Positions 1 through 64,000 of a DNA stretch of 64,000 nt are shown here, in pieces (the stretch's first letter is position 1; every line of letters begins with the position of its first letter). Source of the DNA: Closterium sp. NIES-65. Lineage: Eukaryota > Streptophyta > Zygnematophyceae > Desmidiales > Closteriaceae. The notes beneath the pieces are model-generated. The model searched no databases and was not told where the DNA came from. It was given only the letters and a program-made list of their open reading frames with translations. The stretch covers positions 124,001-188,000 of the forward strand of contig CANXME010002460.1 in the NCBI GenBank assembly GCA_948144175.1, in the 5' to 3' direction. A program made the translations under genes and the position numbers.

Positions 1-2040
1 CCAAGCCTTTCAATCGCCGGAACACGGCAAGGAGGAACGACAGTAAGAAGGAAAGGAATGAGGAAAGCAGGAGCCAGGGGAAAAACACACTCGCGGAGAC
101 CCCGCCTACCACTCTACCCCCTTGCGTCCTACCCCAGAACCACCCCCAGGTACCATCGCGCGTCTCCAGATTCCCATCTCCACCATCTCCACCTGCAGCA
201 CCCACACCTGCACTTGCCTCTCCACCATCGTCATTTCCTCCATTACTCCCTGCCCATGCTGATCCACGCACATGACGCCTGTGCTGCTCTGTGTCGGGAT
301 TGAGACCTCTGGTGAGTCCATGAGGAGGGATATGGGGGAAATCGAGAGCAGAGAAGAAGGAGATGGTATCTGACTCCTCCTCTTTCTGTTGGTGGTGCTG
401 CTGCTGCTGCACACGCCATTGGTGCTGACGGTTTCCCTGCTGCGGTTGCTGCTCTTGCTGCTGTTCCCCGGACTGGAACATGTGCTCCTTTTTACCATAC
501 ACATCAGGGCCTGCTTCGTCCTCCCTCTCCGGCCGTCCCTGCATCAAAGAGCTGCCCCACCACCACCACCACCACCATCTTTTGCTCCTGTTCTCCTCCT
601 GGACCCTCTTCGCTCCCCATCCCTCAGGTGTTTCCTCAGGTGTTTCCTCAGGTGTTTCCCAGGATTCAGCAGCTGTTTTGCCAGGCGTTGGCACCACCGT
701 AGCTCCTCGTTTAGCTCCTACCGTTGCTCCTGCTGCTGCTTCAACAGCTCTCTTATGCCCTGCGGTAGCACATGCGCTCCCGGCTGTCGAAGGGGTCGAC
801 TTCCCCCCCTCCTGCAGCTTCCCACGCCGCTGCTGCTGATCCACCGCGGACAGAGGCTCGCCAGAACGAGCAGAAGTTAACGCATCATCATATACCGATC
901 CCGTGGGAGGCGTGAAGGGCGTGTTCAGTGGCGCGCGCGTGTCAGGCGAGCCCATGGGAGGCGAGAAGAGCGTATTCAGTGAACCAAGCTGCGGAGACGC
1001 GAAGGAGAGAGGAGCACCGGGGGAAGCGAGCAGCGGAAGAGCCATCCGGAGGTAGTAGGCGCGTTTGTGCTCTCGAGGGGAGAGACCCACGCCTTGATCG
1101 AGAAGCCACTGTTTCAGCTGAGCCGTGCTCATGGATCTCAGCTCCTGCTCCCGCGCGTATCTCCGCTGCTGCTCCTGCTGCTGTCGTTGCTGCTGGTACT
1201 GGTGCTGCTCTTGCTGTTGCTCGATTTGTTGCCTCTGCTGCCGCTGCTGCTCCTCCTGAAACCATCTCTCTGATTCGCAGACAGCAACAGATGAACCCCG
1301 AGCCGTCGGATCTTGTCTCGGAGGCCCATTGCCAGCCGTCCGATCGTAACCCGCATCTCGTTCGCCCCGATTCGTCCTTAGCCAATCTAGAGCGATCTGA
1401 AGGTAATATTGACGGTGGTGATCGCGAGGAGAGAGAGACACGCCGCGTGAAAGGAGGAAATCCTTTAGCTCGCTGATCCGCATAGCTCGTATCTCCTGCT
1501 CTGAAACTGGTGAATTGTTCCCGTTCTCAGCCTGAGGGTGTCGGTAAGCGTCAAATCCAGCGTCAGGGTGTCGAAAAGGGTCCATTCTATTCGAGATTCT
1601 GGTCATGCCAGAACAGTGTAACGAAGAGCGACGAACCTATACGTGTAGCTACTACCCCTCGTGCCAGACGTATACAGAGGAGCCTACCTACCGCGTGACG
1701 TAACACCTTGTGTCAGAACTACGTACGAGGAAATACATTACGAACGACCGAACTATTTTGCTTAGATTAAACTCTGTTTTAGTATATATATTCCAGTCCG
1801 TCCGTACAAACCTACCACTCTAACCCTACTCAAGACACTAACATTATGTGCGGAACACCCTACGCTACCTCTACCGACCAGGTCCCTGGTATCAATCACT
1901 AGGCTCAAGAACAAGAGACAGGAAGCACTTGTGACTGATTCAGAGTAGATGTTTTTGAATGTGCACCCAGAACGAAAGCGATTGTCTTGATTTCTGATCA
2001 ACATGGAAGAGGCGTTATGGAGACGAGAGAAAACAAGACT
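1..2040. repeat. Dispersed segment, copy A (cut by window edge)
   Basis: This stretch matches, base for base with scattered differences, a second copy (B) lying in pieces at about 6.6-7.0 kb, 19.65-20.90 kb and 28.38-29.07 kb. Bases 1-109 equal 6901-7009. Bases 110 onward match 19649 onward, and 1380-2040 match 28383-29072. Both copies have the same orientation. Copy A lacks the two transposons that interrupt copy B, so it shows the pre-insertion state. The true left end is outside the window. No terminal repeats could be fixed, so it may be a transposon or a segmental duplication. Confidence 0.85.
2..1483 (-). CDS. Protein with two LEM/SAP-like motifs and a C-terminal hydrophobic segment (partial)
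   Basis: I read this frame codon by codon. It is open from the ATG at 1483 down to base 2 (494 codons) and runs off the window; copy B suggests about 36 more codons to a stop (6794). Residues 1-35 contain ELKDFLLSRGVSLSPRDHHR, and a second motif near residue 120 contains QLKQWLLDQGVGLSPREHKR. Both fit the L-x3-L-x3-G...R...Y...L pattern of SAP/HeH/LEM helix-turn-helix motifs, which bind DNA or chromatin factors. A glutamine-rich stretch separates them. Further on there are a run of six tryptophans, acidic and Gly/Ala-rich stretches, and finally about 22 hydrophobic residues (FFPWLLLSSFLSFLLSFLL) that could span a membrane. A nuclear-envelope role would be inference only; a transposon-borne protein is equally possible. 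Confidence 0.6.
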   Translation of the reverse strand, partial: MRISELKDFLLSRGVSLSPRDHHRQYYLQIALDWLRTNRGERDAGYDRTAGNGPPRQDPTARGSSVAVCESERWFQEEQQRQQRQQIEQQQEQHQYQQQRQQQEQQRRYAREQELRSMSTAQLKQWLLDQGVGLSPREHKRAYYLRMALPLLASPGAPLSFASPQLGSLNTLFSPPMGSPDTRAPLNTPFTPPTGSVYDDALTSARSGEPLSAVDQQQRRGKLQEGGKSTPSTAGSACATAGHKRAVEAAAGATVGAKRGATVVPTPGKTAAESWETPEETPEETPEGWGAKRVQEENRSKRWWWWWWWGSSLMQGRPEREDEAGPDVYGKKEHMFQSGEQQQEQQPQQGNRQHQWRVQQQQHHQQKEEESDTISFFSALDFPHIPPHGLTRGLNPDTEQHRRHVRGSAWAGSNGGNDDGGEASAGVGAAGGDGGDGNLETRDGTWGWFWGRTQGGRVVGGVSASVFFPWLLLSSFLSFLLSFLLAVFRRLKGL

Positions 2041-2379
2041 CGACGTTAACGTCGGACGGGTTGCGTAGATGTTACATTCCACATTGACAAAAAAAAAAAG
2101 AGGAAGTGCAGTTTTGTTTCCTTATTTAGCGCCATTTTTAGGTCTACCGTATTAAAGAATACGACACGTGCTTCTTGATGGTGCAATGTATTCGATTCAA
2201 TCTGGATGTTTATGATTTTTAAACATTGAGACACATTGATCGTTTTTTTTATGTAGTGAACAAATATGATACTTTGTATTGTACCATTGCACTATTTTTA
2301 TAGAGTTGTTTTCAGCCCAGTCAGTGTCACGTGAATGTGCGTGTGTTTTCACGTGACAATCCACCCACCTGTTCCCTCT
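1484..2379. other. Upstream flank of the partial gene and unique spacer; no gene seen
   Basis: 1484-2040 is the part of copy A upstream of the minus-strand frame and may hold its promoter; no element is recognised. 2041-2379 is AT-richer single-copy DNA with an A-run near 2088. No conserved reading frame or RNA gene is visible. Confidence 0.5.
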
Positions 2380-3025
2380 CCCTCCCACCCACCCACCTCG
2401 TCATAGCATCCACCTCCACCCCACCATCCTTTCTTTCCCACCGCGCCGTCCTCTCTCCCTCCCACCCACCCTCACCTCCCACCCATCCTCGCCTCTCCTT
2501 CCTACCCGCCGTCGCCGCTCCCTCCTCCCGCCGCCGCCGCTCCCTCCCACCCCGCCGTCCCCTCTCCCTCCGCCGTCGCCTCTCCCTCAGCCGTCGCCTC
2601 TCCCTCCGCCGTCGCTCTCCCTCCGCCGTCGCCTCGCCCTCCCCATCGTCGCCTCCCTCCCCATCCCGTCGCCTCCACTCCCTCCCATCCCGTCGCCTCC
2701 GCTCCGTCCCATCCCGTCGCCTCGGCTCCCTCCCATCCCGCCGTCGTCCCCTCCCACCCCGCCGTTGCCTCTCTCACCTACCCGCCGTCGCCACTCCCTA
2801 CCCTCTCGCCGCCGTCTCTCCCTCCCATCCCGCCGCCGCCTCTCCCTCCCATCCCGCCGCCGCCTCTCCCTCCCATCCCGCCACCGCCTCTCCCTCCCAT
2901 CCTGCTTCGCCACTCTCTCTCATCCCGCCGTCGCCACTCCCTCCCATCCTGCCGCCGTCTCTCCCTTCCATTCCGCCGCTCCTCGCCCTCATCCCGGCCG
3001 CGCCACTCCCTCCCGTCCCGCCGTG
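2380..3025. repeat. C-rich degenerate minisatellite
   Basis: The plus strand is a degenerate tandem array built on CTCCCATCCCGCCGTCGCCT-like units, with strong C/G strand asymmetry. Arginine/serine- or glycine-rich frames arise on both strands from the repeat and are not treated as genes. Confidence 0.85.
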
Positions 3026-3439
3026 GGGAGGTTTGAGAGCATGGATAAGGATGGTGCGCGAACGAGAGCTGGTGCGCTAGCGCGGGTTGGTCTTCGAGGC
3101 ACCGTCATTAGCAGGTGCGTTTATTCCTCCCACCCCTCTGAGATTCCATTGTTTCCTACCTTATTTGTAGTTTCTGCGTTTAGTCTTGCCTCGTCTTGCG
3201 TTGCACTACCAATTGAAGAGGGGGAGAGAGGGAGCGCGAGGGAGAGCATTCGCACAGGAGCAAGCATGCAGGGAGTGCGCGTGAGACAGCTTATGTTGAG
3301 AGAGAATGAAGAGCTGGAGGGAGCACGAAGCGCGTGTGGGAGAGAGAGGCGGGAGAGAGAGTGTGTGCGCGCTTGCGCCGTTGGCGTGGGTGCCGCGGGC
3401 GCTTGCGCCTAATCCGCTTGCGCTTATGTCGCTTGCGAT

Positions 3440-3735
3440 CAGGGCTCTGCACTGGTGCGCTTGTGGTTAGGGCGTGAGTGTGTGTGAGTGGTTGCAAGAG
3501 TGAGTCGAGAGTGTGCGAGAGGGGGAGTGCGGGTGTGAATCTAGGTGCTTGTGTGGGTGTGAGTGCGAAAGTGAGATGCGCGTGCAGTTGTGGGCAAGGG
3601 CGAGTGCGAGGTTGAATTAGAGAGCAAGCGCATGAGTGAGTGCGAGAGTAGTGAGAAGGTGAGTGAGAAAGCAAGTTTGAGAGTGAGTGCAAGTGTGAGT
3701 GTGAGGGCGAGTTTGAGGGTGAGTGTGCGCATGAG

Positions 3736-3771
<36 letters not shown>

Positions 3772-4850
3772 TGTGTGCGAGGCTGAGTGCAAAGGAACAC
3801 GAGGGTGCGTTCGAGTGTGTGTGAGGGTGAGTGCGAGGACATATGCAAGGGTGTGTATGTTTTTATGATTGTCAAAGTAGAGTTGAGAGTATATTTGTGT
3901 GCGTGAAGAGTGAGTGCGAGAGTGTGAGGCTGAGTGAGTGAGTTGAGTGAGTGTGGCTGCAATGTTGAGTGCAAGGGTCATCACGGTGTGAGTGTAAGAG
4001 TGAGTGCGAGGGTGAGTACGAGTATGTGCAAGAGAAAGTGGGAGATAGAGGGCGAGTAGGACTGCGAGAAGGAGTGCGAGCCTGAGTGTGGGCGTGGCTG
4101 TAGGTGCAAGTGTGGGTGTGTGTGCGAGTTGGGTTCGAGTGTGCGTGCGGCTATGTGTGCATGTGCGTGTTCTAGTGAGTGCAAGGGTAAGCGCGAGCGC
4201 GAGTCCGAAGGTGAGTGTGAGGGTTATGTGTGTGTTTCTGTGAGTGTGTCTCAGAACGGTTAGAAGTACTTGTGTGTTCGTGAGTGGTTGCGAGCGTGAG
4301 TGCGAGAGAGTGTGAGAGAATGAGTGCGGGTGTGAGTGCGAGTGAGTGCATGCATGCTCTTGAGGGTGCATAAGAGTGTGTGTACGAGGGTGAATGCGAG
4401 AGGAAGTGCGAGCATGAGTGCGAGAGTGAATGCGAAGGTGAGTGCAAGGGTCAGTGCAAGAGCAAGTGTTAGAGTGAGAGAGTGAGTGTGAGTATGAGTG
4501 TGAGTGCAAGTGAGTGTGCGAAAGTGAGTGCAAAGGTGAGTGCGAGGGTGCGGGTGTGAGTGCAATGGTAAGTGCGAGGGTGAGAGCGAGGGTACGTGCG
4601 AACATGAGTGCGAAGATGAGTTTGAGGGTGAGTGCGAGGGTGCGTGCAAGGGTGCGTGCGAGTGTGCGTGCTAGTGCATGCGAGTTTTGTGTGAGTGTGA
4701 GAGTGCAGGGAGTGTGTGTTTCTGTGAGCGTGTATAACAGAAGTTGGGAGCGATAGTGTGTACGTGAGTTGGAAAGTGAGTGCGAGAGTGAGGTGTGAGG
4801 ATGAGAGTGTCAAGGTGAAGGCGAGGGTGGCAGCGAGGTATTGCGTGCAT
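3440..4850. repeat. Degenerate GTGAGTGCGAG satellite with a GT microsatellite
   Basis: About 1.4 kb is made of variants of GTGAGTGCGAGG, a 6/12-base periodicity, with a pure GT tract around 3740-3768. Long frames on the minus strand (Thr-His-Ser-His and Ala-Leu-Thr-Leu runs) follow from the repeat. Each unit contains GTGAGT, the consensus 5' splice donor, many times over. Confidence 0.85.
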
Positions 4851-6150
4851 GTTGGCGTGGTATGTGTGACGACACGATATCTTTTACCGAATCGATGTCA
4901 AATTTGATTGCTTTCGTCCCTCATCTTTATTTTTGTACTTCATTCTTCATCAGCGCCTTGTTATAACTCTTACCTCGTTTCTTGTGCTCGGGTGGGCTGC
5001 ATTCCTGTGATTGTTTGTTTTTGTTTATGCAGGGAGTGTCAGCTGCACTATCTGTTTTTGCTTTCTTGTCCAGGGAGTGTGAGTTGCATGCGCTGTTTGT
5101 GCTGTTTGTGCTTTCTTGTGCAGGGAGTTCAAGCTGCACTATTTGGCTTTTCTTGTGGAGAAAGGGGGGGGGGGGGGGTTGAGAGAGGGTAAACAGAGAC
5201 GGGAGGGTCGAATAAAATAGGGGATATTGGAAGGGAGGGGGGGATGGGAGACAAGGGAGGGAGGGAGGGGAATCTGGGACAGATTAACGAATATTTATAC
5301 AGGCTGGGCTCATTCGTTACGCTTGCATTGCATGTTCAATAGCGGTAGTAAGCTTTTGTGTTTGTATGCGTGTGCGTGTAGGTGTGTGTGTGTGTGTAGG
5401 TGTGTGTGTGAGTGAGCTTGCATGTGTCTGTCCATACATGTTGGTGTTGTTTGTGTCTGTTTCGGGGATTGGTGTTGAGTGCCTCGTGTATGCAACTGGG
5501 GTTGTGATCGTCGGTGGGGCAGCTTTGCTCGCCCCTTCCGCACCATATCAACCTCAGTTGCATCATCGATGCATTTAGCATTCGCCTTGAAGCATTCACA
5601 ACTGTTTAGTGTTCAGCGTTTTTGTGCAAGTTTGTGTGTTGTCATTTGTGTCTGTTTCGGGGATTGGTGTTGAGTGCCTCGTGTATGCAACTGGGGTTGT
5701 GATCGTCGGTGGGGCAGCTTTGCTCGCCCCTTCCGCACCATATCAACCTCTGTTGCATCATCATCGATGCATTTAGCATTAGCCTTGACACATTCTTGAT
5801 TGTCAAACGCTTTTTAGCAAGTTCGTGTGCGGTCAGGTAGTTTGTGTCTGTTTCGGAGTGTGTCGAATGCATCGTATGTGTGCTTTCCGATCGTCATGCT
5901 GATTTGTTTTTTTGTTTGTTTTTTTGTTTCGTCATTCGTACGGTGAGATTGTCCAATTATTCCATTCGCCGTACTTATCGACGATTATGGATGATTGGAC
6001 ACATTTGGTTTCACTTGTAGGGTAACTTATGTGAACAGTGTTTTCTTCCAAAATCTTGGAGGGTTATCACTATTCACATCAGCCAACCTAAAAGTGAAAA
6101 CGAATGTATAAGGTTGCTACGCAACCCAAAAAGACGAAGGGAATGAAACT
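4851..6150. other. Intergenic DNA with a tandem duplication; no gene seen
   Basis: The stretch contains a G-run near 5164-5178, short GT repeats near 5385-5410, and the tandem duplication listed separately. No reading frame with protein-like composition is visible. Confidence 0.5.
5450..6030. repeat. Tandem duplication, period about 195 bp
   Basis: The text beginning TTTGTGTCTGTTTCGGGGAT at 5450 recurs at 5645, nearly unchanged for about 140 bases, and again in diverged form at 5841. The spacing is 195-196 bp, so this is a three-copy array whose last copy has decayed. Confidence 0.8.
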
Positions 6151-6221
6151 GCCCCAGCTGTGGATTGAACTCAGGACGTTTCGCTTACGAAGCGAACGCA
6201 CTACCACTGTGCTACTGAGGC
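6151..6221 (-). tRNA. tRNA-Thr(CGT), copy 1, one T-stem mismatch
   Basis: The reverse complement folds into a 71-nt cloverleaf: 7-bp acceptor stem (GCCTCAG/CTGGGGC with one G-T), D stem GCAC/GTGC, anticodon stem TTCGC/GCGAA, loop TTCGTAA (anticodon CGT, threonine), and a T loop TTCAATC. The T stem CTGAG/CACAG has one mismatch, unlike the perfect copy at 30951-31021. There is no intron. A T5 run follows about 20 nt downstream. Confidence 0.85.
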
Positions 6222-6793
6222 GCGACAACGCATTATACCAAAACAAATTATTTAAATACTCCAAGCATGAGAGCTTCCCATGTTGTGGAGCTGTTATGGG
6301 TGCAATGGAACGAGATAGCGAGGATATGCGAAAACATGCAATGGTCAGAGCGTGAAACATTTGGGATTTTTTTCAGAACGAACGTACGGTTCGGAAAATT
6401 ACCGCTCTGAAACGTATTGAGACCTACTTGAAGAACGTGTTAGACAAATTGACCCAATTTCCACCGTTCAGGCTGTACGGTTCATTCGTAAACTTTCCCA
6501 AATGTTCTACGCCCTTACGCGGTACGTGCGAACGAACTAATACTAGCTTTGCATCGAGGTTCGGGCTAGCCCCGAAGCGTAGGCCGACTCGACCAGGCCA
6601 GCGGTGCATGGTTTGGTGAAACAGTGCGCGCGAAGTTGGCGAAGCCCCGTTAGGATGGGTGATGGGCGAGGAGCAGAGGGAGGCACGCCTGGCAGGCTCG
6701 CAGCAGCAGCATTTCCAGTGGTGGGAGCTAGTGCAAAAGATCCTCCTGCTGCTGCTGCTGACAATGATGCTGATGGCGATGCTGAAGATGGTG
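6222..6793. other. Spacer leading into copy B; no gene seen
   Basis: No coding frame is recognised. The left boundary of copy B lies somewhere in 6.37-6.79 kb. The window does not contain the matching part of copy A, so the boundary cannot be fixed. Confidence 0.4.
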
Positions 6794-7008
6794 CTACTGA
6801 CGATGATGATGCTCCTGCTCCTGCTGCTGCTGATGTTGATGTTGATGCTGATGTTCTAGTTGTGCGAGTGGAAGGGGTTCCGACGACGCACGGCGGATTG
6901 CCAAGCCTTTCAATCGCCGGAACACGGCAAGGAGGAACGACAGTAAGAAGGAAAGGAATGAGGAAAGCAGGAGCCAGGGGAAAAACACACTCGCGGAGAC
7001 CCCGCCTA

Positions 7009-7021
7009 CATCGCGGAAAAG
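7009..7021 (+). repeat. Left terminal inverted repeat
   Basis: CATCGCGGAAAAG, 13 bp, perfectly inverted at 19634-19646. Similarity stops after 13 bp. Confidence 0.9.
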
Positions 7022-7519
7022 TCAGGTGCTCAATTTTCATGTGAGTGGGTTTTTCCACGGAAAACCATACAAAAAGTGCCAGCGAGTACCCAAAACGTCC
7101 CAAAACACATGTGACGCAAATGTCACGGTAGGGCTCAAACCCTTAGCCTCAATACGGCCCCGTAAAAATCGAGGCGCGCATTTCCCCTCGTGGGACGCAC
7201 CTTGCCTCGAATCGCACATTTGGCGCGAGCACGTCATCGGGCTCTACGAAAGCAACGCCGTCGTTTCCGCTCTACACCAGATGCCCTCCTTAAAACATTT
7301 ACTATTTGCAGCAAGGTGCCAACATCTACACCAGTGGGATACTATTGATCATGGTAAAAGTGATGCAACATCCACCCAACCAAGTGACGCATCTGGTCTT
7401 AAAAAAAAACCATTAAAGGGGCCACCTCATGTGTCTACTGAGTTATCGTCAATTCCGTCCAGATCAGCGCACATTGCCACAGTGGACCCACACGTCACGG
7501 CAATAAAAACCCACCACCC
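7022..7519. other. Left subterminal region of the 12.6-kb transposon
   Basis: About 500 bp lie between the inverted repeat and the transposase stop. They contain GTGAC/GTCAC words (for example near 7111 and 7121) like those that crowd the right end. These could be accessory-protein binding sites, as in CACTA elements, but that is inference. Confidence 0.45.
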
Positions 7520-10500
7520 TCACTCCGTCAGCATGAACTTGTTCAGGAGCATGACCCGCTTGTTCACATAGGACTTGCCCACGTGCACCACACTCTGGAT
7601 GCACTCCACTTCCACCACCGCATATCTTGTTCTCACACGGTCGGGAGACAGCTGCAAGCATGTCGTCATCGGGCACGTGCCCTCCGCCTCGTAGTACTTC
7701 ACGTACACGTGTCGCCCCATCGCTCCGTCCGCCCCCTCCGCGCGGAAGATGCAGAGGCACCTTGCGTACCACTCCTCTTCGTCAGACCGGAACACTGCGA
7801 TGTCAGAAAACCACCGCTTAGAAGGGCTGGCCTTCACAAATGTGCCCTTGGGCACAAGCTCTCCCCCCCGCGTTCGGGGGATCGCCACGGCTGTATGCAC
7901 CTGCATACGCCGGGCAACAGAGACGGAGAACAGTGGATGCGGTGTGATGTCTTCACAAGGCTCTGTCCCTTCCATCATTCAGGCTATCCACCCCACGATG
8001 CATCAACCATCACCCAGCCATCTCATGTCCACCGTCATACCCCACCTCAATGGTAGTGGTGGGGATGCCTGCCGCCACCATGCACCCGGTGAGTGCGTCC
8101 ATGTCCGACCCATGAGCTTCGCGATACGCCCACATCACCGCATCCAGGTCTTCGTCCACGTGCGCCCTCCGTGATGTCTTCGTCAGGACTGGCTTCAGTC
8201 TTCGCACGGCCTGTGTGCACACAACAACATGCACGCCTCATGTGAGAACCCGGGGTCCGATGACACCCTCGCTTCTACAGCACCTTGTCAGCCTGGTACA
8301 CACCCCTCCCCCTCACCTCGCGCAGCGCCGTCACATACTGCCTGTTTCCGCCCGCTCTTGCCGCCACCTCCCGTGCAATCTCTCGCTGCACCTCCTCCTC
8401 GACAATATGGCGCGGGATGTCATGCCAGTTGCTGCCACGAACTGGCACCTTCACGGTGCCCTTGTGCGTGTGCTCCCAAAGGTTGGTGGATGTCTCGTGC
8501 GGCATACCACGCAGTGGTATGCCGTCAATCAGGTGCACGATCTGGTGCACCTTAGGGATGTTCCAGTCTGACGTCTGGTCCGGGAACGCGGCCTTGATGG
8601 CGTCCACCACCCTGCATGTGCGCGTGGGAGGCATTCTCAGGCGGGACATCACATTTATGTGCACATCACTAATATGAATAACGGGGAGGGTACGTACTGC
8701 ACAGCCATTTCTCGGACGTCGTCCAACGACTTCTCGGTATGCTTTGTCACGCCCACCAGCACCTTGTAGAAGCTGGCGTACGCCACAAACGCCGCCACCT
8801 CCCGTTCCCGTTTCGCCTTGGCCGGCGGCTTGCTCTTCTCCATGTTGTCTGCGACAAGCAGAGGCATCACCTGCATCATCCCCCTGTGCTCGAAGGCGGC
8901 ATAGTTCGCCCCTGTGCTGAACCATGTGGTCCCCCCCGGGATGCGCACCACACTTGCGCGCGTGTCCTTCTTTTGTTCCTTGCGGCGCCTGCCATGGTTG
9001 GGAAAGAGGGTCAGCAAAGCCACCGCCACAACAACGGAGGCTGCGCCATTACCATCTACACCCACCTCTCGAACTCACGCCTCTCTGGCTTGCTCTTCCC
9101 AACCATGAAGCACTTGCCCATGCGTGGCAGCATACCCCCGTCCAGGACGTGGAGAAGGTTCGCCGCGCATGTGAGGAACACGTTTCCCCACGTGGTCTCG
9201 GCAAAGTTCCACCTCTCCAAATAGCACTGCCACACGCAACAACGGCACGCATATGAACGGACCCTGCGTCACCCCGCCGGGTGCACAATTCCAGAGTGTG
9301 ATCCGAGCAAATCGGCACTGCACCTCCTCACCTGCACAGGGTGTGTGGACCATCGCTTTTTGATTTTCTCCGCCGCCTTGCTGTCATCAGCTGACTGAAT
9401 TGCCTCCACCACCCGTCTCTGCAGCTCCACCGTCCGCACCACCGACTTATGTAACAGGTCTGCCAGATGTGTCTCTTTTATGTAGCACGAAGAACTCGGC
9501 CGATGTGAGCCTTGCTGCATAGTCGAAGTAGACCGCGACGACTCTGGGAAGTCCCCCAGCTGCCCGAAGAGGCGGGGAAAGGCCTTCACCACCTTGCCTG
9601 TCGCGTCCGTCACATAAAACCACCGCAACTCGGCTCTGCACATGTTGGCCCGGTAAGTTGTAGGCATCTAAGTCATAGCATGGCGCGTAAGCTCCACTCC
9701 CACACCCACTCACCCTCTGTGTGCCCGGAGTAGGGGCTCGAAGATCACCTCCATGCACTGCTGGAAAATGTGTCTTCTCGGTCGACGACGCCCACTCTGG
9801 CGGGAACGGCAGCACCCCAGCCATTAGGTGCCCCGGCTCCTGCCAGCGGAGCGCTTCCGGTATGTTGAACAAACTGATTAGGACCGGCCATGCCGCCAGT
9901 CTGCCATTCCTCGAGGCGTGCGTGCTGTCGTTGTACACAATCACACCCATCACAATGCAGTCCTCCTCTCCAATCAGCGCCTGCGCACATGGTGCACCCA
10001 ACCGTCAGTGATGTAGTGCTTCATCGTTTCAGCGCATTCCACACAACTGAACAGGAGTTCATACCTGCGCTTCTTCCAGCCACCTCCCCGTGTCGGGAGT
10101 GCTGTAATGCCGCACCGTGTCGGTATCTTCCTTGTCTGCCCGAGGCTTGGTCACAAATCCCGCAATGTGCTGGAATGCGCGTAGCAATTTCTTCACCAGC
10201 TGCCACACGCATGCGGACGATGAGTTAATGGTATGCCCATTTCCCCCTGCCTCATATCAAACATGAAGTGGCCCTTTTTCCATGCATGTACGCATGCACT
10301 CACCAGCTCAGTATCTCGGTAGTGCAGCAGCAGCGTACACATCCTGCCTCTCGGGCCGTAGCACTTGATGTCCTTCGTCTTCCATGGGACATGATCACTT
10401 GGCGCCCTGTCGCGCCCAAAGCGTCTCACGTCCACGAAATTCAGCCACCGCCTCACGTCCCTCAAAGAGAAATTAGGGTTCTGAAATATGTTAAGAAGTC

Positions 10501-10894
10501 GGTTCACCTCCCTTCTGGACAGATCTGCCTCGCGGAAGAAGATGTATAGTTTGACCAGAGTGTTGAAGCCATCGTCGATCACTGACATCACACTCTCTTC
10601 CTCGTCGCTATCCTCCTCTAGGCCTTCGGGAGGGTCGGGTTGATCGGTAACTGCAACAGGGTCCACTGCGGCCCTCTCAGCTGAGTCATCTTCATAGCTG
10701 CGTCGAGAACGCACGGGTGAACGGGGCCTTGCTCCGCGCCTGGCGCGCAGCGCGTCCCGATACACCTCCACCAGCCGCCGGGCTCGAGAGTGCTATATCT
10801 TCCTCCTGCACTTGACATTCTTAGACACATGCGACTGGAGCGTGTTGTCGTCGACGTGCTCCAAGCCGCATGCCTCGCATGCGTTACCCAGCAT
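7520..10894 (-). pseudogene. Plavaka-like (CACTA superfamily) transposase, zinc-finger N-terminus, in-frame stop
   Basis: DNA transposase expected to bind the element ends and cut and join DNA. The frame starts at the ATG at 10894 with a C-x2-C...H...C finger (CEACGLEHVDDNTLQSH). It meets TAG at 10795-10793 and stays open beyond it. Exons I can place by splice site and phase: 10894-10304, 10199-10065, 9980-9714; several more follow, the last ending at 7520. Candidate catalytic blocks are VIVYNDSTHASRNG (Asp), NLLHVLDGGMLPRM (Asp) and ETSTNLWEHTHKG (Glu), in the order and context seen in Plavaka transposases (SDKT, LLHQL, ERxH). The block DWNIPKVHQIVHLIDGI and the C-terminal WYxR...VKYYE region also fit. 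A neighbouring frame near 9740 reads FQQCMEVIFEPL, so a frameshift is possible there. Confidence 0.75.
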
Positions 10895-11459
10895 CGCAAG
10901 AGGTGGCGCGGACCCTAATTGCAAGTTACCGATAAACTGTGCATCTCGTACACTCACGCAAATATACCAGCAACCCCCTCTGTGTTGGTACGACCTTCCG
11001 AGACGGTCACGGCGACCTTGTTAACGGTTGGGAACGGCCAATGTGTACCCGTATTTAGTAACATTGCATGATACACGTAAAGCAGTAGATAGCCTCGGTT
11101 TGTGACGGTTGAATATCATTGGTCTGTCCAGTGCAAAAGGAACAGCACAACCGCTCAAACATGAACGTAACCGAACAAAACCCAAACAATTCACTGAACA
11201 TTGGCGCCATCCTGGCCACCTATCTTACCCGCTCTCATCCATGTGCGTATGTTTGGTGGCGCACTGGGTCCGAATGACGATACTACATGTGTCCACACCG
11301 CCAACGTATGTGGACAGGAGTGCTGCAGTATGTGATTACGTGGCGGATAATGTCCGCGTGTACAATGACGCTCTCGGTCATTCGAGCCTCCTCTTAGTGT
11401 AAGCTAGTGGAGCTTATATTGTCAGCACTGGTGCTCGTGGTGCACTCTAGCTCTCAACC
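10895..11459. promoter_or_regulatory. Divergent promoter region of the 12.6-kb transposon
   Basis: 565 bp separate the transposase start (minus) from the DDE-like gene start (plus), so both promoters should lie here. No TATA box or repeat is distinct enough to call. Inferred from gene arrangement only. Confidence 0.35.
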
Positions 11460-12734
11460 ATGGCTGAATTGGCCATGCTACTCGCGGGGATAAAGGCTAA
11501 TCCAGACGACGTCTACTGCTTCGTGGAGGAGCCTCTCTTGCCCACCAGGCTCCCCTTCCTTCAATCTGAAAATGGACACGATGATCCGCTGCCCGGCTGG
11601 CGCATCAATATCTGTTTCCTGTTCAATGCAACGGGAACAATCATGTGTCCGCTTCTGATATTCCGCGCGGACGACGCGATTGCGCAGGGCCTTGAAACAC
11701 CCCCCGGTTTCACGGTGTTCGTGCGACACAGCGTGGACGGGTTCGTCACGCCCGAGGTGGGAGATCTCATGCTCATATGGCGTCTAGTCAGTCTGCGGAA
11801 TGCCTTGACCTTATCCTCGTGCAATCCCAGTTACTAACATGCCTGCTCCATCCTCGCGTGTAATGCTTGTCAGATATTCAGCGAGTACCTGGAAGCGTTG
11901 AATGGGAGGTCTTACTCTACCGACGACCATGTCATCGTCCTCGTGACGCAGGACGCTCACTCGTCAACGGATCCATCTGTCATGGAAACGACGGAGCACG
12001 GTTTCCGCGTTCAGATCCTGAGCAACCTCCGAATCATTCACATGCAGGGTCCTAATGCGCCGATGTGCATCCATCCCGGCGTGTGCGGTCTCATTGAGTT
12101 GTGGAAGACACTGTACCGTGCCTCGTACCTTCGCCATTTGATGATGACACCAGAGTGGCGCGACGGGACATTGTCCCGATACGCCCCTCCCCTGTCACTC
12201 ATGGTTTACTGGATGGCTTCAACGTGGAGGGACATAACTCCGGTTTCGGTCCATCTCACCAGGTGGCGCGCGGGCTGTGTGCCGGCACCATGGCGCTCTG
12301 CAGTGCGAGAGTTCAAAAACCCCGTTCTCTGTGTCCTGTCCGAACCTCTTGTTCAGGAGCTGTGACAGCTGCAGTACATCATAGACGAGTTCGTACGGCC
12401 CGGCCACACTCTCATGCATGTTACGGATTATGCACACTGCGAGCTAACCCTTCTCCCGCCACGCGTGCAGCGCACCATCAATGACACTCCTGCCGCCGAG
12501 GACGGGCGCGAGATAACCCTGCAGACGCAGTCAGGACCGCTGCTGAATGCCAGTCGTTGTCGCAGGCGGGTGGCGTGCGTCGTCACCGAATACCTTGTCC
12601 GTCGAGCCCTAGCGCTCGGCATTAATGTGCGTGACGCGCCAGAGCGGTTTGGCGCGTCGAACGCTCTGGTCGTCAGTCGTCTGCGCCGGGCGCCTACCAA
12701 GCGGCGCCGTCCGTCAACTGTAACCGTAATTTGA
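11460..12734 (+). pseudogene. pogo/Tigger-like DDE transposase relic, catalytic residues lost
   Basis: Exon 1 is 11460-11786 (ATG in good context) and exon 2 starts at 11874; the junction keeps phase 0. The frame meets TGA at 12363-12365 and then continues in the same frame to TGA at 12732-12734, 272 plus 122 residues. The layout follows the DDE_1 family of pogo/Tigger elements: NATGTIMCPLLIF matches the CNATG...PPLI segment, VIVLVTQDAHSS matches LLVDNAPSH, and NLRIIHMQGPN...GLIELWK matches LPPNTTS...QGIIASFK. The first acidic pair is replaced by VEE, DNA by QDAH, and the last Asp by HPGVCG, so cleavage is not expected. It may have been a DNA-binding accessory of the host element. Most likely the TGA replaces CGA (Arg). 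Confidence 0.5.
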
Positions 12735-13415
12735 TGTACTGCGGCCCTGGAATGATTGTTAAGCGGCGGGGTAATGGTGTGGGGGTCTAGAGTTTGGTAT
12801 GTAGGGGTGTGGCGTGCTATGGTCTGTCATATGCCGCGTCCAACTATCAAAATGGACGTGATGTCTTTGTGTTGTTGTGCGACTGTGTTAAACGAGTTCG
12901 TGTGGATAGGGTTTGAATGCCACCTTGGGTAGGCGAACCGAACCACAGCCTCTCGGTGGTAGTCCATGCTTATTGTGCGTGGTGCAAGAAGTTGAAAGTT
13001 TTATTTGCAATAACACACATTTTGAGCGTTTGATGATCCTCAAACCATAGAGAGTATGGACCATCGCACACCCGCACTTGCAACCTCGCGGTCACATGCA
13101 AAATAATCCCGTCGTCCTCGCCAAGGGCATGATGCATGATACGATATGATGACACGTGTGCCCATCATGCCTATCCAACGTTCCGCGCCAATTTCGCCAC
13201 AGCTGGATCTGGCGCGCTTTCGTAATCTCGGGCTTCATTGTCAATGCTGTATGTTTCCGAACAACAACAGACTCTGCAGAGCTCCAATGTCAACTGCCTG
13301 ATATAGTCGTCCGGTGAGCTACCATTACAGCAAACTAGGTTGTGTACTCTCAACTCCCTGTCTATCTCTCCCGTCTACCAAACCAGTACGCGTCTGAGTC
13401 TTCTAAGTGCACACG
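12735..13415. other. Spacer inside the 12.6-kb transposon; no gene seen
   Basis: No conserved frame is visible. The promoter of the Ulp1 gene is expected here. Confidence 0.4.
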
Positions 13416-15759
13416 ATGAACATACAACGTATGCTGGTGCAGCGAGACAACGTGTCGTGCGGGGCTAGTGCCCTGACCTCGCTGTCAACGGAGCAGGATC
13501 GTCGTAAGCGCAAGGTGAAGCAGGAGTTGCCCCACCCTCGTACCGTGACATCGGCAGGCAGCTCTGTGAGGGGCGCAGGAGAGGTGCCGCCGCCGCCCAA
13601 TGACGACGTCATTGCCCGTCTTGCCCGCCCCAACTATCAGCGTGATTTCCAGGCGTTGGCCCTGTACGGTCCCCATGGAGTGGGGTGTCAGCTACCAGCA
13701 CTGGACGTTCTGACTCTCGAAGACGGGCAGTGTTTGGCCGACACCGTTGTGAACTTCCATAACATGTAAGCGTCTTGTTAAGCATAGCTTTATACATGCT
13801 GGATGTTCGTCTTCCGTAACTCTACTGACGAGCCATGGCGTGCATATGTGCTGTGTTCCAGACTATTGAACATAAGACATCCGAAGCTAGAGGGAGGCAA
13901 AACATGGTTCGCTCTGGACACGAAGGCGTTTACGTTCGCGAACTCCCTGGACAAGGCTTGGCCCCTTGGCCATGCACCGTGTATCTTCGCACAGGACTAC
14001 CTCGCCATACCGGTGTACTACGAGTAAGATGTGTACCTCGTGATGCTCATGCTGTTGATAGTAGCCGGGTACCCGAGCAGTTGGTGCTAGATGCGCGCAT
14101 GCTAAAATATACCATGATTACATGTGTCAGGGGCCACTACTCGCTGGTCATAGCTACGAAACTCCGCACCATGGTCAGCGGGAAGCTATCCGAGACTGCA
14201 GAGGGCAGCGTGGAGCTGGTGCATTACGATAGTGCACAGCTGCACACCAAGAGGCCGGAGGTGATGGAGGGCGTCAAGAAGTGAGTGGTGCATCTTATAC
14301 TTACTCCATGCCCAATCTTGATAAATTTCACGGACGCCATGTATAACGATAAGGGTTACCTGATTCCCTTGCAGGATGTTGCTCATGCTGCACAAGGCTC
14401 AGCTGCCCACGGCCGACCGGAAGCAGGCAGAGGACCACCTGAAGTATGCCGAAGTCACCATCATGCATGTAAGTGCACTCCATGTGGGAGTCACGACGCG
14501 GACGCAGTCTGGATTGTCCGTCACCTGACGTGTGCGTTCTCATGTTGTGTGTCTGCTGGCAGCCGGAAGACATCCCACAACAGTCGAACGCGATAGACTG
14601 TGGGATTTATGTGGGCATGTATCTTCACACACTGGTGTCATCCGGCTTCTCAACCCTCAAAGAGTGGATGTCGTTCTACGGCGTGAAATCACACGCCTAC
14701 CGGCGCCAGCTCCGCGAGGAGGTTTCACTCCACACCACAGGTGACCTTTTTGTCAAGCTACTTGGGGAGGGTGTGGATGTTCCCGTGCAGCCTCTCCCAC
14801 AGTTGGGTGAACATGGTGCCCTCGTCTTTCCCAAGGAGGACGAAGTCCGCACCGACCTGGCGAGGCAGTCAGGCATGATCACCTGGATGGAGGTGGGGGG
14901 TTACGTTGTGTGTGCGGCTGTCATGTGCCTGGCACGTTCGCTTGGCATCTCAGAGGATCAGCTGCTGAGTGGAGCGGCCCACAAGCTGCAGGCACACGGG
15001 ACGCCTCTGCTGGCGCTGTCCACGTCCAAGAACCACGTGGATCATGTTGCATCCATGCGGACGCTCGGCATGACCATCCACCCGACGCCCTGCCCGATTC
15101 CGGTGCCATCGTTCCCTCCTGCGCATTTCGATGGGGCGTCCACCATTCAGATGGACCCGACACCAACAGTTGCCAACCCCATGAGGGCGGAGCAGGATCA
15201 CCCAACCGCTCCTGTGACTCCGGCAGCACCGCCGACGGTCTCGCGCGTTGCCAAGTATACCACGCGTCAGGGGAGTAGGACTGCATCACGGGCCGTGCGT
15301 CAGACCAGTATGCTTGCCGCGTACGGCAGTCGGCCTGCATCTAGTCGCTGGACAGGGGTGAGTTAGTGCACACGGGGCCGACAGTGGGGGGTTAAGATGG
15401 TGTGCGGACCAGGCACTGGTCAGCAGATCAGGCTGGGTGCGTATAATGTGGAGCTCGATGCGGCGTATGCGTATGCCGCGGCGGCATTTGTGATCAGGCG
15501 TAAAGACCACATCCCGCACACGAAGGAGCTGTCGGACGCAGAGAAGGCATCCCTGGACGGGTGTGTTCGCGATGACGTGCGTCATCTGGTCAAGGCACGG
15601 ATGTGGTGGAGGTGGCGTCAGTGGAGGACAGCAATGGTAGAGTTGGGCATTGCTCCTGGTACTCCCTTCCCTCTCGAAAACCATGGCACTCGCTCGACCA
15701 GCAACAGCAGTGGTGACGACGACGTGGAAGACAGGATGGTGGAAACTGGAAGTGGCTGA
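13416..15759 (+). CDS. Ulp1-type cysteine protease (C48) with an AP2-like tail behind an in-frame TAG
   Basis: Exons: 13416-13765, 13862-14023, 14131-14280, 14375-14468 and 14563 onward; all junctions keep phase. TAG at 15364-15366 ends a 519-residue protein. The C48 core (SUMO/ubiquitin-like deconjugating protease fold) shows LEDGQCLADTVVNF (cf. WLNDxVINF), catalytic His in GHYSLVI, Asp in LVHYDSAQL, Gln in PQQSNAI and Cys in DCGIYVGM, so the active site looks complete. Beyond the TAG the same frame continues to 15759 and, with Trp in place of the stop, reads as an AP2-like DNA-binding domain: RWTGVS-(stop)-CTRGRQWGVK, then IRLGAYNVELDAAYAYAAAA (cf. WLGTFDTxEEAARAYDxAA). A single TGG-to-TAG change at the conserved Trp would explain this. 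The protease call is firm, the AP2 tail moderately so. Confidence 0.75.
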
Positions 15760-16304
15760 TTGCTATGCTCCCCTCTCGAGGACCCATGGGCTTTGCCGTC
15801 AGGGAAACTGGAAGTGGCTGATTGCTACACGGATGGCAGTCACTAGGTCGTTGGACTTGTATAGGAAGCTTTGTACTATGGGTGAACACCATGTGATGCT
15901 AGATGGAGTTCTATCTCTTGATGTAATAGCATGCGTATTGCATGGATGTCGCCCTGTGGATGTCGTGTAGTAGTGCATAATGAATATCCACATATGTTTG
16001 GTAACAAACGCACCTGTGCGGAGGACATTTAATAGTTTTGCCAATGTGTAGCATTTGTTGTGACGATGCTACCCTGTGGAACATCATCTGACTCGACTCT
16101 ATAACGAGATGTGTGGATAACCATGCGTCAAAGTTGAGCCATGTGGGCAAAACCCGCCACCTGACAAACCCAGTCCGGCCGACAATCGGTTGCCACGTGT
16201 AATGGGGGGGTACAGCACAGATGTGCCCAAGGGTTGGACGCTGAATGCGTAAGTAGTGAACACTATGTCGGGCAGGCTCATTCTTGCCTACAACTTTGTT
16301 CACG
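15760..16304. other. Spacer inside the 12.6-kb transposon; no gene seen
   Basis: A short direct repeat, GAAACTGGAAGTGGCTGATT, occurs at about 15742 and 15805. No coding frame is recognised. Confidence 0.4.
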
Positions 16305-18365
16305 ATGGACAGTTTCACAGTGTCGTCACGTGAGGGCAGGAGTCAGCGCGTGTCACAACCACCTGCGTACCTGCAGAACTCTTACCTTCTGCCTGGGAAT
16401 GTTAGGCGTCAGGTGACGAAGAAGCCTCGTCTAGATATTCCGAAGCATGCCCACGAGCAGCAAGCCAGGGGTCCTCCCTCGCCGCCACGTGAGTGACCTT
16501 GTTTTGCCCTGCTAATGTGTTCGGTGCTTTGTCCATTCTACCCTGGCCGCTGTGACATTCCTACACAGTATGCTCGTTTCGGCTTTGCGCTCGTCACTTA
16601 TCTGCGTTTTTTATTCCATTGTGTGAAACGCAGCCGTGACACCATCTCATGGGACTCGCGGGGACTCGCGTATGTCGCATGGGAGCACTTCTAAGGGTAG
16701 TTCCTCCTCTGCCCAGTCCAGCAGGCAGGTTGACGAGACCGCTGCTTCCAGCGGGAAGGCGGGCCGCAGGCGCAAACGTCAGGTTCAAGACGTCATCGAA
16801 GGCTCTGCATGAGTGGATGGGGAACATGACGCACCTCCTGCGCCATCATCGGACGACGATCCAAACGAGGATCTCCCCAGGCGTAACCCAGTGAACACTC
16901 AAGACGAGGATGGTGCGGAAAGCGGACAACAATGCCGAGGCTGACGCAGAAGAGGACGACGCCGGCGCAAAACGTGCTCCGGATGACGCACCGGTCACGC
17001 GCGAGGATCTGAATAGCATGAGGGAGCTCCATGAAGCCACGGCACGTGCGATTGCAAGGCTGGAGACATCTTTCCTTGCGAAACCCAAGGATGACATCAA
17101 CAATAAGAAGAGGAGGAGGCGAAAGCGCGGCTCCGGCAAGGGAAAGCGCCAGAAGGCGCGGCGGTCACGCTCCACGTCCGAGACAGCGTCCGATGAGGAG
17201 GGGGGCTTCGACGACGAGAACGAGGGCCACCTTCGACACTCAACATCTGCCATTATGCAGGAGCCGCTCGACCTCCTCCCGACCGACAAAGGCTGGAAGG
17301 TAAGCCTAGAGTGTTGTCGTGTCGCATTATGGTTTGGGATATGAGGCTGTACACATGGTGGATCATGTCTGGTGATTGGTGACGTAATGCGTGGTCTGTC
17401 ATTGCAGGAAATATGTGAGCAGGCTCGCACCGAGCTGTTCATTCGGCGCTCCAACTCGCAGTTGGCGTTCTACCCCAGCAGCGCAGCCAAGACATGGGCC
17501 ATTTGCGCAGTCGTGGATAACCTGACTGTGAGCTATGCAAGCGTTGCTCTCGCGGCGTGCAAGGCACGTCGGATCGACCTGAACAGGTCGTTCAGCGACT
17601 GGAAGACTGGTGCGGCAGGGAGAGTCCGCGACATCTCGCTGCCTAGGATTGGACTGTTCCGCCACGACCGAGACATGAAGAGTCCCTGGGCGACACGGGC
17701 CAGGCGCACCCTGTCCCGAATCCGAGATAGGGTCGGCCTTGGAGACATGCCGGCGGGTAAGAACGTGCTGCCGTAACAAGGGCGGATGGGAGTGCAGTGC
17801 ACAAGCCTGAGATCGCCGTTATTAAATGTGCACATTTTGTGTGCGTATTGTGGCAGGTAAGCTGGCACTGTCTCATTGGAGTTGCGACCGTGACGGGATG
17901 CCGTTCGCGTTTGGGGCGTTTACAGCATGCGCGCGGGCGGCGTTCAAGCCAAGGATGGTGAACGGGACTGTGACACTGAAGCTATACCACGTGGCATGGC
18001 TAGAGCACGTGGTACGCCGGCACTGTGCAGCTTTACAGGGTTTAAAATATCAGGGAGAGAGTCCTCATGCGCGCCTGTATGTGGATTGCCGTGCGCAGGT
18101 GACAGATGCAGTCAAGCACTGGGAGGCTCGCCAGGGTCGCTTCTACAACTCCGCAAGCACCAACGCGCAGATCGTGGACGGCCTCCACGTCATCGTACAG
18201 GCAGCGGTTAGGGGGGCCATCGCGGATTTCCAGCCCGCCTATGACGAGGCGTCCCAGAGCTGGGCGTGGGGCCGCCATGGTCTGCGCATCTCGGCGGACG
18301 GCATCGCGGCTGCCGACGTAGTGACCGCGGAGGCAAGCGTCAGTCGCGGGTCTCGGCAGGCATAA
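16305..18365 (+). pseudogene. Basic, acidic-patched accessory protein of unknown function, with lesions
   Basis: Four exons fit by splice site and phase: 16305-16488, 16634-17299, 17408-17756 and 17857-18365. Exon 2 has an in-frame TGA at 16810-16812 (GSA-stop-VDGEHD) and needs a one-base frame change near 16910 to reach its second half. That half has a helical stretch (REDLNSMRELHEATARAIAR), a strongly basic stretch that could be a nuclear localisation signal (KKRRRRKRGSGKGKRQKARR) and an acidic patch. Exons 3-4 (about 285 residues) look globular, with no domain I recognise. By position it may correspond to the DNA-binding helper protein of CACTA elements; that is inference. Confidence 0.5.
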
Positions 18366-19633
18366 TCGGAGTAACAACGGGAGGCGATGTCTGGCATCGT
18401 GAGCTGGTGCATAGAATTGTGGTACCACCATATGTCTAATGCGTATGAAGGTGGCGTTGTATGGGAAAGGCGGTGGGCTGTGTGAGGATGCTGTAATCGA
18501 GGGATGTGGTACGGCATCAGCCGCGTGTTCAAGCGATTAATGGCAATTGCGTTCACCACTGAAGGAACAAGAAAATCTGTACAATTAATCACGTGAAGTC
18601 GTGAGCAGGGGGGAAACATAACCCGTCAACCATTCAGCGGAACGTAAAATGAGGCAGACAATTACGGCTATTGGCGTAGGGTCACTAACGCAGAATGCGG
18701 TTCGGATGTGTGCCGTTCGATGCGGTTAGGATGGGACCGCGATTCGGTTTGAGACGGTCCAACCAACCTTATCGTGGGGCTGCGCGTGGCGAGCCCTATG
18801 CCCACTGGAGCCGTAGATGCAAGTGCATCGGCAGCCCAGTGTGCCGTTGGATAATGGTCCGGTGGACGGTCGAGGGCAGGACAAGTGGGCCAGCATCAGT
18901 GGCTCCACACTACGTGTACAATGGCCACGTGGGTGTATACAAACAGACGGGAATAATTACACGTTGACACTGGTAAGATCAGGCTCGCGATGCCGAATGC
19001 GAGGCATCGTCGATGCGTGTGTACGTGGACGGTCGGATACACATCGTGTTTACATGTGCAGTTATCATGAGCATGGTAACAGCCGTACACGTTGCCATAA
19101 TTCAACGGCATTCGTCGTGTACACGTAGTCTGGTGGCGACGAGAGGTATTGAGAGTCGACCAATGGGTAACAGGTCTTATTCACATATGGCGCGTGTGTA
19201 TTGGTTACAGAGAGTGAAAACGAAGGGTGTGGATGCGATTCCGGGTTGATCGTGGTCGTCCACGTGAATGCAGTTGGTTGGATAGGACTGTGGCTCGAGG
19301 CGCCTTGCACTGTACAGTGTTGTAACTTACGATATGTCATGATGACGTCATGGCCGCCACGTGTATGGTTGCTATAAGATTGAGACTAAATGTGGCATTT
19401 GTTATTCGCCCGACTGAGGCCACCCCAGTGTGACTTGTGCGTGACTTCCGCGTGACTATGCTGTGACGGTTGTCGTGACGCGGCAGAAGGTTTTCCGTGA
19501 CATTTCCGTGACATCCCCGTCACGTTGGAAGTGACATTGGGCTTGTCACTTCCAACCATCACATTTTTACACCCAAAAGTCGTATACGAAAATGTGACGG
19601 AAAAGTCACATTTCTGTCACTTCATGCCCTTGG
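18366..19633. other. Right subterminal region with GTGAC/GTCAC repeats
   Basis: No coding frame is recognised. From about 19425 to 19625 the words GTGAC and GTCAC recur in both orientations at roughly 10-25-bp spacing (19431, 19440, 19453, 19463, 19474, 19497, 19509, 19519, 19530, 19545 and on). Dense subterminal repeats of this kind are where CACTA helper proteins bind. A second set of CACGTG/TACACG words lies at about 18920-19180. Confidence 0.55.
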
Positions 19634-19646
19634 CTTTTCCGCGATG
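19634..19646 (-). repeat. Right terminal inverted repeat
   Basis: CTTTTCCGCGATG, the exact reverse complement of 7009-7021, followed by the TA also found at 7007-7008. Confidence 0.9.
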
Positions 19647-20904
19647 TACCACTCTACCCCCTTGCGTCCTACCCCAGAACCACCCCCAGGTACCATCACG
19701 CGTCTCCACATTCCCATCTCCACCATCTCCACCTGCAGCACCCACACCTGCACTTGCCTCTCCACCATCGTCATTTCCTCCATTACTCCCTGCCCATGCT
19801 GATCCACGCACATGACGCCTGTGCTGCTCCGTGTCGGGATTGAAACCTCTAGTGAGTCCATGAGGAGGGATATGGGGGAAATCGAGAGCAGAGAAGAAGG
19901 AGATGGTATCTGACTCCTCCTCTTTCTGTTGGTGCTGCTGCTGCTGCTGATGCTGATGCTGCTGACGCTGATGCTGCTGACGCTGATGCTGCTACTGCAC
20001 ACGCCACTGGTGCTGACGGTTTCCCTGCTGCGGTTGCTACTCTTGCTGCTGTTCCCAGGGCTGAAACATGTGCTCCTTTTTATCATACACACCAGCGCCT
20101 ACTTCGTCCTCCCTCTCCCGCCATCCCTGTGTTACAGAGCTGCCTCACCACCACCACCACCACCATCTTTTGCTCCTGTGCTCCTCCTGGTCCCCCTTCG
20201 CTCCCCATCCCTCAGGTGTTTCCTCAGGTGTTTCCCAGGATTCAACAGCCGTTTCGCCAGGCATTGGCACCACCGTAGCTCCTCGTTTAGCTCCTATCGC
20301 TGCTCTTGCTGCTGCTTCAACAGCTCTCTTATGCCCTGCGGTAGCACACGCGCTCCCGGCTGTCGAAGGGGTCGACTTCCCCCCCTCCTGCAGCTTCCCA
20401 CGCCGCTGCTGCTGGTCCACCGCGGACAGAGGCTCGCCAGAACGAGCAGAAGCAAAAGCATCACCATGTACAGACCCCCTGGGAGGCGTGAAGGGCGTGT
20501 TCAGTGAACCAAGCTGCGGAGACGCGAAGGAGAGGGGGGCGCCGGGGGAAGCGAGTAGCGGAAGAGCCATCCGAAGGTAGTAGGCGTGTTTGTGCTCTCA
20601 AGGGGAGAGATCCACGCCTTGATCGAGAAGCCACTGTTTCAGCTGAGCCGTGCTCATGGATCTTAGCTCCTGCTCCCGCGCGTACCGACGTTGCTGTTGC
20701 TCCTGCTTGTTCTGATGCTGTTGATGCTGCTGGGGCTGCAAATGCTGCTGGTCGTGTCGCTGTTGCCGCTGCTGCTCCTCCTGAAACCATCTCCCTAATT
20801 CGCCGACAGCAACAGACGAACCCGGCGCCGTCGGATCTTGTCTAGGAGGTCCATTGACAGCCGTCTGATCGTAACCCGCGTCTTGTTTACCACGATTTGC
20901 TTTT

Positions 20905-21037
20905 TGTGAAGATAGGTAGACAGGAATGAAAATGACTAAGTCAGAAATTGGTACAAATGGGAAACCTAATTGTGTTGTACCCCTTATGGGATACCCCACT
21001 GTAGCCTACACAAACAGGTAAGCTATATGTTCTGACA
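20905..21037 (-). repeat. 3' LTR of the copia element
   Basis: 133 bp, identical by eye to 28245-28377, with TG...CA ends. Confidence 0.93.
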
Positions 21038-21048
21038 CACCCCCATAG
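21038..21048 (-). other. Polypurine tract
   Basis: The minus strand reads CTATGGGGGTG directly before the 3' LTR, the expected position of the plus-strand primer. Confidence 0.6.
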
Positions 21049-21243
21049 GCAAAGTGGGGGAGAACAAGAGGTCACAAGACCAGTCAAGCAAAGCAAAGCA
21101 AGCTCGGGGTGGATCACAAAGTCACCACACAGTCCGAGCACAAGAGCAAGGCCAAAGGCCAGTTCACATGCAAGAGTACAGACACATATATATAAAGCAA
21201 GACAAGCAAGAGCAGGTATATATATGTCACAGTACAGGTAAAG

Positions 21244-24200
21244 TCAAGAAGAGAGCAAGTGAGGCAAGACAGGCACAAGACCCAGCTGGGTACAACAGCG
21301 CTGATGGTCACAAGGCCCCAGTGCCTTGGTGAACACATCAGCAGTGTTGGCCTCAGAGGCCACGTACGCAAGTCGCAACTGACCACGCTGCTGCAGCTCA
21401 CGAGCAAGGAAGTAGCGGAGAGCAATGTGCTTCGTTCTGTGCTCCAAGCGCTGCTCTCGACACAAGGCCAGCATGGCCTTGTTGTCTACGTACAGCACTG
21501 GAGGAGAACGAGGCGGCTCTCCAAGGTCAGTCAGCAGGTAGGTGAGCCAGCGAAGCTCCTGTGCAGCCATGGCCCCGGCGTAGATCTCAGCCTCACAACT
21601 GGAGCCGAGAACCGAAGACGAGCGAGTAGACCGCCACGAGACAGAGCCGGAACCAAGGCTGAAGGTGTAACCCTGTGACGACCGCTGCGTAGCCTGGTCG
21701 TCAGCCCAAGAAGCGTCCGCGTGGCCTGTAAGGACCACTGGACTGCGCCCTCCAAGCACTAGCCCCATGCCTGACGTACTGCACAGGTAGCGCAATACCC
21801 TCTTCGCCGCAGCCATGTGCTCTGGTCGGTGTCTCCCAGGAGCAACATAGCGTGCAAGGATGCTTAGAGGGTATGCGAGGTCGGGTCGTGTGCAGGTCAT
21901 CAGGTACATGAGGCAGCCAACAAGCTCTGCATACGGACCACTCGACTCTACGGACTCATCCGAAGGCAGAGCTGAGAGTGAGTGGCGAGTAGGCAGAGGA
22001 GTGGCCTGAGGCGAGGAGTACGTGAAGCCGAAGCGCTGAAGGACCTGCTGCACCATGTGTGACTGAGTCAAGGTGATGGTGCGGCGTGCTCTGTCCCGAG
22101 TGATCTGCAAGCCAAGGTAGCTGCGCAGTTCACCCAGGTCTGTGCACGTGTGTCTCTTCAGCAGCTCGGACTTCACGTAGGCGAGTCCAGCAGTGTCCGC
22201 TGTGGCAAAGACCAAGTCGTCGACGTACACGAGGATGTAGAACGGCGGCAGGGAAGCGTCGGTGCGAAGAAACAGCGACGGGTCAGCAGTAGAAGGAGCA
22301 AACCCAAGAGCCGCAAGCGTAGTCCTCAGTGTGTCGTGCCACTCACGCGGTGCCTGGCGGAGACCGTAGACTGGCCGTCGGAGGCTCCACTGGGTTCCAG
22401 GAGGGAAAGTCCCAGTGAAGCCAGGCGGACGGCGTAGCCAGATCTCCTCGTGCAGGCTACCCTGCAGGAACGCAGTGCTGAAGTCAAGAGAGTGAAGCTC
22501 GTAGTCGCGCTGAGCGGCTATGTGCAGCAGCACCCGAAGAGTGGTCATCTTCGGGGTGGGAGAGAAGGTCTGAAAGTAGTCAACTCCCTGCCGCTGACTG
22601 AAGCCACGAGCAACGTACCGTGCCTTGAAGACAGGTGGAGAGCCCGGCGGTCGCTTCACCCTGAAGATCCACATGCCACTGACGATGTTCGCCCCAAGAG
22701 GGGGAACTGCGTCAACGTAGGTGCCTGTGGACTTCCAGGAAGCCATCTCTGCATCCATAGCTGCCTGCCACTGAGAGGAGTAGGGACCCTCTACGGCCTC
22801 CGCGTAAGAACGCGGAGTCGGGATGTCTAGTGCATCCGGGTCTCCCTCAGGGGCAAGCAGTACAGACGCGAGATGAGGTGAAGCAGCCGCTAGACACTGT
22901 AACTCCTCCTGTCTGTCCTCTAGGACGTCCGTGCCAAGAGCACACTCACCCCCGACGGACAGAGGACAGCCAGACACAGACTCAGCAACAAGACTAGCAG
23001 CGTAGTCGAGACGACAGCGAGCAGCAAAGTCAACGAGCTCAGCGACCAGAGCAGACGCAGCAGTGGACTCAAACGAGGGGTCAGTGACGACAGTAGCAAG
23101 CAGACGCGTGACAGTAGGACTGGCAGCGCGAAGAGAGTCCGACTCAGGGTCGGCAAGCGCAGGAAGAGAGGACTCAGGAGGAGAAGGCAAAGGGGCACGC
23201 AGAGGAGCAGTGGACGGACGCAGAGACATCCGATGCGTGCCAGGGACAGGAGGAGGACGCTGACGCGAACTGCGACCACTAGCGCGAGCAGCACGAACAG
23301 GCGACGCGGGACGAGACGCAGGCTCACGGCGCTCAGCAAGACCTCCAGTAGGACCAGTGTAAGGAGAGGGAGCAGGCAGCGGAGAGGAAGGCTCCAGTAG
23401 GGACTGCGACTGGACAGGCGGTGGACCCTCTACAGGAGGAGAAAGACCAAGAACCTGCTGCAGGAGCGGAACGAAGTACGGCCGAGGCCGCGCGGCAGCT
23501 CCAGACTCAGCAGGGACAGTACCAGCACCCTCAGCGACAGCACCAGCGCCACCCACACCTCCAGCGGCAGGTCCAACAGCAGCAGGCTCAGCACCAACGC
23601 CCTCAGCAGCTCCAGCTCCAGGAGGACCAGTAGGTCCAGCAGCTCCGGGACCGGCAGCACCCGCACCCTCGACGGTCGAAGAAGCTCCAGCCCCAGCTCC
23701 AGCAGCACCTCCAGACTCAGCAGCACGCCTCCAGCGGCGAGCGAACCACTCGCGCAGCTCCGGTGGAGAGAGGGGCTCCCGGCGAGACGCAGCAGCAGGA
23801 GAAACCCCAGGCTCAGCAACTCTAGGCGCAGCACCCCCAGGCTCAGCAGCTCCCAGCTCAGTACCCTCAGGCCCAGCAGCTCCCAGCTCAGCACCCTCAG
23901 ACTCAGCACCTCCAGGCACAGCACCCCCCGGCCCAGTACCCCCAGGCTCCGCACCCACCGCAGTAGCACCCCCAGGCCCAGCACCCCCAGCAGTAGCACC
24001 CCCAGGCCCCGCACCCTCAGGGTCAGCACCCCCAGAGTCAGCACCCCCAGGCTCAGCACCCGCAGCAGCACCAGAGTCACCAGTAACCTCGACCGGGTCA
24101 ACGGCGTCTACCTGGGACACACCTGAGGGGGCAGGAACCTGAGGGGGGAGGGGGTCGACCGGGGGGGGAACCGGCACAAGGAAGTCCGGGGGAGGGGGGA

Positions 24201-27171
24201 GGGAAGGAGTGCGGTAGGGGAAGAGACGGTAGAAGGGGACTGACTCGTCGAACGTGACGTCCTGGGAGGACAGAACACGACGAGAGGAGGGGTGGTAAAA
24301 CTGCCACCCTGGGGCGTCAGTGGGGAAGCCAAGGAAGACACAGGGAGCAGCACGGGGGGACAGCTTGTCGGCAGACAAGTCGCGGACAAACGCCCGAGAT
24401 CCCCAGACACGGAACACAGACGCATCGCCAATTTTCCCTGTCCACAGCAAGACTGGGGACATCGCAGGCCGAGAGACCCGGGGGTGAAGGTTGAGCTGAT
24501 GCGCCGCGTACCTCACAGCAAACGGCCACAGAAAATGGGGGGCAGCCGCATGCATCATGGACGTACGAGCGACATCCATGACCATGCCAATGCGGCGCTC
24601 AGCAATCCCATTTTGCTGTGGTGAGTCCGGAAGCGTGAAGGTCTGGCGGATCCCCCGTGCACGACAGTAGTCTCGCAGAAGGCGAGAAGAGAACTCTCCG
24701 CCTCTGTCAGAGTGCAGACGCAGAACAGGAAAGTCCGAGCCGAAGCTCTTCCTGAGCTGGAGACGAGCCTCGCGGATCCAGTCGATCAGCACCTCAGTGA
24801 CCGCACCCTTGCTGCGCAAGGGGAGGACTGAGGTGTAACGCGAGTAGTCGTCAACCACCAACAGGAAGTAGCGCTCGTAACCCTGCCCACGGACGGGGGC
24901 TGGGCCCCACACATCCATGTGAAGCGTCTGCAGGGGAGCCTCTGTCGGGGGGAAGTGGGAGGAGTGAGGAGTAGCTCGGAGGCGACCCTCGACACAGGGG
25001 ACACAGGAAGGTCCTGGCCCGGAGGGGAGAGGAGGGAGAGACTGGGGAAGACCAGAGACAAGGACACGGGAAGCCATGCTCCGAAGACGGGGCAAGGAGG
25101 GGTGGCCAAGACGGTGGTGCCACAGGAGAGTCTCGTGAGACAGGAGGCGACAAGAACAGGGGGCAGACTCAGGACCTGACCTGGAAGCAGCAGCAAACAC
25201 CTGACCTGACGCAGCTACCTGACCAGACGCAGGGACAGGAGGAGACGAAGTGGTCAGGGTGTAGAGACTCGACCCTGGCCGACGCGAAAAGGTGGCCAGG
25301 TGTCGGCCTGTGTCTGCGTCCGTGCAGTGGGTCACCCGTCGCCTCGCAGGAGTGAACTGGTGAACCCCCGCATCCTGTAGGTCCGCACCACTCACCAAGT
25401 TCGTAGAGAACGAGGGAAGGTACAGACCAGACAGGGTGCCCGAAGGGGCAGCCGGACACGGGAGGACAGTGGAGAAGTGAGACAGGACAGGACCCCCAGA
25501 GGGGTCAGCAAGGGAGACCGCAACCGGCCGGCCAAGAGGCGTAAGGGTAGTGCGGTCTCGAAAGAAGGAGCGAGAAGCCCCAGAGTCAAGTGTGAAAGTG
25601 AGGGAGGACGAGGGCGACGCAGTACCTGAGAGCGCAGTCTCACCAGCACCTGAGAGCGCAGTCTCACTAGTACCTGAGAGCGCAGACGCACTGGCACCTA
25701 GAGCAGCAGCCTCACAAGTACCTAGCGCAGCAGTACCAATGCCCAGGTCGGGCTGGAAACACCGGTAACCCTCATGCTCCTCACTATAAGTCACAGCATA
25801 CATAGCAGAAAGGATAGCATCAAAATCAAGATCAAAGATCGCTACACCAGCCCTAAGGAGCTCATCCCAGCGAGGGATCTCACTAGCCCCGGGGAACTGC
25901 TGACGCCAAGCGTCCGTGAGGCGGCCAAAGCAGCGCTGGGTGGAGTGGGCACCCCCACACTGCTCACCCGCGCGGTCGCCGGAACGAAGAACGTAGGCGC
26001 AGGGACCAGTACCCCCACCCCTCTGACGCGCAGCGTACCACTCACGAAGCTGCTGAGGCGGAGGGATGTCCCGCGAACGCTGCTGCTGCTGCCGCTGCGA
26101 GCGCTGGGCACCACCACCGCCGCTCCGCTGCTGGGTACCACCACGACCAGCTCCACCTCCTCCACCACCACCGCCTCCTCCGCCGCCGCCTCCACTGCCT
26201 CCACCTCCACCGCCTCCGCTCCCGCTGCTGCCTCCACCACCACCGCTGGCACTACCACTACCGTCTCCGCCGCTGCTGCCACCACCACCACCACCACCAC
26301 CACTACTCCCGCCACCACCCCCACTCCCTCCGCCGCCTCCGCCGCCACCGCCACCGCCCCCTCCAGCTCCGCCCGCGCCCTTGCCCCCCTTGCCCTTGCT
26401 AGAGCGACGTCTCCCACTAGGGGCAGACGCCGCGCCGACCGACTCAAGACCAAGCAGGTCGGCCGCAGCAGCAGAGGCAACAGAGGGCAGCAAGGGGGAA
26501 GGAGAGCACCCCTCAAAGATGGGGGTGCGAGGGTCACCACGAGAGGCACCTACAGCGACTATGCTCTTCTCCGCTGCGAGGAGGGCCTTCTCGAGGAGGT
26601 CGACGGTGAGAGTGGTGGGACAGACTGCGAGAAAGTGGTCCCTGACTACGCGGAGGGAGTCAGGGAGGCGCGCGACTACGTAGTAGAGAGTGATGTACAT
26701 GGGGGGGGGGTTCTTAGCGCAGAACTCAGCAGGAAGGGCGGCGCGGTAGCGAGTGTCACTAGTGCGGAGGTGCGTAATGAGGTCAGTGGCAGTGGGAAAG
26801 ACAGAGAGGTCAGCAAAGAGGTAGGGAAGCATGAGACGGCTCAGTGCAGCAGTGGCAGGGGAGGAGTAGCGCGCAACTACAGCGTCGTACAAGGTCTGAG
26901 CACTCTTGTACTGACTAAAGTGCGCACGCTCAGAGGTAGGGAGGTGGCGACGCACAGCAAGACGTGCAGCAGCATCGCGGGTGGCCCACTGAGAGCGGAC
27001 AGTGGGATCAGCATCGGCAGCAGGAGCAGGAGAGGCGCCAGAGGTGAGGTCAAAGAGAGAAAGGCTGTCAGCTCTGTCGCACTGTAAGAAAAGCTGCAGG
27101 TCGTCTAGCCAGACCTCAAAATCAATGGCTCGACCCTCGGCGTCAAAGGCTAGGACACTAGGGGTGGCCAT
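21244..27171 (-). CDS. Copia Gag-Pol polyprotein
   Basis: The frame gives about 1,975 residues from the ATG at 27171 (an in-frame ATG 24 bases upstream is less likely; MATPSVLAF matches the usual gag start). Order: gag helical region (1-260); a glycine/serine tract of about 90 residues; a C-x13-C-x3-H-x4-C zinc-knuckle-like motif in place of the classic CCHC; protease LDSGAS; integrase with HRLGH...CVPC zinc site and DDE residues in HMDVWGP, LHSDRGGEF and QQNGIAERR; a Pro/Gly/Ala-rich linker; reverse transcriptase with YVDDLVF; and RNase H with HADASWAD, SCEAEIYA and LYVDNKAM. It copies the RNA to cDNA and integrates it. All catalytic motifs are present and no frameshift is seen. The tail ends a little before the 3' LTR. 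Confidence 0.95.
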   Translation of the reverse strand: MATPSVLAFDAEGRAIDFEVWLDDLQLFLQCDRADSLSLFDLTSGASPAPAADADPTVRSQWATRDAAARLAVRRHLPTSERAHFSQYKSAQTLYDAVVARYSSPATAALSRLMLPYLFADLSVFPTATDLITHLRTSDTRYRAALPAEFCAKNPPPMYITLYYVVARLPDSLRVVRDHFLAVCPTTLTVDLLEKALLAAEKSIVAVGASRGDPRTPIFEGCSPSPLLPSVASAAAADLLGLESVGAASAPSGRRRSSKGKGGKGAGGAGGGGGGGGGGGGGSGGGGGSSGGGGGGGGSSGGDGSGSASGGGGGSSGSGGGGGGGSGGGGGGGGGGGGGGAGRGGTQQRSGGGGAQRSQRQQQQRSRDIPPPQQLREWYAARQRGGGTGPCAYVLRSGDRAGEQCGGAHSTQRCFGRLTDAWRQQFPGASEIPRWDELLRAGVAIFDLDFDAILSAMYAVTYSEEHEGYRCFQPDLGIGTAALGTCEAAALGASASALSGTSETALSGAGETALSGTASPSSSLTFTLDSGASRSFFRDRTTLTPLGRPVAVSLADPSGGPVLSHFSTVLPCPAAPSGTLSGLYLPSFSTNLVSGADLQDAGVHQFTPARRRVTHCTDADTGRHLATFSRRPGSSLYTLTTSSPPVPASGQVAASGQVFAAASRSGPESAPCSCRLLSHETLLWHHRLGHPSLPRLRSMASRVLVSGLPQSLPPLPSGPGPSCVPCVEGRLRATPHSSHFPPTEAPLQTLHMDVWGPAPVRGQGYERYFLLVVDDYSRYTSVLPLRSKGAVTEVLIDWIREARLQLRKSFGSDFPVLRLHSDRGGEFSSRLLRDYCRARGIRQTFTLPDSPQQNGIAERRIGMVMDVARTSMMHAAAPHFLWPFAVRYAAHQLNLHPRVSRPAMSPVLLWTGKIGDASVFRVWGSRAFVRDLSADKLSPRAAPCVFLGFPTDAPGWQFYHPSSRRVLSSQDVTFDESVPFYRLFPYRTPSLPPPPDFLVPVPPPVDPLPPQVPAPSGVSQVDAVDPVEVTGDSGAAAGAEPGGADSGGADPEGAGPGGATAGGAGPGGATAVGAEPGGTGPGGAVPGGAESEGAELGAAGPEGTELGAAEPGGAAPRVAEPGVSPAAASRREPLSPPELREWFARRWRRAAESGGAAGAGAGASSTVEGAGAAGPGAAGPTGPPGAGAAEGVGAEPAAVGPAAGGVGGAGAVAEGAGTVPAESGAAARPRPYFVPLLQQVLGLSPPVEGPPPVQSQSLLEPSSPLPAPSPYTGPTGGLAERREPASRPASPVRAARASGRSSRQRPPPVPGTHRMSLRPSTAPLRAPLPSPPESSLPALADPESDSLRAASPTVTRLLATVVTDPSFESTAASALVAELVDFAARCRLDYAASLVAESVSGCPLSVGGECALGTDVLEDRQEELQCLAAASPHLASVLLAPEGDPDALDIPTPRSYAEAVEGPYSSQWQAAMDAEMASWKSTGTYVDAVPPLGANIVSGMWIFRVKRPPGSPPVFKARYVARGFSQRQGVDYFQTFSPTPKMTTLRVLLHIAAQRDYELHSLDFSTAFLQGSLHEEIWLRRPPGFTGTFPPGTQWSLRRPVYGLRQAPREWHDTLRTTLAALGFAPSTADPSLFLRTDASLPPFYILVYVDDLVFATADTAGLAYVKSELLKRHTCTDLGELRSYLGLQITRDRARRTITLTQSHMVQQVLQRFGFTYSSPQATPLPTRHSLSALPSDESVESSGPYAELVGCLMYLMTCTRPDLAYPLSILARYVAPGRHRPEHMAAAKRVLRYLCSTSGMGLVLGGRSPVVLTGHADASWADDQATQRSSQGYTFSLGSGSVSWRSTRSSSVLGSSCEAEIYAGAMAAQELRWLTYLLTDLGEPPRSPPVLYVDNKAMLALCREQRLEHRTKHIALRYFLARELQQRGQLRLAYVASEANTADVFTKALGPCDHQRCCTQLGLVPVLPHLLSS

Positions 27172-28233
27172 GATGACGACAGCGAAGCAGTGCAAGCAGT
27201 AGGGAAAGAGGGCGCAGTGACAGAGGGACTGTGCTCACCAGGCAGGGCAAGTCGTGCAGCTCAGTAGAAAGGCGGATCGACTCCCGGGCAGCTCGGCAGC
27301 TGTGGGGCGGCTCGGGTGCTGCTGGGCGGCTCGGCCGCTGCTGGGCTGTCCGGCTGCTGCTGGGCGGCTCGGCTGCTGCTGGGCGGCTCGGCTGCGGCTG
27401 GGCGGTCCGGCTGCTGCTGGGCGGCTCGGCTGCTGCTGGGCGGTCCGGCTGCTCCTGGGCGGCTCGGCTGCTGCTGGGCGGCTCGGCTGCTGCTGGGCGG
27501 GCCGGCTGCAGTGCAGCGGCGGGGCCTGGACAGGTGCAGTGGCGGGCCGGGAAAGGTGCAGCGGCGGGCCGGGACAGGTGCAGCGGTGGTCCGGGACAGG
27601 TGCAGTGGCGGGCCGGGACAGGGGACGGCGGGGCCGGGTGTGTAGTGGCGGGGCCGTCAGGGTGCAGCGGCGGGCCGTCAGCAGGTACAGCAGCGGGGCC
27701 GTCAGGGTGCAGCGGCGGGCCGTCAGCAGGTACAGCGGCGGGCCGTCAGGGTGCAGCGGCGGGCCGTCAAAAGGTGCAGCGGCGGGCCGTCAAAAGGTGC
27801 AGCGGCGGGCCGTCAGGGCTCAGCGGCGGGCCGGGAAGGTGCAGCGGCGAGGCCGGGAGAGGGGACGGCGGGGCCGTGACAGGAAACGGCGGGGCCGGCA
27901 GAATGCAGCGGCGGGCCGTCAAAAAAGGGACGGCGGGGCCGTCAAAAACGGGGCCCGCGGCCGCGACGAAGCGGCCGCGTGGCCGATTCGAGGGCGGCGG
28001 GGCACAGCCGGGCCGAGAGGGCGGCGCGGCGCGGCCGTAAAGCCCGCGCGACGTGGGCCCGAGCCGCGCGCGCTAAAAAAAATTTCGCGCGCTACTCGCG
28101 GGGGGGCCCACAAAGGCAGCGGGAAATGCACTAAGGGGGAGGGGGGGAGCGCGCCCCGGGGAGAGTAGGGCGCTCCGGGCAGAGAGAATATCGAGGGTGG
28201 GCCCAAAAAAAAATCGGTCCTTAAGAGGGACCC
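27172..28233 (-). other. Long GC-rich untranslated leader of the copia element
   Basis: About 1 kb between primer site and ATG is extremely GC-rich. It contains a tandem CTGCTGGGCGGCTCGG-type array (about 27300-27500) and a GCAGCGGCGGGCCGTCA-type array (about 27540-27930). Frames through it are repeat-driven. It probably includes the packaging signal. Confidence 0.6.
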
Positions 28234-28244
28234 GCTCTATACCA
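28234..28244 (-). other. Primer binding site, initiator-Met-tRNA type
   Basis: The minus strand directly after the 5' LTR reads TGGTATAGAGC, one base short of TGGTATCAGAGC, the usual copia site complementary to initiator tRNA-Met. Confidence 0.7.
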
Positions 28245-28377
28245 TGTGAAGATAGGTAGACAGGAATGAAAATGACTAAGTCAGAAATTGGTACAAATGG
28301 GAAACCTAATTGTGTTGTACCCCTTATGGGATACCCCACTGTAGCCTACACAAACAGGTAAGCTATATGTTCTGACA
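28245..28377 (-). repeat. 5' LTR of the copia element
   Basis: 133 bp, identical by eye to 20905-21037. The promoter and start of transcription should lie here. Confidence 0.93.
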
Positions 28378-28486
28378 CTTTTAGCCAATCTAGAGCAATC
28401 GGAAGGTAATATCGACGGTGGTGATCGCGCGGAGAGAGAGACACACCGCGTGAAAGGAGGAAATCCTTCAGCTTGCTGATCCGCAT

Positions 28487-29087
28487 ATCTCGTATCTCCT
28501 ACTTTGAAACCGGCGGATCGCTTCCGTTTTCGGCCTGACGGCGCCGGTAAGCGTCAAATCCAGCGTCAGGGTGTCGAAAAGGGTCCATTTTTTCCGAGAA
28601 TCCGGTCATGCCAGAACAACGTGTAGCGACGAACGACGAACCTAAATGTGACAATGGATCTTAGTAGCTACAACCCCTCGTGTCACACGTATGCAGAGGA
28701 ACCTAACACGATAACTTTCTATTCGCGTCAGGTAACACCTTGTGTCAGAACTACGTACAAAGAAATCCCGACGAACAATGGAACTATTTTGCGTCAAACA
28801 TCTCTGTCACGATATCTGAAATATATTTGTTCCAGTCCGTCCGTACAAACCAACCACACGAGACATTAACATTCGGTGCGGAACACCCTAGCTAAACTCT
28901 ACCGACCAGGTTCCTGGTGTCAATGCAACGACGTTCACTAGGATAGTTCACTAGGCTGGGAAGCACTCGTGACTGATTCCGAGTGACTGATCCAAATCCA
29001 CACATGGCGAACATCGGGGTTGTCTTTTGATCAATAAGGAGGCGTAACGGAGACGAGTGGAGACAACAAAAAATAGGCGAGAAAAAT
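28487..29087. other. Upstream flank of copy B; no gene seen
   Basis: Matches 1484-2040 of copy A up to about 29072. The match ends about 15 bp before the tRNA-Thr-like sequence. Confidence 0.5.
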
Positions 29088-29158
29088 GCCCTAGATGAGG
29101 ATTAAATTCAGAACCTTTCGCTTACGAAGCGAACGCACTACCAATGTGCTACTGAGGC
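29088..29158 (-). pseudogene. Degenerate tRNA-Thr(CGT), copy 2
   Basis: The sequence is a 71-nt relative of the tRNA at 30951-31021. The anticodon arm is intact (TTCGTAA loop), but one acceptor pair and two T-stem pairs are broken and the T loop is TTTAATC. Probably a non-functional duplicate. Confidence 0.75.
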
Positions 29159-29713
29159 CCGTGGTCGAGCAAACAAAAAACGTTATTATTAATGTTCATG
29201 CTATCCTTGGGGAATTTGCATATGAAGCAGGCTTTGCATTGAAGGTGGAGGACAATGAACCCTCTTATGGAGGAAGTTTGAGTGCGACAGCATGCATATC
29301 CGGATGTGGGCGGACAAGTGCAGGCTGGGGGACGGTCAGGCTGTTGGGCGAAGGGGGACAGCTGGGTAAAGGGTTGCAGCACAGCAGCAGCAGCGAGGTC
29401 GGGCCGGCGAGGGTTGGTGGGCGCAAGGGACGGCATGAAGGACAGGCCAGTAAGGGAGAGGAGAGGGGCCAGTAGGAGGGCCAGCGTCTGTAGGAGAGGC
29501 TTCAGGCCCAGGCAACGCTGCCTTTGGGTTCGGGGTCGGGCTCAGGGGTAGGGAGGGGGCGAGAGCAGATGTTCTGAGATACGACTGCGGTGGAGTAGAG
29601 GGGTTGAAAAGGCAGGGTAAGGGGTTGATGGAGGTAGAGGGGATAGGATGAAGGGGGTGGGAGGTTTGGGGGAGTGGGAAATGGGAGGAGGGAATGGGCA
29701 GGTGGGTGGGAGG
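29159..29713. other. Intergenic, G-rich plus strand; no gene seen
   Basis: Purine-rich plus strand without a conserved frame. 29706-29713 is the left copy of the target duplication of the following element. Confidence 0.4.
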
Positions 29714-30328
29714 TAGGGCCTCAGATATCAGGAAAAAAACCCTAAAATTCCTGATTTTGGCAGTCCTTTTTTTACCTACCCTGAAAAGTCAGTGTTGAGA
29801 TTTTTGAGGGACTGATCTTTCAACCTTTTTTGTTAGGCCACACTGAAATTTCATTTTTTTTCCCCCTATGACACTGATGCCACAACGTTGTAACAAAACC
29901 AACACTGAAGCGATTCTTACCTGTGCCATGTGGATTTGACTGCAATCACAGGGAATCTCAGATTCCCGAGGTGTAAGCACCCCGTGGCGAGGCCAACCTG
30001 TGAAATTCTGCCTCTGGTTCACGTTCAGAGGTGTTTTGTTGGCGCGACGCCTCACGCCATTGGGCCGATTCGCTGCAGCAGTCAGTCTTGGCCAATCCGA
30101 ATGTGGCCACCATGTGGTGCTGGAGGGCTGCCAAGGATCCTGCCCCGTTGCCATCACATGCGACGCGTAAGTGACAGCCTTTTTACTAGTGCTACACTGA
30201 TGCATCAGGCTTTTTACAAACGCAACACTGACATTTCAGGCTTTTTTTTTTTTAACACTGTTAATCAGAGTTTACACACAGGGGGACTCAGATGGGTTGG
30301 CGACCCTAAAAGTGAATCTGAGGGCCTG
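29714..30328. mobile_element. Non-autonomous hAT element (615 bp)
   Basis: The ends are imperfect inverted repeats: TAGGGCCTCAGAT on the left and, on the opposite strand at the right, CAGGCCCTCAGAT. An exact 8-bp target duplication GTGGGAGG flanks it (29706-29713; 30329-30336). The left end matches that of the autonomous hAT at 33377 (CAGGGCCTCAGATT), and both have internal CACTGA/TCAGTG words, so this is probably a deleted relative. No coding capacity. Confidence 0.85.
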
Positions 30329-30336
30329 GTGGGAGG

Positions 30337-30950
30337 GGGGATCAGAGGGCAGAGGCTATGAGTAAGGATGCACAGAGGGACAAGGCACAGCAACAGCCAG
30401 TACAGCAGCAAAGGTCGACCCGACCGGATGAACAAGCCGCATAGGGACACGCGCTCGCATTCTAGGCATGACTTGTCGTGATGCACTGCATAATATAATG
30501 ATTCTAGTGGATTTCTCCCCATTACAGATTACGACAAAAAGGAAATGCTGTTCAGACAAATGGCCCCTAGACAGTGGCTAGGAGAGTACAAGAAAAGCTT
30601 CGGGATTAGGGACCGTGCTTAGAGAGGTACAGCCACCTCCACATTTCTATGCATGAATGGCGGAGACTTTTGAGCTACTCATTGAGCTATGGCAGCAGTA
30701 TTTGGGACTGAGTGCACGGTAGATGGCACATTGGCGGAGGGGAGGGGGAGGTGGGACGACAAATTGGCACTCATATTTGAGCAGGACTCACCGCGCATCT
30801 CTTTATGGTGCTGCAGTGCACGCAGGATGAGAGTATCACACAGCATAACTAAGAAATTTTTCCACATGTTCCACGGGAAATCCCTAGGGACCCAAGGCAA
30901 GAATATGCTTGCTAGCAATATCAACAGCATAAACAACAACAGGGACTACT
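30337..30950. other. Intergenic; no gene seen
   Basis: No recognisable coding frame, repeat or RNA gene other than the tRNA that follows. Confidence 0.4.
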
Positions 30951-31021
30951 GCCCCAGCTGAGGATTGAACTCAGGACCTTTCGCTTACGAAGCGAACGCA
31001 CTACCACTGTGCTACTGAGGC
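30951..31021 (-). tRNA. tRNA-Thr(CGT), copy 3, intact
   Basis: The 71-nt cloverleaf has all stems paired: acceptor GCCTCAG/CTGGGGC (one G-T), D stem GCAC/GTGC, anticodon stem TTCGC/GCGAA with loop TTCGTAA, T stem CTGAG/CTCAG with loop TTCAATC. The anticodon is CGT. No intron. Likely the functional member of the three copies. Confidence 0.93.
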
Positions 31022-31463
31022 TGCTGTTTGAGAAGATCAAAATATTTTTGACAATAAATTACGTTTCTTAGTGCTTCGTCTTTCCTTCACATTGCCGTGC
31101 CGCCCAACTGGCGCTCCCGTTGTTGCGTCCCCATCACTCAACCAGACCGTCAGAATCCAAGGTCATAGGGACAGTCACTAGAAGCTTTGTCATCACCTCT
31201 AGAGCCTACCGAGGAGCTGACAGATCAGTCGCTTCTGTTGTGAATCTTGGAAGCCTGCAAGCTTTGCATCCGACAGGCGTGAGTGTGTTTAGCACTGTGC
31301 GTTACGAGTTGCTGTGTCACTTAGTCAGGCTTCTACGTCCTTTTTCGTTTCTAGAACGTGACAAACGATTTTATATTTTCTCACCATACCTTCGATCTAG
31401 CTAACCAAATTCTTCCTGGAGTCCTCTCGACTTTCGTCTCCGCTCCTCCGCCCGACAACTTCC
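31022..31463. promoter_or_regulatory. Upstream region of the first HIR gene
   Basis: Contains the presumed promoter and 5' UTR. Blocks such as GTCCCCATCACTC and CTCGACTTTCGTCTCCGCTC are shared, with changes, with the region upstream of the second HIR gene (38160-38517), so the duplication included the promoter. Confidence 0.5.
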
Positions 31464-33373
31464 ATGGCGGACGGCTCCGAGATTCCATCGTCGTGTTTAT
31501 TCGTCGCTTGCATCCCGCAGTCGCAGGTCAGTTTTTGCGTAGTCATCCTTGTTATATAACATCGTAGACTTGTTTGTAACGTACCGTGTGTGGATGTTGC
31601 AGGTGGGAATATTTGAGAGATGGGGAAGATTCACCCATGTCGCAGAGCCCGGGATGCACTGCTTCAATCCCCTCGCCGGGACTTGGTTGGCGGGAAAGCT
31701 GTCGCTCCGCGTGCAGCAGTTAGACGTGCGCTGCGAAACCAAAACGAAGGTAAAATGCACAAGTGTAGTTTTCATATCCTTGTCTTGTGCCTCCACTATA
31801 ACATCTTGCGATTCCTGTAGGGTTCATCCAGGCCATCACATCCTTTACTTGCAAGACGAAGTTCGTGTGACGGTTGTGTGTTTAGTTCAGTAGCGGGTGA
31901 TAAAGGACCATATATTGAATGGTTGTTCGGCACACATGCTTTCACATTGTTTAAATTCGTTGTCTTGCAGGACAATGTGTTTGTGACGGTGGTGTGTTCC
32001 GTCCAGTACCGGGTGATGAAGGACCATGCAGACGATGCATTCTACGAGCTCCAGAATCCGCGCGAGCAGATCCAGTCCTACGTCTTTGATGGTATGCAGC
32101 TGGGTAGCACAGAATTATGTGTGGTGAGGATTGCAAGGGCTCTGCTAGTTACGAATATTGTCTTTATTGTCTTGCTTTAAGCGTTTCCTTCTTTTGATGT
32201 GTTGTGCAAATGCTGACCCTGTTTGCGTGCGTGTGTGTGCCTGTGCATGTGATTGTGTGTGTTTATGTGCATATGTGTGCGTGTGTGTGTGGTGGGGGGA
32301 TTGTGTGTGCGGATCCCACTACTACAGTGGTGCGAGCAAGTGTGCCTCGCATTGAGCTGGATCAAGTGTTTGAGCAGAAGAACGAGATCGCCAAGAGTGT
32401 GGAGGAGGAACTGGAAAAGGTAAACCTTATCCAGCAGGTTTAAAGGAGGGTGGATGACTGAGTGGGGTTGGTTGTCTCATGCATGAAACCTATTGTTTTA
32501 GTGGCACAGTGTCTTGTATCTCCTAATCTGGTTACCTCCCCTTTGTCACATGTTCGTTTGCTTACAAATTCCTGTTTCTAAGACTTTCTTACTACTCTTT
32601 CGATGCTCTGCGGCTGCTCTGCTGCTCCTTGTTGTTACAGGTGATGACAGCGTATGGCTACACCATTCAGCAGACTCTCATTGTGGACATTGAGCCTGAC
32701 GCCACCGTGCGCAAAGCCATGAACGAAATCAACGCTGGTAAAGCCATAGCTCACTGCTCACTGACTTGCTTAAGTTTCTCTGTTTCATTTTGTGTGAGTC
32801 TGGCTGCAACTCTGTTTTTACTTCCTTTCCATAGCATGTTTTTTTTTGTGACAAATTTTGTTTCCCTCTTTACTGTGTTTCCCTTTCTCGGCCCAATGTG
32901 AGCAGCTCAGCGCATGCGCATGGCAGCGCAGGAGAAGGCAGAGGCTGAGAAGATTCTTCAAGTGAAGCGTGCCGAGGCTGATGCCGAGGCAAAGTACCTC
33001 TCTGGTGTTGGTGTGGCTCGGCAGAGGCAGGTTTGTACTGTATGAAAGCCGACCCGCCAATCTGCCTAGTTGTGCTGTTTTGTCATTGCTGCATACTGAT
33101 CCATTCTGTCCTTCATTGTGACACCCACCGATGCAGGCAATCGTGGATGGGCTGAGAGAGAGCGTCCTCGCATTCTCACACGAAGTGGCAGGAACAACAC
33201 CCAAGGACGTGTTGGATATGGTGCTTGTAACACAGTACTTTGACACAATGAAGGATATAGGAGCGTCGGCCAAGAGCAACACGGTGTTCATTCCCCATGC
33301 GCCTTCTCAGATTGCTGACATTTCTGCGCAGATTCGGAATGGGATGCTGCAAGGAAACATCAAGCAGGAATAA
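31464..33373 (+). CDS. Hypersensitive-induced-reaction (HIR) protein, SPFH/Band 7 family
   Basis: Seven exons, all with GT-AG borders and matching phase: 31464-31526, 31603-31749, 31971-32091, 32328-32419, 32641-32737, 32906-33030, 33137-33373; 293 residues, close to plant HIR length (about 285-290). Hallmarks: [66 protein letters not shown], the coiled-coil [16 protein letters not shown] and the C-terminal [19 protein letters not shown] proteins are scaffolds on the inner face of plasma-membrane microdomains linked to defence responses. The N-terminus is [18 protein letters not shown]: no Gly at position 2 for the usual N-myristoylation, but two Cys that could be acylated. The stop codon lies inside the target duplication of the hAT element that follows, so its natural 3' UTR has been moved 4 kb away. 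Confidence 0.93.
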
Positions 33374-33376
33374 AAG

Positions 33377-36300
33377 CAGGGCCTCAGATTCGTTTGAGGG
33401 TACCCTGTGGACTCAGGGCAGTTTTTAAGAAACCCTATTTTGTCCTGAAATGTCAGGACTGTGCAAGGATGGGTTTGCTGTAGGGTCAGTGCTACAAATG
33501 ACATTATCCTGACCCGTCAGTGCTACATTTCATTTTATCCTGTGCACGACGGTAAAGGCTGTATTTGTTCTAATTAAGAGCCACTTTGGAAACTTTTGTA
33601 ATAGACATGCATTTCAACATTCATCGTCCTCCTCCTCCTCCAGAAAATCTTGAAAAGCATCATTATCATTGTCTCCCCCACTATCTGCATCCCCCCCATC
33701 CTCTGCGTGGTGGTCACGCTTCTCTGCAAGTGACCCCCAAAACCCAGTGGCACTCCTCTTCGATACATTCACCGTGGCTGCCTTGCGCTTGGTGGGTCGC
33801 CTCTTTTTGGTGCTGCGCCACAATGCCACAACTTCACTCCACTCCATGTCGTACTCCAGTAGACTCAGCGTCATGAGGTCGCCCAGCTTCGCATCGCACA
33901 AGCTGGTCCGCTGCCAGCTCTTGATGACATTCTAGCGCGAGAATACGCGCTCGCACTCCACCGTGCTGAGCGGCAACACTGCCACAGCCGCCCACAGCCG
34001 CACCAGGTTCGGATAGGTCCGCTGCCAGTCTGCAGTTGACAGGATCGCCCGTAACCCCGCATGGAAGGGTTGCTCCTCCTTTGGCGCCCCGGACAGCACA
34101 GACAAAAACGTGCGCATCTCCTTCCGCACTTCACGCTTGTTCACACCTGTATGATGGGATGATAAGGGAACATACAAGCGCAACATCAACAATCGCGCTT
34201 CTAAGGGGTACAAGATACACAGCGATGTTTGTGGGTGAACAAAACAGTTATCTCACCAGGCAGTTTATCATCTCTGACGCGAGCACATCACCGCCAGCTT
34301 CTCCATGTGTTCTTTGCACTCCGCGTCTCTCGCCTCTTTCCCACGCGGCCAGGTTCTTGGCATGAAGAGCTTTGCGGCGTTGAGATTTGTCAGGTCGCCA
34401 AGCCGAAAGTCGAGGTTGTAAAGCAGCTCAGTCGCAAACAAGCGACACGTTCGAATGCAGGACTGGATGTCACCAGCGCTCGCCAAGTACCCGGGAATCG
34501 ACTCCTCGTGCAGGGTGAACTCATGCTCCCTTGCCTCCCCGTCGGCGTCCACTCCCTGCACAGTCACTTCCCTGCTGCATGGTGCACTGTGGCGAGCAAG
34601 GAACAGCGACAGTAGAGTGCTCGCCCCTGCACCGAACTGTTGCCCACAGTCGATGTAGCGCTCTCTGATGAAGAATTCTGTATGCCTCAGCTGGGAGTGG
34701 ACCCCCGTCAAGTCAACCTGTGGTCGGGTTTTGGATCAGGGAGGGCACAGTAGTGAAACACATCCGTGAGCATCAAACACCTATCAAGTGGATAGTGCTA
34801 CAAAGCAGACAACGGTACCTCGCGCCTCTGGAAGAGCAGGTTGAGCGAGTTCAGCTCTACGTGTACATCCGCCAGGAAGTACACAAAGAAGTGGAACTTC
34901 AGGCTGGTGACCATATGGTAACAGGTTGAGTCCAGCTGCTCCAGAAGGACAATCATTGCCGACAGCACCTTCACGAACCGGGCTATCGCGTCACCGCGGC
35001 TTAGCCACCGTACGGCGTGGATCCCTTGCATTTCCAGGTTCGTCCGGGTGAAGACGGCCTGGAGCTCCTTGAATGCAGCGTTCGAGGTGCTGCTGCGGCC
35101 GAGATGCTCCGCCAAAGCACGGATGAGAGTGTCAACCATGGCGAGCTCTGGGAGCGCTTCTGCAGAATCTTTCGCGGCAAGTGCCTCCCTGTAAAGAAAA
35201 AGCCACGGACACAGCGTCAGGCAGTCAGTTGGTAAAACAGCGGCAGATGTTGGATCTGGGATGCAGAGGCACCCACCTGTGGGCGATGCAGTGGCACGAG
35301 ACCACATGAGGGATGCAGAGCCGAAGTCGCCCGGTCAGTTCGTTGGTTCCGCCGAGCATGACTGGAGCGCCATCGGTGCTAATCCCGACGATCTTAGCAA
35401 GGGGGAGGTTGATGCTGTCGAGGTAACCGACGAGCACTGCATACAGGGATCCTGCATCGCATTTGTCAACTGTCAATAGTGTGAGAAACTCAGTGGTAAC
35501 CTCGTTTTCATGCAAAAAAATGATGAAGACGATCATATGCTTCCCCCGCACGCGGTCAGTACTCTCATCACAGCTCAAGCCAATGAATGGGCTCGAGTCT
35601 ATGAACTCCCGCTGCTTCGCACGAAGATAGCTCGCTGTCGCGGACACTAGTTCTGCGAAACCATACCTGCGAACACACGGTTAGGGAACATAGTGTTAGT
35701 ATATAGTAGATCATGTGTTACGTGAAAGATATGAACAGCATATTACTTACGTTGTGTAATACGCGCCGTAGCCATTCTTCGGGAAGCCCGGAGTCCCACG
35801 GGAAGCAAGGTGCCGGACGAGTTGCACCCACATCTCTATGGGTGCGTCGGTCTTGGTGATGAACAGCATGGTGTCCAGCAGCGACTCCACAACGTCGTGC
35901 TCCACGTCACGGGCTGTCGGGCAGTCTGGGATGCGATGCTGTCCGGCAGCTTTGGCCAAAGCCAGCTCCTGATTGCGGATGGCTTCTCTGTGCTTCGTGG
36001 TCCTTTGATGACGTTGCATGGCCTGAGTCTGCACATCCAGGGCCCCCTCGCCTTTCTCGAAGTTGGTTCCTGTTCCTCCATAATCCATACACACTGTACA
36101 TTTCATGGAGGGGAAACCAAATTTAGTTTGACAAATAGTAAGCCAAGGGAAGTCCTCGTTCCACCGTCGTTTAAACATGAGCAAAGCTTCTTGATACTTC
36201 TCCTCGCCAACGTCGGGAATCTCGGTATCAGAAGAAGCAGTGGCGGCGGTTTCAACAAGAACAGTAGGTTCGGTGGTCGGTTCATGATGTTGCCTGGTGA

Positions 36301-37368
36301 CGGAAATGACAGCGGTGGTGTCAGATGTACAGACAAACGAGAGCTTTGTCTGTTGATACCGTTGCGCGGAGAGTTTTTGGCTCGGTGGTCCTTTGCGGGT
36401 CGTCCCAACCGCCTTAGAGCACTCCCCTTGCGTGCGAATCGGCGGTGGCACGGGGACGTTGTCAACCACGACTGGTGCAGTTGTCACGGGAGAAGGCACG
36501 GGTGGCTGGGACGGCGACGGGAGGGGATCAACTGCGGCAGCGGCAGCGGAATCAGCTAGTGTTGGTTTCGGCGGTGGTGGAGGCTGAACAGGCCTACTAC
36601 GCAATAAATCCAGGCCCGTCAACCCTACGGTCGGGCAGGGCGGCTAGGTATGGCGGGGGCTTCACCATCGCCCGCCGGCGATGGGTCAGCCATGGACGGT
36701 AATTTGCGGCAAAAATAACGAGACATACGGCGTCGAGCAGCTAGGCAAGTTACGGGGAAAAACAAAGATTGTTGGCGTTCTGGCTGGGGTTTAGTTGAGA
36801 GACGAGAACAGGCTGGAGGGGATGGAGGAAGAGACAGAACAAAACATCACAATCTTCCCAACCCCAGACACATGGCGCGTCGACCACAGGAGTCGCGGCC
36901 TATGCGCTGGCATAAGCATCTTGCAAAGTTGGATAAGGGACAAGTTTCATGGCTAGGTGGGAAGCACGTGCCACCAGCATCTTGCATTGTTGGCCGTGTT
37001 TTTCAAGCGTGTTAAGTCAGCGGCGCACTGTGATTGGAAGATGTTACAACATTACTGTGGTTCCAGGCTGGGCGCGGTGTGGTGTTGCGCCACCCAGGCA
37101 AAAATAAACAGTGCGACAGTCACGGAGCGTAATTTACGCTGTACCAGATCGGTGGTTGGGTACACTAGGCCCGGGGAAAATGCACTATTCGCGTCAAGAC
37201 GAGTCTCGACACTATCCTGACTCATCAGGGCTGTACCTACAGCGCTATCCTGAGGGCCCAGTAGGAAAAATTACCATTATACTAATATCACAGGACAGAC
37301 ATTTGCATTAAACACCTATCCCGAATTCAGGAGAATCAGGATAAATTATCCTGATAACGTAGGCCCTG
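33377..37368 (-). mobile_element. hAT DNA transposon (3,992 bp)
   Basis: Ends are CAGGGCCT (33377-33384) and AGGCCCTG (37361-37368), with the exact 8-bp target duplication AATAAAAG at 33369-33376 and 37369-37376. Sequence just right of the element resembles the 3' flank of the second HIR gene (AAGGTTAGG...), confirming that it split the first gene from its own 3' flank. The minus strand codes a hAT transposase with one nonsense codon. Internal CCTGA/TCAGG words near both ends are probable transposase sites. Confidence 0.93.
33614..36622 (-). pseudogene. hAT transposase, in-frame TAG near the C-terminus
   Basis: Exons by splice site and phase: 36622(or earlier)-35751, 35666-35277, 35188-34819, 34717-about 34258 and 34146-33614. 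Order: Pro-rich N-terminus; a zinc finger of the kind found in ZNF862-like hAT proteins (CQTKFGFPSMKCTVC...HQRTTKH); transposase core with IGLSCDESTD, GISTDGAPVMLGG and HCIAHR; VRWLSRGDAI; and the dimerisation block VLPLSTVECERVFSR. TAG at 33934-33932 follows that block where relatives have Gln, and the frame resumes with NVIKSWQRTSL. No ATG opens exon 1 in frame: ATGGCTGACCC at about 36695 is in another frame, so the start may also be damaged. The exon 4-5 join is ambiguous because the best donor leads into a stop. Confidence 0.8.
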
Positions 37369-37376
37369 AATAAAAG

Positions 37377-37672
37377 GTTAGGGTCTTGGTGTGCAGTGCA
37401 GTGTGCGCAGTAAGAAAAATCACAATTATATAGGATGTGTGTGGTTCCAGCCAGTATTTCATATCCAGTAACAGGTCAGTGCATCTCATTCATCCATGTA
37501 GAAAATATTCATTTGCACTATTGAGTTGAATACGCACTACATGGTGGGGATAGAATGACTTGTTGAATGAGTTGAAATACGCACTACAAGGTGTGCAAGC
37601 AGGCTTATAAGACTATGAAGACGCTCAACTACATGGAAGTATAATGGCTGTGTGGTGAAGTCTATTCTCTAA
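37377..37672. other. Displaced 3' flank of the first HIR gene; no gene seen
   Basis: The first bases resemble 40704 onward, downstream of the second HIR gene. The rest is unique. Confidence 0.5.
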
Positions 37673-37829
37673 GGACGCGTCCCCTCCAGCTCGATCGTGC
37701 AAAAACCGATCTTTGACCGCGTCAAAAACCCGCGTATTGCATTCAAAACTTCTAGACGTTTTTTGAACCACGTGAACAATCGATCCTACGTAGGATCGGT
37801 CGCAGGTTTGGCGTTCAGGTGACGCGTCC
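37673..37829. mobile_element. Harbinger/Tourist-like MITE (157 bp)
   Basis: Inverted ends GGACGCGTCCCCT and, on the other strand, GGACGCGTCACCT (one mismatch in 13), flanked by TAA on both sides (37670-37672; 37830-37832). A 3-bp TWA duplication and GG-initial ends suit PIF/Harbinger MITEs. Inside is the palindrome CGATCCTACGTAGGATCG. No coding capacity. Confidence 0.75.
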
Positions 37830-37963
37830 TAATTGCACTCGCTAACAGAGGGAAAGGAACCCTTGCAATTCCGGTTTGTTCGGCTACCTTTCCGGACTGT
37901 CACCCGCAGAGCAGTGCCCTGACACTGGGGTGTGCCTTCTCGCGCGTCCGAGTTTTTGTCTCA

Positions 37964-38084
37964 CTTTCTCACATCAGTTGCTGTGGTCCGACCAGGGCTG
38001 GTCGGAGCAGAGAGCGAACAGAAAAGGGCCCTGGTCGGACCACAGCAACTGATGTGAGAAAGGGTCCGACCAGGGCCCTTTTCT
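37964..38084. repeat. Nested inverted repeats able to form two exclusive hairpins
   Basis: Arm 1 (37964-37998) is the exact 35-base reverse complement of arm 2 (38028-38062), with a 29-base loop. Arm 3 (38063-38084) is the reverse complement of 38020-38041, which overlaps arm 2. All arms share GGTCCGACCAGGGC. Arms 1-2 and 2-3 cannot pair at once. It lies about 430 bp upstream of the second HIR start codon, after the MITE. Confidence 0.85.
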
Positions 38085-38517
38085 GAGAAAAGAGACCTTT
38101 TCCTGCAGCATGCAGGCGTTGCGTCCAGGGTCTTGGCTACTTCGCTTCACCTGCCTGCTTCGCGTCGCAAGACCCTAGTTCCGTCCCCATCACTCTACCT
38201 AGCCATGCAGAGGCCAGGGATGCATGGCCCTACCGTCGCGTCAGTGCGCTTTGGGAGGCGACTCGGGAGCGGCTCGTATCGTGAATCTCAGAAGCTTGCA
38301 CGGTTCTTACCTGGTACTACTAGTAGTAGTGACTGCCTTCGCATCACACAAAGGGGGCCTGTTTCTTAGCCAGGCTTCCACGTCTCGTTTTCCTTCTAAT
38401 TCCGCTAGTAGTACGTGACACATCGTTCCTTGCGCTCACATATCTCGAGTCTAGCTAACCGATTTCCTGCTGGATCCCTCTCGGCTTTCGTCTCCGCTCC
38501 TCCGCCCGTCAACTTCC
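38085..38517. promoter_or_regulatory. Upstream region of the second HIR gene
   Basis: Presumed promoter and 5' UTR, similar in blocks to 31130-31463. The last 60 bases before the ATG are the best conserved. Confidence 0.5.
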
Positions 38518-40703
38518 ATGGCGGACGGGAGCAGCTCTGAGCTTCCATCGTCGTGTGGCTTCTTCGCTTGCATCCCGCAGTCGCAGGTTAGCTCCTGCTC
38601 GTTCACCCTCATTATAGCCTACCTCGTTATCGATGCACATTAGAAAAATACGGTATTAGCGACATATTATGTATATGTTTTCGTGTGTGCATGTTGCAGG
38701 TGGGAATATTCGAGAGATGGGGAAAATTCTCCCACGTCGCAGATCCCGGACTGCACTGTTTCAATCCTTTCCTTGGGACTTGGATGGCGGGAAAACTGTC
38801 GCTCCGCGTGCAACAGCTAGACGTGCGATGCGAAACCAAAACGAAGGTGAATTGTCTGTATTTCCCTCGTTGTCATGCTCTTCTCGCCGCCTCGTTCGTG
38901 ACGTTGATATGTTCAGTCCCGAATGATGAAGGCGAATTTTAATTGCTGTTCTGTAAACGATTCTTTTACATCCTACTTCTTGCAGGACAATGTGTTTGTG
39001 ACGGTGGTGTGTTCCGTCCAGTACCAGGTGATGAAGGACCATGCAGACGATGCGTTCTACGAGCTCCAGAATCCTCGCGAGCAGATTCAGTCCTACGTCT
39101 TTGATGGTATGCAGTGTAACAAGGGGATTACAAGGGGATTGTGTTGCTGGTCTTGATTTCAGTCTTTGATGTCTTGCACTCTGGGTTTCCATAGACGTTT
39201 CACAGTGGACGGTTGTGCAATAGCTGACCCTGTGTACGTGTCTTGGTGTGGGCATGTGCATGTGTATATGTGTGCGTGCCGCATGCATACGTGCTTGCGT
39301 GCGTGTGTGGTGGTGGGGGGGGTGGAGTGGGTGTGGGCATCCCACTACAGTGGTGCGAGCCAGTGTTCCCCGCATAGAGCTGGATGAAGTGTTTGAACAG
39401 AAGAACGAGACTGCCAAGAATGTGGAGGACGAGCTTTAAAAGGTAATATCAATGCATGAGGTTTCAAGGAGTGTAGATTGCTGGGTGGGGTTGGTTACCT
39501 CCTGCATGAAGCCTACTGTCCTACTGGCCAAGTGTCTTGTACCGTATCTTCTACTTGGTTACCTCCCGTTGTCACAAGCTGTGTTTTGAGTCGACTTAGA
39601 ACACTCCTGTTTGAGTCGACGCAAAACAAGACTTGTACGGTATCTTCTACTTGGTTACCTCTGCTCTACTCGGTTACCTCTGCTTTGTCTCAAGCTCCTT
39701 TGTGTACAAGTTTGCGTGCGCGCTGACAATTCCCCTCGCTGACAAGTACCCTGTTCCTAAAATTATTTCTGCTGCTCTCTGCTTCTAAACTTTCCTATGC
39801 CTGTTGTTACAGGTGATGACAGCGTATGGCTACACCATTCAGCAAACCCTCATCGTGGACATTGAGCCTGATGCCACCGTGCGCAGAGCCATGAATGAAA
39901 TCAATGCTGGTAAAGCCATAGCTCTCTGCTCACTGATCTGCTAAAGTTTGTTTCCTGTCATGTTAGGCTGGCTGCACCTTTGTTCTGACTTCCTTTTCAC
40001 AACAATCTCAGCTTTTTTCGAGGTTGATTTCGTTCTCTCACCTTATTCTGTTTCCTTTCTGTGCTGCCCAAACGTGAGCAGCTCAGCGCATGCGCATGGC
40101 AGCACAGGAGAAGGCAGAGGCCGAGAAGATCCTTCAAGTGAAGCGTGCCGAAGCTGAAGCCGAGGCAAAGTACCTCTCGGGTGTTGGTGTGGCTCGGCAG
40201 AGGCAGGTGCGTCCTCAAAAGCCAACCTGCTGCGTACCTTTAAAAGCCAACCTTTTACATACTTTGCTATGCCAACCTGCTGTGCTCGTTTATGAGCCGA
40301 CCCGCCACCTGCACTGCTCTTTTTGCTACTTGTCATTCTGGCATACTGAGCTACTTCTTGGTTCCGACAATTTGCAAATTAGTACCACTTTTTCCTTTCC
40401 TCACGCAATTTTGCATTCCCTACATCTTCCTGCATCCTTCGCCACCTGTGCCGCTCACCTGTGCAGGCAATTGTGGACGGGCTGAGAGAGAGCGTCCTCG
40501 CATTCTCACATGAAGTGGCAGGAACAACACCCAAGGATGTGTTGGATATGGTGCTTGTAACGCAGTACTTTGACACAATGAAGGATATAGGCGCGTCAGC
40601 CAAGAGCAACACGGTGTTCATTCCACATGCGCCGTCTCAGATTGCTGACATTTCTGCCCAGATTCGGAATGGGATGCTGCAAGGAAACATTAAGCAGGAA
40701 TAG
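38518..40703 (+). pseudogene. Second HIR (SPFH) gene, nonsense codon in exon 4
   Basis: Exons 38518-38586, 38700-38846, 38986-39106, 39351-39442, 39813-39909, 40082-40206 and 40467-40703 match the first HIR gene in number, phase and splice sites; exons 2-7 have identical lengths. It would encode 295 residues, but codon 142 is TAA (39437-39439) where the first gene has GAA (Glu), the last codon but one of exon 4. Everything after it is strongly conserved, and exon 7 looks the same at protein level, so the lesion is recent, an assembly error, or bypassed by exon 4 splicing (exon 4 is 92 bp, so skipping would shift frame). As written it makes a 141-residue fragment of the SPFH domain. Confidence 0.85.
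39535..39700. repeat. Intron duplication flanking a TTTTGAG...CAAAA hairpin
   Basis: The text CTTGTACCGTATCTTCTACT at about 39535 recurs at about 39633 with one change. Between them, 39584-39626 forms a hairpin with arms TTTTGAGTCGAC and GTCGACGCAAAA (one mismatch). Lies in intron 4 of the second HIR gene. Confidence 0.75.
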
Positions 40704-43119
40704 AAGGTTAGGATCGGCGTCTGTAGTGTGTGTGCAAGAAGCAAATGCATGTCATATGAGATGTGTACGTACAGTTCCAGTACTACCATACCTCTCTGTT
40801 AATGAAGAGAGCATCGCCTTCATGTATTGGGGGTTGGGTTGGGATGGGATGGTTGGGTTGAGTTTGACAATCAAGGTCACACAGTTGCTGTCCCAACTGG
40901 TAAATGAAATTAACTGCTGAGTGGAACAAATCAAATGCTAGTGAAGTTAGTTTACTATTCTGAGGTGTGCCATGAAGATTCGTTTGGACGTAGTTGCTTT
41001 TGAGGAGATGGGTGAACTCATCAACTGATAGATGTAACGTTGAGCATTCCAGGACACGTGGGTTCTCTTGACTGGATGTTGCTTTCTTACGTTTTTTCGT
41101 TGGCATGGGAGCGAGCTGGTGGCGTCAAACCTGGTCATCAAGGTTGTTGAGTCACACAGCTCAGCTGTTATCGCGAGTGTGATATTTTACTGCTCAATCT
41201 CCGCCACAGAATGAGGTTCCGATATTTGTTTTCTACCACGCTGAAGCCACTTTGTCCGTGGACCCTGGAGATTCACTATACGAAATGCTTGTGGGAATGT
41301 CAAGCGCGCCTATCAGCGTGAGTGAGACTGGACAGGTGGCAGCACTTACCAGTGGCGCCTTGAGAGGGTCATCATTTTCTCGTGCTTCTGGACATGAAGA
41401 CTCGGGAATACTTTTGTGATTTTTTTTACTCCTGGCATACGTCACCTTCGATTCCGAAATCTCACATTTTGCATCTTCCACAAGTTTTTTGGGGCTGAAT
41501 TGCCTCCTTAGGCCTGACAGCTGATTCCACGCAGGCAAATGATACTGCTTCATCGTGTGGATCTTGAATGGCTCCCCCAATAACAAGAGATCATGATTAT
41601 GCTGTTCAGACGACGCGTCAGCGTCACATTCGGCAGCCTCACAGGTGGCTGCTCAATGCTCCCCTCCCTCTCCATGGATCTCACCCCGGAATGAATTCGT
41701 GGCCACATTTCTGGGTTCTCTATTCCATTATGGTCAGCAAACTGTATATTTCCCAGAATTTTAGCGATTCTACCAAGTGGGATGCCCATTTTTAGTGCAA
41801 CAAACCCATCGTTTTTCTTACTCTGGGAAGCAAGCACTTGTTCGTTTCAACAAGATGCTCATAAATTCAAACAGCAGCCTGACCACTGTGCGGATGGTGC
41901 GAACTACTCACATCCACGAACAAGATGCTGCTGAGGGGAACACAGTGCCCTGCCCACGCACACAGATGGGGGTGATGACGATTTGCTCCCCAACCAGCAG
42001 CAACCCTTGCAGCTGAATCCTTTTCATCCATGCGACTTGCTGATGTGGCTGCTTCCTGCCCCCTAAAGCCAGCCACAAGAGGAGGACGAAGGGTCAAGGT
42101 TGTGGATGGGAACCTGTTGTTTGAGGGCAGAACAGAACAGAACAGAAAGAGTGTCGCCGTAGTCACGCGAATGCATTTCGTCACATTTTCCATTGTGATC
42201 CGGCAGCAAAATGCGTTACAGCATGTGGCGAATTCAGGCCGTGAATCGAGCTGGAAGGGAACCTTGAAATCTACGAGTGTTTTCTTGTTTGCAGTGGAAC
42301 TTCAAGTGCGTTGTGTTCGCTGCCCTGCGTCACGTGCGACCGCATGAGAGCTCCTTCGTCATGTGGCCATAGTCCGCTCTTGCCTCCATTCTTTGTACAC
42401 CGTGGCAACTGACGTAGAACCGACCAACCATAAACGAGAATGACTCGCGGCGTGCCTGTACCGCCTAGCCTGTCCCATTTCGTGCCTTGATATTCCCAGA
42501 CATTTCAAGCCGCTCGTATCCATCGTTCCTGCCCCCCAATCAGGCAGCGCGACGCGTTGCCTGGGTCGCCAAAACCATAAAAATCGGGGGTTGGGTTTCG
42601 GTGAAACAAGACCTGGCACGGGACGGAACACGACGACCACAGATATTTCCCAGCGATGACCTGCTGCGAGGTCCTGTGAATCTTGCCTGCATTTGCCTAC
42701 TGTTTTCTTAGGTATTTGTTGCCCATTGCCCAGCGCCCACGCTTCACATTCCTGCCCCCTGCCTGAACACACACACACACATACTGTTCGGTAGCCCTCC
42801 ACTCCTCCATAGAACGCCTGCCCCGCATCCAATCCTTCGCTCAGCCGCAGACTCGCAACGAACCATCAACGCCACGCCACGCCACCCTTCCCTGTTCCAC
42901 AATTTCCGTCTTTCACTCGCCATCCTCTCGGCACCTGCTTTACTACTCACCTCAACCTCCTTGTCTCAGCACATTTAGATTAAAGGCCGCTGTTTCATAT
43001 TTCTCACCGTTCCAGAAGTCTCGTCCTTCGACGCATCCTCTAATTCCAGAAACTCTTGATCTGCTGTCAACCACAGGATTACCTGTGCCACCGCTAGACT
43101 CGTACTACATCTAGCAATT
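40704..43119. other. Intergenic region; possible unrecognised minus-strand coding pieces
   Basis: Between about 42200 and 40780 several minus-strand frames have protein-like composition: a piece at 41837-41550 (GFVALKMGIPLGRIAKILGN), one at 41586-41233 and one starting at 41106 (MPTKKRKKATSSQENPRVLE). They could be exons of one gene, but I could not join them with consistent splice sites and recognise no domain. 42230-43119 has no frame I trust and includes a CA repeat near 42770; the B-box/cyclin promoter should lie at its right end. Confidence 0.3.
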
Positions 43120-44706
43120 ATGTCAGTTTTTCCAACACATTCCGTAGTTCCGACTCTTCTCCCATCAGCCTTTTCCTTGGTCTCCCGTACATCTTCCGCC
43201 ATGGCCTCTTCCGCCGTTTGCGCCTTGTGCCCGGCACCCGCGACCGTCCACTGCCCCGCTGACAGCGCCAATCTCTGCGCGTCGTGCGATCTCGCAGTGC
43301 ACAGCGCCAACACCATCGTGCACAGACACGTGCGCACCGTCCTCTGCCGCTGCTGCGCCGCCCCCACGACCGTGCAGATCTGCGGCCTCCCCGCATCCAC
43401 CGCCGCCACTCCCCCTTGCATCTGCGCCTCCTGCATGATGCCTCTGCTCTGGCCGTCCACGGGATTCCCTGGAACGAACGCGGGTAACCTGGTTACCAAC
43501 TCGCAGACGTCTGGGCCGTGCCCGCAGAGCTTAGCGGCTGCTACGGGTAGCCTACTGCCGGAAGGGCTTACGTCCGGTTCGGAGCGGCTTCTGCAGGGGT
43601 TCTTAAACGCTAGCTCGACTTTCTCCCTCGGGAACACCGCTGCTGCGCCGCCTCTCATGACCCATCTCCCGCGCCCGGCGGGGTTCGTGACGGGTGTCCG
43701 GGGTGGGCTTGTCCAGGCGGCGACTGTGACGCAGCTTGACGATAACTCTCCAATCAGCGTCCTCACGACGGAGTCTGACGTTTTCCGTTCGACGGATTTC
43801 GTTAACCAGCAACCGCGAGAGAAGATGCCACAGGAAGGGCTGTTTCACAGAGTACCGTCTCAAGACATGTTTCCTGGGTCGTTCCGACCAGAGGGGTTGA
43901 TTCGACTGGAGGAAGCTGAGTCGTATCGAGCCTGCGAGCAGCAGCAGCAGCAGGAGCAACGTGAACACAGCCCGCTCACTCTGTCTCTCTTCCCCCTCTC
44001 CGCCGACGAAAGATCGTCCGCCGGGGGAATGGCGCGCAGAATTCACACTGATGTAACGGACGATAGCCGCGTGTCGTGCTGCGCTGTCCCGCCGCTGATT
44101 CCGGTCGACGAGCCGCAGAGGAAGCGGCAGCGGGTGCAGGCAGGGAGTGGCGTCGGCGCGTCGCGAGCAGCGTCGGCGTTTGTCCCCTTTGTAAGCGAGA
44201 CTTGCACCCAGGTGAAGCAATTCGATGGTGCATCGACAATGGATGGGACGGGTCTGGGGAAGAGGCCATATGACGCGTGCGAGAAGCAGCGATTTCCGTC
44301 AACTGCGGAGGCAACAGGGGCAGCAGCACCAGGAGCGGAGCCTGCGCGGGGAAAGCTGGGCAAGACTGCTTCCGCGCGGCTCCGCCACGTGCTGCTGACG
44401 TGGCAGTCACGTTTAGGGCTTCAAGTACCCACCGTTCGCGCATTGGCTTTCCACATGCTTCAGCGCGTTCTGCTGCGGCTACAGCCGACGGATATGGCGG
44501 CGGAGTCGCTGCGCGTGCTGCTGGCCGCGTGTCTGTGGGTGGCGGCTAAGAATGAGGAGAACCAGAAGTGTGTACCGAAAGCGAAAGCGGTTGCTGCTGT
44601 AGCGAAGGTGCCTGTATCGCGTCTGGCTTCTTGTGAGATTGAGGTGCTGAAGATGCTGGACTGGCAGCCTCAGAAGGGGTTTAACAGCGAGACTCACGGA
44701 TTTTGA
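43120..44706 (+). CDS. B-box zinc finger protein with a C-terminal cyclin-box-like domain
   Basis: Intronless, 528 residues from the ATG at 43120; the ATG at 43201 (residue 28, MASSAVCALC) is a good alternative. Residues 34-76 form a plant-type B-box with every ligand in place: C34, C37, C45, D48, C53, C56, D57, H61, H70. A second Cys-rich stretch (76-108) looks like a decayed second B-box. A long disordered middle has a glutamine run near residue 272 and KRQR/KRP basic clusters. Residues about 416-520 resemble the first cyclin fold: LRHVLLTWQSRLGLQVPTVR, then LLAACLWVAAKNEE and CEIEVLKMLDWQP, as in cyclin N-domains (LACLxxAAKxEE...LxxLxW). There is no CCT domain. It may be a transcription regulator that binds a kinase, but this is inference. 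Confidence 0.75.
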   Translation: MSVFPTHSVVPTLLPSAFSLVSRTSSAMASSAVCALCPAPATVHCPADSANLCASCDLAVHSANTIVHRHVRTVLCRCCAAPTTVQICGLPASTAATPPCICASCMMPLLWPSTGFPGTNAGNLVTNSQTSGPCPQSLAAATGSLLPEGLTSGSERLLQGFLNASSTFSLGNTAAAPPLMTHLPRPAGFVTGVRGGLVQAATVTQLDDNSPISVLTTESDVFRSTDFVNQQPREKMPQEGLFHRVPSQDMFPGSFRPEGLIRLEEAESYRACEQQQQQEQREHSPLTLSLFPLSADERSSAGGMARRIHTDVTDDSRVSCCAVPPLIPVDEPQRKRQRVQAGSGVGASRAASAFVPFVSETCTQVKQFDGASTMDGTGLGKRPYDACEKQRFPSTAEATGAAAPGAEPARGKLGKTASARLRHVLLTWQSRLGLQVPTVRALAFHMLQRVLLRLQPTDMAAESLRVLLAACLWVAAKNEENQKCVPKAKAVAAVAKVPVSRLASCEIEVLKMLDWQPQKGFNSETHGF

Positions 44707-45379
44707 AAGACCCTAATTTGGAGATGACCCTATTTGAAGCTTCCATTTTGCTGTCACTAGTTTTCGTCCTGGGTGCCAAGTTTAGACTTGATGACTTGGC
44801 AATGCTGTGCCTAGCAAGCTCACGGCTCTGCTTGCTGCAGCAGCCTAGTTCTAGGTAGACTTGTAGGAATATTGCTTACTCTCTTGCCCATAGCATGTCT
44901 ATCCAGGCCTTCACATCTCAGTGCGATTTTTTCACTTGATACCTAGCTACTACCTCCTGATGTCTCGGTGATGTTCTATGCTTCATCTGCCCAGTCCTCA
45001 CCCTCTCCTGGGTAGCTCTCGACGGCTACTTACCATGTGTTAGCAATGGGTACAAAACATCGCGATACACTCAGTAGACCTGCCAATATCGAAGACATCA
45101 CAGATGGGTGGGGATCGGCGAATGTGTGGCATTTGAAGTAAATGTGCTCCAGGGTCCTGATAAGGGTCCTGATAAAACCAGTTTAAACCGTCTGAAATCC
45201 ATGCAAAACGTTCAGAAACGCAAACGAATGGTATTACACCGCTCCAGGGCAACCACTTGTTGACTCAAAACAGTTCCTCAATTGAGACGAGACAAGATAG
45301 CGCTTGCAGTCAGAACAGGCAGGCAAGGCTCAGTTGAGGCGAGGACGAGCAGTATCACTCTGCTTTGGTACCCACACGG
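44707..45379. other. Intergenic; no gene seen
   Basis: 3' flank of the B-box/cyclin gene and promoter region of the LRR gene. No repeat or RNA gene is recognised. Confidence 0.45.
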
Positions 45380-45433
45380 ATGCGCCTACCACACACGGCT
45401 CCCCTTTTCCTTCCAACTCCAAGCCACCCACCA

Positions 45434-48400
45434 ATGGCGCATTTTGTCGCGAATTTTCCCTTACCTGCTCCGAGCAGTTCTCATCCGCCGCGTTCCTCCC
45501 ATTCTTCTCATTCCTCCTCTACCTCCTTCCCATTACCGCTTCTCGATCTCGCGGCTCGCGCCGCGGCTGCGAACGTCCCCGCACTTGCCGTTAATCTCCG
45601 CATCTTACCGCCGGAACTAGCGCGCCTCGTGTTCTCCGTCCTCCCGCGGCCCCTCGAGCTCTCCGCGATAGACGCCTTCGCGCGCGCCGGATTCTGGAAG
45701 CCCGAATCCCTCAACCTCACTGGTGTCTTATCCAAACAGCATCTTGCGAGATTTCCGGTGGGATTTCCGCCGGAATTTCTGGCGCGGGTTCCTTTGGAAC
45801 GGCTAGCTGCGTTCGCGTCGTCGTTGCGTCGCGTGAATTTGAGCAACAGTCGCTTCCTTATGGACCTCCAGCCGCTAAGCGGTAAGAGCATATCGTTCTT
45901 CTTTGCTTGAAAAACGAGTCATGCTGAACGAGAGTGTAGTAGTTTTCTAAAAAAGCATCACATTCTTCACGGTAACATGATTCTCCTTCCACCCCATTCC
46001 ACGACCATCCCCATCCCACAGCGCTGCCTCGCCTCTCCTGCCTTGGGATTGCCGCGTGCCCGTCTCTCCACCAATCAGCTCTCAACACGCTCTGCTGTAG
46101 GTTCCCCTACCTCCTGCCACTCCCTCTCTTCTACAATATTCGCAACGATCTAGTATTCATGACTTTCTCTTTTTGTCCCTTGTCCTCTCCCTCAGCTGAA
46201 CAACTTTCATTGATGAAAGTTTTTCTTTAATATTTTTGGTTAACCTTACGCGGCAATGCACTGTCTACTCCCGCTCCTCCCGTTTGTGCCAGCTCCCAAC
46301 CAACCTCCCCTCTGCCACCCCCCCTCCCCTCTCAGACCTCCCGTCGCTCACATGCCTTGACCTCTCATGCCTTGACCTCTCATGCAACCCTCGCTGGTCC
46401 ACAACGCAATTCATCTCCACACCATCCTCCCCTTTCCCCCCTCCCCACCCACCCCCCTCCCCTCTCAGACCTCCCGTTCCTCACGTGTCTTGACTTCTCA
46501 CGGAATTCTCAAGTCAACGACACCACTGCCACCGCTGTCATCCCCTGTAAACTGGTTCAGAGACCCCTTATTCACACACTACTCCAGCCCCTCTCCTTCT
46601 TCCCTGGTGTCCCCCCTTTCCCCTCCTCCCCGCAGACCTCCCGTCGCTCACATGTCTTGACCTCTCATGCAACCCTCGCTGGTCCACAATGCAATTCATC
46701 TCCACACCATCCTCCCCTTTCCCCTCCCTCCCTCCCTCCCTCCCAGACCTCCCGTCGCTCACATGTCTTGACCTCTCGCGCAACCCTCAATTTAATGACG
46801 CCGCTGCTTCCGGTGTCCTCCCCTGTAAGCCGGTTCAGGGTCTCAGGTAGGCGGTTCTTTCCCCTGTAGTTTGGACCAGGAAAGAACCCACGTTATTCCT
46901 TTTTTTACCCAACTTAGAAGGCGACTCTGTTTTGTTTTCGGTGAATGTCGACTGCCGCTGCCATGTCATCCCTTTTTTGAGTCAACTCAGAAAGACCTTG
47001 TAGCCCGTTATGGCGCCTAAGGCCAGGAACGAACCATCACCTGCTCCTCTTCATTCCACAGGGATCCCTTCTCTCCAGCATCTGGACTTGAGTCACACGG
47101 CAGTTGGCACCTTGTTCCTCGATTCGCTTTCAGTGCTCACCTTGTAAAAATTTCCCCTTCGCATTCTCTCCCCTTCTCTCCACAGGGATACACTGTCTCC
47201 GCCATCTGGTCTTGAGCTACACTGCAGCCACCGCCTCGTTCCCCCTGTCTCAGTCCATTTTTCAACACTTTCTCATCCTTCTTCTTCCCTCCTCTCCCCC
47301 TCTCCCGTTCTCTCCTCAGGGATCCCTTCTCTCCAGCATTTAGACCTCAGTTACACTGCGGTCACCACCTCGTTCCTTGATTCCCTCACCTACGGTGCGC
47401 GGCTGAAGGGGTGGCGGAACAATGCTGCGGAAGCTTCCAGGAAGGTGGAAGCGCGGAAGGCAGGTGGGTAAAAGAGTGAGGGATTTTGAGCGACGTTGTG
47501 AGCCGAGTTCGAAGGTTATAGAGCGGTGCTAATGGGATGGACGAACACTGCTGAAGAAGCTTCTAGGAAGAAACGAGAGAGATGTGCTGAAGTGGGAGAG
47601 CTGAAGGAAGGCTTTAGTTCAACTTAAGACTCGTTCCATCCCCCCACCTCTTTAGTCCATCTTTACTACACTACTGAAATGATTTCCCTCATTCTCTCAC
47701 ACGCACACTTCCCATCCATCCACGTCTAAAACCCCGTCTCTGCTCTGCTGCACTGCTGTGCAGCCAAGCGCCTGCGGTGAGCTCGAGTTGACTTCTGCGT
47801 CGACTCAAAAGTCAACTCTCGAGTGGTGCGGCTGAAATTAACTCAAAATTGCTCCCCATTGAGGTGATTTTCGAGGCGCCTCAGAAATCACGTCAAAAGT
47901 CAGCTCTCAATTGGTGCAACTGAAATTAACTCGAAATTGCTCCCCAATCATCAGCCTCTCTACCCCCATCTGTGCTCTGCTGCACCTGTCTCCAGCCAAG
48001 CGCCCTTGGTGGGAGGCAGCCACAGGCACAACGGCAGCTGCTGTCCCCAGCCCCCCACACGCCTCTATCTCTCACACACCTCCCATCCATCCGCCTCTGT
48101 ACTCCCATCTCTGCTGCACCGCTGTCCAGCCAAGCGCCCCTGGTGGGAGGCGGCTCCAGACACAACGGCAGCTGCTGACCCCAGCCCACACTCCACCTTC
48201 ACGAAGCGATTTCGCCTGAACCAGGAGCAGCAGCAGCAACAGCAGCAACACCAGCACCAGCAGCAGCAGCAGCAGCAGCTGCTACCAGAGAGACAGCCGC
48301 AAGCAGAATCCGAGCAGCAGGAGGTTGGTGAAGAGCAGTTGGAGTGGCGTGAGTGCTGTCTGGTGTACCTGCGGCTGCAGGGGACGACTGTGGACAAGGC

Positions 48401-48856
48401 TGGAGCAACACACCTGCTAGGTGCGCTGTGAGACGGCGGTGAACTTGTTTCGAAATTGCGAGAGAGCATGTGAAAGAGAGAAAATGAGTATTAGAGCATG
48501 TCTTGTGCCTCCTACTCTCTTTTGCATACCAAATGCATGGTAACGACCGACCATCACGGGTTGACTTTTGAGTCGACTCAAAAGTCACCTCTTCCACTCT
48601 CTTTTGCAAAAGATCCATGCACCAAACACATGGTACCGACCGATCATCACGAGGCATTTGCACCATGCTGCTGACATGGCCTAATGACACGTGTGCTGTA
48701 GAGCCTTGTCAGCCACGTGTGACTGATTCCTTTCTCAGAACCTTCCCGCATGTCATGCAGGTCTGAGTGCTACAGTGCCTCTGGGCGGCATGTTCTGTCT
48801 GGACTTGAGAGATACACTGGTGAAAGGCGACGTGCTGAGCAAGCTGAGATGTGAGC
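45434..48856 (+). CDS. LRR protein with F-box-like N-terminus (exon chain partly unresolved)
   Basis: Exon 1 is taken from the ATG at 45434 (another in-frame ATG at 45380) to 45881. It contains LRILPPELARLVFSVLPRPL, like the start of an F-box, then LRR-type text (LERLAAFASSLRRVNLSNSR). Exon 2 (46022-46096; 25 residues, LPRLSCLGIAACPSLHHSAL) is one leucine-rich repeat, and phase is kept. Further LRR exons begin after CAG at 46336, 46471, 46636 and 46745 (LPSLTCLDLS) and at about 47062, 47187 and 47321 (IPSLQHLDLSHTAV). A later exon near 48131-48430 has a glutamine run and ends in LRLQGTTVDKAGATHLLGAL; a last piece (48762-48856) reads MFCLDLRDTLVKGDVLSKLR. F-box/LRR proteins select substrates for SCF ubiquitin ligases. 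The LRR nature is firm, the F-box less so, and the 3' end is unknown. Confidence 0.6.
46336..46830 (+). repeat. Tandemly duplicated LRR exons with their pyrimidine tracts
   Basis: Four copies of CAG-ACCTCCCGTCGCTCACATGT, each after a C/T-rich tract, begin near 46336, 46471, 46636 and 46745. At least two end in CCCCTGTAA, a usable donor. Each encodes one leucine-rich repeat, so exon-intron units were duplicated whole. Confidence 0.75.
47864..47891. repeat. Palindrome, GCGC-centred member of the TTTTGAG family
   Basis: Imperfect 28-bp palindrome GTGATTT...GAGGCGCCTC...AAATCAC in an LRR-gene intron. Confidence 0.7.
48562..48587. repeat. Perfect 26-bp palindrome, TCGA-centred
   Basis: A 26-bp perfect palindrome with core TTTTGAGTCGACTCAAAA and TGAC/GTCA outer arms. 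It lies in an intron or 3' part of the LRR gene. Confidence 0.9.
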
Positions 48857-49447
48857 TGGGCGCTTGTCTTGTCAGCTGGGGGCGTGTGGCTGAGATGTGA
48901 GCTGGGCGCTTGTCTTGTCAGCTGGGGGCGTGTGGCTGAGATGTGAGCTGGGCGCTTGTCTTGTCAGCTGGGGGCGTGTGGCTGAGATGTGAGCTGGGAG
49001 CTTGTCTTGTCAGCTGGGGGCGTGTGGCTGAGATGTGAGCTGGGCGCTTGTCTTGTCAGCTGGGGGCGTGTGGCTGAGATGTGAGCTGGGCGCTTGTCTT
49101 GTCAGCTGGGGGCGTGTGGCTGAGATGTGAGCTGGGCGCTTGTCTTGTCAGCTGGGGGCGTGTGGCTGAGATGTGAGCTGGGCGCTTGTCTTGTCAGCTG
49201 GGGGCGTGTGGCTGAGATGTGAGCTGGGCGCTTGTCTTGTCAGCTGGGGGCGTGTGGCTGAGATGTGAGCTGGGCGCTTGTCTTGTCAGCTGGGGGCTTG
49301 TGGCTGAGATGTGAGCTGGGCGCTTGTCTTGTCAGCTGGGGGCGTGTGGCTGAGATGTGAGCTGGGCGCTTGTCTTGTCAGCTGGGGGCTTGTGGCTGAG
49401 ATGTGAGCTGGGCGCTTGTGATGTGAGCTGGGGGCGTGTGGCTGAGA
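48840..49447. repeat. 46-bp minisatellite, about 13 copies
   Basis: The 46-bp unit beginning GCTGAGATGTGAGCTGGGCG repeats head to tail with very few changes (one GGGCG/GGGAG and two GCGTGTG/GCTTGTG variants) and a shortened last copy. Its first copy starts at the end of an LRR-gene exon (AAGCTGAGATGTGAG), so the array grew from an exon-intron border. Confidence 0.92.
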
Positions 49448-50134
49448 TGGTGAGGTGTGGGGGTTTCTCAGCTGTGGATTAGACTTCCGTCTTTTAAGTT
49501 GGCTTCAAAAAAGGATTAGGATTATACCTTTGGTTGACGAAAGCTGCAGGTATTACATGCTTCTCTCTCCAGATGTTACATGGAGAGTGGACGGAGAAAA
49601 GATATCTCATGCTTCTCTCTCCTCGGTCCTCGTCCATCCGTCCACTCTCCAACCTTCCTCTTATCCTTCTCTCCCTTGCTTTCTCTCCCCTGCCTTCTTC
49701 CCTCCCAACAACAGCTACTTTTCATCTGCTCTCTTCACCCAACGAGCCTCGGCTTCTCTGCCGAACCAACGCCCTCGCTCTCAACATCCTCCGAACCTAC
49801 CCAGGCCCGGGGGCCGAACCTAGCCACCGAACCAGCAGCCGTACCATGGCAAGTGGCTGGGATAGCGAGGAAAGAGCGGGCGAGAGAGGCAGAGGAAGAG
49901 GAAGGGGTGATAGATTTCTGGAGAGAGAGAGGGGAGTTTGGAGCGAGGCAGCAGAGGTAGAGGGGGGGGGGGGGGGGTAAGTCGAGGAACAGCAACAATT
50001 GAACAATCACGTCAACAAGCGTTTCACGCTCTCACGGACGAATCGTTATACTCTGTTGCGGTTACCAACGGAGTTACCACCAATATCACAGCCACCAACA
50101 AAATTACCATCTTCTTTTGCCCTTCTCACTACAG

Positions 50135-50602
50135 GAGGCAACGGCACCAGCAACAGCACCAGCAACAGCATCAGCAGGAGCTTTTGCACCATCGTCAGCA
50201 TCATCAGCATTACTGCATGAGTGGATGTGTGGTTGCGAGCTGACTGGAGCTGGCACTGCTGCTGCCAAGCAGTCTGGCAGCAGCAGCAAGAGCAGCACGA
50301 GAAGCAGCAGTGGCGGCAGCAGCAGCGGCGGTGGCATAAGTGAAGGAAGGCATAAGGTGGGAGGGTACATGGAGAGACCTGATGTGGCAGCGTCTGATAG
50401 GCTGGAGAGTTGGATGCATGAAGGCGTGATGAGCTTCCTCTGCGCTCCTCCTCCCCGCACTTTCCTCCCTCCTCCACTTGCTCCTCCTGTCGCTCCTCCC
50501 CTCGCCCCTCTTCCTCCTCGTGGTATTACTGTTTCCTCTTCTATGCCTCTGCCACATCCTCCAGATTCACTATTTGCCACTCATCCGGCAGTCATGCCGT
50601 GA
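50135..50602 (+). CDS. Orphan 3' exon, low-complexity protein end
   Basis: After the acceptor TCACTACAG a frame runs 155 residues to TGA at 50600-50602. It is Ala/Thr/Pro-rich, then Ser/Gly-rich, then has RPDVAASDRLESWMHEGVMS and a proline-rich end. It may be the last exon of the LRR gene or of a separate gene starting near 49845 (ATGGCAAGTGGCTGGG). No domain is recognised. Confidence 0.35.
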   Translation, partial: EATAPATAPATASAGAFAPSSASSALLHEWMCGCELTGAGTAAAKQSGSSSKSSTRSSSGGSSSGGGISEGRHKVGGYMERPDVAASDRLESWMHEGVMSFLCAPPPRTFLPPPLAPPVAPPLAPLPPRGITVSSSMPLPHPPDSLFATHPAVMP

Positions 50603-50826
50603 CTGGTTTGATAGATGGGTGCCGTGAATGTTACATGTACACATCTTGTGTGTACGCTGATTACTACTGGGAGGACGGACATTCTAGCTTTTGCTACTTT
50701 TGCCTCCATCAGGTTACAGGGGTATTCACATCACAGCAGAGGGTGCAAATGTAAACGTTTAGGAAGAAAGGAGGTGTTCAGCTCCGTAAGCAAAATGGTA
50801 CTACTGGAACTACATCAGAATTGACT

Positions 50827-50899
50827 GCTCTCATTGAGAGTTGAACTCAAGACCTCCCGCTTACTAAACGGGTGCTCTAACCAACTGAGCTATGAGAGC
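50827..50899 (-). tRNA. tRNA-Thr(AGT), copy 1
   Basis: 73-nt cloverleaf on the reverse strand: acceptor GCTCTCA/TGAGAGC, anticodon stem CCCGT/GCGGG with loop TTAGTAA (anticodon AGT, read as IGU), T stem TTGAG/CTCAA with loop TTCAACT. No intron. Confidence 0.92.
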
Positions 50900-51310
50900 T
50901 GTTCTCAGTGACCCGTTATTTTTTTAGATCCTTGTTTGGCAGCTTCAACACCTTTCACTTCAATTTACATGGAAACACTCGTCAAGAAATCCAGCAGTTC
51001 TTCTATCCACTTTTTCCATTCCCTTCCGCACACCTCTCCATGTGCCCTAGGTCACGACCTTAATAAAACCTTAAACCTTAAACCCTCTCCATGTGCCCAG
51101 AGGCTGCAAGCAGACCTTTTAAAAGGTTATCTCCATCACTCAAGCTGGTTCCACTCGGAGTTCAGAGCCTACTGAACAGCTCCTTGATTTCTCCACGACA
51201 AGGCAGACCAGCACGTCTAGCACTTGTGAATCACTGGTGAGGAGAGCCAGACAAGGACTTACAAGAAGAGATGGACAAAGTGGTGAGGAACGAAAAACAC
51301 ATACAGACTT

Positions 51311-51383
51311 GCTCTCATTGAGAGTTGAACTCAAGACCTCCCGCTTACTAAACGGGTGCTCTAACCAACTGAGCTATGAGAGC
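51311..51383 (-). tRNA. tRNA-Thr(AGT), copy 2
   Basis: Identical by eye to the 73 nt at 50827-50899, 484 bp away, same strand. The flanks differ apart from a few bases. A T5 run lies about 12 nt downstream. Confidence 0.93.
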
Positions 51384-51899
51384 TGCTTCATGCAGAAGAG
51401 TGGTTATTATATATCAATATTAAGCTTAACCTCCCCATCTTCCCACATTTTTGACATTGATTGACCGCCATGGACGGAAGGCATCACCAGAGGTAGGCGA
51501 TAGGAATGACGTAAGGTTGCGTCGAGCTCGCCTAAGGAGCTCAGCCCTAGTTGTCTTACGGGCTTCCTCGGTAATGACATGTGCTAGCATAGCCTCATTG
51601 CCTTCCCTCTACGCGCTTCTCTCCTTCTGGTCATCATGGCATTCCCTACGTTCAGGGTGTTTTTGAGAATTCTCTAAAGACATGTGCTAACACGGCCTCA
51701 TTTCCGTGCCTCTTCACGGTTCCTTCCATCTGGTCTCTGAAAGCATTCCCTACGTTCCTCGCACGTGACCCCACTCTGTTTTCAAGTGTCTGAATAAATA
51801 TGCCGTTCCGACATGGCGACTTTTGAGGCGCCTCAGAAGCTGAATATATTCGCCATTGCGACATGGATAGCCAAGGACATTGAAACGCTTGAATCACCC

Positions 51900-52195
51900 A
51901 GGGGACGCTGAGTCTCGAACGATGTGTTTAACAGTGTGTCGGTCATTGTGTCAGTCACGGTGTAGTGTCGGTTGATGTATGTGACACTGTAGCTGACATT
52001 GTGACTGACATCCGAGTGTCATGTCTGTCATTGTGTCTGACATTGTGCCAGTTCAAGTGTCAATCATGGCACTAGCAGACATTAAATCTGACACATGCTC
52101 TGTTCTGACACACTAGCTGACACACTTTCTGACACACTAGCTGACACGTTATCTGACACACTATCTGACACACTATCTGGGGTACTATCAGACAT
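51900..52195. repeat. TGACAC-rich tandem repeats
   Basis: Loose TGTGTC(A/T)GTCA words (51930-52090) pass into a tighter array of about 16 bp based on CTGACACACTATCTGACACA (52095-52190). Reading frames through it (DTLSDTLADT) come from the repeat. Confidence 0.75.
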
Positions 52196-52585
52196 TACCG
52201 TGCATCCCGCCATTGCCGCCGGCTCCTCTTCTCTATCCACTTCCCACTTGCTGCCCCCTCCCCTCCACTCCCCCTCCCGCCACCTAACCCCATTCCCACT
52301 CCCCTCCCTTTACCCTAACCTATCTTTCTCCAACCTCCCCTTCCCCTCCATCCCCCCCCCATCAACCACCCCCTCCCTCCCCTTCCCCTCCATCCCCCCC
52401 CATCAACCATCCCCTCCCCCCCCTCCCCCACCCCCTTCCCCCCTCAACCCTCCCTCCCTGTCCCCCCATCCTTCCACCCGGCTCCATTCCCCCCCCGGGA
52501 TGCCCCCTTCCCCGCGCGCACTTCTCCCCGTCCCCAGACATGGCTCCGCGGGCGGAGGCGCGGGGCGGCAGGAGGGGAACCTGTG

Positions 52586-63568
<10,983 letters not shown>

Positions 63569-63758
63569 GTATGTGCCTCGTGTGGTGTGCTGTGTGCCTT
63601 GTGTGTTGCCTTGGACGCAATGTGTCCCTCTTCGCCCGCCACATGCCGCAGTACCTCGTGTATCGCGTCTTCGACATCATGCTCGGTATGTGACTCATGC
63701 CCGCCCCATGCATGGTTCATCCATACCATACCTTGTGCCTCGTGTATTCCTAGATGCA

Positions 63759-63810
63759 ACGTGATAAAAGAGAGTTTTTGAGACGTCTCAAAAACTCCCT
63801 ATTATCACGT
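63759..63810. repeat. 52-bp palindrome, ACGT-centred
   Basis: ACGTGATAA...AGTTTTTGAGAC facing its complement; 24 of 26 pairs match. It sits between two copies of the duplicated exon end. Confidence 0.9.
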
Positions 63811-64000
63811 GGTGTGGCAACCTGCGCTGCGCCCAATGCCTCGGTACCTCATGAATGCACTGTGCCTTTGACATCATGCTCGGTATTAGACTGATACATG
63901 ACTCGTGTAAGCCGTGTGCTCTTGTATGCAACAAGTGCCTCATACACTCCACTCATACCAGCTTCTCCATGTCGTCTCCTTGTCCTCCCATCCTGCCCAC

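Follow-up and report, generated by a model that had tools for sequence, protein, structure and literature searches.

Plavaka transposases have been placed with the CACTA/EnSpm transposons (Kojima 2025, PMC12730594), as an earlier note on this DNA had stated. In the part of that work on which we draw, PlavakaB elements of fungi have termini CATCA..TGATG and target-site duplications of 2-3 bp, and some of them carry an accessory gene, a TET/JBP dioxygenase; the catalytic residues of the clade follow the order D, D, H(3-4)H, E, with a C(2)C motif between the second D and the E (PMC12730594). EnSpm-Plavaka elements of the green alga Auxenochlorella belong to the same superfamily, and the portion of their description available to us mentions no cargo (PMC12636532). 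A CACTA-clade transposase accompanied by a Ulp1 domain is found in the CACTA-ULP elements of grapevine and rice, whose transposase is of the Tnp2 type and for which the accessible text mentions no AP2 or pogo-type gene (PMC2528002). In KIU/Vandal MULEs, which are non-TIR Mutator-type elements, Ulp1 is joined to a sequence-specific targeting protein (VANC) and short noncoding repeat motifs serve as targets (PMC13317346, PMC10398659); according to the available part of a 2026 review, the precise function of Ulp1 in non-TIR Mutator elements is unknown. Finally, giant EnSpm, KDZ and Sola elements of Ectocarpus and red algae exceed 10 kb, carry accessory genes and often have a broken transposase, and their accessory genes are reported, in the text we could consult, as mostly of unknown function or as a ParB-methyltransferase in Sola-1 (PMC12477816).

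The window, that is the whole stretch of 64,000 nucleotides that was analysed, contains a 12,638-bp element at 7009-19646. Its left TIR, CATCGCGGAAAAG (7009-7021, forward strand), and its right TIR, the complement of CATCGCGGAAAAG (19634-19646, reverse strand), form a perfect 13-bp inverted match, and a TA copy, to which no strand applies, stands on either flank (7007-7008 and 19647-19648), as read from the sequence and in a scan of inverted pairs. The perfect repeats and the TA duplication announced in the earlier note are thus both present. Equally perfect ends are obtained with a 15-bp TIR, TACATCGCGGAAAAG, and a CC duplication (left CC at 7005-7006); we prefer TA for the sole reason that published ends start with CATC. 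In either case the duplication has the 2-3 bp length known from PlavakaB. The termini, CATCG..CGATG, agree with those of PlavakaB in four of five bases, the fifth being G and not A (PMC12730594).

Perfect 13-mer inverted pairs are frequent in this window. We counted 1805 of them 1-20 kb apart, 115 outside simple repeats, and ten of these 115 are flanked by some 2-bp duplication; 20 first-order Markov resamplings gave means of 24.6 non-simple pairs and 1.9 pairs with a 2-bp duplication. When the 16-base end was searched in the window with up to 3 mismatches, just the two ends were recovered, and at least two such sites were also obtained in 7 of 100 shuffles. These counts would suit a chance pair of ends, with the transposase belonging to an element bounded elsewhere and the remaining genes being mere neighbours. 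We nevertheless judge this highly improbable: the pair at 7009/19646 is the only one flanked by TA, a combination seen in none of the resamplings, it is also the only duplication-flanked pair that starts with CA, and its ends match published Plavaka-type ends. Moreover, a dense array of short sites lies at most 220 bp from the right end and its pitch is found again near the left end.

This right subterminal array (19430-19620, no strand) comprises 13 GTGAC/GTCAC sites in 250 bp, with seven pairs spaced by exactly 11 bp, a number reached in 0 of 20,000 random placements for a motif that had been picked by eye prior to counting. Short runs of period 11 were found there by TRF as well. At the left end there is just one pair, GTGAC(6)GTCAC (7111-7126, no strand), with the same 11-bp pitch. 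In En/Spm, the subterminal repeats are the sites at which a DNA-binding protein encoded by the element docks.

We consider it fairly probable that 7009-19646 is a single cut-and-paste DNA transposon of 12.6 kb, Plavaka-like with PlavakaB-type ends and known from one copy. Joining the flanks to recreate an empty site gave no convincing host frame: four frames cross the junction, and the longest of them (206 codons) is a low-complexity reading. No relatives of the transposase, Ulp1, the second exon of the DDE gene or the last exon of the helper gene were found in the viral collection viral_contigs, nor of the transposase and Ulp1 in the prokaryotic collection genome_contigs; both results carry little weight. 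Two related classes were set aside. CACTA/EnSpm in the strict sense has CAC ends, a 3-bp duplication and a Tnp2-type domain, whereas the element has CATCG, 2 bp and a Plavaka domain; KDZ, with an 8-bp duplication in Zisupton according to the part of the source used here (PMC12730594), differs from the 2 bp observed, and there is no match to a KDZ profile.

The transposase gene occupies 7520-10894 on the reverse strand. Its nine exons (10894-10304, 10199-10065, 9980-9714, 9635-9332, 9226-9066, 8988-8698, 8611-8317, 8210-8046 and 7960-7520) encode 883 aa, and all eight introns are GT-AG with phases that agree. The product matches PF18759, the Plavaka transposase domain, with E = 6.4e-23 (81.9 bits, Pfam cut-off 26.3), nearly over the full length of the profile (12-312 of 325); this is the sole Pfam match above cut-off, AAA_lid_7 being sub-threshold, and the only match among PDB sequences is at chance level (E = 0.29). 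The frame is damaged by a TAG at 10795-10793 and a break near 9766. It contains one internal stop in 884 codons, as compared with a mean of 28.8 and a minimum of 15 in 500 shuffles. Reading this single sequence, we observed the catalytic motifs in the order of the clade: D (YND, 9935-9921), D (GDFPE, 9556-9539), H-x3-H (8553-8530) and E (NLWEHTHK, 8484-8461). In place of the C-x2-C of PlavakaB (PMC12730594), S-x2-C stands between the second D and the E (PSSSC within 9499-9479), in a copy that is otherwise damaged. The earlier note had called this protein a Plavaka-like zinc-finger transposase. The Pfam match bears out the transposase; the possible N-terminal zinc finger CEACG..H..C (C-x2-C..H..C, 10808-10879, reverse strand) is a motif found by reading, with no match in Pfam. 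Upstream, the gap between the divergent gene blocks (10895-11459, no strand) is presumed from the gene directions to be a two-way promoter region.

The first gene on the other side of this gap is of the pogo/Tigger type (11460-12734, forward strand; exons 11460-11756 and 11874-12734), with an in-frame TGA at 12363-12365. Its first 235 residues match DDE_1 with 26.2 bits (Pfam cut-off 22, E = 6.7e-6), a score favoured by our having selected the GT donor at 11757 while looking at the DDE consensus; the second exon alone, which is independent of this choice, reaches 16.4 bits (E = 0.0068) and stays below that cut-off. Neither the 385-aa form of the protein nor the second exon with its TGA read through gave anything in Pfam. 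Against a DDE consensus of our own the gene scores 14.8 bits, the best of 3000 shuffles being 8.2, and it has one internal stop in 386 codons (mean 10.6 and minimum 2 in 500 shuffles). A first model, in which exon 1 ended at 11780, was rejected: it had no match in Pfam or among PDB sequences, it scored 6.3 bits against our consensus with 5.3 for the best of 3000 shuffles, and two frames of the window scored higher, one of them being the second exon itself. The pogo-like DDE relic of the earlier note was therefore recovered as DDE_1 after correction of this splice site. If the catalytic positions are those that we presume from the motifs, the first is Glu, the second is ambiguous and the third Asp position is Val (HPGVCG, 12072-12089), so that no intact triad was read and, on this assignment, at least one catalytic Asp is replaced.

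The Ulp1 gene follows at 13416-15759 on the forward strand (exons 13416-13765, 13862-14023, 14131-14280, 14375-14468 and 14563-15759), with an in-frame TAG at 15364-15366 and one internal stop in 651 codons (mean 19.0 and minimum 8 in 500 shuffles). The protease proposed earlier is well recognized, by Peptidase_C48 in Pfam (E = 1.7e-9) and by a match to SENP2 (E = 3e-5), and the His, Asp, Gln and Cys motifs of C48 are present in order. An AP2-like domain, split by the TAG, lies at 15343-15507 on the same strand. It scores 29.2 bits with our own AP2 profile of six sequences (best of 2000 shuffles, 9.3); over 979 frames of the window the same profile gives 23.6 bits for the frame after the TAG and 8.1 for the next one. 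The PDB sequence of WRI1 is matched with E = 0.0024, summed over two matches that are each weak. Pfam reports no AP2 in the 119-, 398-, 81-, 55- or 58-aa forms, nor is the domain reported in NCBIfam. A fold model of the stretch has three strands followed by a helix, the order of AP2, at a pLDDT of 41.5, too poor to be used.

The reading frame of Ulp1 extends, past one TAG, through the AP2-like part; the ancestral gene therefore probably encoded a Ulp1-AP2 fusion, a SUMO protease joined to a probable DNA-binding domain of plant type that Pfam does not report as AP2. The AP2-like domain of the earlier note is accordingly retained, on our profile and the PDB match, as a part of the Ulp1 gene and not as a separate module. 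Alternatively, Ulp1 and AP2 could be two adjoining genes without fusion, as the TAG itself and an ATG after it, at 15397, would allow, or a 27-nt intron could take out the stop, which is enclosed by GT..AG borders 27 nt apart (15358-15384). We regard either version as unlikely, given that the frame continues exactly, that inclusion of the codons before the TAG improves the match to the AP2 profile, from 23.6 to 29.2 bits, and that 77-145 nt is the size range of the introns we assigned in other parts of the element.

The basic helper of the earlier note is present as an orphan gene of four exons at 16305-18365 on the forward strand, interrupted by a TGA at 16810-16812 and, before 16919, by a single frame break. 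It has one internal stop in 569 codons, where 500 shuffles gave a mean of 14.5 and a minimum of 5, and K+R make up 15.6% of its composition. Pieces of 412 and 120 aa gave no Pfam match above cut-off and the C-terminal 285 aa no match among PDB sequences; the fold model of the last exon is mostly helical (pLDDT 47.7).

Of the five modules that the earlier note had counted in one element, four remain as genes, the AP2-like part belonging to that of Ulp1. Third-position GC is 0.67-0.74 in the genes and 0.49-0.55 in the introns, similarly across all four. Because their frames are nearly free of stops and share this bias, the four genes look like one co-maintained set. Since every one of them contains a single in-frame stop, the copy is unlikely to be autonomous and would depend on functions supplied in trans. 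The stop in every gene would equally suit a Plavaka transposon that later and separately acquired a pogo element and host gene pieces (Ulp1, AP2), the cargo being passenger DNA without a role; nested insertions occur in most giant brown-algal families in the part of the survey seen (PMC12477816), and capture of Ulp1 is described, in the texts available to us, for several plant transposons. This history seems to us rather less probable, though worth keeping in view. The cargo frames, including that of the pogo-type gene with its lost Asp, are roughly as free of stops as that of the transposase and have the same third-position bias. In addition, a scan for 14-base ends with up to 2 mismatches in the gaps flanking the four cargo intervals detected no inner inverted ends with a target duplication, as nested insertions with their own ends would have left, and the flanks of the pogo gene (10900-11462 and 12735-13415) gave 0 candidates for inverted ends with a TA duplication.

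Taking the four genes as one set, we can sketch how the element might have worked. The transposase would cut at the CATC..GATG ends and insert at a 2-bp target. The GTGAC/GTCAC sites, pitched at 11 bp or about one per helix turn, would form a docking array for a DNA-binding protein encoded by the element. The Ulp1-AP2 protein would bring its SUMO protease to the element DNA and there free silencing or repair factors of the host from SUMO, and the pogo-type protein, having at least partly lost its catalytic Asp while its frame was kept open, could be a DNA-binding or assembly partner that does not cut. The sequence suggests that such elements may aim a SUMO protease at their own DNA and thereby escape silencing. 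The full proposal, a Plavaka lineage with a self-aimed deSUMOylating anti-silencing system in which Ulp1-AP2 reads the 11-bp-phased GTGAC array beside a cutting-dead pogo-derived helper, parallel to, and independent of, the VANC proteins with Ulp1 in plant Mutator elements, is speculative and we think it doubtful as a whole. VANC is not known to be an AP2 protein.

The element thus resembles PlavakaB in its domain, its CATC..GATG ends, its 2-bp duplication and the possession of accessory genes, and differs in their nature, here Ulp1-AP2, a pogo-type DDE and a basic protein, as well as in the fifth terminal base and the C-x2-C motif, PlavakaB being described from fungi in the material consulted (PMC12730594). 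In the portion of the open-licence literature covered, we found neither a Ulp1-AP2 fusion in a transposon nor a Plavaka element with Ulp1. Brown and red algae are already known to harbour large EnSpm elements that carry accessory genes (PMC12477816), and EnSpm-Plavaka occurs in a green alga (PMC12636532), as far as these sources were seen, so that of the new lineage of large algal transposons that the earlier note thought possible, no more than the combination of genes may be new. Ulp1 domains turn up repeatedly among plant transposons that are not related to one another. A Ulp1 protease with a recognizable DNA-binding domain and a compact phased array would, if true, make locally aimed SUMO removal directly testable, and should the host be an alga, the range of PlavakaB-type ends, which the part of the source used describes from fungi (PMC12730594), would widen to another kind of host.

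The earlier note proposed that the 12,638-bp segment at 7009-19646 of the window is a single large transposon with a Plavaka-like transposase. Such a gene is indeed present on the minus strand, from 10894 to 7520, with nine exons, in-phase joins and eight introns of 77-106 nt, all bounded by GT-AG. Its 883-aa product matches Plavaka in Pfam with E = 6.4e-23 over profile positions 12-312 of 325; one exon by itself reached only 21.5 bits in Pfam, below the cut-off. Two acids, H-x3-H and a final Glu are readable in the clade order given by Kojima (excerpt of PMC12730594), but the C-x2-C that the same excerpt gives for the Plavaka clade is S-x2-C here. The gene is damaged by a TAG at codon 34 and by a break of the frame near 9766. 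Across 884 codons its frame shows a single internal stop, against a mean of 28.8 and a minimum of 15 in 500 shuffles.

Perfect 13-bp inverted repeats with a TA duplication were also found, as had been claimed: the left repeat, CATCGCGGAAAAG, occupies 7009-7021, its exact complement occupies 19634-19646, and TA lies outside both. Such pairs alone are not rare in the window, since we counted 115 non-simple-repeat perfect 13-mer inverted pairs at 1-20 kb spacing, 10 of them with a 2-bp duplication (means of 24.6 and 1.9 in 20 Markov resamplings). The TA duplication, however, is unique to this pair in the window and was seen in none of the 20 resamplings. The 16-base end CATCGCGGAAAAGTCA, sought with up to 3 mismatches, is present in the window only at the two ends of the element (0 and 1 mismatches); at least two such sites turned up in 7 of 100 shuffles. 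The same data allow another boundary, a 15-bp repeat starting TACATC with CC as the duplication. We favour the TA reading because PlavakaB ends of fungi are published as starting CATCA (Kojima 2025, excerpt of PMC12730594).

The surroundings hold other features. An uninterrupted Ty1/copia frame of 1996 codons (21244-27234, minus strand; RVT_2 E = 4.8e-49, integrase, gag-pre-integrase) lies 1.6 kb to the right of the element. At 35747-36643 (minus) is a C17orf113-type zinc-finger gene (E = 1e-10), possibly derived from a hAT element, and at 43060-44706 (plus) a single frame joins a B-box-like zinc finger (E = 2.8e-4, below cut-off) to Cyclin_N (E = 5.3e-6), to our knowledge an unusual pairing. 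The copia type and the B-box-cyclin gene would fit a streptophyte alga as host. Rfam finds five tRNA genes, all on the minus strand (6150, 29087, 30950, 50826, 51310); ARAGORN called all except 29087, each as tRNA-Thr (anticodons CGT twice, AGT twice). About nine identical-looking units of FAPNMHQVGAAEMKERERHL and a partial tenth form an array at 61347-62210.

The cargo genes of the element start at 11460 on the plus strand, opposite in direction to the transposase. The DDE gene has two exons, 386 codons and one TGA, and with the exon border at GT 11757 it matches DDE_1 at 26.2 bits (cut-off 22; E = 6.7e-6). An earlier border, which hid the DDE_1 match, was rejected; with the new one, the longer product of 385 aa still had no Pfam match. 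In place of QPLDQG, a motif of pogo transposases, the gene has HPGVCG, and thus the third catalytic Asp, at least, is lost.

The Ulp1 gene has five exons and, as announced, encodes a Ulp1 protease (Pfam E = 1.7e-9; SENP2 E = 3e-5), with GHYSLV, HYDS and QQSNAIDCG in that order. Its frame extends across a single TAG (15364-15366) to an AP2-like stretch. Against our own profile built from six AP2 sequences, and with the TAG scored as X, the read-through stretch scored 29.2 bits (best of 2000 shuffles, 9.3); over 979 window frames, the post-TAG part scored 23.6 bits and the next frame 8.1. With the TAG as W, the top PDB match was WRI1 (E = 0.0024, the sum of two individually weak matches), AP2 proteins being 4 of the best 10 listed; the post-TAG part alone matched WRI1 at 0.074. 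Because Pfam reported no AP2 for five forms of the stretch, the AP2 module of the earlier note is retained as probable only. A perfect 25-bp direct repeat (15741-15765 and 15803-15827), perhaps a small duplication, covers the Ulp1-AP2 stop codon with its first copy.

The basic gene has four exons, 569 codons, one TGA and one frame break, and no relatives were found for the pieces scanned. The modules could instead be separate nested insertions with their own ends. We scanned the flanks of the four cargo intervals for inverted ends of 14 bases (up to 2 mismatches) next to a target duplication, criteria that would miss shorter or more decayed ends. The four intervals yielded 0, 2, 1 and 3 end pairs, all of them lacking a duplication; when each set of flanks was shuffled five times, 0-1 pairs had one. 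Stops are about as scarce in the cargo frames as in that of the transposase, with a single internal one in the 651 codons of the Ulp1-AP2 gene, the 386 of the DDE gene and the 569 of the basic gene (against means of 19.0, 10.6 and 14.5 in shuffles), and third-position GC is 0.67-0.74 in transposase and cargo genes alike, versus 0.49-0.55 in introns. In this single copy, this argues that the cargo, the cutting-dead pogo-type gene included, probably stayed open together with the transposase until recently.

According to excerpts of the literature, Ulp1-carrying CACTA elements occur in grapevine and rice (PMC2528002), oomycete Cryptons may bear a Ulp1-type peptidase (PMC3212892), brown algae have giant EnSpm elements and red algae such elements with multiple accessory genes (PMC12477816), and EnSpm-Plavaka is reported in Auxenochlorella (PMC12636532). 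Neither the present gene combination nor a Ulp1-AP2 fusion in any transposon was among the matches listed from open-licence literature.

The right end carries a feature absent from the earlier note, an array of GTGAC/GTCAC sites with an 11-bp pitch at 19430-19620. The last 250 bp of the element hold 13 sites (mean 1.3, maximum 7 in 5000 Markov resamplings), and no stretch with at least 8 sites per 250 bp starts outside 19150-19700 in the window. As the motif was chosen by eye from this end before counting, the number of sites is in part a result of that choice, which does not apply to the spacing. Seven pairs lie at exactly 11 bp, against at most one in the resamplings and a maximum of 5 when 13 sites were placed at random 20,000 times, and the single GTGAC..GTCAC pair of the left end is likewise spaced by 11 bp. 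Tandem Repeats Finder gives short period-11 runs; since the spacers between sites vary, the array is more than a short tandem duplication. With about one site per helical turn, it points to a candidate protein-docking array.

Beyond the ends, genes, array and damage observed in the element, we propose that the Plavaka transposase would move it by cut-and-paste, that an element-encoded protein would dock on the array, and that Ulp1-AP2 may take SUMO off locally and so weaken silencing. According to the excerpts consulted (PMC13317346, PMC10398659), VANC of plant Vandal elements binds short noncoding repeat motifs of its own family and lifts silencing, and some VANC versions bear a Ulp1 domain; it would be the closest working analogue of the proposed Ulp1-AP2 action, a resemblance in function and not in kinship.
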